Source of the DNA: Polynucleobacter sinensis
GTDB lineage: Bacteria; Pseudomonadota; Gammaproteobacteria; Burkholderiales; Burkholderiaceae
Reading direction: 5' to 3'
Length of the DNA stretch: 64,000 nucleotides
Assembly: GCF_001595985.1 (NCBI RefSeq)
Contig: NZ_LOJJ01000002.1
Coordinates: forward strand, 1-64,000
Part shown: piece by piece, positions 1-64,000 of the stretch
Layout: each line of letters starts with the position of its first letter
How positions within the stretch are numbered: the first letter of the stretch is position 1
Program-made: the position numbers and the translations under genes
Notes under the pieces: generated by a model
Database searches by the model: none
What the model saw: the letters and a program-made list of their open reading frames with translations, nothing else
Told to the model about the DNA's origin: nothing

Positions 1-2
1 CT

Positions 3-248
3 GTGGGCTGTTATTGGCTTATGGATGCAATCGCTAGCCATGTATTGCACTTATCCAAGAAAGAGACTTTTGCGGGTTGTAAGCTGGTTAAAGCCAAACA
101 AGGTGCTGAGCTAGTCATTGATGATGGCAACGGCAACGTACTTGCAAAACAAAACATACGTTACACGGACTTTCCGCTAGATAGCATACGGCTTTACGCC
201 TGCTGGGGCGAAGAACGCTGGATCATCATGCTGCCCAGCGAGTACTAA
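3..248 (+). CDS. DUF6876-like protein, 5' end cut by the window
   Basis: The reading frame is open to the window edge, and the first possible start is a GTG at base 3, so the true N-terminus probably lies outside. The 81 visible residues include YWLMDAIASH near the start and YTDFPLDSIRLY and MLPSEY at the end. This is the pattern of the DUF6876 family, short proteins of unknown function carried mostly on plasmids and integrated elements. No catalytic motif is visible. The gene supports an accessory, mobile origin for the left edge. Family assignment is from remembered motifs, not a search. Confidence 0.6.
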   Translation: MGCYWLMDAIASHVLHLSKKETFAGCKLVKAKQGAELVIDDGNGNVLAKQNIRYTDFPLDSIRLYACWGEERWIIMLPSEY

Positions 249-270
249 GAGTTAGATCGCTAAATACTTG

Positions 271-630
271 ATGCGATTTTATGAATTTAACTCTCTCAAG
301 CCCCAAAAGCCTCTAACACCCGCTCAAGCAAGAATCAAAAGCCTCAAGGATCAAGCCAAACGAGCACAAGCTGCAGTTAAAGCGGAACGAGCAAGGCAGA
401 AGATTCAAGCTGGACAGAGAGAACTTACTAAAGTAGAAAGCACAAAGAAGATGACTTCAAATAGCTTTAAAGCACAATACAAAATGAATAACCCCTACTC
501 ATCATGGATGACGGCTGGGACTTACAGGAATTTTAATGACGCACTAGCAGCAGCCTTAAGAAAGAAAAAAGCTGGTGCTATTGTGGTGAGGGTTGAGGAT
601 GGCGCTAAGATGGTAATTTATTCATCCTGA
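271..630 (+). CDS. Small basic coiled-coil hypothetical protein, phage-like
   Basis: A 119-residue protein starting at ATG 271; a TTG just before it at 268 is the alternative start. The N-terminus MRFYEF...KPLTPAQARIKSLK is followed by a Lys/Arg/Ala/Gln-rich stretch (about residues 20-55) that should form a charged helix or coiled coil. A C-terminal part of about 60 residues with aromatic and Gly residues follows. The N-terminal layout resembles small proteins of T4-like phages of aquatic bacteria, but this is only an impression. It lies 22 bases after the DUF6876 gene on the same strand. Function unknown. Confidence 0.5.
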   Translation: MRFYEFNSLKPQKPLTPAQARIKSLKDQAKRAQAAVKAERARQKIQAGQRELTKVESTKKMTSNSFKAQYKMNNPYSSWMTAGTYRNFNDALAAALRKKKAGAIVVRVEDGAKMVIYSS

Positions 631-715
631 ATAAATTACTCTCCCATGAACCCGAACCCCATATAATCATTCTAGCTATCTACCGTCTTAAAACCTAGAT
701 CAAAAAAGTGGTGTC

Positions 716-1090
716 TCAGTAAACATATCTAGCCGTAATGACTTGATTTTTCAATTTAATAATTGTAATTACCTTAGTACCCTTTTCTATATTAAATTTT
801 CCTCTTATCTCAAAATTTTCCTTATTTGCAGCAAGCTCATATTCTTTCTTGCCCGCTCCATTTAATAATGTTAGCTTTGCGCTTCCCCCATTAATGTCAA
901 TAGGCTTTCCATGATCTCGCACATAAATTTGCACCAAATCGTTTTTTGCGACAAGCTCAACATCAATATCCTTGACTACAAATATTTTTCCTCCAAATAG
1001 AGGGGCATGATCGTGCGCCCCGTCAGCATTTGCAATAGTTGCAGTCGATAGAAAAATTACCAACATTAATAAAAGTGAACGAATTTTCAT
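716..1090 (-). CDS. Periplasmic accessory protein at the end of the heavy-metal RND operon
   Basis: A 124-residue protein with a clear signal peptide (about residues 1-22, ending near NADG) and a His-rich start of the mature part (AHDHAP). The rest is predicted beta-rich, with no Cys. It begins only two bases after the stop of the RND pump gene, so it is translated with the CBA operon. Position and the AHDH motif suggest a periplasmic metal-binding helper. It partly resembles in layout the 190-residue protein at 5255-5827 (signal peptide, HDH motif, beta domain), but it lacks that protein's C-terminal membrane anchor. The exact family is not recognised. Confidence 0.6.
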   Translation of the reverse strand: MKIRSLLLMLVIFLSTATIANADGAHDHAPLFGGKIFVVKDIDVELVAKNDLVQIYVRDHGKPIDINGGSAKLTLLNGAGKKEYELAANKENFEIRGKFNIEKGTKVITIIKLKNQVITARYVY

Positions 1091-1092
1091 TT

Positions 1093-4000
1093 TTAATATC
1101 CCTCTTGTGCATTTGTAATTAATAATGATTTTTCAGCGTCTTTCTTTCCATAGAGCCAAAACATAGCCGGCGTTAGAAAGGTATCTAATAAGGTTGAGCT
1201 GATAAGCCCAGAAAAGATTACAACCGCCACTGGATGCAGTATCTCTGTACCTGGGCGCTCTGCCTCAAACAGCAGGGGCGCTAAAGCAAATGCCGTAACT
1301 AACGCAGTCATCAAAACTGGGGACAATCTCTCAATTGAGCCTCTTACTATCATTGCCTTACTGAAGGACTCACCCTCTAGCCTCATCAGATTTAGGTAGT
1401 GGCTTATTTTCAATATCCCATTTCGCACCGAGATACCAGCTAGCGTGATAAATCCGATGAGGGCGGCAATTGACAGTGGCTGACCAGATAGCCATAAACC
1501 AATGATTGCGCCAATCATTGCCAATGGGATGTTGGACATAATCATGAGAGACAAAAGGGTTGATTTGTACTTTGTATAGAGTACAGCAAACATCATTAGC
1601 AATGAGCCAATTGATAAAAATCCAATCAACTTAGAGGCCATTTCTTGAGCGACAAATTGTCCTCCTAACGTAACGAAATAACCTTCGGGCATACGGAAAT
1701 TATCGACTACAACCCTAATATCTTTTACTACGTCAGATAACGCCCTATTTGATGTATTTGCAGAAATGACAATTCGCCTTTTCCCATCATCCCTGCTAAT
1801 TTGATTGGGACCATCGCTATCCTCCAAGGAAGCAATCTTTGAAAGCGGTATTCTTCCAAGCGGAGTATCAATTAAAACATCAGACAACCCATCAAGCGTT
1901 CGAGAAGTCTCTGGCAATTTCAGCACAAGCCCAAAACGTTTACTTCCCTCGATGATTTGAGAAAGGCGCTCCCCTTCTACTATTGACTGCAATACCTCCA
2001 TGACTTGAGATGTGGAGACTCCATATTGCGATGCAAGGTCATAATTAATTCGTACTTTAATTTGCGGAGCTAATACTTGCTTTTCAATCTCTAAGTCTAC
2101 GAGACCTGAAACTCCAGATAATTTTGAGCGTAATAAATCTGCTTGACTGCGCAAAATATCCAAGTCATCACCAAAAATCTTGATGGCAATTTGTGAACGC
2201 ACTCCTGATAGCATGTGGTCGATTCTGTGTGAGATAGGTTGCCCTATCGCAATCGCAGCAGGTAAGTTCACCAATCTCTTTCGAATGTCATCTTGAATAT
2301 CAGCCATCGATCTTGTTAATTTTTTTGCAGGCTTAAGTCCCACATCAAGCTCACTCACATGCACGCCTTCCGCGTGCTCATCAAGCTCAGCGCGACCACT
2401 CCTTCTGCCAACATAGGTCACCTCAGGGATTTGACGAATAAGTACTTCAGCTTGCCGCGCAATCGCTGAAGATTCGGTTAAGGCAACCCCCGGATTGAGT
2501 CTCAAACCTACCAATAATGTCCCTTCATTAAACGGAGGCAAAAAAGCAGTTGGCATTACAAAAATGCTGAGCCCAGAAACGAGAACCAAGGAAGCGGCGT
2601 AAACAATATATCTTTTTGGCGCCACCAAAAATCGATTGAGCATTATTTGGTAATGCGATTTAAGCCAAACTAGGATTTTGGTATCTCCATGGCTAGCCTG
2701 TTTCATGGCTGGCAATAGGTAATAACTCAATACTGGCGTAACCGTTACCGACACGATCAAAGAGGCCAGCGTAGAAACTATAAACGCTATCCCAAGAGGG
2801 GTAAACAATTTACCTTCAATTCCCGAAAGTGCAAATAAGGGAATAAAAACCAATACTATGATGGCAGTTGCGTAGATAATCCCGGTTCTCACTTCAAGTG
2901 ATGCCATCCGCACTACCTCAATAACGCTGACACGCTCACCTTCTGGCTTATCGGCATTGATTTTCAGTCTGCGAATGATATTTTCAACATCAACAACCGC
3001 ATCATCCACTAGTCCACCAATAGCAATAGCAAGCCCTCCTAAGGTCATAGTGTTAATGGAAAGACCAAAGTATTTAAAAACTAACGCAGTGATTAATATC
3101 GATATTGGAATTGCAGTCAATGAAATAAAAACTGGCCTAAATGTACCCAAAAACAGATACAAAATAATTGCTACAAAGATTGAAGCACCAATCAGTTTTC
3201 CCTCAAGTGTATTGATAGATGCCTCTATAAATGTAGCCTGCCTAAACGTCATTCTGGGCGCATTCATCCCTTCAGGAAGGCCTTGCTTTAATTGATTCAG
3301 CGCATTTTCAATTTTTAAACTTAAATCGATTGTGTCGGCCGATGGTTGCTTTTGAATTCCCAAGATAACTGCGGGACCCCCTTCGTAACCAGCATCACCT
3401 CGCTTAACTGCTGGCGCAAATGTAACCTCAGCTATTTGCTTTAACAAAATTGGCTGACCACCCTTTGTTGTGACTGCCAAGTTTCTCAAATCATCCAAGC
3501 TAGAAGTTCTGCCAATGTTACGAATCAGGTATTCCTTGCTATTAACCTCAATGAAGCCCCCAGAAGTATTCGATGAATGTCCCCTGAGAACCCCCTCCAG
3601 CTGCGATACCGTCACTCCTAGCTCGGACATTCGCCGCGTATTAGGCTGGACTTGAAATTGACGGACCTGACCTCCGATTGGAATAACCTGAGCAACTCCA
3701 GGAATCGCCATTAATCGAGGTCTTAAAACCCAGTCCGCATATTCCCGAACTTGCATTGGGGAGATTTTGGCTTCATCAATTGGGATTGCAATTTGCATGA
3801 TTTCACCCATGATGGAGCTGATTGGACCCATTCTAGGCATGACCTTATCGGGCAACGTATTTTCCATTGTGTTTAACCGCTCACTCACCATTTGACGGGC
3901 TCGATATATATCCGTGCTCCAATTAAAGGTGATGTAGATAAAAGAGAGTCCGGCACTCGAAATTGATCTCACTGACTCGACACCCGGAAGACCATTCATT

Positions 4001-4215
4001 ACCGTTTCCAATGGAAATGTAATTAATTGCTCAACCTCCTCAGAGGCCATTCCACCAGCTTCAGTCATTACAGTTACGGTTGGCTTATTGAGGTCTGGAA
4101 AAACATCTACCGGCATGCTCTGGAGCGTAAATGCTCCGTATGCCATGATGATTAATCCAATCAAGATGACAATCAGACGATTTTTTAAGCTAAAGTTTAA
4201 TAGCCAGGTAAACAT
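1093..4215 (-). CDS. Heavy-metal efflux RND pump, inner-membrane subunit (CzcA/CusA family)
   Basis: A full-length RND transporter (1040 residues) that would export metal cations across both membranes using the proton gradient, as a trimer with the adaptor and outer-membrane genes beside it. It starts MFTWLLNFSLKNR, has VDVFPDLNKPTV near residue 36, and has two blocks of transmembrane helices (about 340-500 and 870-1015) separated by large periplasmic loops. The proton-relay helix reads VDDAVVDVEN at 403-412. This differs from the usual Cus form (DAAIVMIEN) and Czc form (DGAVVMVEN), so the metal cannot be assigned from it. It lies 8 bases after the adaptor gene. Confidence 0.9.
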   Translation of the reverse strand: MFTWLLNFSLKNRLIVILIGLIIMAYGAFTLQSMPVDVFPDLNKPTVTVMTEAGGMASEEVEQLITFPLETVMNGLPGVESVRSISSAGLSFIYITFNWSTDIYRARQMVSERLNTMENTLPDKVMPRMGPISSIMGEIMQIAIPIDEAKISPMQVREYADWVLRPRLMAIPGVAQVIPIGGQVRQFQVQPNTRRMSELGVTVSQLEGVLRGHSSNTSGGFIEVNSKEYLIRNIGRTSSLDDLRNLAVTTKGGQPILLKQIAEVTFAPAVKRGDAGYEGGPAVILGIQKQPSADTIDLSLKIENALNQLKQGLPEGMNAPRMTFRQATFIEASINTLEGKLIGASIFVAIILYLFLGTFRPVFISLTAIPISILITALVFKYFGLSINTMTLGGLAIAIGGLVDDAVVDVENIIRRLKINADKPEGERVSVIEVVRMASLEVRTGIIYATAIIVLVFIPLFALSGIEGKLFTPLGIAFIVSTLASLIVSVTVTPVLSYYLLPAMKQASHGDTKILVWLKSHYQIMLNRFLVAPKRYIVYAASLVLVSGLSIFVMPTAFLPPFNEGTLLVGLRLNPGVALTESSAIARQAEVLIRQIPEVTYVGRRSGRAELDEHAEGVHVSELDVGLKPAKKLTRSMADIQDDIRKRLVNLPAAIAIGQPISHRIDHMLSGVRSQIAIKIFGDDLDILRSQADLLRSKLSGVSGLVDLEIEKQVLAPQIKVRINYDLASQYGVSTSQVMEVLQSIVEGERLSQIIEGSKRFGLVLKLPETSRTLDGLSDVLIDTPLGRIPLSKIASLEDSDGPNQISRDDGKRRIVISANTSNRALSDVVKDIRVVVDNFRMPEGYFVTLGGQFVAQEMASKLIGFLSIGSLLMMFAVLYTKYKSTLLSLMIMSNIPLAMIGAIIGLWLSGQPLSIAALIGFITLAGISVRNGILKISHYLNLMRLEGESFSKAMIVRGSIERLSPVLMTALVTAFALAPLLFEAERPGTEILHPVAVVIFSGLISSTLLDTFLTPAMFWLYGKKDAEKSLLITNAQEGY

Positions 4216-4223
4216 AGTAGCCC

Positions 4224-5258
4224 TTAGCGAATTTGATTAATTAAGGAAGCTGCGCTACTTACAACTCTATCTTGCGCAGACAATCCTGAAGTGACAACGA
4301 CATACTTTCCATCGAGCGGCTCATATAAGACTACTTTTGGATCAAACTCTTCTGGCGACTTCTTAATCCAGACAATGTTTTGATTAGCGCCATTTTTAAC
4401 AATTGCCGAGGATGGAATTTTGAAGCCTTTATATTTAGTCTCAGTACTAACAAACACTCTAAGCGGTTGACCAATAGGAATTCCTAGCAAATCATCATTT
4501 TTCCCAGAAAAAGTAATGGGAAGTGCGAGCTCTCTCATAGATTGACCTCCGCCCAAATACTGAAGTTCAATAGTTTTTCCAGAATATTCAATGAATCCAC
4601 CAGATATATTTTTGAGCATAGTGCCGTCATAAGCTAATGCCTCAACCAATAACCGACTTGGATTTACTACCTCGAAAATTAATTGCCTTGCCTCGACCAC
4701 CTGCCCTGAAAGAATGCCCATCGTCGAGATAATCCCCGAAACAGGCGCCCTCAATTCTTCATTGGCAACCGCGGCCTGAGCCTCCTCAATCGTTTTGCGA
4801 GGTACGGTATCACTTAACTCCCGCAATCGTTTTAAACGGCTTTCAGCTAAAGAACGAGTACCGCTAGGGCCAGCCTCTGGCGTTACGTAAGCAAGCACAT
4901 CACCTTTCGTCACACTTTGCCCGGGCAATGGAAATCCTTTAGGTCCTGGTGTGATTCTTCCGGCAACAATCGCTTGAACCTTGCCGCCATAGTTTGGATC
5001 CATAATGACCTTGCCTGCCAAATCGAGTGTTTTAGGAAAATCGCCCTCTTGAGTCAATTCAGTCTCAACCTTCAATTGCCTTTGCGCTAACTTGGGTATA
5101 AAAAGATTACCATTGGCTTGCCTTTTGGGAGTGTCAACACTCAGTGCGCCACTTGAATTCTTTTCATCCCCGTGATCAGATCCTGCGTAGGACAAACTGA
5201 AAAAAAATAGTACGGCCGCAATCAAAATAGGTTTAAATAATGTGATAAAGATAATCAT
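4224..5258 (-). CDS. Efflux RND periplasmic adaptor subunit (HlyD/CzcB-CusB family)
   Basis: A 344-residue membrane-fusion protein linking the RND pump to the outer-membrane channel. The N-terminus has a hydrophobic signal (about 1-25) followed by GSDHGDE, a possible metal-binding patch. The biotinyl-lipoyl-like halves are visible as a VKAQI/VAGRI-type strand near residue 90 and LRAPVSGIIST near residue 170. The helical hairpin between them is short (about 45 residues), and beta-barrel and membrane-proximal domains follow. Its ATG overlaps the TGA of the upstream gene by four bases (ATGA), so translation is coupled. Family certain, metal specificity unknown. Confidence 0.87.
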   Translation of the reverse strand: MIIFITLFKPILIAAVLFFFSLSYAGSDHGDEKNSSGALSVDTPKRQANGNLFIPKLAQRQLKVETELTQEGDFPKTLDLAGKVIMDPNYGGKVQAIVAGRITPGPKGFPLPGQSVTKGDVLAYVTPEAGPSGTRSLAESRLKRLRELSDTVPRKTIEEAQAAVANEELRAPVSGIISTMGILSGQVVEARQLIFEVVNPSRLLVEALAYDGTMLKNISGGFIEYSGKTIELQYLGGGQSMRELALPITFSGKNDDLLGIPIGQPLRVFVSTETKYKGFKIPSSAIVKNGANQNIVWIKKSPEEFDPKVVLYEPLDGKYVVVTSGLSAQDRVVSSAASLINQIR

Positions 5259-5827
5259 TTGCGATCCTTAATTTGCATAAGTATTTTTTGTATTTTCGAG
5301 ATGATTTGTCGGCGTTTAGAGTAAAAGCGCCAGGAAATCGCAAGCAGAACCAATACACCGATCGCCAACTTAGCAACCAACCACCAGCTAAATTTTGTAG
5401 AGTTGGTGTGTTGATTGACAAACGTAGTTGCAATAATGTCGCTTACATCACCATCATTAATGGTGATAGTTACAGGCACGAGATCACCCTCTAAGTTTTT
5501 AGCAAGAGGGCCTTCATAGACATTGCCAGGCGCTTCTTTGAGCTCAATTTTTTGGCCGTCTAGGTCAATATTGACTTGTGCAGCTTTCACAGGTTTGTTG
5601 GTTAAAAAATGATCTATGTAGAGTCGAATCAGCTTTTCATCGAAAACACCAACAACCTCATACATATCAGATTCTGCATAAAAACGGGGCAATGCTACCC
5701 CAACGGAATTAACTGCTTGACCTGCATCATGATCGTGGCCCGGACCAGCAATAACTAAGTTTACAGACGCAGCTGACAGAAAAAAAACTGCGGAAAGTAG
5801 AATGAGTTTGTGTTTTAAATAATTCAT
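5255..5827 (-). CDS. Membrane-anchored periplasmic protein of the RND operon
   Basis: Starting at the ATG at 5827 gives 190 residues beginning MNYLKHKLILL, ten bases after the outer-membrane gene. A longer frame upstream overlaps that gene and is less likely. It has a signal peptide (about 1-27), a mature start GPGHDHDAGQ that could bind metal, a beta-rich middle, a single C-terminal transmembrane helix (FSWWLVAKLAIGVLVLLAIS) and a Lys/Arg-rich tail. The inserted position between the C and B genes implies a helper that presents metal or stabilises the complex. Such genes occur in some Burkholderiales CBA loci; no enzyme motif is present. Confidence 0.72.
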   Translation of the reverse strand: MNYLKHKLILLSAVFFLSAASVNLVIAGPGHDHDAGQAVNSVGVALPRFYAESDMYEVVGVFDEKLIRLYIDHFLTNKPVKAAQVNIDLDGQKIELKEAPGNVYEGPLAKNLEGDLVPVTITINDGDVSDIIATTFVNQHTNSTKFSWWLVAKLAIGVLVLLAISWRFYSKRRQIISKIQKILMQIKDRK

Positions 5828-5837
5828 CGATAAATCC

Positions 5838-7124
5838 TTATTCCGGTAACAGCCCAAGGGCTTGGCGTAAATTTGAAATGGCCACTGCGTAATTAATTTT
5901 TGCAACAGCAGCTTGTCGGCTTGCATCCGATGCCTCTAACTCAATACGCAATCTTGTAGGTAAATCCGTCTCACCAAATCGAAACGACTTTTCAAAAAAA
6001 GATCGTGTTTCATTAGCCAATACGGCTCTTTTTTCAGATGAGTCGGCTTTTAGTCGAGCAGTCTTTACCAGCAAAGCACTTGACTCAATATTCGAGAGAG
6101 CCCTCTCCCTTTCAAGCGCCAACTGCGATTCAGCTTCTACCATTTCAGCAGTTGTTGTTGCTAATTTATTTTGATAGCGAGAATCCGAACCAAACGGAAT
6201 GCGTATTCCTAGAGTAATGGATTGTTGAAATGGAACACCATAAACATCCCGCCCTCTTGTTGTCAGAAGTTGCAATTCCGGTGTTGATCGCGTTTGCGCT
6301 TTAGCTAGTGAAACTGCTTTCTTAGCTACCTCAAGCTGATCAAGTAATGCTGCTACTACTGGTAAATTGAAATCTAGACTCGATAAATTATCCGGAACCT
6401 TTGGGATTGGCTCAGCAAGCTGATTTAATAATCCGGTCTTGATAGATTTTTCCACCATACCAACACCCAACAATGAGCGAACTTTTTGCTCTGCATTGAT
6501 AAAGTTGGCTTGAGCTTCAGCTAGACTTGCTTCTGCATTGGCTAATGCGCCATTAGCTTGATGCAAATCTGCACGCGATAAGTCTCCAGCCCTAAATCTT
6601 TTTTCTACATCAAAACTTAGTGCCTTTGCGTTTTGAAATCTACCATTAGCCAAATCTAACTCTACGTTAGATCGTTTATATGACCAGTAAGCATCGCGAA
6701 CTTCAGCGGCCACTTTCAGTTGAATTAGAAGATACTGAGAAAGCAATCTCTTATATTCAGCATCCGCTAACCCAATAGAATTGGCGCGCTCACCCCACAA
6801 CCAAAGCGGGATGCCCAGCCCCGCAATGGTCTCGCTTGCACCTTGATTGCTATTCGCTCTATCAGTTTTTTGAGCGATCTCAATAGATGCAGGGCTAGCC
6901 AAGAAGCTACTTGCAATCTTTTGCTTCGCTAATGCAGCATCCACTCTGAATTGATACGATTTTGACTCAGGCTGACGCTCCCAAGCTATTTCATACAGGG
7001 ACTTTAATTCGTTCTTATTCAGCTTTACATCATCGGCATAGGCAAATATTGACCAGAATATCGATGGAATGCAGAGCATCCAAACAGAAAAATTTCGCCA
7101 CAACGGCATTTTCTCTCGAAACAT
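5838..7124 (-). CDS. Outer-membrane efflux protein (TolC/CzcC family)
   Basis: A 428-residue outer-membrane factor forming the exit channel of the RND pump. A signal sequence covers about residues 1-30 (an alternative start, MPLWRNF, lies at residue 6). The body has two repeats rich in Ala, Leu, Glu and Gln typical of TolC coiled-coil barrels, with FRAGDLSRADLHQANGALA near residue 175 and FRFGETDLPTRLRIELEA near 382, the paired motifs of the family. It is the first gene of the C-X-B-A set, 75 bases downstream of the czcI-like gene. Confidence 0.87.
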   Translation of the reverse strand: MFREKMPLWRNFSVWMLCIPSIFWSIFAYADDVKLNKNELKSLYEIAWERQPESKSYQFRVDAALAKQKIASSFLASPASIEIAQKTDRANSNQGASETIAGLGIPLWLWGERANSIGLADAEYKRLLSQYLLIQLKVAAEVRDAYWSYKRSNVELDLANGRFQNAKALSFDVEKRFRAGDLSRADLHQANGALANAEASLAEAQANFINAEQKVRSLLGVGMVEKSIKTGLLNQLAEPIPKVPDNLSSLDFNLPVVAALLDQLEVAKKAVSLAKAQTRSTPELQLLTTRGRDVYGVPFQQSITLGIRIPFGSDSRYQNKLATTTAEMVEAESQLALERERALSNIESSALLVKTARLKADSSEKRAVLANETRSFFEKSFRFGETDLPTRLRIELEASDASRQAAVAKINYAVAISNLRQALGLLPE

Positions 7125-7199
7125 AACAACTCCATTTGATTTAACAATTGAGAGTTGACGAGAATTTTTTAGTTGAGTTTAGGGATGGTTCTCGCCAAC

Positions 7200-7535
7200 T
7201 TAAGCGAGAGGAATCCAATTGGGCTTATATGGCGGAGGGATACTAAGATCGGGGAAATGCAGATCGATAGCTATTACAAAGTGAAGCTTATTTAGAACAA
7301 GATAACTTACGCTGGATTCGGTGAAAAAGGACGAGTGGGTTAAATGACATGTTCCGCAATCAGAATCATTCACTAAATTTGACCCGGCCTTTTCTGTGGG
7401 CCATTTATGGTCATGCTCATGGTGCCCCGGGTGAGAAATGGTGGACTGCTCATGAAGGCAATAGCTCGCAACTGCTGCAAACGACGTTTGCAGCCCAATA
7501 AAAAACACAGCAGCGAGAACTATTAATTTTTTCAC
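7200..7535 (-). CDS. CzcI-like small periplasmic metal-resistance protein
   Basis: A 111-residue exported protein with a signal peptide (MKKLIVLAAVFFIGLQTSFA). It then shows SYCLHEQ, a His cluster (HPGHHEHDHKWP), DCGTCH and a C-terminal PPPYKPNW. The same order of motifs (YCQHE, HHEHQH, DCGxCH) is found in CzcI, the small protein that precedes czcCBA in Cupriavidus and related bacteria. CzcI is thought to be periplasmic and to influence czc expression. Its place directly upstream of the outer-membrane gene fits that role and favours a Zn/Co/Cd-type pump. Confidence 0.72.
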   Translation of the reverse strand: MKKLIVLAAVFFIGLQTSFAAVASYCLHEQSTISHPGHHEHDHKWPTEKAGSNLVNDSDCGTCHLTHSSFFTESSVSYLVLNKLHFVIAIDLHFPDLSIPPPYKPNWIPLA

Positions 7536-7721
7536 AATCTTAATTTAGCACACTTCTTTAATTCGTGCACACCCTCCAAAATGCATAAAAATAGGCTGAT
7601 AATTGGCTTTATTGGGTTAAGCGGACCAACGGACAATTCATCTGCTGATCCGAATATTTCTTAATATGATACTAGGCAATCATTTCACGATAAGTACAAG
7701 AGCCTAGCCTCCCACTATTTA

Positions 7722-8237
7722 CTATTTGGGCTGATCCATCCACATGTAATTTTGTTGCATCATTTGATTCATCATGTTTTGCTGCATGCCCATGTATTGA
7801 TCCATCATGTATTGGCGTTGCTTTAACTGCTCGGAAGTTAATTTTGAGTAATAAGGCCCCATTCCATTCCAACCCATCATTGGGCCCATCATATGGCCGC
7901 CCATCATGCCCCCATTGCCACCACAACACCCCATCATTCCCGAGTTCCACATGCCTTGCATCATATTCATATTGCCTTGCATTGTGTTCCAGTGATTTTG
8001 CATGAGCTTTTGTCTTTCTTGAGGATCTTTAGTGGCACGAATCTTATCCATCTGCTCTTGCATCTTTTTAAAGTTCTCCTGGATTTGAGCCGCCTGCTTG
8101 TCAAACTCTGCAACATCAACATTTTTTTGTTGGGTCTGCGTAGTCCTAGTACCCGCCCCTGCTGGTTGCGCTATGACGTGCGTACTCAATAAAACACCTA
8201 AACTTAAACCAGCAATCCATCCTAGTTTTTTCATCAT
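7722..8237 (-). CDS. Exported Met-rich, Gly-rich protein, probable metal binder
   Basis: A 171-residue protein with a signal peptide (MMKKLGWIAGLSLGVLLSTHVIAQ). A charged helical stretch (about 40-85) contains QEQMDKIRATKDPQERQKLM. It is followed by a remarkably Met-rich region (MMQGMWNSGMMGCCGG, then MMGGHMMGPMMGW) and a Met/Gln-rich tail. Met clusters with a CC pair and His are typical of periplasmic Cu(I)/Ag(I) binding, so a copper or silver sink is plausible. No defined family is recognised. It lies upstream of the czcI-like gene on the same strand; a separate promoter in the 190 bases before it is likely. Confidence 0.65.
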   Translation of the reverse strand: MMKKLGWIAGLSLGVLLSTHVIAQPAGAGTRTTQTQQKNVDVAEFDKQAAQIQENFKKMQEQMDKIRATKDPQERQKLMQNHWNTMQGNMNMMQGMWNSGMMGCCGGNGGMMGGHMMGPMMGWNGMGPYYSKLTSEQLKQRQYMMDQYMGMQQNMMNQMMQQNYMWMDQPK

Positions 8238-8330
8238 AGCGCTCCTTCTGTTGAATGCTTAATTTTCAAAAACAATCATGTCTGCATATTCCATTGAGAT
8301 CTTATTTTTGGCGTCTGTCAATCACGCAAG

Positions 8331-8344
8331 TTGATAAAAATCAC
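8331..8344. promoter_or_regulatory. FNR-like box, one mismatch
   Basis: TTGAT-AAAA-ATCAC matches the FNR/ANR consensus TTGAT-N4-ATCAA at nine of ten positions. It sits about 95 bases upstream of the Met-rich gene start. An isolated near-match in AT-rich DNA may be chance. Confidence 0.3.
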
Positions 8345-8429
8345 AATTAGCTTGATTTTTTCAATAAATTGATCTGGGATCGCCAGGATTGAGCATTTCC
8401 ACTAACCCTTAACCGTTGCTTAAAACACT

Positions 8430-10622
8430 CTAATTACGCAATAGCCGCAATCCGTTAGCCACTACCAACAAGCTAGCTCCCATGTCAGCAAAAACTGCCA
8501 TCCACATAGTTGCCTGTCCTGTAAAAGTCAGCACCAAAAATATCGCCTTAATGCCAAGCGCCAAGGTAATGTTTTGATACAAAATATTGGCCGTTGTTTG
8601 GGATAACCTAACAAAGCTAGGTATCTTTCTTAAATCATCATCCATTAATGCCACATCTGCTGCCTCAATAGCTGTATCAGTTCCTGCGCTTCCCATGGCA
8701 AATCCAATACTTGCCTTTGCTAAAGCTGGCGCATCATTAATGCCATCACCCACCATACCAACCTTGCCATCAGGATTTTTGTTTAGTATTTCATCAATAA
8801 TTTTAAGTTTGTCTTCAGGTAATAAATTGCCCTTAATTACGTCAACACCCACTTCCTGGCCAATAGCTTCTGCCGTATAGACATTATCACCAGTAAGCAT
8901 CATCGTTCTGATGCTCAAATGATGAAGGTCTTTAATGGCTTGCTTGCTGGTATCCCTCACTGTATCAGCGACTGCTATCAATGCTAATACTTGTGATGAG
9001 TTAGTAAGCATCACTACGGTTTTACCTTGTTGCTCTAACGGAAGTAGTTGAGCTTCAATTTCAGGCGAGCATAAGCCTAGCTCCTCAATCAGGCGGTGAT
9101 TACCCAGTTGATAAGTAACCCCTTCAAGAGTGCCTCGAACTCCTCTGCCCAAGATGGCCTCAAACTTATCCACTTCAATTAATGAAAGATTGTTTTCCGC
9201 AGCACTATCGGCAATCGCTAAAGATACGGGATGGTCTGAACGAGCCGCTAAGCTGGCAGCAACTTGATGCGTATGCTTGGCCTCACCGCCCAAAATAATT
9301 AAATCGGTTTGCTTAGGTTTGCCATAGGTAATCGTTCCTGTCTTATCCAGTGCCAAAACTTTCATATGGCGTCCCATCTCAAGAAAGACGCCGCCCTTTA
9401 CTAAGATGCCTTTACGTGCGGCAGCAGCCAATCCACTAACAATCGTCACTGGCGTGGAAATGACCAAAGCACATGGGCAAGCAATGACTAACATCACTAA
9501 CGCTTTATAAATCCAGTCATGCCACGACATACCTAGAGCCAACGGAGGAATGAAAGCCACCAATACCGCAATTAAGAAAACAGTTGGCGTATAAATCTTC
9601 GCAAACTGGTCAACAAATCTCTGTGTTGGGGCACGACTGCCCTGAGCCGCCTCTACCGCATGAATAATACGGGCAAGCGTAGAGCCTGTTGAGGTTGCTG
9701 TCACCTTAAACTGAAAAGAACCTGTTTGATTAATGGTTCCCGCAAAAACAGTATCGCCTTGCACCTTATCAATTGGCAAACTCTCACCCGTTATAGGCGC
9801 TTGATTGACTGTTGAATTCCCGCTTGTGAGTACGCCATCTAACGCGATACGCTCCCCTGGGCGAACTTGAACGATTGAGCCTAAGGTAATGGATTTGACT
9901 GGAGTTGGCAACCAACTGCCATCAACTTGAAGCACAGTAGCTATCTCTGGCGTTAAATCTAATAAGCCACTAATCGCATTACGAGCACGGTCAAGGGACT
10001 TAGCCTCAATTACTTCAGCCATTGAAAATAAGAACATCACCATAGCGGCTTCAGGCCAACTACCGATTGCCATCCCACCGGTCACCGCAACCGACATAAG
10101 GGCATTGATATTTAGATTGCCATTCTTTAGGGCAATCCAACCCTTTTTATACGTTGTTAGGCCACCACTAGCAATAGAGAATATAACCAAGGCAATCACA
10201 AGATACTGACTACTAAGTTGGTTTACCTCAAATGGGAAGAACTCAATTAACTCAGCCAAAGCGGCCGTCACACCAGCGATAGCTAGAGGCCACCAATTTG
10301 TTTTGGCTGGCTGTTGATGTCTGGAGCTTTTAGTGGGCGAACCCTCTTCAAGAAACGCTTTCATGCCAACACTCACTAAAGCAGATTGAATTGTCTCAAG
10401 CGAATCTAAGTTATGACTTATCGAAAGTTTTCGTTGAATCAAGTTGAAATCTAACCCCGCAATGCCTTCAACCGTAGCTAGCCTCTTTCGGATTAACGCC
10501 TCTTCCGTTGGGCAATCCATATTCTCAATATGAAAGACGGCTTTATTCCCACCGAAAGATGTCGCTGATGGTTGTGGTGCGGCAGGCGAAGAGCAACCGC
10601 AAGAGGATTGGCACTGACTCAT
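8430..10622 (-). CDS. cadA: Zn/Cd/Pb-translocating P-type ATPase (CadA/ZntA type)
   Basis: A 730-residue P1B-type ATPase that pumps divalent soft metals out of the cytoplasm. It begins with a Cys-rich tail (CQSSCGCSS, residues 4-12) and one HMA-like domain whose metal loop reads NMDCPTEE (34-41). It has PITGES (276-281), the transmembrane metal site CPC (382-384), the phosphorylation loop DKTGT (426-430), and GDGIND in the hinge. CPC with a CadA-like DCPTEE loop points to Zn(II), Cd(II) and Pb(II) rather than copper. It is divergent from a CadR/PbrR-like regulator with a MerR-type promoter between them, which supports the same metals. Confidence 0.92.
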   Translation of the reverse strand: MSQCQSSCGCSSPAAPQPSATSFGGNKAVFHIENMDCPTEEALIRKRLATVEGIAGLDFNLIQRKLSISHNLDSLETIQSALVSVGMKAFLEEGSPTKSSRHQQPAKTNWWPLAIAGVTAALAELIEFFPFEVNQLSSQYLVIALVIFSIASGGLTTYKKGWIALKNGNLNINALMSVAVTGGMAIGSWPEAAMVMFLFSMAEVIEAKSLDRARNAISGLLDLTPEIATVLQVDGSWLPTPVKSITLGSIVQVRPGERIALDGVLTSGNSTVNQAPITGESLPIDKVQGDTVFAGTINQTGSFQFKVTATSTGSTLARIIHAVEAAQGSRAPTQRFVDQFAKIYTPTVFLIAVLVAFIPPLALGMSWHDWIYKALVMLVIACPCALVISTPVTIVSGLAAAARKGILVKGGVFLEMGRHMKVLALDKTGTITYGKPKQTDLIILGGEAKHTHQVAASLAARSDHPVSLAIADSAAENNLSLIEVDKFEAILGRGVRGTLEGVTYQLGNHRLIEELGLCSPEIEAQLLPLEQQGKTVVMLTNSSQVLALIAVADTVRDTSKQAIKDLHHLSIRTMMLTGDNVYTAEAIGQEVGVDVIKGNLLPEDKLKIIDEILNKNPDGKVGMVGDGINDAPALAKASIGFAMGSAGTDTAIEAADVALMDDDLRKIPSFVRLSQTTANILYQNITLALGIKAIFLVLTFTGQATMWMAVFADMGASLLVVANGLRLLRN

Positions 10623-10654
10623 TTCAATAACCTAACTATTTTTAACATTTGTCT

Positions 10655-10685
10655 ATTAAAAAGCCTATAGTAGCTATAGAGTCAA
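10655..10685 (-). promoter_or_regulatory. MerR-type promoter/operator of cadA with long spacer
   Basis: Read on the minus strand, -35 TTGACT (10680-10685) and -10 TTTAAT (10655-10660) are separated by 19 bases instead of 17. The spacer contains CTATAG-CTA-CTATAGG, a dyad like the CadR/PbrR operators. An over-long spacer carrying the dyad is the mark of MerR-family activation by DNA untwisting. The ATPase start is 33 bases downstream of the -10 element. Confidence 0.82.
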
Positions 10686-10727
10686 GAAATTAAAATAGTT
10701 AAATCAAATGCTGTTGAGGTGAGCCAA

Positions 10728-11156
10728 ATGAAAATCGGTGAATTAGCCAAAGCCACAGATACTCAAGTAGAAACCATTCGCTTCTATGAGCAAGAGGGTT
10801 TATTAGCGAAACCTGCGAGAACAGATGGTAACTTTCGGATTTATGAGAATCAGCACCTAGAGCGTCTCATCTTTATTCGTCACTGCCGCTCATTGGATAT
10901 GGCTTTAAATGAAATAAGGCAACTGCTCCGCTTTAAAGACTTACCCAATGAAAACTGCGGCTCTGTTAATAACTTGCTAGATGCTCATATACAGACCGTC
11001 ACTAACCGCATTAAGGATTTGCGACAGCTTGAAAAGCAACTGAAGGGGCTTCGTGAGTTATGCCAAGCCAATCAAGACTCAGCCCATTGCGGAATTCTCA
11101 ATGAATTGTCGCAACCCATGAAATCACTATCAGGCGACTGCTCGCCCATAGTTTGA
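10728..11156 (+). CDS. cadR: MerR-family Cd/Pb/Zn-responsive activator (CadR/PbrR type)
   Basis: The ATG at 10728 is chosen because GAGGTGAG lies just before it; a GTG at 10719 would add three residues. The 142-residue protein has the MerR winged helix (MKIGELAKATDTQVETIRFYE), a long dimer helix and a C-terminal metal loop. Cys at 53, 77, 112 and 121 are set in HCRSLD, NENCGSV, LCQAN and HCGIL. The last three match the Cys ligands of PbrR/CadR. It should repress and, with metal, activate the divergent cadA promoter. Whether Cd, Pb or Zn is the natural inducer cannot be told. Confidence 0.88.
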   Translation: MKIGELAKATDTQVETIRFYEQEGLLAKPARTDGNFRIYENQHLERLIFIRHCRSLDMALNEIRQLLRFKDLPNENCGSVNNLLDAHIQTVTNRIKDLRQLEKQLKGLRELCQANQDSAHCGILNELSQPMKSLSGDCSPIV

Positions 11157-11294
11157 TTATTTCTTATTAAAGAAAAGATGTTTGACTAAGGCGGCTATAG
11201 CTAGAACCAAGGTAACTGAAACCAAGATGCCAATTATTCCTACGCCGCCGCCAGTTGAACCACACATGTTATCCATCATATGACCGCCATACAT
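11157..11294 (-). CDS. 45-residue single-span membrane protein
   Basis: A small gene converging on cadR, its TAA directly abutting the cadR stop. It has a strong ribosome-binding site (AAGGAGG, five bases before the ATG). The protein starts MYGGHMMDNMCGSTGGG, with Met, His and Cys in a possible metal-binding head. One transmembrane helix (about VGIIGILVSVTLVLAIAALV) and a basic end LFFNKK follow. The Shine-Dalgarno sequence, hydrophobic helix and metal-gene setting argue that it is real. Similar short Met/His-headed membrane proteins occur in copper and silver clusters; function unknown. Confidence 0.6.
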   Translation of the reverse strand: MYGGHMMDNMCGSTGGGVGIIGILVSVTLVLAIAALVKHLFFNKK

Positions 11295-11499
11295 ATTGAC
11301 CTCCTTGTTGATGAACTACTAGATTCATCCTATGCCTATAAGTGGCTGCTGTCTATCGTAATCAACAAATTTTTGCCCCCATTTTGAAGAAACGGCAGTC
11401 AACAGAGATTGAATTTGCTTCAACTGAATTACTTTAGGAAATGTCCTTTTAAAAAACATCATAGGTACTGACCTTAAATAAGACTTGATTAATCAGCGC

Positions 11500-11628
11500 T
11501 TAATCGTTGCGATAAGTTCCTTGAAACTCACGACTTTCAAGTTGCTCCAACTCCAAAGCTCTCTCGGCTTGAGCTTGTTTTTCTTCTTCTGAGAGATTCT
11601 GGATTGGTTGATTAGCACTATTTTCCAT
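11500..11628 (-). CDS. 42-residue acidic hypothetical peptide
   Basis: An open frame starting at ATG 11628 encodes MENSANQPIQNLSEEEKQAQ followed by a Glu-rich amphipathic helix (residues 12-34) and a short tail ending GTYRND. The composition (Glu/Gln/Ala, no stop-prone codons) looks protein-like, but the ribosome-binding site is weak and no family is recognised. It lies between the 45-residue membrane protein and the zinc-ribbon gene, all on the minus strand. Low confidence. Confidence 0.35.
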   Translation of the reverse strand: MENSANQPIQNLSEEEKQAQAERALELEQLESREFQGTYRND

Positions 11629-11675
11629 GGATTTAGCTTATCTTATTCATACTAAAGAATCTAGTTCCGGGACAT

Positions 11676-11879
11676 TTACCCGCAACACCCATTATTTTCT
11701 TGTATTGGCGGACAAGGAACATCACCATAACTACAGTAAACGCAACAATCGCCAGATTTGGGCTTAAGAATTGCCTTACAACTAGAGCATTCATAAAAGA
11801 ATTGGCAACTGTCTGTTGGCATTTGCTCTATCTTCTGGGCGCCACACTTGGGGCAAGTGATTGTTGAGTTGAGTTTCAT
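11676..11879 (-). CDS. Small Cys-rich zinc-ribbon protein
   Basis: A 67-residue protein with an N-terminal zinc ribbon (CPKCG at 9-13, CSSC at 31-34) and a conserved-looking tail GDCCVYCSYGDVPCPPIQ ending GCCG. I recall the GDCCVxCSYGxVPCPPIQ tail from short uncharacterised proteins common in Proteobacteria near metal and membrane genes. It begins ten bases after the stop of the iron-binding protein gene, so it may be co-transcribed with it. Its role is unknown; metal binding is likely from the ten Cys. Confidence 0.6.
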   Translation of the reverse strand: MKLNSTITCPKCGAQKIEQMPTDSCQFFYECSSCKAILKPKSGDCCVYCSYGDVPCPPIQENNGCCG

Positions 11880-11889
11880 GCATTAAAGT

Positions 11890-12948
11890 TTATTTATAGC
11901 CAACTCGGTCAAGCAATCTTTGGGCGGCAATCTGATTCTTGCCAATAGCCGCAATAGAAATATTTTCCGCTTTGAATGACCCTAGCATTTTGAGCCCTTC
12001 ATTTTCGATCTTAACAGATTTAACGACCGGCCATTCATTATTGCCATTCGCAAAATATTCTTGGGCGGAATCACTAGCTAGATACTCTAAAAACTGAATT
12101 GCTGCTTGTGGGTGAGGTGCATTCTTTGCCACACCACCACCAGCAATATTAATATGCGTTCCACTCGTTTTTTGATTGGGCCAGATAAATCCAATTTTCG
12201 AAACAATGTCTTGGTCCTCCGGTTTAGTTGAGCGCAAAAGCCTCACTAAGTAATAAGAGTTCGTTAGGGCAACGCCACACTCGCCCGAGGCTACCGCCTT
12301 AATTTGGTCAGTATCCCCACCTCTTGGGGGGCGAGCCATGTTCGCCACCATTCCCTTAGCCCATTCTTCGGTAGCCGCTTCGCCACGTCGCTCAATCATT
12401 GCGCCAATTAATGAGAGCATATAAGGATGGGCTCCTGAGCGGGTGCATACTTTGCCTTTATTCATTGGCTCTACCAGCTTTTCATAGGTATCTACATCCT
12501 GCGGATTAACTTTTGCCTTGTTGTAAACCACCAAGCGAGCCCTAGTTGAGAAACCGAACCAAGTTGACCCTTCTAGATCTGGCTTAGAGCGCAAGTTTTC
12601 CGGGATGCGACTCTCTAAATATTTTGAATGAATGGGCTTAAAAAAACCATCAATCTGTGCACGCCATAGTCTAGCGGCATCGACCATCAATATAACGTCA
12701 GCAGGACTATTGGCACCCTCGCTTTTCAATCTCTCCCCCAAGGCATTGTCGTCCGCCTCAATACGATTAATTTTGATGCCAGTCTTTTTAGTGAAGTCAC
12801 TATAGAGCGCCTCATCCGTCTGATAATGCCGCGCAGAATATAAATTCAACTCTTTGTCGCTCGATTGAGCTTGAGCTGAGCCAACGATACAGCAAGACAA
12901 TAGCGCCAATAAAAGACCGGAGATTTTTGGGAATATTTGAGTTGTCAT
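11890..12948 (-). CDS. Periplasmic ferric-iron binding protein of an ABC transporter (FutA/FbpA family)
   Basis: A 352-residue solute-binding protein with a signal peptide ending near AQAQS. The mature start reads NLYSARHYQTDEALYSDFTKKTG, then EGANSPADVILMVDAARLWRA, closely matching FutA/FbpA proteins that bind Fe(III) through a Tyr cluster and RHY region. Later it has SGAHPYMLSLIGAMIE and GGGVAKNAPHPQAAIQFLEYL. It is the receptor for the permease (13031-14596) and ATPase (14665-15735). A Fur-type box over its own promoter (12981-13009) indicates iron repression. Confidence 0.9.
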   Translation of the reverse strand: MTTQIFPKISGLLLALLSCCIVGSAQAQSSDKELNLYSARHYQTDEALYSDFTKKTGIKINRIEADDNALGERLKSEGANSPADVILMVDAARLWRAQIDGFFKPIHSKYLESRIPENLRSKPDLEGSTWFGFSTRARLVVYNKAKVNPQDVDTYEKLVEPMNKGKVCTRSGAHPYMLSLIGAMIERRGEAATEEWAKGMVANMARPPRGGDTDQIKAVASGECGVALTNSYYLVRLLRSTKPEDQDIVSKIGFIWPNQKTSGTHINIAGGGVAKNAPHPQAAIQFLEYLASDSAQEYFANGNNEWPVVKSVKIENEGLKMLGSFKAENISIAAIGKNQIAAQRLLDRVGYK

Positions 12949-12980
12949 TTCTGTATTTACGATGAAATTGAGGTTGATTC

Positions 12981-13009
12981 ATTTTATCATAAATAAGAAT
13001 GATTATCAA
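12981..13009 (-). promoter_or_regulatory. Iron-regulated promoter with Fur box for the ferric-binding gene
   Basis: On the minus strand, -35 TTGATA (13004-13009) and -10 TAAAAT (12981-12986) are separated by 17 bases. TGATAATCATTCTTA (12994-13008) matches the 7-1-7 Fur motif TGATAAT-N-ATTATCA at 12 of 14 positions and overlaps the -35 and spacer, so Fur-Fe would block RNA polymerase. Confidence 0.72.
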
Positions 13010-13030
13010 TTAGAATTAATAGACGACAAC

Positions 13031-14596
13031 TTAAGGCCTTGCAATTGCCTTTGAAAGTACAAGAACTGGAAAAAGCCCCACTAAAACAATGGTTAAGGAA
13101 GGCAGGGCTAGCTCAGATAATCGCTCATCTGCGGCTAATTGATAAGTAGCTACAGCTAAGGTATCAAAGTTAAATGGACGTAACAACAAGGTGGCTGGTA
13201 ATTCTTTCATTACATCTACAAATACAAATAAGCCTGCAGTAATCAGGCTACGCTTGAGTAGTGGCACATGCACTCTTCTCAGAATTTGAATCTTAGAGAG
13301 TCCCAATAAAGCAGCCGAACCATCCATGGATGGCGTAATGCGCAAAAGACCCGCTTCTATGCTTTGCAAACTAGAAGACAAAAAGCGCACCAAGTAGGCA
13401 TACACCAGCACCAAAATACTGGCTGACATCCACCAAGCTAAATGAAAAATCTCTAAGAATGAAAGAATGCCAATAGCCAATACTGCGCCCGGTAATGCAT
13501 AACCAAATCCAAGCAATCGATTTACCCAAGCCAAGCGGGGATTCACCCTCACAGCGTAAGCAAAAAATACCGCAAGAGCAACTGAAATCAAAGCGGTCGC
13601 AAACGACACCGAAAGCGAATTACTTAACCAATCTAGATAGCGTATATCAACACTGAGGCCTTGCTTGTAAAGCAATTGTAATAGTGCGAAGGCTGGCAAC
13701 AAGAAGCCAAAAAGCAATGTGAAACCACAAAATAAAAATGCAAAAAGAGAATGTCTGCCATGTAAACGCTTGGTAGTTGGCCTGCCTTGGGATGAGCTTG
13801 AATAGCGTAATTTAGAGCGACTACTTTGTTCAATAAAAAAGATTAGCAATACAAAGCTGAGCAAGCCTAGAGCCAGCTGGACTGCAGCTAAGCGGTCACC
13901 AAAAGAGAGCCAAGCCTTGAAAATACCTGTGGCAAACGTTTGGACCCCAAAATAAGAAACAGCTCCAAAATCAGCCAATACCTCCATCAATGCCAAAGCC
14001 ATACCCGCAAAGATAGCTGGTCGCGCCATTGGCAATACTAATTTCATAAAGCCCTGTAAAGGGCTGTAACCCAAAGTCTCAGAGACTTCGATCAATCGAT
14101 CACTGCGCTCTAAAAAAGCGGTACGAGTGATGAGATAGACGTAAGGAAAAAGGCAGAAAGAGAAAGACCAAATCGCACCACTCAATGACCTTGGGTCAGG
14201 GAAAAACCATAGTGAATCTAGACCCAAAAAAGTACGCAATGCCGACTGAATGGGCCCAGAAAACTGCAGAAGATCTACAAAAAGATAGGCCATTACATAT
14301 GTGGGCACAGCCAAAGGCAGAATCAAGGCCCACTCAAATACCTTCTTGCCAGGGAAATCGTAGCTCGCAATAATCCAAGCATTACCTACGCCCAGTATAA
14401 AAACCCCCACGCCAACACCAGCTATAAGCATTATGGTTGAAGCAATGTAACCGCTCAAAACAAAATTCCATAAGTGATTCAACGTACCCACTGCCGGAGC
14501 ATCACCGCCCCCCAAGCCCGGAAATAGAAATGGCGCCGCTAAGCCGAAGAGCGGCAAAAATAACAATAAGGCAAGTGGCACCACAATACGATTCAT
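13031..14596 (-). CDS. Iron ABC transporter permease, fused two-domain type (FbpB family)
   Basis: A 521-residue inner-membrane protein with about twelve transmembrane helices in two homologous halves, the fused FbpB/ThiP layout. An EAA-type loop is visible in the first half (ETLGYSPLQGFMKLVLPMARPAI) and in the second (LLGLSKIQILRRVHVPLLKRS), both contacting the ATPase. It moves Fe(III) delivered by the binding protein whose gene is 82 bases downstream. It is divergent from the ATPase gene, an unusual split of the three-gene system. Confidence 0.87.
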   Translation of the reverse strand: MNRIVVPLALLLFLPLFGLAAPFLFPGLGGGDAPAVGTLNHLWNFVLSGYIASTIMLIAGVGVGVFILGVGNAWIIASYDFPGKKVFEWALILPLAVPTYVMAYLFVDLLQFSGPIQSALRTFLGLDSLWFFPDPRSLSGAIWSFSFCLFPYVYLITRTAFLERSDRLIEVSETLGYSPLQGFMKLVLPMARPAIFAGMALALMEVLADFGAVSYFGVQTFATGIFKAWLSFGDRLAAVQLALGLLSFVLLIFFIEQSSRSKLRYSSSSQGRPTTKRLHGRHSLFAFLFCGFTLLFGFLLPAFALLQLLYKQGLSVDIRYLDWLSNSLSVSFATALISVALAVFFAYAVRVNPRLAWVNRLLGFGYALPGAVLAIGILSFLEIFHLAWWMSASILVLVYAYLVRFLSSSLQSIEAGLLRITPSMDGSAALLGLSKIQILRRVHVPLLKRSLITAGLFVFVDVMKELPATLLLRPFNFDTLAVATYQLAADERLSELALPSLTIVLVGLFPVLVLSKAIARP

Positions 14597-14664
14597 GAAA
14601 TCAGTAATCCGTTTAGACTCTAGCTATGCATTAAACCATTAGCATTAATGAGAAAATTATAGGG

Positions 14665-15735
14665 ATGAACTCTGTGCGCCCGCTGCTGTCAATTAAGAAC
14701 CTAGAGATCGACTACCCCAGTCGGGATGGTCATGGCCGCGTTACCGCAGTCAAAGGACTCAATTTAGCTCTTGGGCAAGGTGAAATTGGATGTCTCTTAG
14801 GGTCCTCAGGCTGCGGAAAGTCGACCGTTCTAAGAGCGATTTGCGGATTCGAGCCGATTAAGACGGGGGAAATTGTGCTGCGAGACAAGGTAGTGAGTTC
14901 GCTGTCATTCCACCTACCACCCAATCAAAGACGAGTTGGCATGGTCTTTCAAGACTTCGCCCTCTTTCCTCATTTGAACGCTCTAGAAAATATTGCGTTT
15001 GGCTTACAGCATTTTCCAAGTCAACTAAGAACTAACCTTGCCATGGAGTGGCTCAAAAGAGTTTCGCTCGCAGACAAGGCTAATGCTTATCCTCATGAAC
15101 TGAGTGGCGGCCAACAACAACGCGTTGCACTTGCTAGAGCGATGGCACCAGAGCCCGATTTAATTTTGCTCGACGAACCTTTCTCAAGCCTTGATATCGA
15201 ATTAAGGGAGCGCCTTGCAGGTGAAATGCGCGAAATCCTCAAGGCAAATAAGATCACCGCCCTACTCGTGACGCATGATCAATATGAGGCTTTTGCTATT
15301 GCCGATAAGATCGGCGTTATGACTGAAGGTAAAGTAGTTCAATGGGATACCCCTTATGAGCTTTATCACAAGCCCGCCAATCGCTATGTAGCAGACTTTA
15401 TAGGTCGCGGAGTATTTATTAAAGGTGTTGTGCAGACCAACAACAAAGTCAAAATTGAGTTAGGTGAACTCGAGCTAGACAAAGATTATTCAAAGGATGT
15501 TGGTAAAGAAATTGATGTGCTATTGCGTGCGGATGATATTCAACATGATGATCACAGCCCCATGCAGGCTGAAGTTGTCCGTAAAGTCTTCAGAGGTGCA
15601 GACTTTTTATACACGCTAAGGCTTGCTTCAGGCGTTGAAGTGCTTGCCTTTGTCCCCAGTCATCATGATCATGCCGCAGGTGAAATGATAGGCATTCAAT
15701 TGGTAGCAGACCACGTAGTAACATTCGGTCCCTAG
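14665..15735 (+). CDS. Iron ABC transporter ATP-binding protein (FbpC family)
   Basis: A 356-residue ATPase. Walker A GSSGCGKST at 46-54, Q-loop near VFQDFALFPHLN, signature LSGGQ at 146-150, Walker B LILLDEP at 166-172 and H-loop His204 (LVTHD) are all intact. The C-terminal 110 residues form a regulatory (TOBE-like) domain ending AGEMIGIQLVADHVVTFGP. It is divergent from the permease with 68 bases between. The length and the FbpC-type FQDFALFPHLN favour iron over other substrates, and the neighbours confirm it. Confidence 0.9.
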   Translation: MNSVRPLLSIKNLEIDYPSRDGHGRVTAVKGLNLALGQGEIGCLLGSSGCGKSTVLRAICGFEPIKTGEIVLRDKVVSSLSFHLPPNQRRVGMVFQDFALFPHLNALENIAFGLQHFPSQLRTNLAMEWLKRVSLADKANAYPHELSGGQQQRVALARAMAPEPDLILLDEPFSSLDIELRERLAGEMREILKANKITALLVTHDQYEAFAIADKIGVMTEGKVVQWDTPYELYHKPANRYVADFIGRGVFIKGVVQTNNKVKIELGELELDKDYSKDVGKEIDVLLRADDIQHDDHSPMQAEVVRKVFRGADFLYTLRLASGVEVLAFVPSHHDHAAGEMIGIQLVADHVVTFGP

Positions 15736-15755
15736 ATTAAAACTTAACTCATAAT

Positions 15756-15776
15756 TTTGTAGTTTAAAACGACATA
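15756..15776. repeat. Near-palindromic repeat, copy 1
   Basis: Contains TTTAAAACGACAT (15763-15775) preceded by TTTTGTAG. It matches copy 3 at 20 of 21 positions. It lies between the converging ends of the iron ATPase gene and the ynfA remnant. Confidence 0.6.
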
Positions 15777-15781
15777 TCAAC

Positions 15782-16066
15782 TTAAGTTTTGATGACAGGT
15801 TGAAGGACGATGATTGCCATACCAATAAGAGCTACTATCGCTCCTATGAAGTCCCACCTAGTTAACTCAATTCCCTCAACAAGTCTAAGCCATATAAGCG
15901 CAACAGAAATATACAAACCCCCGTATGAGGCATAGGTACGCCCAGCAGCAAATGAATGGAGAGTGAGTAACCACGCAAATAAAACCAATGAAGCAATGGC
16001 AGGAAGAAGTAGCCAAGCAGACTTATCTTGTCGCAACACGAGCCATGGAAGATAACAACTTCGCCA
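15782..16066 (-). pseudogene. ynfA: YnfA-family (UPF0060) membrane protein, 5' part broken
   Basis: The C-terminal 85 residues match YnfA family proteins: [20 protein letters not shown], then [19 protein letters not shown] and [13 protein letters not shown]. YnfA is normally about 108 residues with four helices. The same frame continues upstream with CYLPWL (16040-16057), which is part of the missing first helix, but then meets an in-frame TGA at 16067-16069. A different frame carries LFLRDGEV just before. A small deletion or frameshift around 16058-16066 has therefore destroyed the N-terminus. A short product from GTG 16039 is possible but would lack helix 1. Confidence 0.65.
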
Positions 16067-16265
16067 TCACGTAAAAATAGTGATTGTGGCTCTGCGAAAT
16101 GAAGTGTTGATAGCTTGGGCTGGAGATACTGCGGAGATGAGGGTAAAACTTCTAAGTTTGTAAGTTTGGTGACTACGCCCTTAGGCATGGACTTGCTGTA
16201 AAAGTTTTGAACTCATACAGCAAGTTTATTTTCACTATTTTATTTGGACAACCGATATAAAAAAA

Positions 16266-16283
16266 TGTCTTTTAAAACGACAT
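16266..16283. repeat. Near-palindromic repeat, copy 2
   Basis: TGTCTTTTAAAACGACAT matches copy 3 at 17 of 18 positions. Its last base overlaps the stop codon of the copZ-like gene, so it marks the right-hand end of the ynfA remnant and the left end of the copper cluster. Confidence 0.6.
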
Positions 16284-16549
16284 CATGAACACTTACACCC
16301 ACCACCACAGCCGCCACCTTGCTTGGCCTGAGTAGTGCCACCAGTATCCAGTTGAGCTGGGTAACCGTCCTCTATTAAGGCCGCAATTAAGTCATCCGCC
16401 TTATCAGTAGCCCTTGTCACCTTAACTTTTCCAGTAGCTAAGTCCACAGATACATCCTGTACACCCTCCAATGGTTTAAGTGTGTTAGTGACATGTTTAA
16501 CGCAAGAGCCACAAGTCATACCACTTACATCTAAATTGATTTCGCTCAT
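16283..16549 (-). CDS. copZ: Copper chaperone with HMA domain (CopZ-like)
   Basis: An 88-residue cytoplasmic protein. The HMA domain (about 1-68) has the Cu(I)-binding loop MTCGSC (11-16) and the usual fold residues VKVTRATDKADDLIAALIEDGY. A linker is followed by a second Cys cluster at the end (GGGCGGGCKCS), an extension not found in standard CopZ that could add metal sites. It is the last gene of the leftward copper cluster, 11 bases after the DUF411 gene. No copper ATPase is adjacent, so its delivery partner must lie elsewhere. Confidence 0.82.
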   Translation of the reverse strand: MSEINLDVSGMTCGSCVKHVTNTLKPLEGVQDVSVDLATGKVKVTRATDKADDLIAALIEDGYPAQLDTGGTTQAKQGGGCGGGCKCS

Positions 16550-16560
16550 CTCAAATTCCT

Positions 16561-17055
16561 TTATCTGTAGGATTGATAAACGCTGGGCTTACCATTTAAT
16601 CCAATTAACAAAACATCGTAGGAGTCTTTTCTGCCCTTGTACTCAGGCCCATCCATACCAGGGGAGCCAACTGGCATAGCAGGAACTGTTAATCCAATTG
16701 CTTTGGGTTTTTCAACTAGCAGTCGCTTGATTTCTTTAGCAGGAACATGGCCTTCAATGGCATAACCATCAATTAAGGCTGTGTGACAAGACCCAAACTG
16801 AATAGGCATACCTAACTTCTTACGAATTTCATCATTTCCATCTGTATAAGTCTTAACAGCAAAGCCATTCTTTTCTACATGGTCAGCCCAGTCTTTACAA
16901 CAACCACAGGTAGGGCTCTTCCACATCGTAATGACAGGCTTTTGTGTTGCGGCAAAACTCAAGGTTGGCAATAAAGCCAATCCAAAAGTAATCAGCCTTC
17001 TTTGTTCATTTACTGCCTCAGTGATATTCATTATCTCTTCTCTAAATGAGCTCAA
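16561..17055 (-). CDS. DUF411 periplasmic metal-binding protein
   Basis: A 164-residue protein if started at TTG 17055, which has AGGAGG five bases upstream; ATG 17031 is an alternative giving 156 residues. The signal sequence runs to about FAATQ, followed by VITMWKSPTCGCCKDWADHV with the CxCC metal motif at 50-53, then GSCHTALIDGYAIEGHVPA and GLTVPAMPVGSPGMDGP. These are the hallmarks of DUF411, proteins linked to copper and silver resistance. The AGGAGG overlaps the stop of the gene before, so translation is probably coupled. Confidence 0.8.
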   Translation of the reverse strand: MSSFREEIMNITEAVNEQRRLITFGLALLPTLSFAATQKPVITMWKSPTCGCCKDWADHVEKNGFAVKTYTDGNDEIRKKLGMPIQFGSCHTALIDGYAIEGHVPAKEIKRLLVEKPKAIGLTVPAMPVGSPGMDGPEYKGRKDSYDVLLIGLNGKPSVYQSYR

Positions 17056-17064
17056 TTAAACCTC

Positions 17065-17343
17065 CTACTGAACTTTTCTAAACTGCTTTGCGAATAACTT
17101 GCTCCCTTTTTGCTCCGCTACAAATTCAACTTGATCCCCAGGGTTAACCCCCTTTAAAACTTCTGTAGTCTCAACATTAAAAACCATGGACATCGGCGCC
17201 ATATCAAGGCTTTTAATTTCCTCATGCTTGATGGTGACCCTCTTATTTTCAGCATCAACACGACGAATTTCGCCCTTAGTCCACTCGGTAGCTCCGACGG
17301 CAAAACTAGCCAAACACATCATTACGGTTATTATTTTTTTCAT
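17065..17343 (-). CDS. CusF-like periplasmic copper-binding protein
   Basis: A 92-residue protein with a signal peptide (about 1-18) and one small beta-barrel OB-like domain. GEIRRVDAENKRVTIKHEEI is followed by LDMAPMSMVF. His40 with Met48, Met51 and Met53 correspond to the CusF copper site. The position held by the Cu-capping Trp in E. coli CusF appears to be Met48 here, as in other CusF-like proteins with the xMPPMTM form. It overlaps the cupredoxin gene by four bases and lies 9 bases before the DUF411 gene. Confidence 0.8.
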   Translation of the reverse strand: MKKIITVMMCLASFAVGATEWTKGEIRRVDAENKRVTIKHEEIKSLDMAPMSMVFNVETTEVLKGVNPGDQVEFVAEQKGSKLFAKQFRKVQ

Positions 17344-17816
17344 TGCTGCACCTCAATCTTTCCAACCATTCCAGCCTGATAGTGCCCGGCAATCAAGCAA
17401 GCAAAATCAAAACTTCCAGCACGATTAAATTTCCAAATAATTTCACCTTTTTTACCAGGTGAGATATGTGCCATGTAGGGTTCATCATGCTCCATATTGG
17501 GATGCTTTACCATCATCTCGGCATGCTTATCAAGCATTTGCTTTGTGCCAATTACCATTTCGTGCAACAGCTTTCCGTTATTTTTAATCTCAAAGCGTAT
17601 GGTTTCACCAACCTTGATATTGATTTTTTCTGGCTTAAATTTCATATCATCGCCCATTGATATAGCGATGGTTCGATTCACTTCATCCTTTGTGCCGCCA
17701 ATACCCCACTCCTCTTGTTGAAAGGATGCCTGTTGATTCATTTTCTTATGCTGATCCCCATGCGCAAAGCTAAGCTGAGAGATTGCTAAGCTAATCATTA
17801 AAAAAATTATTTTCAT
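17340..17816 (-). CDS. Exported type-1 copper protein (cupredoxin)
   Basis: A 158-residue periplasmic protein with a signal peptide (MKIIFLMISLAISQLSFA) and a His/Met/Gln-rich start (HGDQHKKMNQQ). The cupredoxin fold follows with type-1 ligands His85 (LLHEM), Cys140 (DFACLIAGH), His145 and Met150. A Met/His-rich loop (MLDKHAEMMVKHPNMEHDEP, 94-113) sits between the first His and the Cys, suggesting extra copper binding. It resembles plastocyanin-like CopI proteins that protect the periplasm from copper. It is placed 9 bases after the multicopper oxidase gene and is probably its partner. Confidence 0.82.
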   Translation of the reverse strand: MKIIFLMISLAISQLSFAHGDQHKKMNQQASFQQEEWGIGGTKDEVNRTIAISMGDDMKFKPEKINIKVGETIRFEIKNNGKLLHEMVIGTKQMLDKHAEMMVKHPNMEHDEPYMAHISPGKKGEIIWKFNRAGSFDFACLIAGHYQAGMVGKIEVQQ

Positions 17817-17825
17817 TGCTTGCTC

Positions 17826-19229
17826 CTAGTGTTTGTGATTAGTAGTGCCTGGCTTTTTAACCTGTACTTCTACCTCGGGTTTGGATTGAACGCGATTCAT
17901 CGCTGATTCGCCAGCATTATTACTGCGCTTGACTGCGGGCATGGCGCCCTTCCACTCATACGCCCTTGTACCTGCTGGCTGTTTAAACCAACCAGAATTT
18001 TTATAGTCATTGGGCGCTTGATCTTTTCGAACCTTTAATACAGTAAACATGCCACCCATTTCAAGCGAGCCATAAGGGCCATCACCCGTCATCATTGGAA
18101 TAGTATTAACAGGCAATGGCATCTCCATCTCCGTCATATCAGCCATACCTCTCTCACCCATAGCCATGTAGCCTGGAATAATCTTCTTTATCTTTCCAGC
18201 CAATCCACGGTGGTCAACCCCGATTAAATTTGCCAAATCGTGTCCCATCGCATTCATAGTGTGATGGCTTTTATGGCAATGAAATGCCCAATCTCCCTCT
18301 TCATCTGCCAAAAATTCAATTTGGCGCATCTGCCCTACAGCAACATCAGCCGTAACTTCATACCAACGATTTGCTTTTGGAGTGGGCCCACCATCTGTGC
18401 CCGTAATTTGAAATTCATGACCATGAAGGTGTATTGGATGGTTTGTCATTGTCAAATTACCAACGCGAATCCGAACCTTGTCATTTAATCGAACATTCAA
18501 TGTATCTATTCCAGGAAAGACTCTGCTATTCCATGACCAGATATTAAAGTCGAGCATGGTTGCTGGTTTTGGGGTGAAGCTTCCTGGATCGATATCGTAA
18601 GCGCTCAACAGAAAACAGAAATCACGATTAACTTCATCAATATCAGGATTCTTAACTTTTGGATGCGTTACCCAAAAACCCATCATACCCATTGCCATTT
18701 GAGTCATCTCATCGGCATGCGGGTGGTACATAAATGTCCCAGGGCGACGAGCAGTAAATTCATAAACGAATGTTTTACCTGATGGAATAGCTGGCTGATT
18801 TAAACCAGCCACACCATCCATGCCATTTGGCAAACGCTGGCCGTGCCAATGAATTGATGTGTGCTCTGGCAGTTTATTAGTAACAAATATTCTTACCTTG
18901 TCTCCCTCTACAACCTCAATTGTTGGGCCCGGTGACTGTCCGTTATATCCCCATAAATGTGCTTTAAACCCTGGCGCCATTTCTCGCACTACAGGCTCAG
19001 CAACAAGATGGAATTCTTTAACGCCATTGTTCATTCTCCATGGCAAGGTCCATCCATTTAAAGTCACAACTGGGTTGTAGTCTCGGCCACTATTCGGTAT
19101 CAATGGTTTCTGTGTATTTGGGCTATTTTGGATTACTGGCTCAGGCAAACCCGCTAAAGCATGACGACTTACACCAGCCGCAGCCATTGTCACTGCCGCC
19201 CCAGTTAAAAATTTTCTACGTGTGTTCAT
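17826..19229 (-). CDS. Multicopper oxidase, Tat-exported (CopA/CueO type)
   Basis: A 467-residue enzyme predicted to oxidise Cu(I) in the periplasm with O2. The Tat signal NTRRKFLTGAAVTMAAAG is at 2-19. All four copper-ligand motifs are present: HWHG (127-130), HPHAD (169-173), HPIHLHGHE (264-272) and HCHKSHHTMNAMGH (317-330). The last has His-Cys-His plus a Met for the type-1 site. A Met-rich segment (MAMGERGMADMTEMEMPLP) resembles the Met-rich copper-entry region of CueO and CopA. It is followed by a 3' tail ending TTNHKH. It follows the TolC-like gene by three bases. Confidence 0.88.
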   Translation of the reverse strand: MNTRRKFLTGAAVTMAAAGVSRHALAGLPEPVIQNSPNTQKPLIPNSGRDYNPVVTLNGWTLPWRMNNGVKEFHLVAEPVVREMAPGFKAHLWGYNGQSPGPTIEVVEGDKVRIFVTNKLPEHTSIHWHGQRLPNGMDGVAGLNQPAIPSGKTFVYEFTARRPGTFMYHPHADEMTQMAMGMMGFWVTHPKVKNPDIDEVNRDFCFLLSAYDIDPGSFTPKPATMLDFNIWSWNSRVFPGIDTLNVRLNDKVRIRVGNLTMTNHPIHLHGHEFQITGTDGGPTPKANRWYEVTADVAVGQMRQIEFLADEEGDWAFHCHKSHHTMNAMGHDLANLIGVDHRGLAGKIKKIIPGYMAMGERGMADMTEMEMPLPVNTIPMMTGDGPYGSLEMGGMFTVLKVRKDQAPNDYKNSGWFKQPAGTRAYEWKGAMPAVKRSNNAGESAMNRVQSKPEVEVQVKKPGTTNHKH

Positions 19230-19232
19230 TGA

Positions 19233-20204
19233 TTACCTCACATTAATATTTGAGAAATCCATCTGGACATCCATTAGATCTTTGTCTAATCGAGCAGACT
19301 GAATTAAAAAAGCTGTTTTGACATCGATATAGTCCATCACAGTTTTACTTTGAGTTTCTACATCTTCTAGCAAATGAAACACATCAATGAGCATGCCGTT
19401 GTATCTCAGTAAATTCTCTTCAGAAATTTTCTTCTGAGTTGGTAAGATTTCTTCTTTATATGATTTAACGCCCTGGTATTTTTCTAAATAGCCTTCGTAA
19501 GAGAGGCGCGCTGTTGAGCGAGTTTTTACTGACTCTGGATTATTGATGTCCCCTAGTCCAATGGCTTTTAACTCTTTAGCGCTTAACTTTCTTTGCTCTT
19601 TGGGAGGTTCTGGTAAACGAGCATCAACATCCACTCTGACATCGCGATCATCAAAGTTCATGCGCTGAATAAAGCGCTCCTTTGCCTCTAGATATTTTCC
19701 CTGTAATGCTTTGTATTCAAGCCGTTTTTTGTATAAAGCCTTGTTCTGCTTTAAAAGCGCCAGCTCATTAATATTCCCAACCTTATACATACGAGCACTG
19801 AGCTCAGACGCTGCCTCTACAGCATCAAGAACATCTTCCATATGTATCAGCTTTTCTTTAAGTGCTACCAGCTCATAATATGACTTAGTCGTATCGTAAA
19901 TAATTGATGAACGCTTTTGTAATGCTGAGCGTTGCGCAGGCGTTAAGAGATAGTAGTCAGATGTTGACTCGGAGCCACGAAGATAATTAGTCCAATCAAG
20001 CTGTTGATTTAATGCTCTCTCAATTGCCTGATTCAAAGTAAATATATTTTGATTGGCAGGGCTCTCGCGTACGACTTGCTCCTTTGAGTAAACCCTCCAA
20101 CCCCCTATTTCACCAACAAGTTTGTTTTGCTCAATCCATGAAGATGGATTAGCAAATGCCTGAGATATAGCAAGGCTTAGTACAGCAATAACAATTTTTT
20201 TCAA
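19233..20204 (-). CDS. Short TolC-like protein of the copper cluster
   Basis: A 323-residue exported protein (signal about 1-18) rich in long charged helices. One region, about 120-185, reads ARMYKVGNINELALLKQNKALYKK..., the helical-hairpin pattern of TolC-type outer-membrane factors. At 323 residues it is about 100 shorter than usual, and only one clear repeat is evident. No RND or adaptor gene is next to it. It may be a divergent channel or a periplasmic helical protein that replaced CopB. It is the first gene of the tight TolC-MCO-cupredoxin-CusF-DUF411-CopZ operon. Confidence 0.6.
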   Translation of the reverse strand: MKKIVIAVLSLAISQAFANPSSWIEQNKLVGEIGGWRVYSKEQVVRESPANQNIFTLNQAIERALNQQLDWTNYLRGSESTSDYYLLTPAQRSALQKRSSIIYDTTKSYYELVALKEKLIHMEDVLDAVEAASELSARMYKVGNINELALLKQNKALYKKRLEYKALQGKYLEAKERFIQRMNFDDRDVRVDVDARLPEPPKEQRKLSAKELKAIGLGDINNPESVKTRSTARLSYEGYLEKYQGVKSYKEEILPTQKKISEENLLRYNGMLIDVFHLLEDVETQSKTVMDYIDVKTAFLIQSARLDKDLMDVQMDFSNINVR

Positions 20205-20260
20205 TTTAACTCTCCAATAAGAATCTAGCCCAAATTTTGGGCGGACTTATGCTAGAAGAG

Positions 20261-20605
20261 TTAAAGAATGGGTGGTTTGATTAGAGCAGAGAGATCACGA
20301 CTAGCAAAACTAGTCTTACCGGAATTAAAAATCGCAGTCAATGTGATTTGATTAAAGCTGGAATGAGTGGGGATGAAACCAAATCCAACACAAAGTGCGC
20401 AGGAGTTACAACCATTACCCTCGGACTTAGCGCTTAGTTTGGCGCCCTCTTCATTTGAAGCTGAGGCTTGGTGGCAATTATGAGAAATTTCTTTTGCCTC
20501 CACACCAGCCATATTGGTTTGATGTTTAAATGACATATCTAATCCCGCCCATGCCTGGACTGGCAAAAGCAATACCAGCGAAATTAAAAATATTTTTCTC
20601 AACAT
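20261..20605 (-). CDS. Small exported Cys/His protein near the copper operon
   Basis: A 114-residue protein with a signal peptide (MLRKIFLISLVLLLPVQAWA). A His/Cys segment HNCHQ (43-47) and a central GNGCNSCALCVGFGF (63-77) follow. The layout resembles DUF2946/CopL-like and CzcI-like periplasmic proteins: signal, HxxCH, CxxCxxC, Pro-rich end. It probably senses or binds copper in the periplasm. It precedes the TolC-like gene by 56 bases on the same strand. No confident family name. Confidence 0.6.
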   Translation of the reverse strand: MLRKIFLISLVLLLPVQAWAGLDMSFKHQTNMAGVEAKEISHNCHQASASNEEGAKLSAKSEGNGCNSCALCVGFGFIPTHSSFNQITLTAIFNSGKTSFASRDLSALIKPPIL

Positions 20606-20710
20606 ATTTATCAGTGTAGCACCCTTTTCGACTTAATGTTTAGGTAACTCTTTGCTTGGTAAATGTTAAATTTTTCGCCATTATTTACCCTAAACCATTA
20701 GGAGGCCTTG

Positions 20711-21061
20711 ATGACTTGGTTAATCACCAAATACTTACTAACAGCCGGGATGGTTGTATTCATTAGCGAAGTAGCCAAACGAAGCGATAAGTTAGGCGGC
20801 TTTATTGCGGCACTCCCTTTAATGACATTGCTTACTTTAACTTGGCTCTACATTGAGAATCAACCCGAAGAGAAAATAGCTAATCACGCCTATTACACAT
20901 TTTGGTATGTGATTCCTACTCTGCCAATTTTTTTACTATTCCCATGCTTGCTACCTAAGTTAGGATTTTGGATGACTATGGGTGCGTGTGTAGTGGCAAC
21001 AGTTATTTGCTTTGGGCTCTTTGCCGTATTAATGAAAAACTTTGGGATTCAGTTGTTATAG
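20711..21061 (+). CDS. DUF3147 family small membrane protein
   Basis: Starting at ATG 20711 with TAGGAGG five bases before it (a TTG at 20708 is less likely) gives 116 residues with four transmembrane helices. The N-terminus MTWLITKYLLTAGMVVFISEVAKR with DKLGGFIAALPLMTLL fits DUF3147, integral membrane proteins of unknown function. The gene diverges from the copper genes and is followed one base later by repeat copy 3. Confidence 0.72.
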   Translation: MTWLITKYLLTAGMVVFISEVAKRSDKLGGFIAALPLMTLLTLTWLYIENQPEEKIANHAYYTFWYVIPTLPIFLLFPCLLPKLGFWMTMGACVVATVICFGLFAVLMKNFGIQLL

Positions 21062-21082
21062 TTTTGTCGTTTAAAACGACAT
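21062..21082. repeat. Near-palindromic repeat, copy 3 (most symmetric)
   Basis: TGTCGTTT-A-AAACGACA is a perfect 8-1-8 inverted repeat except that the flanks diverge after it. The 18-21 base core is shared with copies at 15756 and 16266. It begins right after the DUF3147 stop codon. Confidence 0.65.
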
Positions 21083-21182
21083 TACAAGTACGCACCCTAG
21101 ATGATCGGCATGGCCGAATAAAATCAACTAGCGACAAACAAAGTTCAATAGCGTTAATTCTGTGAATGGAGAGTGAAAACGA

Positions 21183-21208
21183 AAACAGCCGCCGAAAGGC
21201 GACTGTTT
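21183..21208 (-). terminator. Hairpin after the tRNA-Phe remnant
   Basis: AAACAG and CTGTTT with CGCC/GGCG closing a GAAA tetraloop (one C-A mismatch) form a stable hairpin. On the minus strand it comes eight bases after the tRNA 3' end and is followed by a T-rich stretch, as for an old tRNA terminator. Confidence 0.6.
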
Positions 21209-21215
21209 GAGTTCT

Positions 21216-21241
21216 TGGTGGCCCGGGGCGGAATCGAACCA
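21216..21241 (-). repeat. 3' fragment of tRNA-Phe (integration scar)
   Basis: The minus strand reads TGGTTCGATTCCGCC then CCGGGCCACCA: T loop, 3' side of the T stem, acceptor strand and CCA of a betaproteobacterial tRNA-Phe. The 5' T-stem pairing breaks just upstream, so no full tRNA exists here. Such 3' ends mark att sites left by tyrosine-recombinase elements. Confidence 0.6.
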
Positions 21242-21258
21242 GCCCTATCGAGGGGTGA

Positions 21259-21292
21259 AAAGTTCGAAATCCGGCCCACAGATTCGAACTTT
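21259..21292. repeat. Inverted repeat between the two tRNA scars
   Basis: AAAGTTCGAA (21259-21268) and TTCGAACTTT (21283-21292) are perfect 10-base arms around 14 bases. Confidence 0.6.
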
Positions 21293-21303
21293 GCACCAAA
21301 AAG

Positions 21304-21327
21304 CAATCGCACACTCAATCGCACACT
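21304..21327. repeat. Tandem 12-base repeat, two copies
   Basis: CAATCGCACACT occurs twice head to tail. It lies between the tRNA-Phe and tRNA-Lys remnants in non-coding DNA. Confidence 0.65.
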
Positions 21328-21383
21328 CATTTTTTGGTCGCTCAAAGCCATATGCTATATAGGTTTTTGAAGAGGCACGACTT

Positions 21384-21428
21384 CTTTTAATCCGTTGGTC
21401 GCGAGTTCGAATCTCGCCCGACCCACCA
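21384..21428 (+). repeat. 3' fragment of tRNA-Lys(TTT) (integration scar)
   Basis: CTTTTAATCCGTTGGTCGCG leads into TTCGAATC and ends CGACCCACCA: anticodon loop, variable loop, T arm, acceptor strand and CCA of tRNA-Lys(TTT). The 5' half (expected GGGTCG acceptor strand about 30 bases before) is absent. This is the classic duplicated 3' end produced by integration into a tRNA. The intact gene would lie to the left, outside the window, if the element is the left-hand region. Confidence 0.75.
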
Positions 21429-21435
21429 GTTATAC

Positions 21436-21464
21436 AAAGGGATCACAGCAATGTGGTCCCTTTT
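21436..21464 (+). terminator. Rho-independent terminator after the tRNA-Lys remnant
   Basis: GGGATCAC (21439-21446) pairs with GTGGTCCC (21453-21460) around AGCAAT, flanked by AAA and TTTT. It probably is the original terminator of the tRNA-Lys gene. Confidence 0.75.
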
Positions 21465-21580
21465 CTTTTGGTTGATGAAATGTGTTGGTGACTGTTGGTC
21501 ACAATATTAAGTCTGAGGGCGTTGATTGGGTGGGGATGGCGGGCGCTGGGAGACCGTGAGCGACTCTTGTTGAATTTCAA

Positions 21581-22993
21581 CTAAAGCTTGCTAGCAGAAG
21601 GATAAATCTTCCCATCAACCCATATTAAATGGGGATTGCCTTTAGCTTTTCTAGCCTCTCTTAAAAATGCATCTTTTCGTCCCTTGGTGATACGGCCGTT
21701 TTCAATCACCAGATATATAGCTAATCCAGCATTCTCAGCCTTTTGATATGTTGGCAATTGCTTTTTAAAGCCTTTAGTCAAATTTTGATTTGATGTTAAT
21801 TTAACTTCAACTAACACCTTTTTTAAACCCAAGCTAATCTTGAAATCTACTGGCCCTCTGCCAGCATTTGATTCGGGACTCAAATCTAGGTTATTAGCAA
21901 TGCAATAGCTAGACGCAATACCTAAAAATAGTTTTTGTGAGGCAGATTCACGCTTTGGTTGCATTCCATCGTCATACAACAATGTATTTAGGCCATTATT
22001 CTCAATGAGATCCTTAAAGTGATGGCATATCTTTTTAACCAACTCAAATATGTCACCGGGCGTAGGGTTTTTAGAAAGATAAAGTTGCAAAGGATGCGAT
22101 TTAGCGTAGCTACGTGAAACTTCGTGCCAAATAACCTCACCTAAAGGATCATCTTCAAAGTCATATGGCCTGGAAGACTTCTCGGCATAACTATCCAAAA
22201 TCTCTTCAAGCATTTTCGGATCTCGCAAAAGATGATCCCTAAACTTCGCTTTCTCATTTTTGTTACCCAAGTTTTTCCAAGAAGTCCCAATTACCTCATT
22301 AATTTGATCTCGCAATTCCTGATTCTGCGAGGCAATCAAACCAACGTCAGATCTATCAAGAGCAATCGGCAAGTCCCTCAGTATGTCTTTAGGAATCAAA
22401 ATTATTCCCCTGTCTGAAAAGGGATTCTTTGGCAAACCAAAATCTAAATTACTTAATTTATTTTTAAATTTAGCCTCTAAAGGAACGTTGAATGCACGAC
22501 AAATCCTTTGAGTAAATTCGATTAGTCTGCTAACAATGATTGTTGCAGTCATATCACTAATCCTATCGGGACCAACACCTTCCTGAAACAGGCCTATTAA
22601 TTCAAATATTCTTGGGTTCGCTACACCTTTTTTAGTTATTTTTCCAGCAGTATCCAGCAAATCCCTTCTGATTTCAGGGCCCATACCGCTACCACTATTG
22701 CCCTTTGAATACCCAATGCTAAGTTCATTTAGCTCTGGGAACATAAGCAGCTTGTCTGCTTTTTTCCAAAAAATATCGCCCTCTGAATCTGACGATTGAA
22801 GAGCAAGCAACACGTCTCCAAAATAATTCTTTAGGTCATCAAACGAATTTTTTAATTCAATGCACGTAGATGTTTTTAATAAATTGGGGTCTATAAACAA
22901 ATTAGTGTCATAACCTAGAATTGGATCAAATGCCCCTAATCGAGAGAATTCATCTGGGTTAATCTGATAAAAATCAGTAAATGATTGGATCAT
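21581..22993 (-). CDS. Orphan PD-(D/E)XK nuclease-like protein, possible defence gene
   Basis: A 470-residue cytoplasmic protein. The first 370 residues are mostly helical and match no family I recognise. The C-terminal 95 residues carry a restriction-nuclease core: GRGPVDFKIS with Asp383, KVLVEVKLT with Glu396-x-Lys398, and Gln412 in KQLPTYQKAENAG. Asp, ExK and a following Q is the active-site order of the PD-(D/E)XK superfamily. No methylase, helicase or partner gene is next to it. It sits beside a tRNA-Lys integration scar, a usual place for phage-defence genes. Nuclease activity and a defence role are inferences. Confidence 0.6.
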   Translation of the reverse strand: MIQSFTDFYQINPDEFSRLGAFDPILGYDTNLFIDPNLLKTSTCIELKNSFDDLKNYFGDVLLALQSSDSEGDIFWKKADKLLMFPELNELSIGYSKGNSGSGMGPEIRRDLLDTAGKITKKGVANPRIFELIGLFQEGVGPDRISDMTATIIVSRLIEFTQRICRAFNVPLEAKFKNKLSNLDFGLPKNPFSDRGIILIPKDILRDLPIALDRSDVGLIASQNQELRDQINEVIGTSWKNLGNKNEKAKFRDHLLRDPKMLEEILDSYAEKSSRPYDFEDDPLGEVIWHEVSRSYAKSHPLQLYLSKNPTPGDIFELVKKICHHFKDLIENNGLNTLLYDDGMQPKRESASQKLFLGIASSYCIANNLDLSPESNAGRGPVDFKISLGLKKVLVEVKLTSNQNLTKGFKKQLPTYQKAENAGLAIYLVIENGRITKGRKDAFLREARKAKGNPHLIWVDGKIYPSASKL

Positions 22994-23050
22994 TTAAAAG
23001 TCTTTCAAGAAGTCTAAATATGGTTCTTTTTATATTGCGCCAAATGAAGA

Positions 23051-23070
23051 CAGCCAGATTGCTCTGGCTG
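23051..23070 (-). terminator. Hairpin terminator of the 45-residue basic protein gene
   Basis: CAGCCAGA-TTGC-TCTGGCTG is a perfect 8-base stem with a 4-base loop, eight bases beyond the stop codon on the minus strand and followed by TCTTCATTT. Confidence 0.6.
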
Positions 23071-23078
23071 CCAACCTA

Positions 23079-23216
23079 TTACTTCTTGGGTTTAGTTTGC
23101 TTGACTACAGTTTGCTTAAAAGTAGTAGATGGATTGCTCTTGGCGGTTTTAGCGCTTACGAATCTCCCATCTACAGCGCTTTTATTCACCGTAGTTACAG
23201 TCTTCTTAGTGGCCAT
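23079..23216 (-). CDS. 45-residue basic protein
   Basis: ATG at 23216 is preceded by GGAG six bases upstream. The product reads MATKKTVTTVNKSAVDGRFV, then SAKTAKSNPSTTFKQTV and a Lys-rich end. The core DGRFV...A..NP.TT....TV is a pattern I recall from short uncharacterised basic proteins scattered in Proteobacteria. It is followed by a hairpin terminator, which supports a real gene. An overlapping plus-strand frame of 114 codons here is less convincing. Confidence 0.55.
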   Translation of the reverse strand: MATKKTVTTVNKSAVDGRFVSAKTAKSNPSTTFKQTVVKQTKPKK

Positions 23217-23574
23217 AATGGACTCCAAAAAAGGGTTATTAACCACAAGACCCTTTTCGCCAAATCATTTTGGTATAGACTACGCATACCAGTTAAGCAT
23301 GCTTAATCATGGGAAGCGGTGTTAGTTCGAGCTAATATCGCTTTTTTCTTGCTCCTCCGAGCCGAGAAACACTATATCTAGTGAAATTAAAACTCGTTAC
23401 CCCCGATTTTAGTGTTTTACATCCACTTTTTCAGGTATTTCTGACGAAAATTTATAAGTATTTTTCTTAAACTAAGAGTCATTCTGGTGCAGAAAATATA
23501 GAGCCATATTGGCTGTTGATCCCGCAGTAAGCAGCCATTCACATACACACGCAAATAAGTGTCCTGCTAGACGC
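23217..23574. other. Intergenic stretch, no gene seen
   Basis: 358 AT-rich bases between the small basic protein gene and the zinc-ribbon gene. No tRNA, repeat or convincing coding frame was seen; promoters of the small gene are expected at its left end. Confidence 0.5.
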
Positions 23575-24156
23575 TCACTTTAGCGCTGCATTTCTTCTCC
23601 GAGCCCACCCTTCGATACGTCGACACTTAGGACACCAGCTGCCTTGCTGAATAGTATCGGGAGTTGATTCCCATACATGACCTTCTTTGCATCGCCATTT
23701 TAGTTTTGTACAAGCATTCAAATACTCATTGGACAAACAAACGCCGCCATTCCTGTAGGCTAATACCTGCATATCATCTATGGATTTGCGTAATTGGTTC
23801 CCCACCTTAATACGTCCGCATTTTGGGCACCAATTTCCCGCCTGAATGGTCTTAGGGGTAGACTCCCACTCGTGCCCTTCACCGCATCTCCATTTCAACT
23901 TCTTAAAAATACCTAGATACTCATCTGATAAACAGACTCCTCCTCTTTCTTTTGCTATTGCCTGAAATTCTTCAATAGACTTCTTTGCAGCAGTTCCACT
24001 ATTTGCGCAAATGGGGCACCAATGCCCTTTCTTTATAGTATTGGGTAATGCACTCCATTCATGCCTCTCGCTACAAGTCCAGCGTAAGTGTTGTTGAGAA
24101 TTGATGTACTCAGAAGATAAACAAGCGCCACCTTTCTTCTGTGCAAGTTTTTGCAT
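23575..24156 (-). CDS. Triple zinc-ribbon repeat protein, probably N-terminally truncated
   Basis: A 193-residue protein made of three repeats of about 64 residues. Each has GGxCLSxEY, then LRW/LKWxC, GHxWxxxP and WCPxC: Cys at 12, 28, 47, 50; 75, 91, 110, 113; and 140, 156, 175, 178. This is like the zinc-ribbon repeats (DUF4379-type) found in putative nucleases and recombination-associated proteins. Before the first ATG the same frame still encodes RESIEDMQ, matching the inter-repeat linkers SIEEFQ and SIDDMQ, so the original protein was longer. Upstream it fuses into the broken Bug gene. No enzyme domain remains visible. Confidence 0.6.
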   Translation of the reverse strand: MQKLAQKKGGACLSSEYINSQQHLRWTCSERHEWSALPNTIKKGHWCPICANSGTAAKKSIEEFQAIAKERGGVCLSDEYLGIFKKLKWRCGEGHEWESTPKTIQAGNWCPKCGRIKVGNQLRKSIDDMQVLAYRNGGVCLSNEYLNACTKLKWRCKEGHVWESTPDTIQQGSWCPKCRRIEGWARRRNAALK

Positions 24157-24185
24157 GTCTTCAATAGACTCACGCTGAGCATCGG

Positions 24186-24722
24186 CTACTTTTTTACATC
24201 CGCACCCGCGGCATTAGCAACTAATGCAGCAATCAGGTGCGAACTTGAGCCCAAACCAGCATTACCCATGAATACCTGATCTGGATGTTTCTTGGCGTAG
24301 TCATAGAGCTCTTTAACATTTTTTGCTGGATGGTCATTGCGGACCATTAAGACTAATGGGGTATCGGGGAAGCGGAATGTGGCTTCAAAATCAGCCACAG
24401 GGTTGTAGTTCAACTTCTTATATAAAGCAGGCGCAGCCCCCATATAACCCATATGACCTACTAAGAAGGTATACCCATCTGGCGCCGCCCTTGCTACTTT
24501 AGTTGCACCAATAGTGCCACCAGCGCCCGGCGTATTTTCAATAATGATTGATTGCCCCAGTTGCTTACTAGTCACATTAGCAATACTACGAGCCAATGCA
24601 TCTGTTGGACCGCCAGCAGCAAATGGAACAACCCAAGTGACAGGACGATTCGGGTAGTCTGACTGAGCAATCGCCCAAGTGGAAATCAAAGCAAGCACTA
24701 GGGCCGGTAATTTTTTCAACAT
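24186..24722 (-). pseudogene. Truncated Bug/TctC solute-binding protein
   Basis: Only the first 178 residues remain of a family normally about 325 long. The signal peptide (MLKKLPALVLALISTWAIAQ) and hallmark motifs are intact: YPNRPVTWVVPFAAGGPTDALAR, GQSIIIENTPGAGGTIGATKVARAAPDG and MGNAGLGSSSHL. The reading stops at ADVKK, where a normal protein would continue VPYKG. The DNA then passes into the zinc-ribbon frame. Half the ligand-binding domain is missing, so it is very likely non-functional. It follows the lyase gene by 25 bases and was probably its receptor partner. Confidence 0.8.
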
Positions 24723-24747
24723 CGTTATCTCCTAATATGAGGAATAG

Positions 24748-26124
24748 TTAAAACTTTAATGAACGAGAATGGGCGACAGCCTTATCGACCATTTGTGGAG
24801 CCATCCCAAGGTAATTGATGGGATTAGTTAATTCTTCAATCTTTTCTTTACTGAAATTTTTAGTCACTTCCGGAATTTTTTGTAATGCTTCTGCTAACGT
24901 ACCGCCCTTTTCATTGACTTGGCGGCAAGCGTCATAAACCACATCATGAGCTTCTTGACGACCAATAAATGGCGCCATTCCCATCATGACTGCCTCAGCA
25001 ACAATTAACCCCTTAGTGAGGTTGAGGTTCTCAAGCATTTTTTTCTCGTCAACGATGAGGCCAGAGAGCATAAATTTGGCTTGGTGTAGAGCTCCCGCAG
25101 TTAATACAAAACTTTCTGGGATGGCCATCCATTCCGCATGCCATGGACCAGTTGCTCTTTCGAAATCTTGAATCATGGCATCTAGCATCAATCCCGAATG
25201 CTGACGTACACCCTTGGAAGCGGCCAACATTAATTCACTACTAATGGGATTGCGTTTCTGAGGCATCGTGCTACTTGCACCGCGACCCTTAACAAATGGC
25301 TCATAGACCTCAGCAAACTCAGTAGACGCCATTAGCATGATGTCGTAAGCAATTTTGCCAAGCGAACCAGTAACCAAAGCCAAAAAGTTAATCGTTTCGG
25401 CAAGCCCATCTCGAGCCACATGCCAGGTCGTCACTGGAATGCCTAGGCTCAACTCTTTCATTAAAGCCTCCTGAACGACTAATCCCTTATCACCAAGAGA
25501 GGCAATTGTCCCGGCTGCACCCGCAAACTCACCCACTAATACGCGCGGCTCAAGCTGTTGTAGACGCTCAGCATGGCGATCCATCATCGCCAACCAAATT
25601 GCGGATTTATATCCAAAGGTTACTGGTAAGGCTTGCTGAAGATGGGTACGCCCAGCCATCGCAGTGTTGCGATACTTTTCTGACATGGATGCCAAAATCT
25701 TTCGCAATTCATTAATGTCGTTCTTGACTATTTCAAGGCCAGACCTTACCTGCATCACCACTGCAGTATCCATAATGTCTTGAGTGGTAGCACCCCAGTG
25801 GATGTACTTTCCCGCATCTCCGCACATCGCGACCAACTGATGCACTAACGGAAGGATGGGATAACCCACAATATCCGTTTCGCGTCTCATTAATTCGAAA
25901 TCGATTAAATCGATCGTGGATTTCCTGGCGATCTCCTCTGCCGCCTCTTTAGGAATGACTCCACACTTTGCCTCCGCCACCGCTAATGCAATTTCAATAT
26001 CGATATAACGCTGTACTAGCGCTTTATCTGAAAATATCTCACGCATCGCCGCAGTGCCAAATGCATCTCTAAATAGGATGGAGTCAATCACTGTGCTCGC
26101 TGAAAAACTATTACTAACGCTCAT
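24748..26124 (-). CDS. Fumarase/argininosuccinase-superfamily lyase (PcaB/PurB-like)
   Basis: A 458-residue homotetrameric lyase or cycloisomerase. Superfamily blocks are present: HWGATTQDIMDTAVV near residue 108, AGRTHLQQALPVTFGYK near 160, and the signature GASSTMPQKRNPISSELM near 282. The TxHxQ/LPxTFG block and the C-terminal ADSL-type domain place it closest to 3-carboxy-muconate cycloisomerase (PcaB) and adenylosuccinate lyase relatives that act on other dicarboxylic adducts. No pca genes are nearby, so the substrate is open. It is divergent from a GntR regulator with a double operator between them. Confidence 0.82.
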   Translation of the reverse strand: MSVSNSFSASTVIDSILFRDAFGTAAMREIFSDKALVQRYIDIEIALAVAEAKCGVIPKEAAEEIARKSTIDLIDFELMRRETDIVGYPILPLVHQLVAMCGDAGKYIHWGATTQDIMDTAVVMQVRSGLEIVKNDINELRKILASMSEKYRNTAMAGRTHLQQALPVTFGYKSAIWLAMMDRHAERLQQLEPRVLVGEFAGAAGTIASLGDKGLVVQEALMKELSLGIPVTTWHVARDGLAETINFLALVTGSLGKIAYDIMLMASTEFAEVYEPFVKGRGASSTMPQKRNPISSELMLAASKGVRQHSGLMLDAMIQDFERATGPWHAEWMAIPESFVLTAGALHQAKFMLSGLIVDEKKMLENLNLTKGLIVAEAVMMGMAPFIGRQEAHDVVYDACRQVNEKGGTLAEALQKIPEVTKNFSKEKIEELTNPINYLGMAPQMVDKAVAHSRSLKF

Positions 26125-26156
26125 ATCTCACCTAATTTCAACTAAACTGTTCCATT

Positions 26157-26200
26157 ATTATGTACGGACATATTAATTGTGTATCATGTCCGTACATAAT
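26157..26200. promoter_or_regulatory. Double operator of the GntR regulator
   Basis: ATTATGTACGGACAT (26157-26171) and ATGTCCGTACATAAT (26186-26200) are perfect 15-base inverted copies 14 bases apart. Each half is itself nearly palindromic (TGTACGGACA), as expected for a GntR dimer site. It lies between the divergent lyase and regulator genes, about 12 bases before the regulator ATG. Confidence 0.8.
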
Positions 26201-26212
26201 GTCAAGAAATAA

Positions 26213-26947
26213 ATGAAAACTCCTCTTTATCAGAAACTAGCGCAAGATTTGAAAGCAGAAATCACCTCTGGGAAGATTTCTGTTGGCGCACATCTGCCCA
26301 CCGAAATGGAGTTGTCAGAGACTTATGGGGCTAGTCGCTACACCGTGCGAGCCGCCATCGCTGAGTTACAGGCAATGGGCTTGGTCTCTAGAAAGAAAAA
26401 ATCTGGGACAAAAGTTGAGTCAGCTAGCACCACTAGCGCGTATAAGCAAACCGTAGGATCTATTGAAGACCTCACTGCATTTGGGGCGAGTCATGCGCGT
26501 AAGATCCAAGCAAGCGAAAAAATTACCTGCTCAAAAAAATTAGCAGATGAACTCGGTTGCAGCATTGGCAAGGAGTGGTTAAAACTGACGAGCCTACGTT
26601 ACAACAATCCCGATTCCGAGTTGCCGATGGGAATTACTGAAATTTACATCGATAGCAAATTCGATGCTGTAGAAAAGATTGCCAGCAAGAACCCTGATCA
26701 ATTGGTGAGTAACATCATAGAAGAGCGATACGGAAAAGCGATTTCAGAAATCAAACAAGAGGTCATACCTATTTTGCTATCTGAAGAACAGGCAGTAAAG
26801 CTCAATTCTCAAGTTGGCGAACCAGCATTAAAGATTATTCGAAGCTATATGGATACAGCCAATGAAGTCTTTGAAATTACTGTCACAACCCACCCAGCAG
26901 ACCGCTATACATTTGTGACGAAATTAAGGCGAGACAATACTACCTAA
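26213..26947 (+). CDS. GntR-family regulator, HutC subfamily (UTRA domain)
   Basis: A 244-residue repressor. The N-terminal winged helix (1-75) reads YQKLAQDLKAEITSGKISVG, HLPTEMELSETYGASRYTVRAAIAEL and GTKVES. The UTRA effector domain (about 95-235) contains LPMGITEIYIDSKFD and ALKIIRSYMDTANEVFEITVTTHP. It should bind the inverted repeat just upstream and control the divergent lyase and truncated Bug operon. It would be released by a small-molecule substrate or product of the lyase. Start ATG 26213; AAGAAAT before it is a weak ribosome-binding site. Confidence 0.87.
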   Translation: MKTPLYQKLAQDLKAEITSGKISVGAHLPTEMELSETYGASRYTVRAAIAELQAMGLVSRKKKSGTKVESASTTSAYKQTVGSIEDLTAFGASHARKIQASEKITCSKKLADELGCSIGKEWLKLTSLRYNNPDSELPMGITEIYIDSKFDAVEKIASKNPDQLVSNIIEERYGKAISEIKQEVIPILLSEEQAVKLNSQVGEPALKIIRSYMDTANEVFEITVTTHPADRYTFVTKLRRDNTT

Positions 26948-27012
26948 GTAAATCTATAAAGCCCTAGCCTAAGCAGCACCATCAAATCAACTAAGGCGGC
27001 TACGGCCCAAGA

Positions 27013-27714
27013 TTAGGGAGCCAAATCAAACACCAGCACTTCAGCATCCTTTCCGTGAGAAAGGCTAATTTGCTCTTCTTCTGCCAGCATTAAGGCATCC
27101 CCAGCATTAAGATAGTGCCCGTTTACTTCAAGAGCACCTTTTATCAGATGCACATAGGCCTTTCGTTGAGGATTAAGATCTAGCACCGCTTTTTGATCAC
27201 CATCAAACAAGCCTGCATAAAGCTTAGCATCAGCATTAATCTTGACTGAATTATTTTCACCATCAAAAGATGCTACTAGGCGTAACTTACCTTGCTTTTC
27301 AATTAAAGGAATAGACTTTTGCTCGTAACCAGGTTGGACGCCGGTAAATTTTGGCTCAATCCAAATTTGGAGGAAATGGGTTTGTTGGCCTTTAGCGTGA
27401 TTAAATTCGCTATGAACCACCCCAGTACCAGCGCTCATGCGCTGAACATCTCCTGGTGGAATGCCTTTGACATTACCCATACTGTCTTGATGAGCAAGCT
27501 CTCCCGATAGAACATAGCTAATGATCTCCATATCACGATGGCCATGATCACCAAAACCCCGACCTGGCTCGATGCGGTCTTCATTAATCACTCGCAAATT
27601 TCCCCAGCCCATAAATTTGGGATCGTAATAATTGGCAAAAGAGAATGAGTGAAAACTCTTTAACCAACCATGGTCTGCAAAACCACGCTCATCGGCTTTT
27701 CTGACCTGCAACAT
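27013..27714 (-). CDS. Pirin family protein (bicupin)
   Basis: A 233-residue bicupin. The N-terminal cupin has the pirin iron-site residues within FGDHGHRDMEIISYVLSGELAHQDSMGN, and GTGVVHSEFNHAKGQQTHFLQIWI follows with the fourth ligand. Its length and motifs fit YhhW-type pirins, some of which have quercetinase or redox-sensing activity. It is transcribed alone, and its promoter carries a strong palindromic operator (27763-27808), suggesting inducible control by an HxlR-like regulator not found in the window. Confidence 0.9.
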   Translation of the reverse strand: MLQVRKADERGFADHGWLKSFHSFSFANYYDPKFMGWGNLRVINEDRIEPGRGFGDHGHRDMEIISYVLSGELAHQDSMGNVKGIPPGDVQRMSAGTGVVHSEFNHAKGQQTHFLQIWIEPKFTGVQPGYEQKSIPLIEKQGKLRLVASFDGENNSVKINADAKLYAGLFDGDQKAVLDLNPQRKAYVHLIKGALEVNGHYLNAGDALMLAEEEQISLSHGKDAEVLVFDLAP

Positions 27715-27762
27715 GATGAACTCCTTTTATAGCCCAAGAAAGTGAACTAGTTCCTATTATTT

Positions 27763-27808
27763 TAGTACGTATACGTACTATATTAGTACGATCCCCAACT
27801 TATTGCAA
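27763..27808 (-). promoter_or_regulatory. Pirin promoter with alternating 7-mer operator
   Basis: On the minus strand, -35 TTGCAA (27803-27808) and -10 TAATAT (27780-27785) have 17-base spacing. On the plus strand TAGTACG (27763-27769), CGTACTA (27774-27780) and TAGTACG again (27784-27790) alternate, giving two overlapping palindromes across the -10 and start region. Confidence 0.68.
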
Positions 27809-28201
27809 GTCATTCTTATAAATAAGCGCTGCGTTCACGCAACCAGACCGGAATAGATGAAAGAGTCCTAAAAAACGATCATCAAACCCAAGGTGTCGAC
27901 ACTCGAAGATCCCTACCGAAATCTTATCCGCCAGTCTTGTCTTGGGGGTGATTATTAGAGGCCATTTTCAGGGTACTATGAGGGATAAACTCGCTAACTT
28001 GATTTAGTTTTAAGGCTAATACCCTACGATATCCATTAGCGAGGTGGCAGATTTTAAAATGCTTTAACAGTCTCCTGGATAACACATAAGGTGGGAGCGC
28101 TTAGGCTAAGTCAGTCTGTCAGTTAGCAAACAAAATATGGCTTGTCTTAGAACTTCTGAATATCTTATATAAACATCTCGATTTATTTTGAAAGGTGCAA
28201 A
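27809..28201. other. Intergenic stretch, no gene seen
   Basis: 393 bases between the pirin promoter and the DUF4239 gene. No convincing frame or RNA gene was seen. The right end should carry the DUF4239 promoter, and a ribosome-binding site (GAAAGG, 28191-28196) precedes that gene. Confidence 0.5.
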
Positions 28202-28981
28202 TTGAACAACCTATTTTTTCAAACGGATGGCTCTCTCATCTTAGCCCTTTCAATCGGCTTTCTGAGTCTCTCCGCCATACTCATATTATTCATTCTCAGT
28301 TCACGCTTTAGGCCTGCGCTCATTCAATATGAAGGAATAGTTGCGCCATTTTTTAGCTTGCCAGCAGTGCTATTTTCGTTGACTGCTGCTCTACTCGCTT
28401 CATCTGTGTGGGATAACTATAGCGTTGCTATTAAAGCAATTAAAAATGAGAGTCAAGGCATTATGGAAATCATCAGCCTTTCTAATTCAGTACCACTTTT
28501 TCAGCAAACCAATCTCACTGCTTTAGCCAAGTCATATACGCAGTCAATTATGAATGACGAGTGGCAAACCTTAGCAACTAGTCGATCACCATCGCGGACT
28601 ACCGAAGCAAAGTTCATTGATCTAAGGGCGGAAGTATTTAAGGCCGCGAACATCCAATCCGACAAGGCTGAATCCAAGGCCTTGTTAAATGCCCTTTTTT
28701 CCGTTAATAATGCTCGAGAGACCCGGCTAGCTTATGCCTTAATTGACCTTCACCCAGTTCGCTGGTATGCGCTACTGTTTTTAGGTTTTTTAGTTCTCAT
28801 TGCAATTGCTTTTACGCACCTATCCAAACCTAAGGCTTTGATATTGGCTATGCTAATTTCCACGCTGACCATTCTCACTCCGCTGTGTATGATTGCCCTT
28901 ACTTTTAGCAGCCCATATCAAGGCGTGATTTCTCTTTCAAAGACACCTTATTTGCCAATCCTCAAGTCGTTAAACCAATAA
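28202..28981 (+). CDS. DUF4239-like membrane protein
   Basis: A 259-residue protein from TTG 28202, which has GAAAGG six bases upstream; no better ATG exists near the start. It has two N-terminal transmembrane helices (about 12-35 and 48-70), a soluble middle of about 110 residues (70-180), and two C-terminal helices (about 187-208 and 212-234). This 2+2 layout with an extracytoplasmic-looking loop fits the DUF4239 (bestrophin-like) family of unknown function. It is a single gene with its own terminator. Family call by topology and remembered motifs. Confidence 0.6.
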   Translation: MNNLFFQTDGSLILALSIGFLSLSAILILFILSSRFRPALIQYEGIVAPFFSLPAVLFSLTAALLASSVWDNYSVAIKAIKNESQGIMEIISLSNSVPLFQQTNLTALAKSYTQSIMNDEWQTLATSRSPSRTTEAKFIDLRAEVFKAANIQSDKAESKALLNALFSVNNARETRLAYALIDLHPVRWYALLFLGFLVLIAIAFTHLSKPKALILAMLISTLTILTPLCMIALTFSSPYQGVISLSKTPYLPILKSLNQ

Positions 28982-29007
28982 CAAAGACCACCCAAGGGTG
29001 GCCTTTG
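28982..29007. terminator. Bidirectional hairpin terminator
   Basis: CAAAG-A-CCACC and GGTGG-C-CTTTG form a strong stem directly after the DUF4239 stop codon and before the converging hydrolase gene. Confidence 0.8.
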
Positions 29008-29042
29008 TTCGCTTAACTAGCCTTAAATACTCCTTACTAGAG

Positions 29043-30080
29043 TTATCTAGTAAAACCTTTTTTCTTAAGCCAGGCTTCGATCAAGTCAGCAATTTGAATA
29101 TTGTTTCGATCCATCATGAGCATGTGTGAATTTCCCTTAATACCAATATCTGGCAAATTAATCACATCCACACTACCACCAGCATCGATGTACTTTTGAT
29201 TCAAGGCAAGTTGTGTTTTGCGGATAGTAGGCCAACGAGAGTCTTGATCAATATAGTCCCCATATATCGTCAAAATTGGCGTATCTTTCAAAGCGGCTGC
29301 CTTGGCAGGATCTCCAAAACCAGCAGGCTCGACCAGGATTAGCGCCTTGACTTTATCGGGTCTTGCCTGAGCAACCTTCTGACCAAATTGGCCTCCCTGA
29401 CTGTGAACCAACACAACGCAGGGGCAAACACGATCAACGAGCTCGGTATAGGCGGCAATCGTTGCAGCATCAGTGGTTGTCCAGCGAGGTACCACTTGCT
29501 TCATGAAATTGAGATACCCCTCAGCAGGAAATAAGCTTCCTTGAAATTGAGTACGCTTTGTGGAATCATCACTCCAGTTGCCCGGACCCATACGGAAACG
29601 TCCCCAAGGATTCTCAACCGTTAAAAATTGGGGCTCAGTCGGCCAAATATCAGGGGAGGCCCAGCCTGAACGGCCCCGCTCAACTGCATCAGACACATAG
29701 GTTTTCCAACCCTTACGGATAAAGTAATTCTGCCAACCCTCTCTACCATCAGGGGTAGTTTCATAAGTGACGCCAGTGAGACCACCGCCATGCCATAGCA
29801 AGATTGGCAACTTTCCCTTAACGTCCTTCGGAATAAAGTACTGCACATACATCTGCTCAACCAAATAATTGCCATTAGGATCAATTTTTGCTGGAGCACT
29901 TCCTGGACTGAAGACCACCTCTTTGATAGGCCTGCCAGAAATTTCAACTAGACGCCCACCAACATGAAAAGACCCCATATCAACCACATTCAATGGCGGC
30001 AACTTTGATTGCGCCATAAGACAAGAGCTCATCAATAAGCTCGCGCCCAAACACAATGATTTACTAAGTATATTTCTCAC
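29043..30080 (-). CDS. Exported alpha/beta hydrolase
   Basis: The GTG at 30080 (345 residues) is preferred to an upstream ATG at 30149 because GAAAGAGA precedes it and it gives a proper signal sequence (NILSKSLCLGASLLMSSCLM), possibly a lipoprotein (SSC). The alpha/beta hydrolase fold has LPILLWHGGGLTG (oxyanion region), the nucleophile Ser in VLVHSQGGQFG, and an acid/His end with GIKGNSHMLMMD. It resembles secreted esterases of Burkholderiales. It is the last gene of the operon that starts at 34792. Substrate unknown. Confidence 0.78.
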   Translation of the reverse strand: MRNILSKSLCLGASLLMSSCLMAQSKLPPLNVVDMGSFHVGGRLVEISGRPIKEVVFSPGSAPAKIDPNGNYLVEQMYVQYFIPKDVKGKLPILLWHGGGLTGVTYETTPDGREGWQNYFIRKGWKTYVSDAVERGRSGWASPDIWPTEPQFLTVENPWGRFRMGPGNWSDDSTKRTQFQGSLFPAEGYLNFMKQVVPRWTTTDAATIAAYTELVDRVCPCVVLVHSQGGQFGQKVAQARPDKVKALILVEPAGFGDPAKAAALKDTPILTIYGDYIDQDSRWPTIRKTQLALNQKYIDAGGSVDVINLPDIGIKGNSHMLMMDRNNIQIADLIEAWLKKKGFTR

Positions 30081-30157
30081 TTTGTCTCTTTCGTTAATGT
30101 TAGTTGTTAAAAATTCATGTAAGCGTCGAAATACTCGTATTAACCACACTGAAAAAT

Positions 30158-30892
30158 TTACTCGCTAGGCGCCACTGAAGCACCTTGAATACCATGTCTT
30201 TCTAATGAACGAGCCACAAAACCACTCGACTTCATTTCCTCGACATACTCTTTTAGCGCTCTCAAAGCTTCAGGACCATAAGATTTGGGTAATCCCATTG
30301 CCTGCTGAATCACCATAAAGCGTCCCGGCAAAAGTCGTAGCCCAGTAGTCTTTGATGCATCAGACTCCAATTGCTGCCTCACCCCAGCGGCAACCTCATA
30401 ATCTCCCTCCAGGAATACCTTCACCACCGTTGGTGATGTTGGCGCGCGCACGATTTCAGCAGATTTGATTTCTCTCGTCAGATATAAATCATAGGCACTT
30501 CCTTTACCAACTACCACTCTATTGGACTTCGCATCTACTTGCTCATTATTTTGGAGTGGTGAATTCTCCTTTACTAAATAAGCACCCTCAATCAATACAT
30601 AGGGCGCTGTAAATGAAATTCCTTCTCCACGCAAAGGATCGATTGCAAAAAATCCAATGTCTGCTTGATTGTTTGTAACCGCCTCTACAGACTTCCCTGC
30701 AGAATCAAATACAACTAGCTCAATATCAAGGCCTAGGCGCTGAGCAAAGCCATTGGCCAAGTCAATCGAGACGCCAACCGGCAAACCTGATACTGCATCC
30801 TTATTAGCCAAAATAGGATTGCCTAAGTTAATAGAAGCACGCAACTTACCAGTAGGGGCAATTTTCTGGAGGAATTCTTTTGATAGTTTCAT
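30158..30892 (-). CDS. Family-3 solute-binding-like protein without a signal peptide
   Basis: A 244-residue protein with the SBP_bac_3 fold: GKLRASINLGNPILA, GVSIDLANGFAQRLGLDIELVVFDSAGKSVEAV, NQADIGFFAIDPLRGEGISFTAPYVLIEGAYLV. Family members are normally exported amino-acid receptors, but the start MKLSKEFLQKIAPTGK has no signal peptide and no upstream start supplies one. It could therefore be cytoplasmic, as reported for some cyclohexadienyl dehydratase-like members, or misannotated at the start. It lies 33 bases after the lactonase-like gene and belongs to the same operon. Confidence 0.72.
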   Translation of the reverse strand: MKLSKEFLQKIAPTGKLRASINLGNPILANKDAVSGLPVGVSIDLANGFAQRLGLDIELVVFDSAGKSVEAVTNNQADIGFFAIDPLRGEGISFTAPYVLIEGAYLVKENSPLQNNEQVDAKSNRVVVGKGSAYDLYLTREIKSAEIVRAPTSPTVVKVFLEGDYEVAAGVRQQLESDASKTTGLRLLPGRFMVIQQAMGLPKSYGPEALRALKEYVEEMKSSGFVARSLERHGIQGASVAPSE

Positions 30893-30925
30893 AAGTGAAA
30901 TATATATAGTTAAGGGGTAATGGTA

Positions 30926-31681
30926 TTAAGGTGAGGTCAAATCAATGACATCCGATTGCTCAACCGTCTGAGTGAACCAGACACGAATTCCAGCCTCACG
31001 TTTACCCAAGTAACTAGGCTCACCTTGAGCATCTAAAGCTATCGTTAAGTCATGTCCAGGAATCAGCAGATTCCCCGGCCTGCGTTTCCAATAGCTCCAA
31101 ATCAATTCAATTGACTGCGCGCTTTGTTCGCGGTCATCGGTATCAATCACTTTTCTAGACAACAGTTCGGCGCGATTCTTTGCGGAATCCCCCGTAAACA
31201 GAATGTCATTCTCACCATTGTCGAGGACAAACAGTAAGTGACCAGGAGTATGCCCGGGGACTGCATAAGCATGAATGCCGGGAATAAACTCCTCACCAGA
31301 AATTACTTTTGTGACCCGCTGAGATTGTGCTAATTCTTGAACATAAAGCTCTGGCAAAGGATCAAAGCCTGGCGGCTGTGCAGCAGCCCAATCAATCTCA
31401 ACCTGGCCAATCCAAATCCTCGCATTAGGAAAAAGTGTGAAATTCACCACATGGTCGTAATGAGCATGGGTTAACACCACATCAGTGACATCCTTAGGAT
31501 CAACTAAGCACTCCTTTAATCGACGCTCTAAAGGCTTACGCATCCCAAACGCCCCAACGTCAATCAAAATAGTACGCCCTTCACCACGAAGTAAAGCAAC
31601 AGTACTCCACCCTAAACCTCCATGACAAACTGAGCGACCAGGAAATCCCTGAATCAGCACATCAACTTGATAACGATGCAT
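30926..31681 (-). CDS. Metallo-beta-lactamase-fold hydrolase (AHL lactonase-like)
   Basis: A 251-residue MBL-fold enzyme. The dinuclear metal motif THAHYDH is at 71-77, with His ligands continuing in VPGHTPGHLLF, the GDSAKNR Asp, and a final PGHD. The fold, length and motif order fit AttM/AiiA-type N-acyl-homoserine lactonases and 4-pyridoxolactonase-like enzymes, which open lactone rings. It lies between the SBP-like and Bug genes in a catabolic operon, so it more likely processes a pathway lactone than a signal molecule. Confidence 0.8.
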   Translation of the reverse strand: MHRYQVDVLIQGFPGRSVCHGGLGWSTVALLRGEGRTILIDVGAFGMRKPLERRLKECLVDPKDVTDVVLTHAHYDHVVNFTLFPNARIWIGQVEIDWAAAQPPGFDPLPELYVQELAQSQRVTKVISGEEFIPGIHAYAVPGHTPGHLLFVLDNGENDILFTGDSAKNRAELLSRKVIDTDDREQSAQSIELIWSYWKRRPGNLLIPGHDLTIALDAQGEPSYLGKREAGIRVWFTQTVEQSDVIDLTSP

Positions 31682-31716
31682 ATGAGCCCTCTATAAAACA
31701 ATCTTGTTAAGCGATG

Positions 31717-32709
31717 TTAATCAGCATTAATACGTGAGTCTGCAATGAGTTTTCCATAAAGACGTAGATCGGATTGAATTTGCTGAGCAAATTCCGCGGG
31801 CGTACCGCCAACTATCTCATTACCCCCCTCTTCAACTAGACGACGAACCACCATAGGCGACTTCAATGCTTTTACCGCCTCCGCATTGAGACGGCGAATA
31901 ATTGCTGGATCAGTTCCAGCGGGAGCTAACAAACCTTGAAACTGAGTAATATCAAAACCTTTATAACCTAACTCATTCATCGTGGGCAGATTTGGCATGC
32001 CCTTGCTACGCTTAATTCCAGACACAGCAAAACCCCTCAACTTATTGGCTTTTATCAATGGAATACCCGTTACCAATGGCTCAAAAGTAAATGTCAGCTG
32101 ACCACCTAATAAATCTGCTAATGCTGGTGCGGCACCCTTATATGGAACATGGGTAAATTCGACATTTGCTAAGAGGCCAAATAATTCGCCAGCTAAATGG
32201 CCACCGCCACCAATACCGGTTGAGCCATAACTAAATTCTTTTGGTTTATATCTTGCCCCTGCAACCAGTTCATTAATATTTTTAATTGGGGATGCGTAAG
32301 GAACTACCAAAGCATATTGATAGGTAATTAGCATGCTGATGGGAGAAAAATCTTTGACTGGATCAAATGGTGTTTTTTTATACAAGACAGGATTAATCAC
32401 CAAGGGACCGCTCGCAGTCAGCAGTAGCGTATAGCCATCTGGTGGCGCCTTGGCAACCATATCAGAGCCAATATTTCCGTTAGCACCTGGTCTATTTTCG
32501 ACGATCACAGGCTGACCTAGACCCTCAGACATAGACTGAGCCACCAAACGGGCGGTGATATCCGCAGCTCCACCAGCCACATAAGGAACAATGACTTTAA
32601 TAGGCCTCTCGGGGTAGCTTGATTGGGCGCCAGAACTTTGGGCAACAAGTAATAACCCGCCCGCAGAAAATAATATTGCGACATACCGCATTACATGTTG
32701 AAAATTCAT
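31717..32709 (-). CDS. Bug/TctC-family periplasmic solute receptor
   Basis: A 330-residue receptor with signal peptide and family motifs YPERPIKVIVPYVAGGAADITA, GQPVIVENRPGANGNIGSD, VAKAPPDGYTLLLTA and VPYKGAAPALADLLGGQ. Members bind small carboxylates or amides and may feed a tripartite TctAB permease or act as sensors. No permease is nearby. It is three bases after the Ldh-family dehydrogenase gene, so receptor and enzyme are tightly coupled. Confidence 0.9.
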   Translation of the reverse strand: MNFQHVMRYVAILFSAGGLLLVAQSSGAQSSYPERPIKVIVPYVAGGAADITARLVAQSMSEGLGQPVIVENRPGANGNIGSDMVAKAPPDGYTLLLTASGPLVINPVLYKKTPFDPVKDFSPISMLITYQYALVVPYASPIKNINELVAGARYKPKEFSYGSTGIGGGGHLAGELFGLLANVEFTHVPYKGAAPALADLLGGQLTFTFEPLVTGIPLIKANKLRGFAVSGIKRSKGMPNLPTMNELGYKGFDITQFQGLLAPAGTDPAIIRRLNAEAVKALKSPMVVRRLVEEGGNEIVGGTPAEFAQQIQSDLRLYGKLIADSRINAD

Positions 32710-32712
32710 TTT

Positions 32713-33756
32713 TTAGTCTCCAGCATATTGTCTTAATAAATTTAAGGTTTCCGGGCTCATTTCAATCCCATTTTTCCGCTGCTTCTCTAACTTAGCTAGC
32801 TCTATCATGCCAGGCACGATAACGGGTTTACTTGAATCAGCAGGAGGACTATCCATGAGAATGTTTGCAAAATCTAACATCCGCTCACTTAACCACTGAC
32901 TTGATCCAAGTCGTTTGGTATCTATCAGGATAAAAAAGTGTCCGAGATTTTGAGGTTTATCTGGAGCATCTTGCCACGACTGAATATGCGTTAGATATCC
33001 AGCATTTGATAAAAGACCCGCAAATAAATCGACCATTAACGCCAGTCCATATCCCTTATGTCCGCCAATGGGTAAAAGAAATCCATCTAAGGCAGCCTTT
33101 GGATCTGTAGTGGGATTGCCTTTTGCATCTGTTCCCCACGTATTGGGAATCTGCTCGCCACGCTTAAAGGCATTTCGAATTTTTGCTCGTGCCACGACAC
33201 TCATAGCCATATCTAAGAGAAAATGTTTTCCATCAGGATTGGGGACACCAAATCCCAGAGGGCTATTACCAAGACGGGCATCAGACCCACCCCAAGGCGC
33301 AATCGTTGTTGTTGCGTTACTCCCAATGATGCTTGCAAAGCCTTTTTCTGCGGCAATCAATGAGTAAGGCGAGATAGGGCCAAAGTGATTGCTACCTCTG
33401 GCAAATGCCACTGCAATTCCAAACTCACTTGCCGCATCCATGGCAGCTTCTAGGGCCCGCATTCCCACTACAGGACCTACACCATTGTCACCATCAATCC
33501 CGATAATAGCTGGAGCTAAGCGCTCAACTTGAATATTAGGCCGTGGATTAATACCACCAATTTTTAAGCGATCGCCATAAGATTCAATGCGACTCAAACC
33601 ATGTGTCGACAAGCCAAAAAGGTCTGCCATCACCAAAATGTCAATCAAGTCTTCAACATCTTGATCGCCTAAACCGAGCTTTTGGAAAGCGCGCTTACCC
33701 AAGGTACGCAACTCTAATTCCGAAATTAATACATTCTCATTTTTATTGGTAGTCAT
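32713..33756 (-). CDS. Ldh/malate-lactate dehydrogenase family oxidoreductase
   Basis: A 347-residue NAD(P)-dependent dehydrogenase of the YlbC/ComC/Ldh2 family, which oxidises 2-hydroxyacids such as malate, sulfolactate or ureidoglycolate. Motifs are GLSTHGLSRIESYGDRL (substrate loop with His), GIDGDNGVGPVVGMRALEAA, GIAVAFARGSNHFGP (catalytic His) and the C-terminal GHKGYGLALMVDLFAG. Length is normal. It lies between two Bug genes in the leftward operon. Confidence 0.88.
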   Translation of the reverse strand: MTTNKNENVLISELELRTLGKRAFQKLGLGDQDVEDLIDILVMADLFGLSTHGLSRIESYGDRLKIGGINPRPNIQVERLAPAIIGIDGDNGVGPVVGMRALEAAMDAASEFGIAVAFARGSNHFGPISPYSLIAAEKGFASIIGSNATTTIAPWGGSDARLGNSPLGFGVPNPDGKHFLLDMAMSVVARAKIRNAFKRGEQIPNTWGTDAKGNPTTDPKAALDGFLLPIGGHKGYGLALMVDLFAGLLSNAGYLTHIQSWQDAPDKPQNLGHFFILIDTKRLGSSQWLSERMLDFANILMDSPPADSSKPVIVPGMIELAKLEKQRKNGIEMSPETLNLLRQYAGD

Positions 33757-33784
33757 AACGATTTCATCGCATTCATTAATTAAA

Positions 33785-34792
33785 TTAGTCAGCAGTCAGG
33801 TTTGCATTACGCACTACGGTGCCCCAGCGTTTTTGCTCAGACGCAATGAACAGTGCAAAGTCTTTTGGGCCCGCCCCGACAGGAGTGCTGGAGTCCTCAA
33901 TCAAGCGTCTCTGCACTGCCGGAGAAGCCAAGGCCTTTAAAGCCTCTTTATTGAGTCGAGCAATCACAGGCTCAGGAGTATTGGCCGGAACCAATAAACC
34001 AAACCATTGTGTGCTCTCAAAGTTTTTATACCCTAACTCTGCGACAGTAGGAACATCTGGTATTGAAGACATTCTTTGTGCAGATCCTACCGCCAGGATT
34101 TTTAACTTTCCGGACTTCACATGTGGAAGAAACCCAGGAAGTCCCGCTGCTGCCGCATCAATATTTCCAGCTAAGAGATCAGTCATCTGAGCGCCGGTAC
34201 CTTTATAGGGAACATGCACGACATCAATGCCGGCAGATGATTTAAGCATCTCAAATGCAAGGTGCCCAGCGCTACCGTTGCCAGCCGAACCATAGTTCAA
34301 CTTACCTGGCGCTGCTTTTGCTTGTGAAATGAACTGGAGCAATGAAGTGGCATCTGATTTTGGTCCGACTGCAAACACCATTGGCACCTTAGCAAGCAAT
34401 GTCACTGGTGCAAAATCCTTTTGTGCGTCATAGGGCAACTTTTGCATCATTGCAGGATTGACTGCTAATGTACCCACATGCCCCAAAATGATTGTGTAAC
34501 CATCTGGCGTTGCGCGAGCAGCTTCTTGCATCGCAATGACTCCTTGACCACCTGCTTTATTCTCAACAATCACAGATTGGCCTAGATTCTTGCCCAACTC
34601 AACTGCAAGAGACCGCGCAATCACATCTGAACTACCTCCAACCCCATATGGCACGATTAGTCTTATTGGTCGATCGGGAGACCAGCCCTGCGCCTCACTC
34701 GAAAAGGGAGCGATTAAAGCGACCCACGCTAGAGAGTGAACGCAAAAAAGTTTCAGCATGAAATTACGAAAATAAATCCCCAAGGTTTTCAT
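33785..34792 (-). CDS. Bug/TctC-family periplasmic solute receptor
   Basis: A 335-residue receptor, first gene of the leftward operon. After a leader of about 35 residues the mature part shows SPDRPIRLIVPYGVGGSSDVIA, GQSVIVENKAGGQGVIA, ATPDGYTIILGHVGTL and VPYKGTGAQMTDLLAGN. An internal start, MLKLFCVHSLAW at residue 13, would also give a signal peptide. It faces the divergent LysR gene, whose candidate operator repeats (34829-34921) lie between them. Confidence 0.89.
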   Translation of the reverse strand: MKTLGIYFRNFMLKLFCVHSLAWVALIAPFSSEAQGWSPDRPIRLIVPYGVGGSSDVIARSLAVELGKNLGQSVIVENKAGGQGVIAMQEAARATPDGYTIILGHVGTLAVNPAMMQKLPYDAQKDFAPVTLLAKVPMVFAVGPKSDATSLLQFISQAKAAPGKLNYGSAGNGSAGHLAFEMLKSSAGIDVVHVPYKGTGAQMTDLLAGNIDAAAAGLPGFLPHVKSGKLKILAVGSAQRMSSIPDVPTVAELGYKNFESTQWFGLLVPANTPEPVIARLNKEALKALASPAVQRRLIEDSSTPVGAGPKDFALFIASEQKRWGTVVRNANLTAD

Positions 34793-34828
34793 TAGATCCT
34801 CTCAATTGCACTGATATCAATAAGGCAT

Positions 34829-34921
34829 AACGCTTTACGCTAATTGCCACAATGGATATCTTCGAGGAATTTAATAGTAGTGTAAAGTGCAAATATCTCA
34901 CTAATACTTGCGTAAAACGCT
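34829..34921. promoter_or_regulatory. Three related 12-mers, candidate LysR operator
   Basis: GCGTAAAGCGTT (minus, 34829-34840), GTGTAAAGTGCA (plus, 34880-34891) and GCGTAAAACGCT (plus, 34910-34921) share the form GyGTAAArygy. They span the divergent promoter region between the Bug operon and the LysR gene, as expected for recall and activation boxes. Confidence 0.45.
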
Positions 34922-34934
34922 ACTATCAAAAATG

Positions 34935-35855
34935 ATGAACTTTGATCTTGGAGACTTACGAGCTTTTTTGGCAGCCTCAGACTTAGGAAGCTTTAGATCT
35001 GCCGCCAAAGTTTTACACCTTTCAGAATCCGCCCTATCACGAAGAATCGATAAGTTAGAAGATGCCCTTGGCGTCGAACTACTCACTAGAACAACCCGCA
35101 AAATAGAACTGACAACTATAGGGCGAACATTTGTTCATAGAGCTCGCAACGTGATACTAGAGCTAGAAAGTGCACTAATAGGAATTAAGGATGTCGCTGA
35201 GCAACTCTCTGGAGAGGTTACTCTGGCCTGCGTACCATCAGCTGTTGGTTATTTTTTGCCATCTGTATTAGATGAATATCGCAAACTCTATCCCAAAATC
35301 AGAGTGCGCGTGCTTGATGAGTCATCTAGCAATGTGTTGTTAGCAGTAACTCGCGGTGATGCAGATTTTGGGGTAACTTATATCGGTACACAGGAAGCTG
35401 ATATTCACTTTCAGCCCTTAATTGAGGAGGCTTTTGTACTCGCATGCCCCACTTCGCATCCACTGAGTAAGCACAAAAAAGTAACCTGGAAAGATATTGG
35501 CCAACACGGCTACATAGCCCTGGCGCAGGGTAGTGGCAATCGATTTCTGATTGATCAAGCTTTAGCCCAATCAGAAGAGCGGCCACGGTGGTTTTATGAA
35601 GTTAATCACGTCCCCGCTTTAGTCAGTCTTGTGTTATCTGGCCTAGGAGTAGGTGTAGTTCCACGCATGGCCCTTCCCCCGGATGGGCACCAAGGTCTGG
35701 TTGCGATCCCCATTACAAACCCCGTTGTTAGCAGAAAACTGGGGTTGATATCACGTCGAGGGCGACAACTACCCGTAGCAGCTCAGGTCCTATATGACAT
35801 GCTGATTACCAAAAAAACTACAGCGAGGAAGAAATCTAAATCAACTCAAAAATAA
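34935..35855 (+). CDS. LysR-family transcriptional regulator
   Basis: Start ATG 34935 gives MNFDLGDLRAFLAASDLGSF, aligned with the second LysR protein in the window (MNFDLADLRAF); an upstream TTG at 34908 or ATG at 34932 are alternatives. The HTH is at about 18-37 (SFRSAAKVLHLSESALSRRI), and the effector domain covers 90-290, with LLAVTRGDADFGVTYIGTQE and VNHVPALVSLVLSGLGVGVVP. It is 306 residues, normal for the family. It probably activates the divergent Bug-Ldh-Bug-lactonase operon in response to a pathway acid. It is close in sequence to the regulator at 38455. Confidence 0.9.
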   Translation: MNFDLGDLRAFLAASDLGSFRSAAKVLHLSESALSRRIDKLEDALGVELLTRTTRKIELTTIGRTFVHRARNVILELESALIGIKDVAEQLSGEVTLACVPSAVGYFLPSVLDEYRKLYPKIRVRVLDESSSNVLLAVTRGDADFGVTYIGTQEADIHFQPLIEEAFVLACPTSHPLSKHKKVTWKDIGQHGYIALAQGSGNRFLIDQALAQSEERPRWFYEVNHVPALVSLVLSGLGVGVVPRMALPPDGHQGLVAIPITNPVVSRKLGLISRRGRQLPVAAQVLYDMLITKKTTARKKSKSTQK

Positions 35856-35875
35856 TCATGAAGTGGGAATGCTCT

Positions 35876-36736
35876 TCACTTTTTAGAGGGGCGAGCTGCA
35901 ATAATCTTTTGCCGCTGCTCACCTAAACCCTCAATACCGCATGTCACCACGTCCCCGATTTTTAAATACTTTGGTTTTGGTTTCATACCCATGCCAACCC
36001 CAGGAGGGGTTCCTGTCGCAATAATATCTCCAGGCATCAAGGTCATATATTCACTAACACGGCTAACGATAGTAGCCACATCAAAAATCATGGTTTTGGT
36101 ATTGCCACGCTGCCTTGCTTGACCATTCACATCTAGCCACATATTTAAATTCTGTGGATTTTTTATTTCGTCGGGAGTGACAAGCCATGGTCCTACAGGT
36201 CCAAAAGTATCGCAACCTTTGCCCTTATCCCACGTGCCGCCCCGCTCTAGCTGAAATTCACGCTCAGAAACATCATTGATAACACAATATCCAGCGACAT
36301 ATTTCATCGCCTCTTTTTTAGAGACATATTGAGCCTTGGCGCCAATTACAACCCCAAGTTCGATCTCCCAATCTAATTTTTTTGACTTTCTTGGGGCAAT
36401 AGTATCGTCATTGCAACCACACAAACTTGAGTTGGCTTTAAGAAAAATAATCGGCTCAGGAGGAATCGCCATGCCAGCCTCCTTCGCATGATCAGAGTAA
36501 TTAAGCCCAATAGCTACAAACTTTGTCACGCCACTAACGGGAACTCCAAATCGCTTTTTCCCTTTAACTGCAGGAAGCGATTCTGGTTTAATTTTGGCAA
36601 TTTTTGCAAGGGAGCTTTTAGATAAATAGCGCGGATCCAAATCAGGTATGACATGAGACAAATCTCTTAACTGTCCAGTCTGATCAATCAATCCTGGCTT
36701 CTCTTTTCCTTCTGAACCAAAGCGTACTAATTTCAT
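35876..36736 (-). CDS. Fumarylacetoacetate hydrolase family protein
   Basis: Start ATG 36736 with AAGGGAAT before it gives 286 residues starting MKLVRFGSEGKEKPGLI; an ATG ten codons upstream is weaker. It has KFVAIGLNYSDHAKEAG, PIIFLKANSSLCG, the metal-binding acidic residues in DWEIELGVVIG, GTWDKGKGCDTFGPVGPWLV and PGDIIATGTPPGVG. These fit FAH-fold enzymes such as ureidoglycolate lyase, 2,4-diketo-3-deoxy-fuconate hydrolase or oxaloacetate decarboxylase-like proteins, all cleaving 2-oxo acids. It converges on the LysR gene. Confidence 0.87.
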   Translation of the reverse strand: MKLVRFGSEGKEKPGLIDQTGQLRDLSHVIPDLDPRYLSKSSLAKIAKIKPESLPAVKGKKRFGVPVSGVTKFVAIGLNYSDHAKEAGMAIPPEPIIFLKANSSLCGCNDDTIAPRKSKKLDWEIELGVVIGAKAQYVSKKEAMKYVAGYCVINDVSEREFQLERGGTWDKGKGCDTFGPVGPWLVTPDEIKNPQNLNMWLDVNGQARQRGNTKTMIFDVATIVSRVSEYMTLMPGDIIATGTPPGVGMGMKPKPKYLKIGDVVTCGIEGLGEQRQKIIAARPSKK

Positions 36737-37077
36737 AGCTATTCCCTTATCGCAATCGTTTCTCAATCATGAAAAAAACAGGCATTTGTCTCTCATGTAT
36801 TTTTTTTCACCACTAATCACAGCAGAAAATCTGCACCATCTCCCTGTTAAGCATAAATAATACCTCGAGCACTAAAACCACCCAATATGATTTTTAATTC
36901 AACTCACTTTAATACTGTGGATCACCAGCTCAAAACGATTTATCAGCTTACCTCACTGCGCGCGGGCTCTAAAGTAGCTGTTGCCTATGCACGAATCAAA
37001 ATAAGCGCTACCATTCACAATCACTTAGTAGATTTAACTAACAACAGTAGTTACATAATAAAAAAACAAGAGACATC
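36737..37077. other. Intergenic stretch between divergent genes
   Basis: 341 AT-rich bases with promoters for the FAH-family gene and the PanE-like gene. No RNA or strong repeat was seen. A 64-codon frame overlapping the panE start lacks a good ribosome-binding site. Confidence 0.5.
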
Positions 37078-38109
37078 ATGAGAATTTTGATCTATGGTTC
37101 CGGAGCAATTGGCAGTAATATCGGCGGCTTACTCGCTCAATCTGGCGAAGACGTCACTTTATTAGCTCGCGGCCACCAATTAGCTGCATTACGTAACAAT
37201 GGATTGGTGATTGAGGCCGCAAATCAGCCGCCTCGCGTAATCCCCGTGAATGCGCTTGCCGCTGATGAAATTCAGGGTCAATTTGACATTATTTTTGTTA
37301 CCCTGAAATCGATGCAAATCGAAGCTGCGGCCGAAGATATCATGGCGCGTCTTACCGATGATGGCGCGCTAGTCATGGTACAAAATGGTTTACCTTGGTG
37401 GTATTTCGATGGAGTCCCATCAAAATACTCAGGTTCAAACCTCCAATGTCTTGATCGCACTGGAAAGCTCAAGAAGCTCATCCCACCTGAGCGAATTGTA
37501 GGAGCCGTCATATTTAAACCCGTCGTACAGTTAGCGCCGGGTCGAATTCTCATTAGCGACGCAGTCCCTGCAAGACTCTTGATAGGCGAATTGAATAATG
37601 TGGTTACACCCCGCATTGAAAACATAGCAGCAATAGTGAATAAGGCCGGCCTACCCACTTTTGTATCAAATGATATTCGCCTAGATAAATGGCGAAAGCT
37701 CATGATTAATCTGGTCTGGAACCCTCTTTGTGCCATTACTCAATCAGCGCCTGGATTTATTGCAGCCAGCCCGTTTGCTGCCGATATGGTGCGTCAATTG
37801 ATTAGTGAGGGAAATGCAGTATTAGCAAGCCTAGGAATGGATCTTTATGTCGATCCTGAAAAAGATCTAGAACGGGTAAAAGATCACTTTACCCAGCAAC
37901 CATCGATGCTTCAAGATATTCGCGCAGGCCGACCAATTGAATGTGATGCCATCGTCAATGCGGTAATCGAAATCGCCGATATTACAGGCGTTCAAGTGCC
38001 AACCTTACGAGTGGTTGCCGGCATATTAGAGGTGATTAATCAAACTCTAGTACGCGAGCAAAAGGCAATTGGTCCGATCGCTAGAAATTCAGAATCATTT
38101 TCTAATTGA
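37078..38109 (+). CDS. Ketopantoate reductase family protein (PanE/ApbA-like)
   Basis: A 343-residue NADP-dependent reductase. The nucleotide motif GSGAIG is at 7-12, and the C-terminal domain has the conserved Lys in RLDKWRKLMINLVWNPLCAI and RPIECDAIVNAVIEIADITGVQVPTL. The family makes pantoate from ketopantoate, but many paralogues in degradative clusters reduce other 2-oxo acids. This copy is in a catabolic setting and somewhat longer than PanE (about 300), with an insert near residue 105-130, so a catabolic role is more likely than CoA biosynthesis. Confidence 0.85.
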   Translation: MRILIYGSGAIGSNIGGLLAQSGEDVTLLARGHQLAALRNNGLVIEAANQPPRVIPVNALAADEIQGQFDIIFVTLKSMQIEAAAEDIMARLTDDGALVMVQNGLPWWYFDGVPSKYSGSNLQCLDRTGKLKKLIPPERIVGAVIFKPVVQLAPGRILISDAVPARLLIGELNNVVTPRIENIAAIVNKAGLPTFVSNDIRLDKWRKLMINLVWNPLCAITQSAPGFIAASPFAADMVRQLISEGNAVLASLGMDLYVDPEKDLERVKDHFTQQPSMLQDIRAGRPIECDAIVNAVIEIADITGVQVPTLRVVAGILEVINQTLVREQKAIGPIARNSESFSN

Positions 38110-38156
38110 GATATACCCTATTTCTCTCAATATTCATGTTTAGTTAAAAATCTTAT

Positions 38157-38378
38157 TTAAGTCAAAAAGCGGGGAATCAGCCAATACCATTCCCTATAAG
38201 GATCAATATGAGATGTCTGCTCTCTAAGAAGCTCCTTAGGAGCCGATCCTAATGCACTACAAGTTGTACTGAGAATATTTAATAGAACAATCTTTCCAAA
38301 TTTAGCCCCGAGAATAGGTGCCGCATGAATAGAAAACCATAAACCTCCAGGCACCAAAAGTATCAACAGTGTTCGCAT
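38157..38378 (-). CDS. Possible 73-residue protein with a hydrophobic start
   Basis: MRTLLILLVPGGLWFSIHAA is a signal-like start, followed by GAKFGKIVLLNIL and an end with HIDPYREWYWLIPRFL. The frame is open for 73 codons between the PanE-like gene and a LysR gene on the minus strand. The ribosome-binding site is poor and I recognise no family, so this may be a spurious frame. If it is not real, the interval 38110-38454 holds no gene. Confidence 0.35.
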   Translation of the reverse strand: MRTLLILLVPGGLWFSIHAAPILGAKFGKIVLLNILSTTCSALGSAPKELLREQTSHIDPYREWYWLIPRFLT

Positions 38379-38454
38379 AGCTTATTTGACATGCGAACAG
38401 GATCGCTAGGAGAATGGTAATAACACACCGGATACCAAGTGAAGCAATATTGAG

Positions 38455-39369
38455 CTATTCATTCAGAAAGTTAATCGGTGCATCCGAAGACAGCAACTCT
38501 TTAAATGCCTGAGCAGCAGGCGAAAGAGGTCGAGCGCGATGCCGAATAATGCCAATCATGCGCACTACTCTCGGCTCTATGAGTGGGATTATGGCGAGGC
38601 CACTAAAACTATTGACCGGCAAAGAAAAGCGTGGAATGGCGCCAATACCAACACCTGACTGAATCAGGCTTACCAAAGCAGGTACATGACGAACCTCACA
38701 AGACCAAGTAATAGGAGAAAGCGTCTTTTTATGCTTTGCCAGAGCTTGGTCAATCAACATTCTATTGCCGCTACCCGAGGATAAAGTAACGCACTCATAT
38801 TGAGACATGGATTCCCATGTAACACTTTTTTTCTTTGCTAGCACATGATCATCAGGGCATGCTAGAACAAAGTCCTCCTCAATTAATTGCTCAAACTCTA
38901 GATCAGGCTCTTGCGTACCAAGATAGCTGATTCCAAAATCCGCCTCAGATCTCGCTACCGCGAGCAAAGTATCTGCAGCGCTCACATCAATAATGCGCAC
39001 TTTAATTCTTGGGTATCTACGGTGAAATGCAAGAATTGCTTTTGATACAAAAGTACTTACTGCAGAGGGAACGCAAGCAACAGTGACCTGTCCTCGAATC
39101 CTATCTGAGAGCTCGACCATACCCAATAACGCATTCTCAAGCTCGTTGAGTACATGCCTTGCTTTGGGAATAAAGCTACGTCCCATTGCATTTAACTCCA
39201 CCTTGCGGGTAGTCCGTTCAAACAGCTTTAGACCTAAAGCTTCTTCTAATTTTTCAATTCGCCTTGATAGCGCAGGCTGAGATAAGTGAAGGGCATTAGC
39301 AGCAGCACTAAAGCCACCATGGTCAGCTACTGCGATAAAGGCGCGTAAGTCCGCTAGATCAAAATTCAT
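38455..39369 (-). CDS. LysR-family transcriptional regulator
   Basis: A 304-residue regulator starting MNFDLADLRAFIAVADHGGF, with HTH SAAANALHLSQPALSRRIEK and effector domain LLAVARSEADFGISYLGTQE and VRHVPALVSLIQSGVGIGAIP. It is clearly paralogous to the LysR protein at 34935-35855. It is divergent from the Bug-Bug-dehydrogenase-hydrolase operon with 83 bases between. In that gap ACATAAAT occurs twice in direct repeat (39379-39386 and 39410-39417), 31 bases apart, a possible binding pattern. It probably activates that operon. Confidence 0.9.
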   Translation of the reverse strand: MNFDLADLRAFIAVADHGGFSAAANALHLSQPALSRRIEKLEEALGLKLFERTTRKVELNAMGRSFIPKARHVLNELENALLGMVELSDRIRGQVTVACVPSAVSTFVSKAILAFHRRYPRIKVRIIDVSAADTLLAVARSEADFGISYLGTQEPDLEFEQLIEEDFVLACPDDHVLAKKKSVTWESMSQYECVTLSSGSGNRMLIDQALAKHKKTLSPITWSCEVRHVPALVSLIQSGVGIGAIPRFSLPVNSFSGLAIIPLIEPRVVRMIGIIRHRARPLSPAAQAFKELLSSDAPINFLNE

Positions 39370-39452
39370 GCAAATCCGACATAAATTAATAGTTTTTTTG
39401 CAATATACAACATAAATAGTACAGTAGAAAATCCTGACTAAGGAGCCTAACT

Positions 39453-40433
39453 ATGAATACATTCCAAAAGCTGAAATTCGCCAGTCTTATCGCGGGAGCG
39501 TTCTTGACCCTTTTCACCCATTCAGTCCAGGGCGCGGAATTTCCCACTCGACCCATCACTCTGGTTGTCCCCTTTGCTGCAGGTGGCGGCACCGATAGCA
39601 TTGCACGAGAAATGGGTAAATTAATGTCCGATCGCTTGGGTCAACCCGTGATTGTTGAAAATCGTGGTGGTGCTGGTGGCGCGCTTGGAGCAGACATGGT
39701 CGCAAAGGCTAAGCCTGATGGATACACCCTGCTATTCGCAACGTCCACATTCGCAACGAATGCAGCGATATCAACGCAATTGCCCTATGACCCGATGAAT
39801 GATTTTGCTCCAGTTGCAATGATTGGTCGCGGTCCACTATTGTTGGTAAGTTCACGACAATTAAACGCACGGAACTTATCTGAATTAATTTCGATCGGAA
39901 AATCACGTCCAGAAGGTTTGACCTACTGCTCAGCTGGAGAAGGAAGTATTAACCATCTGGCCGGAGAGTTGCTGCGCCAAAAGACGGGAGTTTCCATGAC
40001 CCACATCCCATTTAAAGGAAGTGGGCCAGCCACCATCGAACTACTTGCTGGACGTGTCGACGTATTTGTAGCAACCGTCCCCACCATCTTGTCTCATACA
40101 AAAGATGGGCAACTGTCAGTGCTCGCAGTCACCGGAGCCAAACGGTCACCACTGTTTCCAAATGTGCCTACCATGGCTCAAGCGGGGATTCCAAATTACG
40201 AAGTAAACACCTGGTGGGGTGTGATGGCTCCAGCAAAAACACCTCAAACAATTGTTGACCAACTAAATAAAGTGATTAATGATGCGGCTGCTTCAAACCT
40301 GATTAAGTCTCGCCTACAAGGTGAAAGCGCTGAAGCAATTCGCACCACACCCGCTGGATTTAAAAAAGAATTGCAGCAAGAAATTAATTTGTGGCGCTCA
40401 ATCGCCGCTAGCTCCAACCTCCCAACTAAGTAA
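39453..40433 (+). CDS. Bug/TctC-family periplasmic solute receptor
   Basis: A 326-residue receptor, first gene of the rightward operon opposite the LysR gene. AAGGAG lies before the ATG. Motifs are FPTRPITLVVPFAAGGGTDSIA, GQPVIVENRGGAGGALGAD, AKPDGYTLLFATS and IPFKGSGPATIELLAGR. It is followed 33 bases later by a second Bug gene, an unusual tandem pair that may bind two related substrates or stereoisomers. Confidence 0.9.
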   Translation: MNTFQKLKFASLIAGAFLTLFTHSVQGAEFPTRPITLVVPFAAGGGTDSIAREMGKLMSDRLGQPVIVENRGGAGGALGADMVAKAKPDGYTLLFATSTFATNAAISTQLPYDPMNDFAPVAMIGRGPLLLVSSRQLNARNLSELISIGKSRPEGLTYCSAGEGSINHLAGELLRQKTGVSMTHIPFKGSGPATIELLAGRVDVFVATVPTILSHTKDGQLSVLAVTGAKRSPLFPNVPTMAQAGIPNYEVNTWWGVMAPAKTPQTIVDQLNKVINDAAASNLIKSRLQGESAEAIRTTPAGFKKELQQEINLWRSIAASSNLPTK

Positions 40434-40466
40434 TTCATACCAACACTCACAGAGAGATCTCTCGAA

Positions 40467-41465
40467 ATGAATATATTCAATTCCTCACTATCTCGTAGAA
40501 CGATGATTTCTACCGGCCTTTTAATGATGAGCGCGTTTTTGCTTGGCAACGTAGCAGCTCAAAGTAATTACCCAAACAAACCCATTACCGTTATCGTGCC
40601 TTATGCGCCAGGCGGACAAGGCGATATGTTTGCCAGGGCGGTGGGGGAACGCCTAACCCGATCGCTGGGACAAACAGTCCTGGTAGACAATAAACCTGGA
40701 GCGAGTGGCGCCCTAGGCGCAAGACTTGTATCGAAAGCCCGCGGAGATGGTTACACCTTGATCTTAGGGCAAACAGGTGAGATGGCAGTCAATAGCTCAG
40801 CTATGAAAAATCCTGGCTACGATAACTTAAAAGATTTTGAGGCAATTGCATTGGTTGGAAATTCACCACTAGTCTTAGTAGTACCTGCCAACTCTCCATA
40901 CAATTCTTTGTCAGAATTAATTCAAGCGGCACGCAATAAGCCTGGCAGCATTTCTTATGCATCCTCAGGCACTGCAACGCCTGGACATTTAGCAGCTGCG
41001 GCATTAGCTGCAGGTACTAAAACAGATATGGTTCATGTTCCATATAAAGGTGCGGGACAAGCAATCACCGATTTAATTGGTGGCCAAGTTCAATTCTTTT
41101 TTTCTAGCGCATCAGCTGTTTCAGGCCACATTAAATCTGGCAATCTAAAGGCCCTTGCGGTGTCATCAAAAAAACGTATCCCATCCCTTCCAAAAGTGCC
41201 AACCGTTGCAGAGGCAGCGCTACCGGGATTTGAATTTAGTCTTTGGGGTGGATATTTTGCACCACGCGAAACTCCTCCCGCCATCATCAATCAACTCAAC
41301 AGCGAAATTAGTAAAGCGCTAAGCGATCCAGAGCTTAAGGCTCGCCTTGAGTCTGATGGCGTCATGATTGAACCTATGTCACCAGCAAGCTTTGAAAGCT
41401 TTGTTCGTGCAGAGACTGAAAAGTATGCACGCCTAGTCAAACTGACTAATTCCCAATTAGATTAA
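40467..41465 (+). CDS. Bug/TctC-family periplasmic solute receptor (tandem copy)
   Basis: A 332-residue receptor with YPNKPITVIVPYAPGGQGDMFA, GQTVLVDNKPGASGALGAR, ARGDGYTLILGQTGEM and VPYKGAGQAITDLIGGQ. The leader is a twin-arginine-like stretch (SLSRRTMISTGLLMMSAF) rather than a plain Sec signal, which could mean Tat export. It lies 21 bases before the dehydrogenase gene. Confidence 0.88.
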   Translation: MNIFNSSLSRRTMISTGLLMMSAFLLGNVAAQSNYPNKPITVIVPYAPGGQGDMFARAVGERLTRSLGQTVLVDNKPGASGALGARLVSKARGDGYTLILGQTGEMAVNSSAMKNPGYDNLKDFEAIALVGNSPLVLVVPANSPYNSLSELIQAARNKPGSISYASSGTATPGHLAAAALAAGTKTDMVHVPYKGAGQAITDLIGGQVQFFFSSASAVSGHIKSGNLKALAVSSKKRIPSLPKVPTVAEAALPGFEFSLWGGYFAPRETPPAIINQLNSEISKALSDPELKARLESDGVMIEPMSPASFESFVRAETEKYARLVKLTNSQLD

Positions 41466-41486
41466 ATTACCCTTAGGATTAAAAGT

Positions 41487-42548
41487 ATGAAAGTTATTAT
41501 TTTGCCAGGTGATGGTATTGGCCCAGAAACCATGAATGCCACCGTTGCCGTTCTTCAAGCCGCATCAGACCGCTATAAGCTTGACATCAATCTAGAGTAC
41601 GACATTGTTGGCCATGAAAGTCTTATTCGCCATAACTCAACCATAGCCCCTGGTTTGCTAGAAAAAGTAAAAGCAGCGGATGGCTTAATGCTTGGACCAG
41701 CATCGACTTATGAATTCAAAGATGAATCCAAAGGAGAAATCAATCCTTCAAAGTTCTTCAGAAAGGAGTTGGATCTTTATGCCAACATTCGGCCATCACG
41801 CACATACCCTGGATTAACCAATAAAGTTGGTGATTTTGACTTAGTTGTTGTGAGAGAAAATACCGAAGGTTTTTATGCGGATCGCAATATTGCTTCCGGT
41901 GGAAGCGAGATGCTAATCACTCCAGATGTGGTGGTCTCTCTTCGCAGAATTACTCGCCAATGCTGCGAACGGATTGCACGATCAGCCTTTGAGCTGGCAA
42001 TGAAGCGCCGCAAGCATGTCACTATTGTTCATAAAGCCAATGTACTAAAGATTGGTGATGGAATGTTCATTGACATCTGTCATGAAGTGGCACGCGATTA
42101 CCCAGATATTCAGGTGGATGATTTCATTGTGGATGCCATGATGGCCCACGCTGTTCGCGCGCCCCATCGCTTTGATGTCATTGTCACTACCAATATGTTT
42201 GGCGATATATTGTCGGATTTAACGGCTGAACTTTCAGGCAGCATAGGTTTAGGCGGCTCCCTCAACGCTGGACGAGATTACGCTATGGGGCAAGCGGCGC
42301 ACGGCTCTGCTCCAGATATTGCCGGCAAGGATATCGCCAATCCATTCTCGCTGATTTTGTCCGCCGCCCAACTGTTGGCTTGGCATGGCAATCGCAAAGA
42401 CTTAACTGCGTTTGAAGATGCATCAAAAGCTATTGAATTGGCGTGCGCACAAGCCGTACTGGCCAAAGAATCTACCAGTGATATCGGCGGCTCTCTTGGG
42501 ACTGCTGCCACAGGTAAAGCCATAGCTACACGCATACTCGGTCAATGA
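41487..42548 (+). CDS. Isocitrate/isopropylmalate dehydrogenase family (tartrate dehydrogenase-like)
   Basis: A 353-residue NAD(P)-dependent 2-hydroxyacid oxidative decarboxylase. It starts KVIILPGDGIGPETM, with ANIRPSRTYPGL (substrate Arg), VVVRENTEGFYADR, KANVLKIGDGMF (catalytic Lys), and metal Asp residues in VTTNMFGDILSDLTAELSGS. It has GQAAHGSAPDIAGKDIANP, typical of the family. Context with two receptors and an amidohydrolase argues for a catabolic substrate (tartrate- or 3-substituted-malate-like) rather than leucine biosynthesis. Its stop overlaps the next ATG (ATGA). Confidence 0.86.
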   Translation: MKVIILPGDGIGPETMNATVAVLQAASDRYKLDINLEYDIVGHESLIRHNSTIAPGLLEKVKAADGLMLGPASTYEFKDESKGEINPSKFFRKELDLYANIRPSRTYPGLTNKVGDFDLVVVRENTEGFYADRNIASGGSEMLITPDVVVSLRRITRQCCERIARSAFELAMKRRKHVTIVHKANVLKIGDGMFIDICHEVARDYPDIQVDDFIVDAMMAHAVRAPHRFDVIVTTNMFGDILSDLTAELSGSIGLGGSLNAGRDYAMGQAAHGSAPDIAGKDIANPFSLILSAAQLLAWHGNRKDLTAFEDASKAIELACAQAVLAKESTSDIGGSLGTAATGKAIATRILGQ

Positions 42549-43417
42549 GTCTGCCTTCTTTAGCGCTTCCTGCTGGTGCTTGTGATTGTCATGTCCATGT
42601 AGTGGGTGATGCTCAACAATACCCCATGGTAAATGAGCGTCACTACACTCCAGCCCCAGCGAACCATGATGCGCTACTAGAGCATATGAAAAGAAATGAC
42701 CTGCAAAGGGTCGTGATTATCCAACCAAGCTTTTACGGTACAGATAATCGTTGCATGATGGATAGCCTAGCTCGACTTCAAGGCGCTGGACGAGGTATTG
42801 CTGTACTTCATAACGACGTAGATTCCGACACATTAAAGCAGTTTCATCAGGCAGGCATCAGGGGTATACGCATTAATGTTGAAAGCGCCGGCAAGGGAAA
42901 CCCCCAAGCCCTAGAAAATTTACTGCGCCATTGGTCGAGTCGCATCAGCCATCTCAATTGGCATCTACAAATTTATGTAGATCATCAAACGATTGCGCAA
43001 ATTGCGAAGACTATTAATACTTTAGATGTACCCGTGGTGCTCGACCATTTTGCAATGATCCCAGCGGATAGCAGTATGGATAACGAGAGCCTCAAGTCCA
43101 TTCTGACGTTAATAGAGAGCGGCAATGCCTACATCAAGCTCTCTGCCCCATACCGCATTGCCCAAAATAACTCCATCGTGGCGACAAAAAAATTAGCTCA
43201 AGCATTCATCACCGCAAACTCGGAACGCATACTCTGGGGCAGCGATTGGCCACACACCAATCGAGAGCCGGGAAAATTAGCGCATGAGGTCAGTTGTTAC
43301 AGGGATTTGTCGCCCACTTATCTACTAGACTCAATTGAGTCATGGTTTCCATCGACATCCATTCGACAGCAAGTGATGACTATCAACCCCGCAAAACTCT
43401 ATGGATTTTCGACCTAA
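42545..43417 (+). CDS. Amidohydrolase of the 2-pyrone-4,6-dicarboxylate hydrolase (LigI-like) group
   Basis: A 290-residue TIM-barrel hydrolase. The metal motif CDCHVHVVGD gives HxH at 16-18. GIRGIRINVE, IYVDHQ, VVLDHFAMIP, YIKLSAPYRI and the late WGSDWPHTN with the catalytic Asp follow. This set and the length fit the PDC hydrolase/COG3618 group, which hydrolyse lactones or pyrones of aromatic breakdown. It overlaps the preceding gene by four bases. It probably acts on a lactone linked to the dehydrogenase product. Confidence 0.82.
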   Translation: MSLPSLALPAGACDCHVHVVGDAQQYPMVNERHYTPAPANHDALLEHMKRNDLQRVVIIQPSFYGTDNRCMMDSLARLQGAGRGIAVLHNDVDSDTLKQFHQAGIRGIRINVESAGKGNPQALENLLRHWSSRISHLNWHLQIYVDHQTIAQIAKTINTLDVPVVLDHFAMIPADSSMDNESLKSILTLIESGNAYIKLSAPYRIAQNNSIVATKKLAQAFITANSERILWGSDWPHTNREPGKLAHEVSCYRDLSPTYLLDSIESWFPSTSIRQQVMTINPAKLYGFST

Positions 43418-43452
43418 CCAGCCCATTCTCAGAAGCAAGATCTGGGCAATAG

Positions 43453-44889
43453 TTATCCAGTAAAAATAGAGACTGACTTGGTATTGAGATAGGCCTCCAT
43501 TGCCTCATACCCACCTTCCGAGCCATATCCAGATTCTTTAATGCCACCAAATGGCATTTCAGGCCATGCCAGCGCTTGCTGATTGATCCACAGCATACCT
43601 ACCTGCAACTCTTGCGATAACTGATGTGCATTTTTAAGTGATTGAGTAAACGCGTAACCAGCCAAACCAAATGGCAATCGGTTAGCCTCCGCAATAGCCT
43701 CATCTAAAGTCTTAAATGTTCTAACGCCCAGCATAGGACCAAATGGCTCATCATTAAATACTTTTGCATTTAGAGGAACGTCCGCCAAAATCGTTGGGCT
43801 AAAGAAATTTCCAGCCGAGCCAATGCGCTCACCACCGGTGATGATTTTTGCCCCTTTAGCAACAGCATCATTCGTAAAATCTGCCATTGCCGTCAGACGA
43901 CGAGCGTTTGCAAGCGGGCCCATATTGATACCTTCATCTAGGCCGTTGCCAACCTTAAGCGCATTAACCTGCTTGAGCATTGCTTCAATAAACTCGTCGC
44001 GCAAGCTTTCATGCACCAAGAAACGTGTCGGCGATATGCATACCTGCCCAGCATTTCTGAACTTCGCTGATCCAGCTGCTTTCACGGCCAATTGAACATT
44101 AGCATCCTCTGCAATAATCACTGGGGCATGACCACCCAACTCCATCGTGGCGCGCTTCATATGTAAGCCAGCCAAAGCAGCCAACTGCTTTCCTACTGGG
44201 GTGGATCCGGTAAAGGTAATTTTTTTAATGATTGGATGCTTAATAAGGTACTCCGAAATTTCTGCCGGATTACCGTAGACCAAACCAATAACGCCGGCGG
44301 GAATCCCAGCATCAACAAAGGCCTGAATCAATGAAGCCGGAGAAGCAGGGGTCTCCTCAGGAGCCTTCACAATCATGGAGCACCCAGCACTTAATGCTGC
44401 CGATAACTTGCGCACTATTTGATTAACTGGAAAATTCCAAGGTGTGAACGCTGCAACAGGTCCAATAGGAAACTTCAGGACCTGCTGTTGGGTAGATTGA
44501 TTGCGAGCTGGGACAATGCGTCCATAAACCCTACGCGCTTCACCAGAGAACCACTCTATCACCTCAGCGGCCATCATCAGCTCTGCTTTAGCCTCAGCAA
44601 GTGGCTTACCCTGCTCCTGTGTCATGAGTAGCACTATCTGATCAGCTCGCTCACGGACATTTTTGGCAGCAATATCCATCATCTTTGAGCGCTCTACGGC
44701 AGGAGTGTTACGCCAAATCTCAAAACCTGATTGAGCAGCTAATACCGCCTTCTCTAATCCCGCAATATCAATGCAAGAAACTCGCCCAATTTCAAGGCCA
44801 GTGCTTGGATTGATAACGGGTAAGGTTTTTCCATTTTCACCATCACACCATTGGCCATTAATAAAAAGACGCGTATTTAGGTAGCTCAC
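43453..44889 (-). CDS. NAD(P)-dependent aldehyde dehydrogenase (SSADH-like)
   Basis: A 478-residue aldehyde dehydrogenase with [30 protein letters not shown] (cofactor), catalytic Glu250 (MELGGHAP) and Cys284 ([10 protein letters not shown]). The C-terminus [16 protein letters not shown] fits GabD/succinate-semialdehyde or related hydroxy-aldehyde dehydrogenases. It converges on the amidohydrolase operon and is 51 bases downstream of a Bug gene, with which it may be transcribed. Confidence 0.87.
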
Positions 44890-44940
44890 TAATCTATTCC
44901 CCGGGTATTAAATCCATATTATAAAAACAAACATTCAAAT

Positions 44941-45927
44941 CTAATCAACCTTGCCAATATGCTTCATAGCAGCATTAATGCGATCTGAATCTTTTGTTAA
45001 AAAGGCATTAAATGCTGGGGCATCACGATAATCTAAAAGCGCACCCGCTTGATTCATATGATCGATAAATTTCGGCTCTGCCACCGCCTTAGCAATACCC
45101 TGTCGAATCTTCTTAACGAGATCATCTTCCATTTTGGCAGGTCCAAACAAACCAACCCAGAGATAGAACTCCACATCCTTGTATCCAAGCTCTAATGCAG
45201 TTGGCACATCTGGCAATAAAGGATGGCGCTTGGCACCAGTCACCAAAAGTGGGCGCAACTTACCCGCCTTGATCTGCGGCGTTACAACAGCTGGCACCCC
45301 AGTTGAAACATTAACCACACCACTTAATACAGCAGTCATTGCAGGTCCGCCACCTGAGAATGGAACGTGGCGTAATTTAATGTCAGCCGAACTTGAAAAC
45401 ATCTCCATCGGTAAATGCAATGCGCTGTAAGCGCCCGACGAAGAGTACGTAATTGCATCTGGCCTCTTTTTAGCGTCCGCAACAAGATCTTGCGCAGTTT
45501 TCCACGGCGAGTCCGCAGGAACAACCAAGACCACTGGATCAGCAACAATTAAGGCGAGTGGCGTGAAATTTGATCTGTCAAAAGAAGTTGTTCGACCAAA
45601 TAATTTCTCGGAGGCTGGCAGGCTAATAATTGCAGAATGTGTAGCCAATAAAGTGTATCCATTAGGGGGAGAATTTGCTACCGAGGCCATACCAATGGCG
45701 CCACCAGCACCCGCCTTATTTAAAATAACCACCGGCTGTTTCCATACCTCATAAAGAGCTTGAGCAACGGAACGTCCAGCCTGGTCAACAGCTCCACCCG
45801 GAGGAAATGGCACAACGAGACTAACCGGCTTTGAGGGATAGTCGCTCACTTGCGCGGACACTAAACCAGGGCATAGAAAAGCGCCAATGAGCATTAAGCG
45901 CCCCAGAATTGTTGATATTTTTTTCAT
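44941..45927 (-). CDS. Bug/TctC-family periplasmic solute receptor
   Basis: A 328-residue receptor with a signal peptide ending near VSAQ. Motifs: YPSKPVSLVVPFPPGGAVDQAGR, KQPVVILNKAGAGGAIGMA, NSPPNGYTLLATHSA and VPFSGGGPAMTAVLSG. It lies 54 bases downstream of the molybdenum-hydroxylase large subunit on the same strand, and could serve that enzyme's substrate or the aldehyde dehydrogenase that follows. Confidence 0.9.
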   Translation of the reverse strand: MKKISTILGRLMLIGAFLCPGLVSAQVSDYPSKPVSLVVPFPPGGAVDQAGRSVAQALYEVWKQPVVILNKAGAGGAIGMASVANSPPNGYTLLATHSAIISLPASEKLFGRTTSFDRSNFTPLALIVADPVVLVVPADSPWKTAQDLVADAKKRPDAITYSSSGAYSALHLPMEMFSSSADIKLRHVPFSGGGPAMTAVLSGVVNVSTGVPAVVTPQIKAGKLRPLLVTGAKRHPLLPDVPTALELGYKDVEFYLWVGLFGPAKMEDDLVKKIRQGIAKAVAEPKFIDHMNQAGALLDYRDAPAFNAFLTKDSDRINAAMKHIGKVD

Positions 45928-45981
45928 TACATGTCTCCGTCTATTTTTTACTATCTTTATGAAGTTAATAAGCTCAGCTAT

Positions 45982-48108
45982 CTAGTCACCCATTGCCGCA
46001 ATCACATTTGCCTGGGTCATCGGCAAATGTCGAATTCGAATACCCATCGCATTTGAGACTGCATTTGATATCGCTGCAGGTATAGGTCCTGTCACACCCT
46101 CACCCACCCCAAGTGGCGGCTCATCAGGACGATTGATTAATTCAATCTCAACCTTCGGCACCTCACTAAAAGTAAGTATTGGGTAATCCTCCCAGTTTTG
46201 CGAGGTAATCCTGGTTCTATCAAATTGCAATTGCTCTTTTAATGTCCAGCTAGTAGCCTGAACAATACCGCCCTCAATTTGATTTAAGACGCCATCGGGG
46301 TTAATGATCAAACCACAATCAATGGCTGCATATACATTCTTAACTCGAATATTTTCTTCGATAGAAACTTCCACTATCACTGCGGCATAATTTCCCACAT
46401 TTTTATAGCGCGCGAATGCGACACCAAACCCACGTGTACCATCGCCCTTGAAGTTTGGCTGCCAATTGGCCTTTGCTCTTACCGCGTTGAGTACGGCAAT
46501 CGCTCTTTCATCCTTTAGGTGGCGTAGACGGAACTCAATTGGGTCTAACTTCGCCACAGCGGCTAACTCATCTATAAAGGACTCAATGGCAAAGACATTA
46601 ATATAAGCACCTAAAGCTCGTAAGGCAGAAGTACGAATCGGCATTGACTGTATTGCGTGATTAACTACTTTACAGTTTGCAAATTCATAGTAGGGAATAG
46701 CATTGCGCTGACTACCCCCACCCATTGCAATTGGCATATCCACCGGCAAAGGAGCTTCCATACCTTCACCCATATGCCACGCCGCTAGTAATCCAGGCTT
46801 GGGCTGTCGCCCTGGGCGTCCAATATGCCGGTTGCCCCAAATCTCTTCATGCCACTGCACAATCTGACCGTTTGAATCTACCGCGCCAGAGAGCTTTACA
46901 GCCATAGCCGGGCCAAACGGCTCCCAAGCAAACTCGTCCTCACGCATCCATTGCACGCGCACTGGAGCACCATCAAGCTCCAGTGCTAGTAATGCAGCAT
47001 CTAAAGCAACATCATCAGCCCCATTGTGCCCATAACACCCAGCACCTTCAGCATGACGAACAATGATTTGCTCGTAATCTAATTTCAGAATTTTGCTAAG
47101 CTCATCTCTGAGAGCGTAGATAGATTGACTGTGTGACCAAACCTCGAGACAGTTATCGTGCCACCAGGCCAATGCGCACGAAGGGCCAATCGAGGCGTGG
47201 GCTAAATACGGTCTAGTGAAAGTTGCGTTAATTTGAGTACCGAGACTAGCTGAAGTATTCCCAACATCCTTCAAAACCTCATCTTCAGATTTTTGCTGGT
47301 ATAAAAATTGCTCGAGCTGATTCATATCAGGAAGCAAAGGCTCTTCACTCCACTTGCAGTTATGCCCGATAGCCAACATTGCCTTGATTGCTTGCTCTTC
47401 TCTTTCCGCCACAACGCCAATAAAACTACCGTCGCGAACGACTTTTTTAACGCCAGCCATCTCTAAAATGGGAGCCTCATCAAATGAAATTAATTTTGCA
47501 TAAAGTGATGGGGGACGGGCAATGCGACCATGCAACATCCCTGGCAATGTCATGTCATGTAAAAATGCTGCGCCAGTAATTTTGCTTAAGATATCCTTGC
47601 GTGGCAAAGAGCGGCCTACCGCCCCATACTCCTGGGGACTTTTTGGGCTGGCCCTGCCATTAGCAGCCACATCCAAATCTACTTCATCTAATAGATCCCA
47701 ATATGATATTTGCAAGGGAGAGTTATCAGCGGAAATGATCCCGTCACTCACCTTTAAGGCACTTATTGGCAGACTGAATTTAATCGCAGCCGCCTCCAAA
47801 AAAAGATGTCGGATTTCTGCACAGGCATAGCGCATACTTTCGCCACCCTCTTGAATCGACCGACTACCCGAAGTAGAGGCTTCGTTTGGACTAACTGTAG
47901 TATCTACTGGAAGTACATCAATTCTGGAATAAGCAACATCTAATTCTTCTGCAGCCATTTGCGCGATTGCAGAAACAATTCCCTGCCCAATCTCAACCTT
48001 ACCTGGGCGAATCGTAACGGTACGATCCGGATTGAAGCTCACACGCTGACTCAATCTTGGATTAGCAATTAAATACTGCGGCAATAAAGAATCCATTGAA
48101 TTAGTCAT
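45982..48108 (-). CDS. Molybdopterin-binding subunit of a xanthine oxidase-family hydroxylase
   Basis: A 708-residue large subunit that hydroxylates an aromatic, often N-heterocyclic, ring carbon with water. Mo-cofactor regions are visible as RPGKVEIGQGIVSAIAQMAAEEL, HNGADDVALDAALLALEL, RTSALRALGAYINVFAIES and near the end PLGVGEGVTGPIPAAISNAV, which holds the catalytic Glu. It has no Tat signal, unlike isoquinoline oxidoreductase-type large subunits. It overlaps the iron-sulfur subunit gene by eight bases. No FAD (CoxM) subunit is present, so electrons probably go to a cytochrome or ferredoxin, as in IorAB/NicAB-type enzymes. Confidence 0.86.
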   Translation of the reverse strand: MTNSMDSLLPQYLIANPRLSQRVSFNPDRTVTIRPGKVEIGQGIVSAIAQMAAEELDVAYSRIDVLPVDTTVSPNEASTSGSRSIQEGGESMRYACAEIRHLFLEAAAIKFSLPISALKVSDGIISADNSPLQISYWDLLDEVDLDVAANGRASPKSPQEYGAVGRSLPRKDILSKITGAAFLHDMTLPGMLHGRIARPPSLYAKLISFDEAPILEMAGVKKVVRDGSFIGVVAEREEQAIKAMLAIGHNCKWSEEPLLPDMNQLEQFLYQQKSEDEVLKDVGNTSASLGTQINATFTRPYLAHASIGPSCALAWWHDNCLEVWSHSQSIYALRDELSKILKLDYEQIIVRHAEGAGCYGHNGADDVALDAALLALELDGAPVRVQWMREDEFAWEPFGPAMAVKLSGAVDSNGQIVQWHEEIWGNRHIGRPGRQPKPGLLAAWHMGEGMEAPLPVDMPIAMGGGSQRNAIPYYEFANCKVVNHAIQSMPIRTSALRALGAYINVFAIESFIDELAAVAKLDPIEFRLRHLKDERAIAVLNAVRAKANWQPNFKGDGTRGFGVAFARYKNVGNYAAVIVEVSIEENIRVKNVYAAIDCGLIINPDGVLNQIEGGIVQATSWTLKEQLQFDRTRITSQNWEDYPILTFSEVPKVEIELINRPDEPPLGVGEGVTGPIPAAISNAVSNAMGIRIRHLPMTQANVIAAMGD

Positions 48109-48583
48109 TCTTACTACCCTCGCTCAAGCCAGCTACTTTTTGAATCGCGCGTACAAATCTGTTGTGCGTTCCACAGCGGCATAAATTTCGATCAAGCGCT
48201 TCCCGAATTTCCGCCTCAGAAGGGGTTGGATTTTTGTCTAACAATGCTTTTGCAGTCATGAGAATTCCGTTGGCACAATAACCACATTGAGCAGCCTGTT
48301 CATCAATAAAGGCTTGCTGCAAAGCGTGGAGATGATCGGGAGTTCCAATGCCCTCGATAGTAGTAATCTCCTTACCAACACAATCCCATAGAGGCACATC
48401 ACAGGAGTGAATTTTTTGCCCGTTAATCAGAACACTACAAGCGCCGCACAATCCAAGACCGCACCCAAAGCGGGTTCCAAATAATTGCAAATCATTTCGC
48501 AAAATGTAGAGCAATGGGGTATTTGGGTCTGCGCTAATAGAGTAATTGACTCCATTTACCTTTAGAGCAATTGAATCCGTCAT
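48101..48583 (-). CDS. [2Fe-2S] subunit of the molybdenum hydroxylase
   Basis: A 160-residue two-cluster protein. The plant-type site has Cys41, 46, 49 and 61 (CGLGLCGACS...HSC), and the second site has Cys100, 103, 135 and 137 (QCGYCANG...LCRCG). It passes electrons from the Mo centre. The ATG overlaps the TGA of a decayed frame upstream (ATATGA), suggesting that another gene once preceded it in the operon. The set matches NicA/IorA-type small subunits. Confidence 0.9.
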   Translation of the reverse strand: MTDSIALKVNGVNYSISADPNTPLLYILRNDLQLFGTRFGCGLGLCGACSVLINGQKIHSCDVPLWDCVGKEITTIEGIGTPDHLHALQQAFIDEQAAQCGYCANGILMTAKALLDKNPTPSEAEIREALDRNLCRCGTHNRFVRAIQKVAGLSEGSKND

Positions 48584-48741
48584 ATTCCCATTTCCTTAAA
48601 AATCTCTTTCAAAAAATCTCGATTCACTGATAGCTTTCTTCCAACTCCGTAATAAGGATGCACTCCCCCACCAAAAATTCTAGAGCGGCATCCTCCTTCA
48701 GAATTTTGTGTAATTGATCCGAATGCATCAGGGTCATTAAT
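48580..48741 (-). pseudogene. Remnant 3' end of an unidentified gene before the Mo-hydroxylase
   Basis: A frame of 53 codons without a start codon at a plausible place reads DPDAFGSITQNSEGGCRSRI, then GGGVHPYYGVGRKL and ends FLKEIFKEMGI. It stops in an ATGA-like overlap with the iron-sulfur gene, the usual spacing of a real upstream operon partner. An in-frame TAG (48742-48744) closes it upstream. It looks like the preserved tail of a lost gene; I cannot name the family. The remaining 291 bases to the gene at 49033 show only AT-rich sequence. Confidence 0.35.
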
Positions 48742-49032
48742 CTACGAAGGCCTCACTGGAGTGCGCTAGTTTTCTAGCTTAAGCACAGAGCTTTTCTAAT
48801 ACAAGATCAACTCTAGGGAATGTAAGACAATCCGTCAATACTATTGACATACAAAATATGGATATCCATCATGACTGTGTGTGCGTCCCTTCACCCATTC
48901 TGAGCTCAATAGGCAATTACTCACTGATATTGTGCCCACTAAAAATATATAAGCAACTGATTTATATAGATTTTCATCAAAACAGGTCTTTGATAAGCAA
49001 CAATAAATAACCCTCAGAGGTGATCGATCCAG

Positions 49033-49668
49033 CTAATCGTCTTGATTTTTAGAATGCTGGGGGGCTATCTGCTTCCTTAATTTTTTTAAATACTCCTGAT
49101 AGTGCGCAGCATCTCCATATTCAGCAAATTGACTGTAATAAGGGTGGGATAGATATACACGTTTAGCATGCTTTATAGGACACCAATATTGCTCTGTCTT
49201 TCCCGCAATCTCACGCGTGTAAGCTATGAGCCCATTTCCATAAGAGCAATATGCGCAATTAATCTTTTCCAAAAAATTTAAGTAAGCTAAGTGCGCACGA
49301 TCAAAAACGATGTAATCGCCTCGCTTCGCCTTTTGAATTCCAAATAATGGAAAGCAAATTGCCTGATAAAGCGAGACAAAAATATCTAAAAAAATTAAGG
49401 GGGCTATTAGTGCATAGATGAATGGAGCAGCAATAAATGACTTTAAATCCGCGGTCCAAAGATACTTCAAGAGCCCCATTTTGAATCGCTTTTGCTGCTC
49501 TGCCACTTCTCGCTCAAACTGTATACGCTTTTCTTCAAAGTCATGCGCCAAGGTTTCTTTACGGCGAATCATTTCTAGCGTCAGCTCGGCCTCAAGGGCT
49601 TGAATACGATCTGCTATCTCGTCAATTCGATTGGTCACGTAATCACCCCTTAAATGAGTATCAGCCAA
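49033..49668 (-). CDS. Conserved-looking membrane-anchored hypothetical protein
   Basis: A 211-residue protein. Residues 10-65 form a charged coiled coil (ADRIQALEAELTLEMIRRKE...). One or two transmembrane helices (about 77-105, FIAAPFIYALIAPLIFLDIF) follow. A cytoplasmic domain carries INCAYCSYGNGLIAYTREIA and EQYWCPIKHAKR, where CxxC...C and His could bind a metal. The C-xYC-SYGNG...YWCPIKHA pattern seems conserved in Burkholderiales but its function is unknown. It stands alone between two catabolic operons. Confidence 0.6.
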   Translation of the reverse strand: MADTHLRGDYVTNRIDEIADRIQALEAELTLEMIRRKETLAHDFEEKRIQFEREVAEQQKRFKMGLLKYLWTADLKSFIAAPFIYALIAPLIFLDIFVSLYQAICFPLFGIQKAKRGDYIVFDRAHLAYLNFLEKINCAYCSYGNGLIAYTREIAGKTEQYWCPIKHAKRVYLSHPYYSQFAEYGDAAHYQEYLKKLRKQIAPQHSKNQDD

Positions 49669-49763
49669 GTAAACACAATTGCTTGTGATTACCTACGATA
49701 CTCTACTTGCAACTTCACTCTCCAGACCATCTTGACTACAGCTCAAACTGCAGACCACTATGA

Positions 49764-50735
49764 TCACTCGATACTTACACCAGAAAGTTTGACGTCCTTC
49801 TGAAATCGAGCGGAATCCCGCGCAATTTGCGCAGCAAAATCTTGCGGCTTATCGGCAATAATTTTCAGGCCGAGTGATTCTAGTTTTGCTCTAATCGCAG
49901 GATCTTTGAGTGCCTTAGCAAATTCAGCATTTAGCGTGGTCACCGTTGCTTTTGGCGTACCAGCAGGCGCAACTATTCCGTACCAAATGCCAGCTTCTAC
50001 ATCAGGCAAACCAACATCCAAAGCAGATGGAATATCCGTAGCTTGCGGATGTCGCTCTTTACTTGCAACGAATATAGCCTTGAGGCGTCCAGAGCGAATA
50101 TATTGAATCACATTGGAAAAATTGTCACAAATCATTGAAACTTGCCCGCCCAAAACATCCTGAATGGCAGGGGCTGGACCTTGATATGGAATGTGCGTCA
50201 TATCTATACCTGAATACCGCTTGAGACTCTCGCCACATAAGTGACTTGTACTTCCATTACCAGCCGAGGCATAGGTTAAGGTTCCAGGAGAGGATTTTGA
50301 TAAAGCAACTAACTCACGAATATTGTTTGCATTGATTTTAGGATTGATTACTAAAACATTGGGGGTGGAAGCAATATTAATTACGGGTTCAAAATCTTTT
50401 TCGGGATTGTAGCTAAGCTTGGGGTATATCCAGGGATTGATTGCCAATACCCCTGTCGTAGCTAGCAGAAGGGAAGATCCATCAGCAGGAGATTTAGCAA
50501 CCTTGGCGGCTCCAAGAGAGCCATTTGCACCGGGTCTATTTTCAACAATTATTGTGCTGCCAATCGTCTTACCCGCCTCAGGTGCAATTAAACGAGGAAT
50601 AAGATCGCTAGTGCTTCCAGGTGGAAAAGGAACGGTGATAGCAATTGTTTGGGGGAGCGGATCTCGTGCTAGAGCACCATTGGAGATGCAGACAAAACCA
50701 ATTAAGGTGCAGCAGGCGATTAGTAATTTTTTCAT
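49764..50735 (-). CDS. Bug/TctC-family periplasmic solute receptor
   Basis: A 323-residue receptor, last gene of the eight-gene monooxygenase operon, 27 bases after the FAD-monooxygenase. Motifs: LPQTIAITVPFPPGSTSDLIPR, GSTIIVENRPGANGSLGAAK, SPADGSSLLLATTGVL and IPYQGPAPAIQDVLGGQ. It is probably the receptor for the operon's substrate or an intermediate; a second receptor, PBP-type, starts the same operon. Confidence 0.9.
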   Translation of the reverse strand: MKKLLIACCTLIGFVCISNGALARDPLPQTIAITVPFPPGSTSDLIPRLIAPEAGKTIGSTIIVENRPGANGSLGAAKVAKSPADGSSLLLATTGVLAINPWIYPKLSYNPEKDFEPVINIASTPNVLVINPKINANNIRELVALSKSSPGTLTYASAGNGSTSHLCGESLKRYSGIDMTHIPYQGPAPAIQDVLGGQVSMICDNFSNVIQYIRSGRLKAIFVASKERHPQATDIPSALDVGLPDVEAGIWYGIVAPAGTPKATVTTLNAEFAKALKDPAIRAKLESLGLKIIADKPQDFAAQIARDSARFQKDVKLSGVSIE

Positions 50736-50762
50736 ACAACCTCCATCATTTTGGAAAATTCA

Positions 50763-51980
50763 TTATTGGACTTCTTGTGCGCTTTTAAGGCTGGTGATTA
50801 AAGATGCTTTCAATATATATTCTCTTGCCAGCTTCGGATCCTCAGCACGTCGACGCAAATCATCCAACTTAGCCTGACGAACGGAGCGCTCATTGGACTC
50901 GAGCAACTCCTTGTTCTGGGCGGCCTGGGAATTCACATGCTCCATTGAAACATAACGACGCTGCCGTGAATATTGATCCAGCAATTCATCGCTAGCGCCA
51001 TGCAAAATGACTTGCAATAATTTATCCGCCAAATTAAATGCATCATGGACGCCACTATTTAGACCCATGCCACCCAAGGGATTATTAGCGTGCGCAGCAT
51101 CACCAGCTAGAAGAACTCGGCCCAGTCTATATGTAGATGCGACGCGGTGCTGAACCCTATAAATTGTCTTATGCTTCACCTCGTAATCAGACGAATAATG
51201 CATTAAACCCTGCAAGCGCTTTTGCACAGCACGATCTGACTTTGTTTCTTCGTCACTTTCCTCTGGGGGAACGGGAAACATAATTCTCCATAAATCTGGG
51301 GCACGTAACATCAAACACCATTCGCTTGGATCGGCGATATAAGTGACATGAGAGAGATTTTGAATATGATCGGCATACTCAAAAGGAGTGCTGATAGAAA
51401 AGAATTTCTCAGGGAAAAAGAATCCTTCGTAATCTATATTGAGACTCTTCCTGACGGCACTACCAACACCGTCGCAGGCTATTAACCAATCCGCCTGAAA
51501 TATTCTACTTTCATCTTGATTAACTACGTCAATAAAAATACCAGCCTCTGTTTGACCCGCATTTTCTACTCGCGATGAAAAATGTAAATTGACATTCTCC
51601 ATAGCCTCCAGTCGAGCTCTCAATATTTTTGTTAACTTCCATTGCTCGCACTGCAATCTATATGGAAACTTTGTGTCAGCACTTAATGCCGAGAAATCAA
51701 ATTCAGCGATTAGTGAAAAATCTTTGCGATCTCTAAAATGAATGGCGGGAACAATATTTCCTTGCGCAATAAGCTCCTCGTTCACACCCAATGTATCGAG
51801 TAAATCTAAAGTTGATGGATGAAATGTTGAGGCACGCAAGTCTATGGATAGATCATCATTGGACTCAAATAGGTCTACAAATACCCCTTCTTTGGCAAGC
51901 AAATATGCGAGCGATAAGCCCACAGGACCTGCGCCAATAATTGCAACCTTATTCTTATTTGAAGCGCTCAAAATCATCAT
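50763..51980 (-). CDS. FAD-dependent aromatic monooxygenase (PHBH/UbiH-type)
   Basis: A 405-residue group A flavoprotein hydroxylase. The ADP-binding GAGPVG is at 16-21, the DG motif is in WLIACDGVGSAVRKSL, and the GD motif is in VLLAGDAAHANNPLGGMGLNSGVHDAFNLA. It would hydroxylate a phenol or N-heterocyclic ring using NAD(P)H and O2. It sits in the same operon as the HpaB-type oxygenase and amidase, so two oxygenation steps may act in series. Confidence 0.88.
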   Translation of the reverse strand: MMILSASNKNKVAIIGAGPVGLSLAYLLAKEGVFVDLFESNDDLSIDLRASTFHPSTLDLLDTLGVNEELIAQGNIVPAIHFRDRKDFSLIAEFDFSALSADTKFPYRLQCEQWKLTKILRARLEAMENVNLHFSSRVENAGQTEAGIFIDVVNQDESRIFQADWLIACDGVGSAVRKSLNIDYEGFFFPEKFFSISTPFEYADHIQNLSHVTYIADPSEWCLMLRAPDLWRIMFPVPPEESDEETKSDRAVQKRLQGLMHYSSDYEVKHKTIYRVQHRVASTYRLGRVLLAGDAAHANNPLGGMGLNSGVHDAFNLADKLLQVILHGASDELLDQYSRQRRYVSMEHVNSQAAQNKELLESNERSVRQAKLDDLRRRAEDPKLAREYILKASLITSLKSAQEVQ

Positions 51981-52020
51981 CCCCTTATATGTGTTTTATT
52001 ACTTTCATGGAATTCATTAC

Positions 52021-53376
52021 TCAAACTGACAGAATTTTCTCGACTGTTAAGCCGCACCTCATAAGAGCTTCATCCGCCCCGCCTTGCGATACGAGCATGA
52101 TGCCGGTAGGAGCTTCATTGAAAGGATGATTAGGTAGCGATAGTGCGCAGCCATCGAGAAAGTTGAACAATCCTGGATTTCTTAACATCAACCCATTGAA
52201 TCTGAAATACTCTTCATCTGAACGTAAATCACTTAACAATGGTGCAATTACTGGAACTGTTGGCATGATCCATAAATCATCATTTAAGAACTCCTCTCGC
52301 CAAGCCTTAATGAGCAATTGACGCTCCAGCATCGTTTGCACATAAATTGCGCTAGTGACTTCTTTTCCCTTAGCGATCCTTGTAGAAACTCTTGGATCGA
52401 CTCCTTCACCCATTGAGGCCAATATATTTTCAAATTCCGAATTAGCCTCAGCAGAAACTATCCTAGGTTGACCTTGAATCTGAATAACCTTTTCGACTAC
52501 TTTTGAGTTGATGGGATGCAAATGAGCACCACTCTTTGCCAATCTCTCGATAGTGCTTAAGTAATTCCTTTTGACGCTCTCATCCATTGCATCGAGAACA
52601 ACATTTTCAAGAACCCCAATATTCAATCTACTTGCGGGAATCTCAAGACTCTTTTTAATCGGCTGATCAACAAGGACGCTATCCATTGTTTGACAGCATT
52701 CAACCGAAGGGGCGAGCATACCAACCGAGTCCAGTGACCTAGATAATGGCAAAACACCCTCCATGGAATACCTGTTAGCGCTAGATTTAAAGCCAACCAA
52801 GCCACATAATGCGGCAGGGATTCGACAAGATCCACCGGTGTCGGAGCCAATGGCAATCGTGGCCATTTGGTCAGTAACGCTAATAGCCCCGCCCGAAGTA
52901 GATCCTCCCGGAATCCTTCCATTACTGCGGTCATAAGGATTTTGCGGCGTACCAAAATGGGGATTAAGACCTAAACCAGAATAGGCGAACTCCGTCATAT
53001 TGGTTCTTCCAACAATAATTCCATCCGCACGCCGAATACGAGCAACCACGTCGGAATCTTCTGTCGCAGGATCTTTGCTTCTTAAGACCTTGGAACCAGA
53101 CGTTGTAACCTGACCAGCGATATCAAAAAGATCTTTGATGGAAACGGTAACACCTGCCAAGGGCCCAAGCTGCAGCCCCTTTTCCAGTAAGACATCCTGC
53201 GTTTTGGCAACAGCAAGCGCTTCCGCTTCAGAAACCTTCAAGAAGGCTCTTACACCCTCACCTGATGGATTCTGAATATTCTCAATACATTTTGAAACGT
53301 ATTCTTCTGTAGAAGTCTCATGCGATCTAATGCGACGTTGCAACCCTGCAATTGACATCAACCCTGAATGGGACAT
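52021..53376 (-). CDS. Amidase signature family hydrolase
   Basis: A 451-residue amidase with the Ser-cisSer-Lys triad: Lys81 (VSIKDLF), a cis-Ser in PGGSTSGG (159 or 161) and the nucleophile Ser183 in SDTGGSCR. It is related to GatA/AtzF-type enzymes. It overlaps the cupin gene by one base. In this operon it would hydrolyse an amide formed by ring opening of a nitrogen-containing substrate, releasing ammonia or an acid. Confidence 0.87.
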   Translation of the reverse strand: MSHSGLMSIAGLQRRIRSHETSTEEYVSKCIENIQNPSGEGVRAFLKVSEAEALAVAKTQDVLLEKGLQLGPLAGVTVSIKDLFDIAGQVTTSGSKVLRSKDPATEDSDVVARIRRADGIIVGRTNMTEFAYSGLGLNPHFGTPQNPYDRSNGRIPGGSTSGGAISVTDQMATIAIGSDTGGSCRIPAALCGLVGFKSSANRYSMEGVLPLSRSLDSVGMLAPSVECCQTMDSVLVDQPIKKSLEIPASRLNIGVLENVVLDAMDESVKRNYLSTIERLAKSGAHLHPINSKVVEKVIQIQGQPRIVSAEANSEFENILASMGEGVDPRVSTRIAKGKEVTSAIYVQTMLERQLLIKAWREEFLNDDLWIMPTVPVIAPLLSDLRSDEEYFRFNGLMLRNPGLFNFLDGCALSLPNHPFNEAPTGIMLVSQGGADEALMRCGLTVEKILSV

Positions 53377-53768
53377 TAATTTACCTCAGGGTCGTAATAA
53401 TGAATTTCCACCAACATGCATCCGTTCACCGATTTAAAGGGGCCATGTGGCGTTCCTGGAGGACGGCAAGCATAAGTGCCCGGCTGAAATGATGTGCCTC
53501 CATTCCCATTTTCATCCACCCCAACAATCAAATCGCCTGACAATAAGTAAACCTCTTCCCAGTAGTCATGCTCAAATGGCGCAGTTGTATATACGCCTGG
53601 ATCAAAACGCAAATGCCTTGTTCGGGACCCACGTTTATTTTTTTCATCTAGCTTACCTGCAAGAATCTGTTGCTGAATCCCGGACGGATAACCTGGTGGA
53701 ACCTCCCAACCTTTGCTCAAATCTACCGTGTGGAATTCTTTCCATTCTTTTTCTAAAGCCATTTGCAT
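53376..53768 (-). CDS. Cupin-domain protein
   Basis: A 130-residue single cupin. Metal-ligand motif 1 is in FEHDYWEEVYLLSGDLIVG, with a second in RPPGTPHGPF, and EIHYYDP ends it. It resembles small cupins of aromatic pathways (2,4'-dihydroxyacetophenone dioxygenase-like or ChrR-like). Enzyme or stabiliser cannot be decided. It lies 12 bases after the DUF2848 gene, in tight order with the amidase. Confidence 0.77.
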   Translation of the reverse strand: MQMALEKEWKEFHTVDLSKGWEVPPGYPSGIQQQILAGKLDEKNKRGSRTRHLRFDPGVYTTAPFEHDYWEEVYLLSGDLIVGVDENGNGGTSFQPGTYACRPPGTPHGPFKSVNGCMLVEIHYYDPEVN

Positions 53769-53780
53769 CTCCTCACTTAA

Positions 53781-54455
53781 TTAATCTACGATCTCTAAAG
53801 AATTTGTTTTGTAAGAGCAGGTAATTTTTCTTTTCAAAACAGGATCTTCAAGCTCCATCTCAAAAAGATCACCGCCACCAATTTGACCAATCACTGAATG
53901 GGTGCCACAAAACATTGCTGTACCAACAGGCAGTTCTTTTGAGCCGATGTAGCGCTCTATCAATTCTTTTGGGGGCAGCATTCTGCCAACGGATCCCTCC
54001 TGGTAGAGCTCTCTCTTGCCGTTTCGGGTTACCCAAGATCGAGTTACCAAACTATCCCAGTGACTCTCTACCTCATCAAAGCGCCATACTTCCGATGCAA
54101 CAGGCTTTGGGCACATTTGCTTTGAAACAGTCACACCATATGCTTCGACTTTTCTATCCGTATGATCCGAACCTAATCCAACATAAAGCCCATCAGGCAG
54201 AGAAAACAATACATACTCAACCTCACCACTGGAGTCATTTCCCACAACTTGAAAAGTTGATGAAGTGGAGAGTAAATTTTCTGCCCCTCTATAGAAACAA
54301 GGGACCGTTCTGGGCCTTGCTACTCCCAACTTCTCCAGCTCTTCAATATGATGTTCTACCGCTTCTTTATTTCGGCCAGTCCATCCCGCAATAACCAACT
54401 GATTGATTTCACAAGCGACATCTTTGCCGCCAGATTTAAAAATTAAATTTGCCAT
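53781..54455 (-). CDS. DUF2848 family protein
   Basis: A 224-residue protein matching DUF2848 by its motifs NQLVIAGWTGRNKEAVEHHI, GLYVGLGSDHTDRKVEAYGV and GTAMFCGTHSVIGQIGGGDL. The fold resembles FAH-type hydrolases (GDxFEMELEDP near the end), which suggests a C-C or C-N bond cleaving role. It lies between the flavin reductase and cupin genes in the monooxygenase operon. The family often occurs with amidases and Bug receptors in Burkholderiales; activity unknown. Confidence 0.78.
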   Translation of the reverse strand: MANLIFKSGGKDVACEINQLVIAGWTGRNKEAVEHHIEELEKLGVARPRTVPCFYRGAENLLSTSSTFQVVGNDSSGEVEYVLFSLPDGLYVGLGSDHTDRKVEAYGVTVSKQMCPKPVASEVWRFDEVESHWDSLVTRSWVTRNGKRELYQEGSVGRMLPPKELIERYIGSKELPVGTAMFCGTHSVIGQIGGGDLFEMELEDPVLKRKITCSYKTNSLEIVD

Positions 54456-54470
54456 TTTTTTCCTAAAAAC

Positions 54471-55016
54471 TTACGCCCAAACATGATCAATAAAATTAAA
54501 ACTTTCATCCTTCAATAGAGCCTCATTAATACTGATATTTTTAACATGAGTGCCAAAGCACCCTCGATAAAACAGAAGTGGATCAGCACTTACACCTGCA
54601 TCAATTTGCTCTACCCTACCAATCAGAATCCTGTGATCCCCACCCGGGAAAATAGACTCCACGGTACATTCTAAAAAAGCCAGAGAACCGGAAAGTTTTG
54701 CACAACCATTCTCTCCTCGAGAAAAATGAATCTCAGACCAATTTGCTGAAGAGGGGCGAGCAAAACTCATGGCAATCTTCTCTTGATCATGAGCAAGCAC
54801 ATTCACTACAAATTTTTTTGACTCGGTAAACAAAGGTGTAATGTTTGAAGTATTAGCCATTGAAAATAAAATCAGTGGCGGATCCAATGAGACCGAAGCA
54901 AATGAATTAATCGTCACGCCTGAATCCGCCCCTTCCTCATTAGCAAGGGTGATCACAGCAACACCAGTTCCATAACATCCAAGAGTTTGTCGAAAATCCT
55001 TTGGGCTAAAGTTCAT
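54471..55016 (-). CDS. Flavin reductase (HpaC-like)
   Basis: A 181-residue NAD(P)H:flavin oxidoreductase. It starts FSPKDFRQTLGCYGTGVAVI, and VTINSFASVSLDPPLILFSM is the FMN-binding signature. It supplies reduced flavin to the HpaB-type oxygenase whose gene is 31 bases upstream. Size and order match HpaBC-like two-component systems. Confidence 0.85.
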   Translation of the reverse strand: MNFSPKDFRQTLGCYGTGVAVITLANEEGADSGVTINSFASVSLDPPLILFSMANTSNITPLFTESKKFVVNVLAHDQEKIAMSFARPSSANWSEIHFSRGENGCAKLSGSLAFLECTVESIFPGGDHRILIGRVEQIDAGVSADPLLFYRGCFGTHVKNISINEALLKDESFNFIDHVWA

Positions 55017-55047
55017 TCATTAATCACTTATTGAACAATTTTCTCTA

Positions 55048-56535
55048 CTAGGCGGCAGGCATTAATACTGCCGCTGGACTCTGAACTTTCGGCAAATCAT
55101 ACCCAGCCATAAATTGATCAACCATACCTAAAGCTCTTTGCCAGTTGTAATTTCGGTATGAGTGGCCTCTAGTTACCATATTTGCTCCGGAATAGAACAT
55201 TTCATACTGTAAATGCCTAGATCCAAATTCCGATCCAACTGCATCCCAAGCAAGCTTGAATAATTTCACTCGACCTTCGCTACTAGCAGCTGGTGATTGT
55301 TGGGTCTTATTAATCATTCCTAGAATTTCTTCATTAGCAAAATCTTGTACAGAGGAAGGAACCATAATCATTCCCCCGCCAGATAGCTCTCTAATGCTTT
55401 GAATAAATTTAGGATATAACTGTTGTGTCAAAACATTAGCCGCATACAGTCGCTGTGGATTTGGAACAAAGAATTCGCCACGCTGAGAGCCAGAAGCCTC
55501 CATTGCCTCAACCAAACCCTCAACCATAGATACTTCTGCAGCCATTTGACCCAAAATTTCTACTACAGGTGGAAAGCCAATAATTCCATTTGTTTCGGCA
55601 ATCTTTCTAGCAATCCCTAATAAAAACCGCATCTTCACCATGAAACGAATTTGGCACTGGTAGTTCTGGTAAACGTGAGCCGGAGTCTGATGCCATTGCG
55701 CTGACGCCATCTCTACATTTTTACTAACGAATACCCGTTCCCAAGGAATCTTGACTTCATCGAAGTACAAAACCGCATCATTTTCATCAAACCTACTTGA
55801 TAAGGGATTGTCAAAGGTCGATACACTCGAAAATTCATAAGACTTGCGCGAAAGCATCTTCACACCCTTAGTCGACAATGGAATTGCCGCGCTAAATGCA
55901 AGATTTTCCTCACCAGGTCTCAGGGGCTGAATTGATGAAATAAAGACTTCATTTGCCATTGGGCAACCAGTACCAAGCATCTTGGCGCCCTTGATAGTAA
56001 TTCCCTCAGCATCCTCATCAACAATCGACGCCACGAGACTCTCTGCCTGCTCTCCAGCCGACTTACTCTTGTCGGCCTGTGGATTAATAATGACATAAGT
56101 TAAATAGATATCGTTATCACGGGCATATTCGTAATAATCAGACAGCGATTGCGCATAGCGATCGCCAGATTTCTTAAAGACATCCAAGCCCATATACATT
56201 CCACTTAATGCAGAACCTACATGATCTGGAGATCTGCCAAGAAAACCACACGACAACTCAGCCCAGGCTTCTAAGGCTTTTCTTCTTTGAATCAGCTCTG
56301 GCAAGCTTTTTGGCAATTGCCATGTTCTACTAACCCTTTTCCCCGTTTTGGGTGACTCAAAGGTCATCAAATCCAGATTCTGCGGATTGGCCTGATAATC
56401 ATAGAGCTTTCCGACAGACTGCACTGATTCTGAAAATGCTGGATGGTTAACATGATTCTTAATTAATTTTCCATCCAAATACATTGACCGACCATCATTT
56501 AGACTCTGTATATGCTGCTTTCCGTCCTTAACCAT
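55048..56535 (-). CDS. Two-component flavin monooxygenase, large subunit (HpaB family)
   Basis: A 495-residue FADH2-using oxygenase of the acyl-CoA dehydrogenase fold. Family features are LSDYYEYARDNDIYLTYVII, the FAD/substrate region GAKMLGTGCPMANEVFI, EVKIPWERVFVS, QNYQCQIRFMVKMRFLLGIA and RELSGGGMIMVPSS. It hydroxylates a phenol or, as in pyridine-degrading actinobacteria, may oxidise and open a nitrogen ring. It is the second gene of the operon, 23 bases after the PBP receptor. 4-hydroxyphenylacetate genes are absent, so the substrate is probably different. Confidence 0.88.
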   Translation of the reverse strand: MVKDGKQHIQSLNDGRSMYLDGKLIKNHVNHPAFSESVQSVGKLYDYQANPQNLDLMTFESPKTGKRVSRTWQLPKSLPELIQRRKALEAWAELSCGFLGRSPDHVGSALSGMYMGLDVFKKSGDRYAQSLSDYYEYARDNDIYLTYVIINPQADKSKSAGEQAESLVASIVDEDAEGITIKGAKMLGTGCPMANEVFISSIQPLRPGEENLAFSAAIPLSTKGVKMLSRKSYEFSSVSTFDNPLSSRFDENDAVLYFDEVKIPWERVFVSKNVEMASAQWHQTPAHVYQNYQCQIRFMVKMRFLLGIARKIAETNGIIGFPPVVEILGQMAAEVSMVEGLVEAMEASGSQRGEFFVPNPQRLYAANVLTQQLYPKFIQSIRELSGGGMIMVPSSVQDFANEEILGMINKTQQSPAASSEGRVKLFKLAWDAVGSEFGSRHLQYEMFYSGANMVTRGHSYRNYNWQRALGMVDQFMAGYDLPKVQSPAAVLMPAA

Positions 56536-56558
56536 ATCTATACCCTCTAATAATTCGA

Positions 56559-57782
56559 TTATTTTTTAACTAAGGAGCACACACTCTTTGAAAGAGGCAT
56601 AAATGCATCTTTTCCTGGAATCGTTGTCAAAACTTTGTAGTAATCCCAAGGTGACTTCGACTCAGCAGGACTCTTAACTTGAACCAAGTACATGTCATGG
56701 ATCATCCGACCATCCTCGCGAATGTAGCCATTCTTCGCAAAGAAATCATTAATTGGCATGCTCTTCATTTTTGCCATTACCGCTTGCGTATCATCCGTTC
56801 CTGCAGCTTTTACCGCTTTTAAATAATGCATCGTGGATGAATAGACGCCAGCTTGAGCCATTGTTGGCATACGCTTATGGCGCTCAAAGAAGCGACGAGA
56901 CCACTTCCTAGTGTCATCATTGAGATCCCAATAAAATCCGGTCGTCAAGATCATTCCCTGTGCTTTTTGCAAACCAATCGCATGAATATCCGTAATGAAT
57001 ACATGCAATCCAGCAAGAGTTTGCTTGCCACTAGTATTCAATCCAAACTCACTAGCCTGGTTAACTACTCGAACTGTATCCCCGCCAGCATTTGCCAGAC
57101 CAATTGCCTCCGCGCCAGATGCTTGCGCTTTAAGAATCAAGCCTGACATATCTGCGGTATTTGTTGGATGCTTCGCTTGACCCAACACCTTTCCACCGCC
57201 AGCAATAACCGCATCAGCTGCGTCCTTTTCTAGAGAGGCGCCAAGTGCATAGTCAACCGTAAGGAAATACCAAGTCTTTTTACCCCTCTCCATAAGTGCG
57301 GTAACAGTATTGCGTGCCAATGAATAGGTGTCATAGACGTAATGCACTGTAGTTGGAGAGCAGTTTTCGTTAGTTAAACGTGTTGTTCCGCCACCAGATA
57401 CCAAGACAATCTTATTTTTTTGACGAGCAATTTCTGAAACTGATAGCGCTACACCCGATGGCAGAAGGTCGACAATAGCGCTAACCTTATCGTTGTCATA
57501 CCATTCCCGGGCTTTATTTGCGGCAACATCAGGCTTGTTTTGATGGTCTGCTGAGATCAACTCAATAGGTTTGCCTAGAACTTTTCCACCAAAATCTTCA
57601 ATAGCCATTTTGGCAGCAACTACCGATCCATCACCGCCAATGTCGGAAAATAATGATGACATATCTGTCATCACGCCGATCTTAACGGGTTGCCCAGCTG
57701 TCTGGGCTTGAGCCCCAGAACAACAAAATATTGCTGAAAGGGATGCAGCCAACAAACGATTTTTCCATTGCGGTTTGATCAT
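56559..57782 (-). CDS. Branched-chain-type periplasmic binding protein (type 1)
   Basis: A 407-residue exported receptor (signal to about AQAQT). VKIGVMTDMSSLFSDIGGDG, GKPIELISADHQNKPDVAAN and VDYALGASLEKDAADAVIAGG fit the LivJ/UrtA-type family, which usually binds amino acids or aromatic acids. The associated LivFGHM permease is not in the window. It opens the monooxygenase operon, so it may bind the aromatic growth substrate. A perfect FNR-type box lies 59 bases upstream of its start. Confidence 0.87.
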   Translation of the reverse strand: MIKPQWKNRLLAASLSAIFCCSGAQAQTAGQPVKIGVMTDMSSLFSDIGGDGSVVAAKMAIEDFGGKVLGKPIELISADHQNKPDVAANKAREWYDNDKVSAIVDLLPSGVALSVSEIARQKNKIVLVSGGGTTRLTNENCSPTTVHYVYDTYSLARNTVTALMERGKKTWYFLTVDYALGASLEKDAADAVIAGGGKVLGQAKHPTNTADMSGLILKAQASGAEAIGLANAGGDTVRVVNQASEFGLNTSGKQTLAGLHVFITDIHAIGLQKAQGMILTTGFYWDLNDDTRKWSRRFFERHKRMPTMAQAGVYSSTMHYLKAVKAAGTDDTQAVMAKMKSMPINDFFAKNGYIREDGRMIHDMYLVQVKSPAESKSPWDYYKVLTTIPGKDAFMPLSKSVCSLVKK

Positions 57783-57840
57783 ATAGCCTCCAGGTAATAA
57801 TAGTTAAGTAGCTTTAGTTTTTTTACTTTACTACTTTTTT

Positions 57841-57854
57841 TTGATCTAAATCAA
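57841..57854. promoter_or_regulatory. Perfect FNR/ANR-type box
   Basis: TTGAT-CTAA-ATCAA equals the consensus exactly. It is centred 65 bases before the PBP start and 99 bases before the MarR start, in the promoter region shared by the monooxygenase operon and its regulator. Nearby AAGTAG (57806-57811) and CTACTT (57831-57836) may form a second, MarR-type dyad. Confidence 0.65.
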
Positions 57855-57946
57855 AACAAAAATAGGGATTTACACTTACAAGCATCTATTTTTTATTTTG
57901 TGCATAGCAGTAAAATTTCACCTAAACCCAAATAACATTAGGCATT

Positions 57947-58477
57947 GTGAAAAAAACTTTTAGATCACCAATATCAGTCTCAAAAAAAGAGCTTCTAGAT
58001 AAGCCGGGCAATACAGACAAGCGCTTCAGACAGCTCATCTACGACCTCTCTGTCGCTGGCAGCTTGCTCGAGGTTGCCAGGCAAAATTTGGCGAAAAAAT
58101 TAGGGGTCTCTCCTCCGCAATACAACATTCTCATGGTGATAGCCCAGTATCAAGGTGCAAATGGCCTAAGATTTACTGAGGTTGCCGACCACCTACACGT
58201 GACAGTGAGTCATGTCACAAGCGAAGTAAAGAAGCTGGAAAAATTGAAGTGGCTCAGTGTGGTTACCAGCCACGAAGACAAGAGAGCTAGACTGGTCAAA
58301 ATCAATCAATCCGCCGAAAGCAAAATCCTTTCCCTCGGAAATGACCAGCGAGGAATCAATGATCACCTCTTCCGAAATTTAAGTAAATCTGACTTCGATA
58401 AACTTAGCGCAATCATGGCGCAAACGGTTGAAGATTTTATGAAAACGATTGAGCTACTGAAATCTCGGCACCTGTAA
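57947..58477 (+). CDS. MarR-family transcriptional regulator
   Basis: A 176-residue winged-helix regulator from GTG 57947; no ATG is better placed. Core motifs: LSVAGSLLEVARQNLAKKLGVSPPQYNILMVIAQ, LRFTEVADHLHVTVSHVTSEVKKLEKLKWLSVV and the wing SHEDKRARLVKIN. Length is slightly above average through an N-terminal tail. It is divergent from the monooxygenase operon and probably represses it until an aromatic ligand binds. Confidence 0.87.
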   Translation: MKKTFRSPISVSKKELLDKPGNTDKRFRQLIYDLSVAGSLLEVARQNLAKKLGVSPPQYNILMVIAQYQGANGLRFTEVADHLHVTVSHVTSEVKKLEKLKWLSVVTSHEDKRARLVKINQSAESKILSLGNDQRGINDHLFRNLSKSDFDKLSAIMAQTVEDFMKTIELLKSRHL

Positions 58478-58505
58478 AGAAGTTACCGCTTAACTTAAAT
58501 ACAAA

Positions 58506-58529
58506 ATCCCCACCTTTGCTAATGGGGAT
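58506..58529 (+). terminator. Hairpin terminator after the MarR gene
   Basis: ATCCCCA (58506-58512) pairs with TGGGGAT (58523-58529) with a 10-base loop, followed by GTGTTTC. Confidence 0.6.
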
Positions 58530-58585
58530 GTGTTTCATTCGAGACTAACAGTAGTTGGCTTAGGCAACAACCTTAGTAACTGGAT

Positions 58586-59443
58586 TTAAATACTTTCCAA
58601 GATTTCAATTGCGCGAAGGTATACCGGTTTATCAATCATCTTTCCATTGACTTTCACGGCGCCCAAACCTTGATTTAAACCCTCTTGAAATTTTTCTACA
58701 ATTTCCTGAGCCTCAGCAATTGCCTCTGGAGTTGGCGTATAGCAATCATTCACGGCCTCCAAGAATTTAGGATGGACCACTACAGCGCCACGAAATCCCA
58801 ATTCTCTGGCCTGCTTGAGCACCACCTTAAATTCATCTACTTCGCCAAGATTGGCAATCGAAGCAATAAACCCAATCGGCTGAATACGGGCAGAGCGACA
58901 AGCTTGCAAAACCATCATGCTTGGAACGAATAAGGCTTCTGGCGTAGGAATGCCGCCCAGATCAAGTGAATAATCCTCGCTACCTAGCATCATCCCCATA
59001 TTTCTAGAGTCAGCAGCAGCTATGTCAAATAAATGCGGCATAGCAAATGCACTCTCAATTTGAATTAAGAATTTCACTGCACCGCTCTGCATATTGCCCG
59101 CTTTCTCTAGGTCGCCAACCAACTGAGAAAACAGCTGAATGTCGCGAGCATATTCAACCTTGGGCAGAACTACGATATCAAGACCATCCTGGACTGCAGC
59201 ACGAAGATCGGTTACGGCGGTATTTAAATCCCCATTAATACGTACTGCTACCAGCTTGTTAGAAGCCTTTATTAAGGCAATGGATTCTCGCAACTTCTCC
59301 CTTGCAATTGCTTTTCTTTGTGGATGAGTGCCATCCTCTAAATCCAAGATAACCACATCGCATGGCTTTGAGATTGCACTGAGAAGTAACTTCTCATTGT
59401 CCGCAGGTACAAACAGAAAAGATCTCAATATTTTTTTACTCAT
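58586..59443 (-). CDS. HpcH/HpaI aldolase/CitE-family CoA-ester lyase
   Basis: A 285-residue TIM-barrel lyase. RSFLFVPADNEKLLLSA, DVVILDLEDGTHPQRK, VAVRING, IVLPKVE, FLIQIESAFAM and MLGSEDYSLDLGG fit citrate lyase beta-subunit relatives that cleave or hydrolyse citramalyl-, malyl- or 3-hydroxy-acyl-CoA. It overlaps the CoA-transferase gene by eight bases. The pair suggests activation to a CoA ester followed by cleavage to acetyl-CoA and an oxo acid. Confidence 0.87.
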   Translation of the reverse strand: MSKKILRSFLFVPADNEKLLLSAISKPCDVVILDLEDGTHPQRKAIAREKLRESIALIKASNKLVAVRINGDLNTAVTDLRAAVQDGLDIVVLPKVEYARDIQLFSQLVGDLEKAGNMQSGAVKFLIQIESAFAMPHLFDIAAADSRNMGMMLGSEDYSLDLGGIPTPEALFVPSMMVLQACRSARIQPIGFIASIANLGEVDEFKVVLKQARELGFRGAVVVHPKFLEAVNDCYTPTPEAIAEAQEIVEKFQEGLNQGLGAVKVNGKMIDKPVYLRAIEILESI

Positions 59444-60626
59444 TTACATCTCCTAATTTTTTAGCTATCCATTGATCGTTATCTTGCCCAATCGTTGGGG
59501 CTGCGCGCCTAATGGCTGGACGCTGCCCATTAATTTTGTATGGGACCGCATGAATAAGTAGCGATGGACCTTCGGCGGTTTGCGTCTCAACCAACATCTC
59601 TCTATCCACCATGTAAGGATGACTGATGAGATCGGCAATATCGCATACCTGACCAGCAGTAATATCGCGTATTTTAAAAAAATCTAAGGCCTCATCCAAA
59701 GAGAGTTTGCTGATATGGGACTGAATTAATCCATCTAAGGCATCAATATTTTTGAGTCTGGCTTCATGAGTTGAAAACCGCGCATCCTTTAATCCCTCTG
59801 GATAGCCAATTCCCTCAAATAATCTGACTAATGTCCCCTCCATACCTGCAGAGAGCGCAATCCACTTTTCATCTTTAGTCTGATAAACATTGCGTGGCGC
59901 ATGGGTTGGAGACCGACTACCCGATCTCGGCGTTACGGCGCCTGTGAGTTGATATTCAGCGGCCTGAGGACCGAGAATGGAGAAAAGCGGCTCAAATAAA
60001 GAGAGATCTACCTCTTTAACCGACGGCTTCTGATTGGATTTTTGCTGATGGAGTAATGCTAAAGCAACTGATGCGCCATAAATTCCAGCAACACTATCAG
60101 CCATCGCAAAAGGTGGCAACACCGGCGGGCGATCCGCGAAACCGTTCATCGAGGCAAAGCCACTCATTGCTTCTATTAATGAGCCAAATCCACCTCTCTC
60201 TGCGAATAACCCAGTCTGACCCCACCCTGAAATACGAACAACGATCAATCGCGGATTAATCAGCTCCAGCGCATCTCGACCTAAGCCCATCTTCTCCAGA
60301 GTACCTGGACGAAAATTTTCAACCAAAATATCAGCATTACTCAATAAATTTTTAAGGCTATCCAAGCCATCTGGCTCTCTAAGATTGAGACACACACTAT
60401 CTTTATTGCGAGCATAAGCCGCCCAATATGTACTGACACCTTGACGTTGCCAAGAACGTAATTCATCACCCTTACCGGGTGACTCAACCTTAATCACTTT
60501 AGCACCCATATCTGCCAATACATGAGTCATCATATTTCCAGAAACAAGTCTTGATAAATCAATGACCGTTACGTTTGATAATGGCGCCAATCCACTATCT
60601 TGATTTGTGTTTTCTATATCAGACAT
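59436..60626 (-). CDS. Family III CoA-transferase (CaiB/BaiF)
   Basis: A 396-residue CoA-transferase. It begins APLSNVTVIDLSRLVSGNMM, with VIKVESPGKGDELRSW, KDSVCLNLREPDG and the catalytic Asp region ENFRPGTLEKMGLG. It transfers CoA between short carboxylic acids. It overlaps the CitE-like gene and is divergent from a PaaI-type thioesterase, with an inverted repeat (60651-60702) between. Confidence 0.88.
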   Translation of the reverse strand: MSDIENTNQDSGLAPLSNVTVIDLSRLVSGNMMTHVLADMGAKVIKVESPGKGDELRSWQRQGVSTYWAAYARNKDSVCLNLREPDGLDSLKNLLSNADILVENFRPGTLEKMGLGRDALELINPRLIVVRISGWGQTGLFAERGGFGSLIEAMSGFASMNGFADRPPVLPPFAMADSVAGIYGASVALALLHQQKSNQKPSVKEVDLSLFEPLFSILGPQAAEYQLTGAVTPRSGSRSPTHAPRNVYQTKDEKWIALSAGMEGTLVRLFEGIGYPEGLKDARFSTHEARLKNIDALDGLIQSHISKLSLDEALDFFKIRDITAGQVCDIADLISHPYMVDREMLVETQTAEGPSLLIHAVPYKINGQRPAIRRAAPTIGQDNDQWIAKKLGDVNE

Positions 60627-60650
60627 TTTTACTTGATCGAATTTCTAAAG

Positions 60651-60702
60651 ACTATTGAATATGAGCAAATGCTAAAATTACATCCACTGAATATTCGATA
60701 GT
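60651..60702. promoter_or_regulatory. Imperfect 12-base inverted repeat, possible operator
   Basis: ACTATTGAATAT (60651-60662) and ATATTCGATAGT (60691-60702) match 11 of 12 as an inverted pair. They lie between the CoA-transferase and thioesterase genes. Confidence 0.45.
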
Positions 60703-60778
60703 TGATATATTTCCATTCAAAAAATAATACAGGCATTACTCTTTAGAGCACCGTCCCACCAAAAAACTTACATACATT

Positions 60779-61162
60779 ATGAATACTATTGAGAATCCTT
60801 TTCTAGAGTCTCTTGGAGTGCAGCTGACAGAATGGCGTCCTGATTTCGCGGAGATGCAATTGAATATTTCAGAAAACCATAAAAATAGAATTGGTCGAAT
60901 TCAGGGTGGACTGATGTGCACCTTACTCGACGCTGTTTGTGGCTATGCCGGCCTTTATGTTCCACCTGATCAACCGCCATTAAGAAATGTCACGCTTTCA
61001 TTAACAACCAACTTCTTAAATTCCGCCGAAGGAAGTACTCTGGTTGCAAAAGGCTTCATTGAGCGTAAGGGCAAGGGGATCTATTTTGCACGCGGAGAAG
61101 TGTGGCTTGACTCCTCCATTCTTTTGGCTACTGGCGTCGGCACATTCAAATACATTCGATAA
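60779..61162 (+). CDS. PaaI-family hotdog thioesterase
   Basis: A 127-residue hotdog-fold protein. NRIGRIQGGLMCTLLDAVCGYAG carries the conserved HGG-like segment and the Asp of the family (here QGGLMCTLLD). It would hydrolyse acyl-CoA that traps CoA in the pathway. It is a single gene divergent from the CoA-transferase. Confidence 0.84.
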   Translation: MNTIENPFLESLGVQLTEWRPDFAEMQLNISENHKNRIGRIQGGLMCTLLDAVCGYAGLYVPPDQPPLRNVTLSLTTNFLNSAEGSTLVAKGFIERKGKGIYFARGEVWLDSSILLATGVGTFKYIR

Positions 61163-61178
61163 AGCTAATACACGTTGC

Positions 61179-62588
61179 CTATAGTCCAATACAGAGGTAC
61201 TTCATCTCAAGATATTCATCTATCCCCCAAGCGCTTCCTTCCCGCCCAAGACCAGACTGCTTAACGCCACCAAATGGCGCTACCTCATTTGAAATGAGAC
61301 CACTGTTGATGCCGACAATCCCATACTCCAGCGCCTCTGCAACCCGCCAGATTCGTCCAATATCGCGGCTATAAAAGTACGAAGCTAAACCAAACTCACT
61401 ATTATTGGCCGCGGCAATCACCTCTTGTTCTGTTTTAAATCGGGTGATTGCAACTACTGGACCAAATGTCTCCTCCCGCATAATGAGCATATCCTCGTTA
61501 ACGTCAGCTAAAACGGTTGGCTCAAAAAATAAGCCGCCCAACTGATGACGTCTCCCTCCAGAAATCAGTCTTGCTCCTTTTTGAATAGCATCTGCAATAT
61601 GCAACTCCACTTTTTGAACCGCATCTTCATCAATCAATGGGCCTTGCTGCACGCCATCCAATAGACCGTTCCCAACGACTAATTCCTTACTAGCCTTACC
61701 AAGCTTTTCGACAAAGAGATCGTACAGACTGTCATGTACATAAAACCGATTTGAGCAAACACAAGTTTGTCCTGCATTTCTGTACTTTGATTGCATTGCG
61801 CCCTCTACAGCCGCATCCAGATTGGCATCTTCAAACACAATGAAAGGGGCATGACCTCCCAGCTCCAATCCAAGCTTCTTTACAGTAGATGCGGACTGGC
61901 GCATCAAGATTTTTCCAACCGGTGTAGATCCCGTAAAGGAAAGGTGCCTTACTATTGGCGAATCACAAATGACGCGCCCCACTTCAATCGAATTCGCTGA
62001 ATCCGCTGTAATCACATTGATAACGCCCTCAGGCACACCAGCCTCATAAGCTAGCTTTACTAAAGCCAAGGCAGAAAGTGGCGTTTGTTCGGCAGGCTTA
62101 ATCACAATCGTACAGCCTGCGGCAATTGCCGGCGCAACCTTACGTGTAATCATAGCCAATGGAAAATTCCATGGAGTAATAGAGGCGCAAACCCCAATAG
62201 GCTGCTTCAATACCATCATGCGCTTATCACCCCAAGTACTACTTGGAATTGCGCCTGTGACGCGTTTCGCCTCTTCTGCAAACCACTCTAGAAACGAAGC
62301 TGCGTAAGAGACCTCGCCCCTTGCTTCTTGCAAAGGCTTGCCCTGCTCTTTACACATTAATTCGGCTAAGTAGCTCGAATTTTCAGTCATCAACTCAAAC
62401 CAGCGTCGCAAAATAATCGCACGATCCTTGCCAGTCTTTGCACTCCATGCTGGAAAAGCCTCTTTCGCTTTATTAATAGCAAGCTCAGCTTCAATGGCGC
62501 CCATGTTTTGAACGCGCTCGAGTACCTCACCTGTTGCAGGATTAAATACTTCGAATGTTTTTGGCGCCATTGAGTCTGAATCTTTCAT
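61179..62588 (-). CDS. NAD(P)-dependent succinate-semialdehyde dehydrogenase (GabD-like)
   Basis: A 469-residue aldehyde dehydrogenase with [29 protein letters not shown], catalytic Glu242 (LELGGHAPF) and Cys276 (NAGQTCVCSNR) with a Cys at 278 (C-V-C), and MKDSDSMAPKTFEVFNPATGE at the start. The C-V-C pair is typical of the redox-regulated SSADH group. It converts succinate semialdehyde to succinate, a common end of N-heterocycle or aromatic breakdown. It lies 19 bases after the Bug gene. Confidence 0.88.
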   Translation of the reverse strand: MKDSDSMAPKTFEVFNPATGEVLERVQNMGAIEAELAINKAKEAFPAWSAKTGKDRAIILRRWFELMTENSSYLAELMCKEQGKPLQEARGEVSYAASFLEWFAEEAKRVTGAIPSSTWGDKRMMVLKQPIGVCASITPWNFPLAMITRKVAPAIAAGCTIVIKPAEQTPLSALALVKLAYEAGVPEGVINVITADSANSIEVGRVICDSPIVRHLSFTGSTPVGKILMRQSASTVKKLGLELGGHAPFIVFEDANLDAAVEGAMQSKYRNAGQTCVCSNRFYVHDSLYDLFVEKLGKASKELVVGNGLLDGVQQGPLIDEDAVQKVELHIADAIQKGARLISGGRRHQLGGLFFEPTVLADVNEDMLIMREETFGPVVAITRFKTEQEVIAAANNSEFGLASYFYSRDIGRIWRVAEALEYGIVGINSGLISNEVAPFGGVKQSGLGREGSAWGIDEYLEMKYLCIGL

Positions 62589-62607
62589 TTTCTATGTTTA
62601 CTAAATA

Positions 62608-63576
62608 TTACTGAGGTTTAACTCCGGCATTCTTCATGGCAGTCTTCCATCTCTCAATATCGGCCTCTAGGAATTTGGATAAGGCTGCTGGATTAGCCAT
62701 AGCTGGGGTAGCAACTGCTGCATCCATTTCACTAAAACGACGAGTCAAGACGGGATCCTTGAGTGCAACATTCAACGCCTTTACAAACCGATCAATAACA
62801 GGCTTTGGCGTATCTTTTGGTGCATACAAACCATGCCAAACTGACAACTGAAATCCTGGCATTCCCGATTGACTGAAAGTTGGGACGGTAGGCAATGAGC
62901 TAATGCGCTCCTTAGTTGCCACTGCAATTGCTTTTAAATTTCCGGCGCGAATGTGCTGCAATGTACTCGCTGGCTGGTCGCAAATCGCGTCTACCTGTCC
63001 TGCTAGCAAATCGTTTAGCGCTGGGCCAGTACCTTTGTAGGAAACCGATGTCCAAGACGCAGACAAGGTTGATTTCATCAAGGTTTCGCATAAATTAGAT
63101 GTTGCGCCAAATCCAGCATTCGCAAAATTCAACTTACCAGGGTTCGCCCTCACATAATCAATAAAGCCATGCAAGGACTCCGCTGGGAAATCTTTTCTGA
63201 CAACCAATACCATTGGGACATCGGCAACCATACCAATTGGCGAAAAATCCTTCAATGGGTCATAAGTCAATTTGGAATATAGCGCTGGGGCTGAAGCTTG
63301 AGCCATATTATGGAATAGAACTGTATAGCCATCGGGCTTAGAGTTGACGACTTTTGCAGCGCCGATTGTTCCACCTGCTCCACCAGTGTTATCAACAACT
63401 ACAGGCTGACCCAAATCCTTAGAAAGTACCTGAGCCAAAATTCTACCCAAAACGTCCGTTGATCCAGCAGGAGCATACGGAACAATCATGGTGATTTGTT
63501 TATCGGGGTATGCAGCAAACGAAGCAGATGCAGATACACAAGCAAGCAATAACAGCGTTTTTTTAATGAGTTTCAT
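62608..63576 (-). CDS. Bug/TctC-family periplasmic solute receptor
   Basis: A 322-residue receptor with signal (MKLIKKTLLLLACVSASASFA). Motifs: YPDKQITMIVPYAPAGSTDVLGR, GQPVVVDNTGGAGGTIGAAK, NSKPDGYTVLFHNMAQ and YKGTGPALNDLLAGQ. It is followed by the SSADH gene and preceded by the HIBADH-like gene, so it belongs to the last catabolic module. Confidence 0.9.
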   Translation of the reverse strand: MKLIKKTLLLLACVSASASFAAYPDKQITMIVPYAPAGSTDVLGRILAQVLSKDLGQPVVVDNTGGAGGTIGAAKVVNSKPDGYTVLFHNMAQASAPALYSKLTYDPLKDFSPIGMVADVPMVLVVRKDFPAESLHGFIDYVRANPGKLNFANAGFGATSNLCETLMKSTLSASWTSVSYKGTGPALNDLLAGQVDAICDQPASTLQHIRAGNLKAIAVATKERISSLPTVPTFSQSGMPGFQLSVWHGLYAPKDTPKPVIDRFVKALNVALKDPVLTRRFSEMDAAVATPAMANPAALSKFLEADIERWKTAMKNAGVKPQ

Positions 63577-63611
63577 GATTTCTCCATGGAATCGTTTTAG
63601 AGGGTGCTCTC

Positions 63612-64000
63612 TTATTTCTTTTGGGTTCTAACGTAGTCAAAGACAGCAGTATGATCTGCGCCCTTACCCAATTTTTCATCTGCCTCTTTGGCGGTTGCAA
63701 AGCATTGCTTTGCTAAGTTTGCATAGCAATTCATGCCTTCGATGAAGCTTAGGGCAATCTGAATATCTTTGCGCATCAGAGCCAATGCGAAACCAGAATT
63801 AAACGCATCGTTAAGCATGAAATTTTCAACCTTATTCTCGGTTGTATTATTTCGACCGGTAGAGGCGTTAAAAACTTGATTCACGACGTGTGGATCTAAA
63901 CCAAATGCTTTAGCAGCATTCAAAGCCTCACATGTCGCAATCAAACCGGCTGCTGATACATAGTTATTCAGAGCCTTGACTGCATGCGCCGCACCCGCAT
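63612..64000 (-). CDS. 3-hydroxyisobutyrate dehydrogenase family, C-terminal part, cut by window end
   Basis: The frame continues to the right edge. Visible residues GAAHAVKALNNYVSAAGLIATCEALNAAKAF hold the catalytic Lys (HAVKALNNY) of the beta-hydroxyacid dehydrogenase family. The C-terminal helical domain has GRNNTTENKVENFML and FALALMRKDIQIALSF. The N-terminal NAD(P)-binding domain is outside the window. It reduces or oxidises a 3-hydroxyacid and lies 35 bases before the Bug gene in the same direction. Confidence 0.8.
   Translation of the reverse strand, partial: AGAAHAVKALNNYVSAAGLIATCEALNAAKAFGLDPHVVNQVFNASTGRNNTTENKVENFMLNDAFNSGFALALMRKDIQIALSFIEGMNCYANLAKQCFATAKEADEKLGKGADHTAVFDYVRTQKK

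Follow-up and report, generated by a model that had tools for sequence, protein, structure and literature searches.

Gene organization of the locus

The window analysed here is a contiguous stretch of 64,000 nucleotides from Polynucleobacter sinensis. Between positions 49764 and 57782, eight open reading frames (ORFs), all on the minus strand, form one operon-like block whose intergenic gaps, according to the ORF coordinates, measure 23, 31, 15, 12, -1 (an overlap), 40, and 27 bases from the first gene to the last. A sequence-only reading of the same DNA had described a packed eight-gene operon with gaps of 40 bases or less, which is borne out by these coordinates, the Pfam families, and the predicted fold of the cupin. 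The features are as follows:

57947..58477, plus strand: MarR-type regulator, divergent from the operon (Pfam MarR 34.6 bits, cut-off 24.6)
57802..57813, minus strand: weak candidate operator AGYTACTTAACT, a near-palindrome in the MarR/operon intergenic region
56559..57782, minus strand: ABC-type (branched-chain amino acid/urea-like) periplasmic binding protein, gene 1 (Peripla_BP_6 376 bits)
55048..56535, minus strand: oxygenase part of an HpaB-type two-component flavin monooxygenase, R-H-Y clade (HpaB_N 285 and HpaB 201 bits)
54471..55016, minus strand: HpaC-type flavin reductase (Flavin_Reduct 126 bits)
53781..54455, minus strand: DUF2848 protein, divergent FAH-superfamily member and probable C-C hydrolase, as judged from sequence and model (PF11010 261 bits, full-length)
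53376..53768, minus strand: small single-domain cupin, candidate ring-opening enzyme (predicted fold; Pfam 24.8 against a cut-off of 27)
52021..53376, minus strand: amidase-signature amidase (Pfam Amidase 251 bits; NCBIfam PRK07056 519 bits, cut-off 447)
50763..51980, minus strand: group A FAD monooxygenase (FMO), PnpA/HspB-like (FAD_binding_3 224 bits)
49764..50735, minus strand: Bug/TctC-type binding protein, last gene (TctC 216 bits)

A second copy of a six-gene core (binding protein, HpaB, HpaC, DUF2848, cupin, and amidase) lies elsewhere in the genome in the same order. It has no FAD monooxygenase and is likewise accompanied by a divergent MarR gene (L010:1968-2567), which occupies the same place and is 57% identical to that of the window; the first-gene binding proteins of the two operons are 81% identical. 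Where the window has the FAD monooxygenase and Bug genes, the second copy carries genes for an ABC ATPase and a permease. HpaB, DUF2848, and the cupin also recur together in other bacteria, often with HpaC, amidase, and MarR. Since six of the eight genes keep their order in the second copy and the grouping recurs in other bacteria, the eight-gene layout is not a product of chance. The proposal of a catabolic operon with an undescribed gene combination is likewise supported, as no description of it was found.

The near-palindrome AGYTACTTAACT has one match in the window at no more than one mismatch, which is not significant alone (shuffled sequences gave a mean of 0.53, and at least one match in 35 of 100). 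Three exact matches occur genome-wide: both operons have one, and the third lies at C1:13881. The sequence was also found at locus L015. As it is not significant in the window alone and one of its three genomic exact matches lies elsewhere, it is retained only as a candidate MarR operator.

DUF2848 as a member of the FAH superfamily

Pfam labels DUF2848 (PF11010) a protein of unknown function, and a full-text literature search for "DUF2848" found no paper. The predicted model (pLDDT 95.1) was compared with solved structures by Foldseek, where all 15 matches at E<=0.001 were FAH-superfamily enzymes. VIA-align returned fumarylpyruvate hydrolases as the two top matches, with Z 21.6 (4maq) and 20.9, tied with other FAH enzymes; the 49 listed entries with Z 13.5-21.6 are of FAH type, with one titled only uncharacterized (3rr6), and the next row falls to Z 4.7. 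Profile-profile comparison (hhalign) with an FAH profile of 27 rows, from which the cut loci L187 and L193 had been dropped, gave E 6e-11 and a probability of 97.1% over 163 columns. Negative controls with cupin and HpaB profiles gave E 0.1 and 0.36, and a single FAH sequence had no significant match to the DUF2848 profile (E 0.28).

The catalytic set of FAH enzymes consists of the E-x-E...D metal ligands and a His-x-x-Glu dyad in the lid. In the hhalign columns, H36/E39, E78/E80, D97, R101, and K112 of DUF2848 face the His-x-x-Glu, E-x-E, Asp, Arg, and Lys of FAH, and all seven residues are invariant in 56 of 56 DUF2848 rows. DUF2848 is thus a divergent member of the FAH superfamily by fold, profile homology, and catalytic residues, and its probable target is a C-C bond of the acylpyruvate type. 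The sequence-only reading had taken it, together with the FAD monooxygenase, to suggest an undescribed route; the protein is indeed part of the operon and of the recurrent core, and its assignment now changes to that of an FAH-family protein.

The gene-neighbourhood survey suggested by that reading covered 80 DUF2848 loci, with counts made by tblastn. HpaB occurs in 22 of them, in every case with the cupin. Another 23 loci have the amidase without cupin, HpaB, and FMO, and 21 lack all four; because these loci carry neither oxygenase nor cupin, DUF2848 must also work outside ring oxidation.

A separate clade of HpaB-type oxygenases

The HpaB and HpaC of the window belong to the same two Pfam families as the 4-hydroxyphenylacetate (4-HPA) 3-monooxygenase HpaBC. 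Unlike that enzyme, the window HpaB falls below the NCBIfam cut-offs of both 4-HPA models (HpaB-1 TIGR02309, 318.6 against 480.2; HpaB-2 TIGR02310, 265.5 against 885.2), carries the active-site residues R-H-Y rather than R-Y-H, and groups in a separate clade. R-H-Y was found in 31 of 31 module HpaBs, and R-Y-H in the five solved relatives with alignments listed, three of which are near-identical. We take the Arg-Tyr-His residues to lie around the substrate hydroxyl, with the Tyr and His positions binding the phenol. In the tree, these HpaBs form one side of one branch (support 99/97), apart from the phenol and 4-HPA hydroxylases included in it; phylogeny, which the sequence-only reading had named as a possible refutation, accordingly gave no assignment to a known non-heterocycle substrate.

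The neighbours of R-H-Y and other HpaBs were compared on small (4-kb) loci in two samples chosen independently of DUF2848, which comprised 41 HpaB-family matches outside the own genome (19 over the cut-off in one sample, whose 10 weaker matches were left out, and 22 in the other). Nine of the 41 are R-H-Y, seven of them with cupin and/or DUF2848 in the locus and two (L133, L248) with the amidohydrolase that also accompanies FMO relatives (see below). Cupin, DUF2848, and amidohydrolase are all absent from the loci read for the other 32. The HpaB of L230 (45% identity), which has no partner gene, carries R-Y-Y. Public records name genes of the R-H-Y clade after 4-hydroxyphenylacetate hydroxylase; the active-site residues and the neighbours argue against this name.

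The small cupin

The cupin model (pLDDT 94.1) was confirmed as a cupin fold by structure comparison. H67, E71, E72, and H108 are invariant in 33 of 33 cupin rows, and they include the putative ligands of a 2-His-1-Glu or 3-His metal site, as presumed from the cupin motif. The gene accompanies HpaB at 22/22 HpaB loci of the DUF2848 set and occurs at 13 of the remaining 58 (Fisher p 5e-11, for loci that are not independent). The cupin is the tightest partner of the R-H-Y HpaB, and the pair was found in both Pseudomonadota and Acidobacteriota.

By Pfam, no other of the eight operon genes is an obvious ring-opening enzyme, and we infer that the cupin fills this role. The fold itself counts against the assignment, being the ordinary small-cupin fold common to isomerases, cyclases, lyases, and dioxygenases. 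Moreover, 11 of the 35 cupin loci in the DUF2848 set have neither oxygenase, nor do L173, L174, and L176. In a Pfam scan of 20 ORFs from 8 of these 11 loci, L056 proved to encode a UbiD decarboxylase and a flavoprotein of acyl-CoA-dehydrogenase fold, and no oxygenase was recognised at the other loci; 8 of the 20 had no Pfam match.

The FAD monooxygenase and an apparent exchange of parts

The nearest solved structures to the FAD monooxygenase are PnpA (194.6 bits), which we take to be a p-nitrophenol monooxygenase, and HspB (167.2 bits), the 6-hydroxy-3-succinoylpyridine 3-monooxygenase; the next follows at 98.6 bits. NdpD, a plasmid-borne enzyme annotated as HspB-type, shares only 30.9% identity with the window enzyme. 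The combination with a Bug gene has a parallel at L172, where an FMO (40% identical) and a cupin (60% identical) are followed by a Bug with 59% identity.

No DUF2848 locus (0/80) holds both an FMO (at least 35% identity) and HpaB. FMO and cupin stand together at L016, L087, L096, and L172; FMO, amidohydrolase, and AA_synth at L177, L180, and L222; HpaB and amidohydrolase at L166 and L248. In a phylum sample, the five relatives of the FMO from other genomes are accompanied by the cupin (one), the amidohydrolase (one), an arylmalonate-decarboxylase-like gene (two), or none of these (one). The amidase is absent from 7 of the 22 HpaB loci, two of which (L075 and L094) end early. The amidohydrolase (398 aa) belongs to Pfam Amidohydro_1, the family of the dioxygenase KpiC discussed below; the likeness is at family level, and the huge, mostly hydrolytic nature of Amidohydro_1 counts against a ring-opening analogy.

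Since each oxygenase is found with the same cupin and each with one amidohydrolase, FMO and HpaB probably do equivalent steps. The window operon is probably a hybrid holding both oxygenases, which elsewhere seem to replace one another. Both flavin monooxygenase types of the sequence-only reading are present, and they seem to be substitutes for each other at a single step, not partners in two successive steps; here they may nevertheless act in sequence rather than in parallel.

Proposed pathway and known systems

The reading we favour, at slightly less than even confidence, is that this hybrid operon serves the uptake and degradation of a cyclic compound; hydroxylated N-heteroaromatics, for instance a hydroxypyridine or the corresponding acid, are the likeliest class. 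The binding protein or proteins would bring the substrate in, under the control of MarR. HpaB, supplied with reduced flavin by HpaC, would hydroxylate the ring, while the FAD monooxygenase could perform the equivalent hydroxylation in parallel, either on this substrate or on a related one. The cupin would open the hydroxylated ring, the amidase would hydrolyse the amide left by the opening (N-formyl or amide in the case of a pyridine), and DUF2848 might then cleave an acylpyruvate-type intermediate to pyruvate or a similar acid. In this scheme, the order of the steps, the equivalence of the oxygenases, and the part of the cupin in opening the ring are putative, as are the identity of the substrate and its assignment to the N-heteroaromatics.

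The gentisate pathway, in which a cupin, gentisate 1,2-dioxygenase (a large bicupin), is combined with fumarylpyruvate hydrolase, shares the logic of hydroxylase, cupin, and FAH-family hydrolase. The window cupin, in contrast, is a 130-aa single cupin, and modules of the window type usually add an amidase. The kpi pathway of 4-hydroxypyridine in Arthrobacter sp. IN13 comprises a group A flavin hydroxylase (KpiA), an Amidohydro_1-family dioxygenase opening the ring of 3,4-dihydroxypyridine (KpiC), an alpha/beta hydrolase as deformylase cleaving the N-formyl amide (KpiB), and a classical FAH-family enzyme (KpiD) whose action on 3-formylpyruvate is only proposed there (PMC7356986). Compared by description, the window operon instead has HpaB/HpaC and a PnpA/HspB-like FMO, a cupin, an amidase-signature enzyme, and DUF2848, together with ABC and Bug binding proteins and MarR. 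Of a kpi-type set, hydroxylases, amidase, and an FAH relative are present, and the cupin would supply the ring opening. Because the gene logic matches the 4-hydroxypyridine pathway as described (PMC7356986), an N-heteroaromatic is the best inference for the substrate; the nitrogen aromatic of the sequence-only reading stands to that extent.

More broadly, and with greater reserve, we consider it possible that these genes represent a widespread, undescribed module of exchangeable parts. An R-H-Y HpaB/HpaC or a PnpA/HspB-like FMO would hydroxylate an N-heteroaromatic, the 130-aa cupin (as a new kind of dioxygenase) or an Amidohydro_1 enzyme would open the ring, DUF2848 would be a new family of acylpyruvate hydrolases, and the window operon would be a rare natural fusion with both oxygenases.

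Alternative explanations

The ring might instead be opened jointly by oxygenase and amidase: hydroxylation next to the nitrogen would give a lactam for the amidase to hydrolyse, the cupin would then hydrate or isomerise the open chain, and DUF2848 would cleave the product. Isomerases and lyases do exist among small cupins, the 23 DUF2848 loci with amidase and without cupin or these oxygenases agree with it, and in lumichrome degradation the cupin LumY is described as acting on pyrone-hydrolysis products after another enzyme's ring opening (PMC12746152). We nonetheless regard this order of events as unlikely, if a serious contender: HpaB keeps its cupin at loci that lack the amidase (the seven HpaB loci above and L168-L170), which fits a step directly after hydroxylation, and an Amidohydro_1 enzyme takes the place of the cupin at two R-H-Y HpaB and three FMO loci.

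From actinobacteria, a pyridine pathway with an HpaB-type oxygenase, amidase, and succinate-semialdehyde dehydrogenase (SSADH) is known, and the sequence-only reading had invoked SSADH as a partner. HpaB, reductase, and amidase do share one operon here; an SSADH is encoded at 61179-62588 (TIGR01780 709.6, NCBIfam subfamily cut-off 646.35), a 60% identical one lies near the FMO module of L016, and an annotated one near the FMO relative of L177. However, the window SSADH sits outside the operon, beyond the MarR gene and a CitE/CoA-transferase pair; no SSADH turned up in 20 kb of sequence at the second copy, and SSADH was the best-matching query in only 1 of the 80 DUF2848 loci, another aldehyde dehydrogenase being best in two more. 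As such a scheme ending in succinate also has no task for the cupin or for an FAH-type DUF2848, we judge it very improbable, and the SSADH partnership is not upheld. Ordinary catabolism of the phenol or 4-HPA type, in which the amidase would attack a side-chain amide on a benzenoid ring, would agree with the HpaB and HpaC family matches and with PnpA, by its presumed function, as the nearest solved relative of the FMO. The FAH-family HpcE also acts in 4-HPA degradation (PMC7356986). This too appears improbable, given an HpaB below both 4-HPA cut-offs and outside the phenol-type rows sampled, with the residues swapped at what we take to be the phenol-binding Tyr and His positions.

Several further candidates were weighed. 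A pair of genes for a two-subunit Mo-hydroxylase, downstream of the operon at 45982-48583 and in the same orientation, was left out as unproven; its queries matched 0/22 HpaB/DUF2848 loci, and the 6 of the 80 loci with FeS matches have neither HpaB nor cupin. A Mo-hydroxylase does lie near the module of L167. The flanking CitE, CaiB-type CoA transferase, and SSADH genes were left out with the MarR gene standing between; the CitE query had no match in the 80 DUF2848 loci, and CaiB-type matches there are distant and, except at L029, outside HpaB/cupin loci. A lumichrome/riboflavin pathway was rejected, since it uses a P450 and a Rieske dioxygenase (PMC12746152) and the eight genes include neither. 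No vitamin B6 ring-opening oxygenase was found among the best 60 of 120 solved relatives, and a literature search on homarine gave nothing usable. Pyrrole-2-carboxylate monooxygenase, a two-component flavin enzyme according to a reference title in PMC6165268, was also considered as a candidate.

Implications

DUF2848 and the small cupin that accompanies the R-H-Y HpaB each gain a biochemical role that can be tested. The analysis also marks an HpaB clade whose naming after 4-hydroxyphenylacetate hydroxylase is doubtful. Finally, oxygenases that are unrelated seem to replace each other, as do unrelated candidates for ring opening, and this gives a way into the question of how N-aromatic pathways come together.

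Organization of the operon, its surroundings, and its second copy

The eight tightly packed genes described in the sequence-only reading were confirmed on the minus strand, in the order binding protein, HpaB, HpaC, DUF2848, cupin, amidase, group A FAD monooxygenase (FMO), and TctC-type binding protein (Bug), with intergenic gaps of 23, 31, 15, 12, −1, 40, and 27 bases. Pfam places the operon proteins in the expected families, the cupin slightly below the cut-off, and the operon matches the window in GC content (0.436 against 0.438).

45982-48583, minus strand: two-subunit molybdenum hydroxylase (large and [2Fe-2S] subunits), downstream of the operon
49764-57782, minus strand: eight-gene operon
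57802-57813, minus strand: AGYTACTTAACT, weak candidate operator and putative MarR site
57947-58477, divergent from the operon: MarR gene
58586-62588, adjoining the operon: CitE-type lyase, family III CoA transferase, small thioesterase-like protein, and SSADH

Molybdenum hydroxylases often hydroxylate N-heteroaromatics; the pair at 45982-48583 is not conserved with the module. A 211-aa ORF between this pair and the operon (49033-49668) has no Pfam or NCBIfam match. The genes at 58586-62588 resemble a CoA route of the itaconate/citramalate type, and eight Bug/TctC-type binding proteins, assigned by their sequence appearance with two confirmed by Pfam, are spread over 40 kb (24186-63576) amid many catabolic genes, making this stretch a catabolic island.

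The 2.32 Mb host genome holds two HpaB and two DUF2848 genes. Its second operon copy (contig G000:C18) comprises a divergent MarR gene, binding protein, HpaB, HpaC, DUF2848, cupin, and amidase, followed by two ABC ATPases and two permeases recognized by their sequence appearance. Between both copies, conservation is highest for the cupin (94% identity), ahead of HpaB (83%), the binding protein (81%), DUF2848 (69%), HpaC (63%), MarR (57%), and the amidase (55%), and neither FMO nor Bug has a match at this copy. The transporter after the core operon is seemingly a complete ABC system of the branched-chain type (L010:1968-11772, the same locus), and a transposase-like ORF, judged by sequence appearance, lies directly past the operon copy. 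DUF2848 is scarce among relatives, being found in 3 of 121 genomes, and within the class in 4 of 369, one of them under the cut-off; both counts include the own genome.

A distinct clade of HpaB proteins

The HpaB of the window scores under both curated cut-offs for 4-HPA hydroxylases. At the phenol-binding positions, the five solved relatives with printed alignments (three of them near-identical) carry R-[ST]-P-D-Y and [TN]-H, whereas R-S-P-D-H and T-Y stand there in the HpaB of the window. All 31 module-linked HpaBs share this R-H-Y exchange, allowing for D/E and T/S variation. An order-level sample comprised 19 above-cut-off family matches outside the own genome, 10 weaker ones being left unread; five show R-H-Y, four of these with a cupin or DUF2848 in a small locus (L114, L123, L124, L134) and the fifth (L133/L166) with an amidohydrolase in their place, while no cupin, DUF2848, or such amidohydrolase was found at the other 14 loci. 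Likewise, four of 22 phylum-level matches outside the own genome are R-H-Y, three with a cupin and one with the amidohydrolase, and neither partner was found at the remaining 18, among them L230, whose HpaB (45% identical) reads R-Y-Y. In a 51-row tree, all 36 R-H-Y rows fall on one side of a single branch (99/97; 100% of 200 bootstrap trees), opposite another 15, which comprise phenol-type and further sequences and include some long branches.

DUF2848 as a relative of fumarylacetoacetate hydrolases

The AlphaFold model of DUF2848 (56 sequences, pLDDT 95.1) matched only enzymes of the fumarylacetoacetate hydrolase (FAH) superfamily in Foldseek (all 15 matches at E<=0.001). Structural re-alignment displayed 49 FAH-type entries with Z 13.5-21.6 before the next row dropped to Z 4.7; for some of these matches the title does not name the superfamily to which they belong. 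The fumarylpyruvate hydrolases 4maq (Z 21.6, rmsd 2.8, 188 residues) and 6j5y (Z 20.9) rank highest, with scores tied with those of other FAH enzymes. When the DUF2848 profile was compared with one built from 27 FAH proteins, the match reached E 6e-11 (97.1%), versus E 0.1 and 0.36 for the cupin and HpaB control profiles; a lone FAH sequence gave no match to the DUF2848 profile, and a sequence search of solved structures was marginal (best E 0.073), with all four matches of FAH type. In the profile alignment, H36/E39, E78/E80, D97, R101, and K112, all invariant in 56/56 rows, stand opposite the His-x-x-Glu, E-x-E, Asp, Arg, and Lys of FAH, positions with a catalytic role in FAH enzymes. No paper on DUF2848 was found in the full-text literature searched, which leaves out most subscription journals, so that a description elsewhere is possible.

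Gene neighborhoods of DUF2848

A genome scan confirmed 582 DUF2848 loci, and partner genes were counted by tblastn in the best 80: HpaB in 22, cupin in 35, amidase of the operon type in 45, and FMO in 3. The cupin accompanies HpaB in 22/22 loci and occurs in 13/58 of the others (Fisher p 5e-11, for loci that are not independent and in some cases are contig ends). None of the 80 combines HpaB with an FMO of at least 35% identity; L048 has a weaker FMO match (23%), which was left uncounted. SSADH, named in the sequence-only reading as a companion of such oxygenases, was not linked in this survey, though L016 and L177 each have one near their FMO relative.

Several arrangements count against the ring-degradation model: no amidase was found in 7 of the 22 HpaB loci, and among the same 80, DUF2848 occurs with the amidase alone in 23 (including Pseudomonas, Cupriavidus, Ralstonia, and Pandoraea) and the cupin without either oxygenase in 11. 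A further 21 have none of the four partners, 14 of them with a CaiB-type CoA transferase (26-28% identity). DUF2848 thus has roles beyond the ring module.

Individual loci add further variety. On a Pantoea anthophila plasmid (L101), DUF2848, amidase, DUF4286, and an MFS transporter lie by a GntR regulator with no annotated oxygenase; L177 and L180 likewise have an annotated DUF4286 in the vicinity of FMO. In L056, cupin, DUF2848, and amidase adjoin a UbiD decarboxylase and a flavoprotein of acyl-CoA-dehydrogenase fold, possibly a third oxygenase type serving this lower module. In Herminiimonas (L016, by Pfam) the module includes a class V PLP enzyme resembling cysteine desulfurases, and in Caballeronia NK8 (L099) such an enzyme stands beside it.

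Apparently exchangeable oxygenases and a proposed ring-opening step

The solved structures nearest to FMO are PnpA and HspB. FMO relatives of 38-45% identity stand next to a cupin (L016, L087, L096, and L172, the same locus as L224), next to Amidohydro_1 and AA_synth proteins (L177, L180, L222), or near an arylmalonate-decarboxylase-like protein (L178, L179, L221, L223); L225 has none of these neighbors, and the short contig L086 combines FMO, DUF2848, and a UbiD decarboxylase. The Amidohydro_1 protein beside the R-H-Y HpaB of L166 is 66% identical to that by FMO in L177 and L180, and its counterpart at the HpaB of L248 69%. One genome (G846) carries FMO with cupin, HpaB with cupin, and HpaB with amidohydrolase at three separate places. 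Because the unrelated FMO and HpaB are each paired with the unrelated cupin and Amidohydro_1, the simplest reading of these neighborhoods is that both oxygenases would perform equivalent steps, and cupin and amidohydrolase equivalent next steps.

In the 4-hydroxypyridine pathway, a flavin hydroxylase yields 3,4-dihydroxypyridine, whose ring is opened by KpiC, a dioxygenase of the Amidohydro_1 family; the N-formyl group is cleaved off by a hydrolase, and the splitting of 3-formylpyruvate is tentatively assigned to a member of the FAH family (PMC7356986). By gene logic, and with the Kpi enzymes compared by description only, the present module has candidates for the same four step classes, the cupin being the one for ring opening. 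That Amidohydro_1 is a broad family counts against the model. The main rival, in which the cupin would act as a hydratase or isomerase on the already opened ring, has a precedent in LumY, a cupin of lumichrome breakdown that acts after ring opening (PMC12746152). The cupin itself is modeled with the standard small-cupin fold, and H67, E71, E72, and H108, invariant in 33/33 rows, are compatible with a metal site. Within the same full-text scope, no paper was found on such an HpaB-amidase-cupin cluster or joining flavin monooxygenase, pyridine ring, amidase, and flavin reductase.

Two plasmid loci show related combinations. L181 (Rhizobium sp. ACO-34A) has genes for an R-H-Y HpaB, amidase, polysaccharide-deacetylase-like protein, 502-aa Amidohydro_1, flavin reductase, and arylmalonate-decarboxylase-like protein, with no match to the cupin. 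L182 (Novosphingobium pentaromativorans pLA3) joins a 37% identical FMO to an annotated FAH-family protein, a different cupin, a GMC oxidoreductase, and an MBL-fold hydrolase, a counterpart of the hydroxylase-cupin-FAH scheme built from different families.

In L172, cupin, FMO, and Bug (the Bug 59% identical) follow one another as at the distal end of the window operon minus the amidase. The window operon therefore looks like a fusion of both module versions, with FMO and Bug standing where the second copy has the ABC genes.
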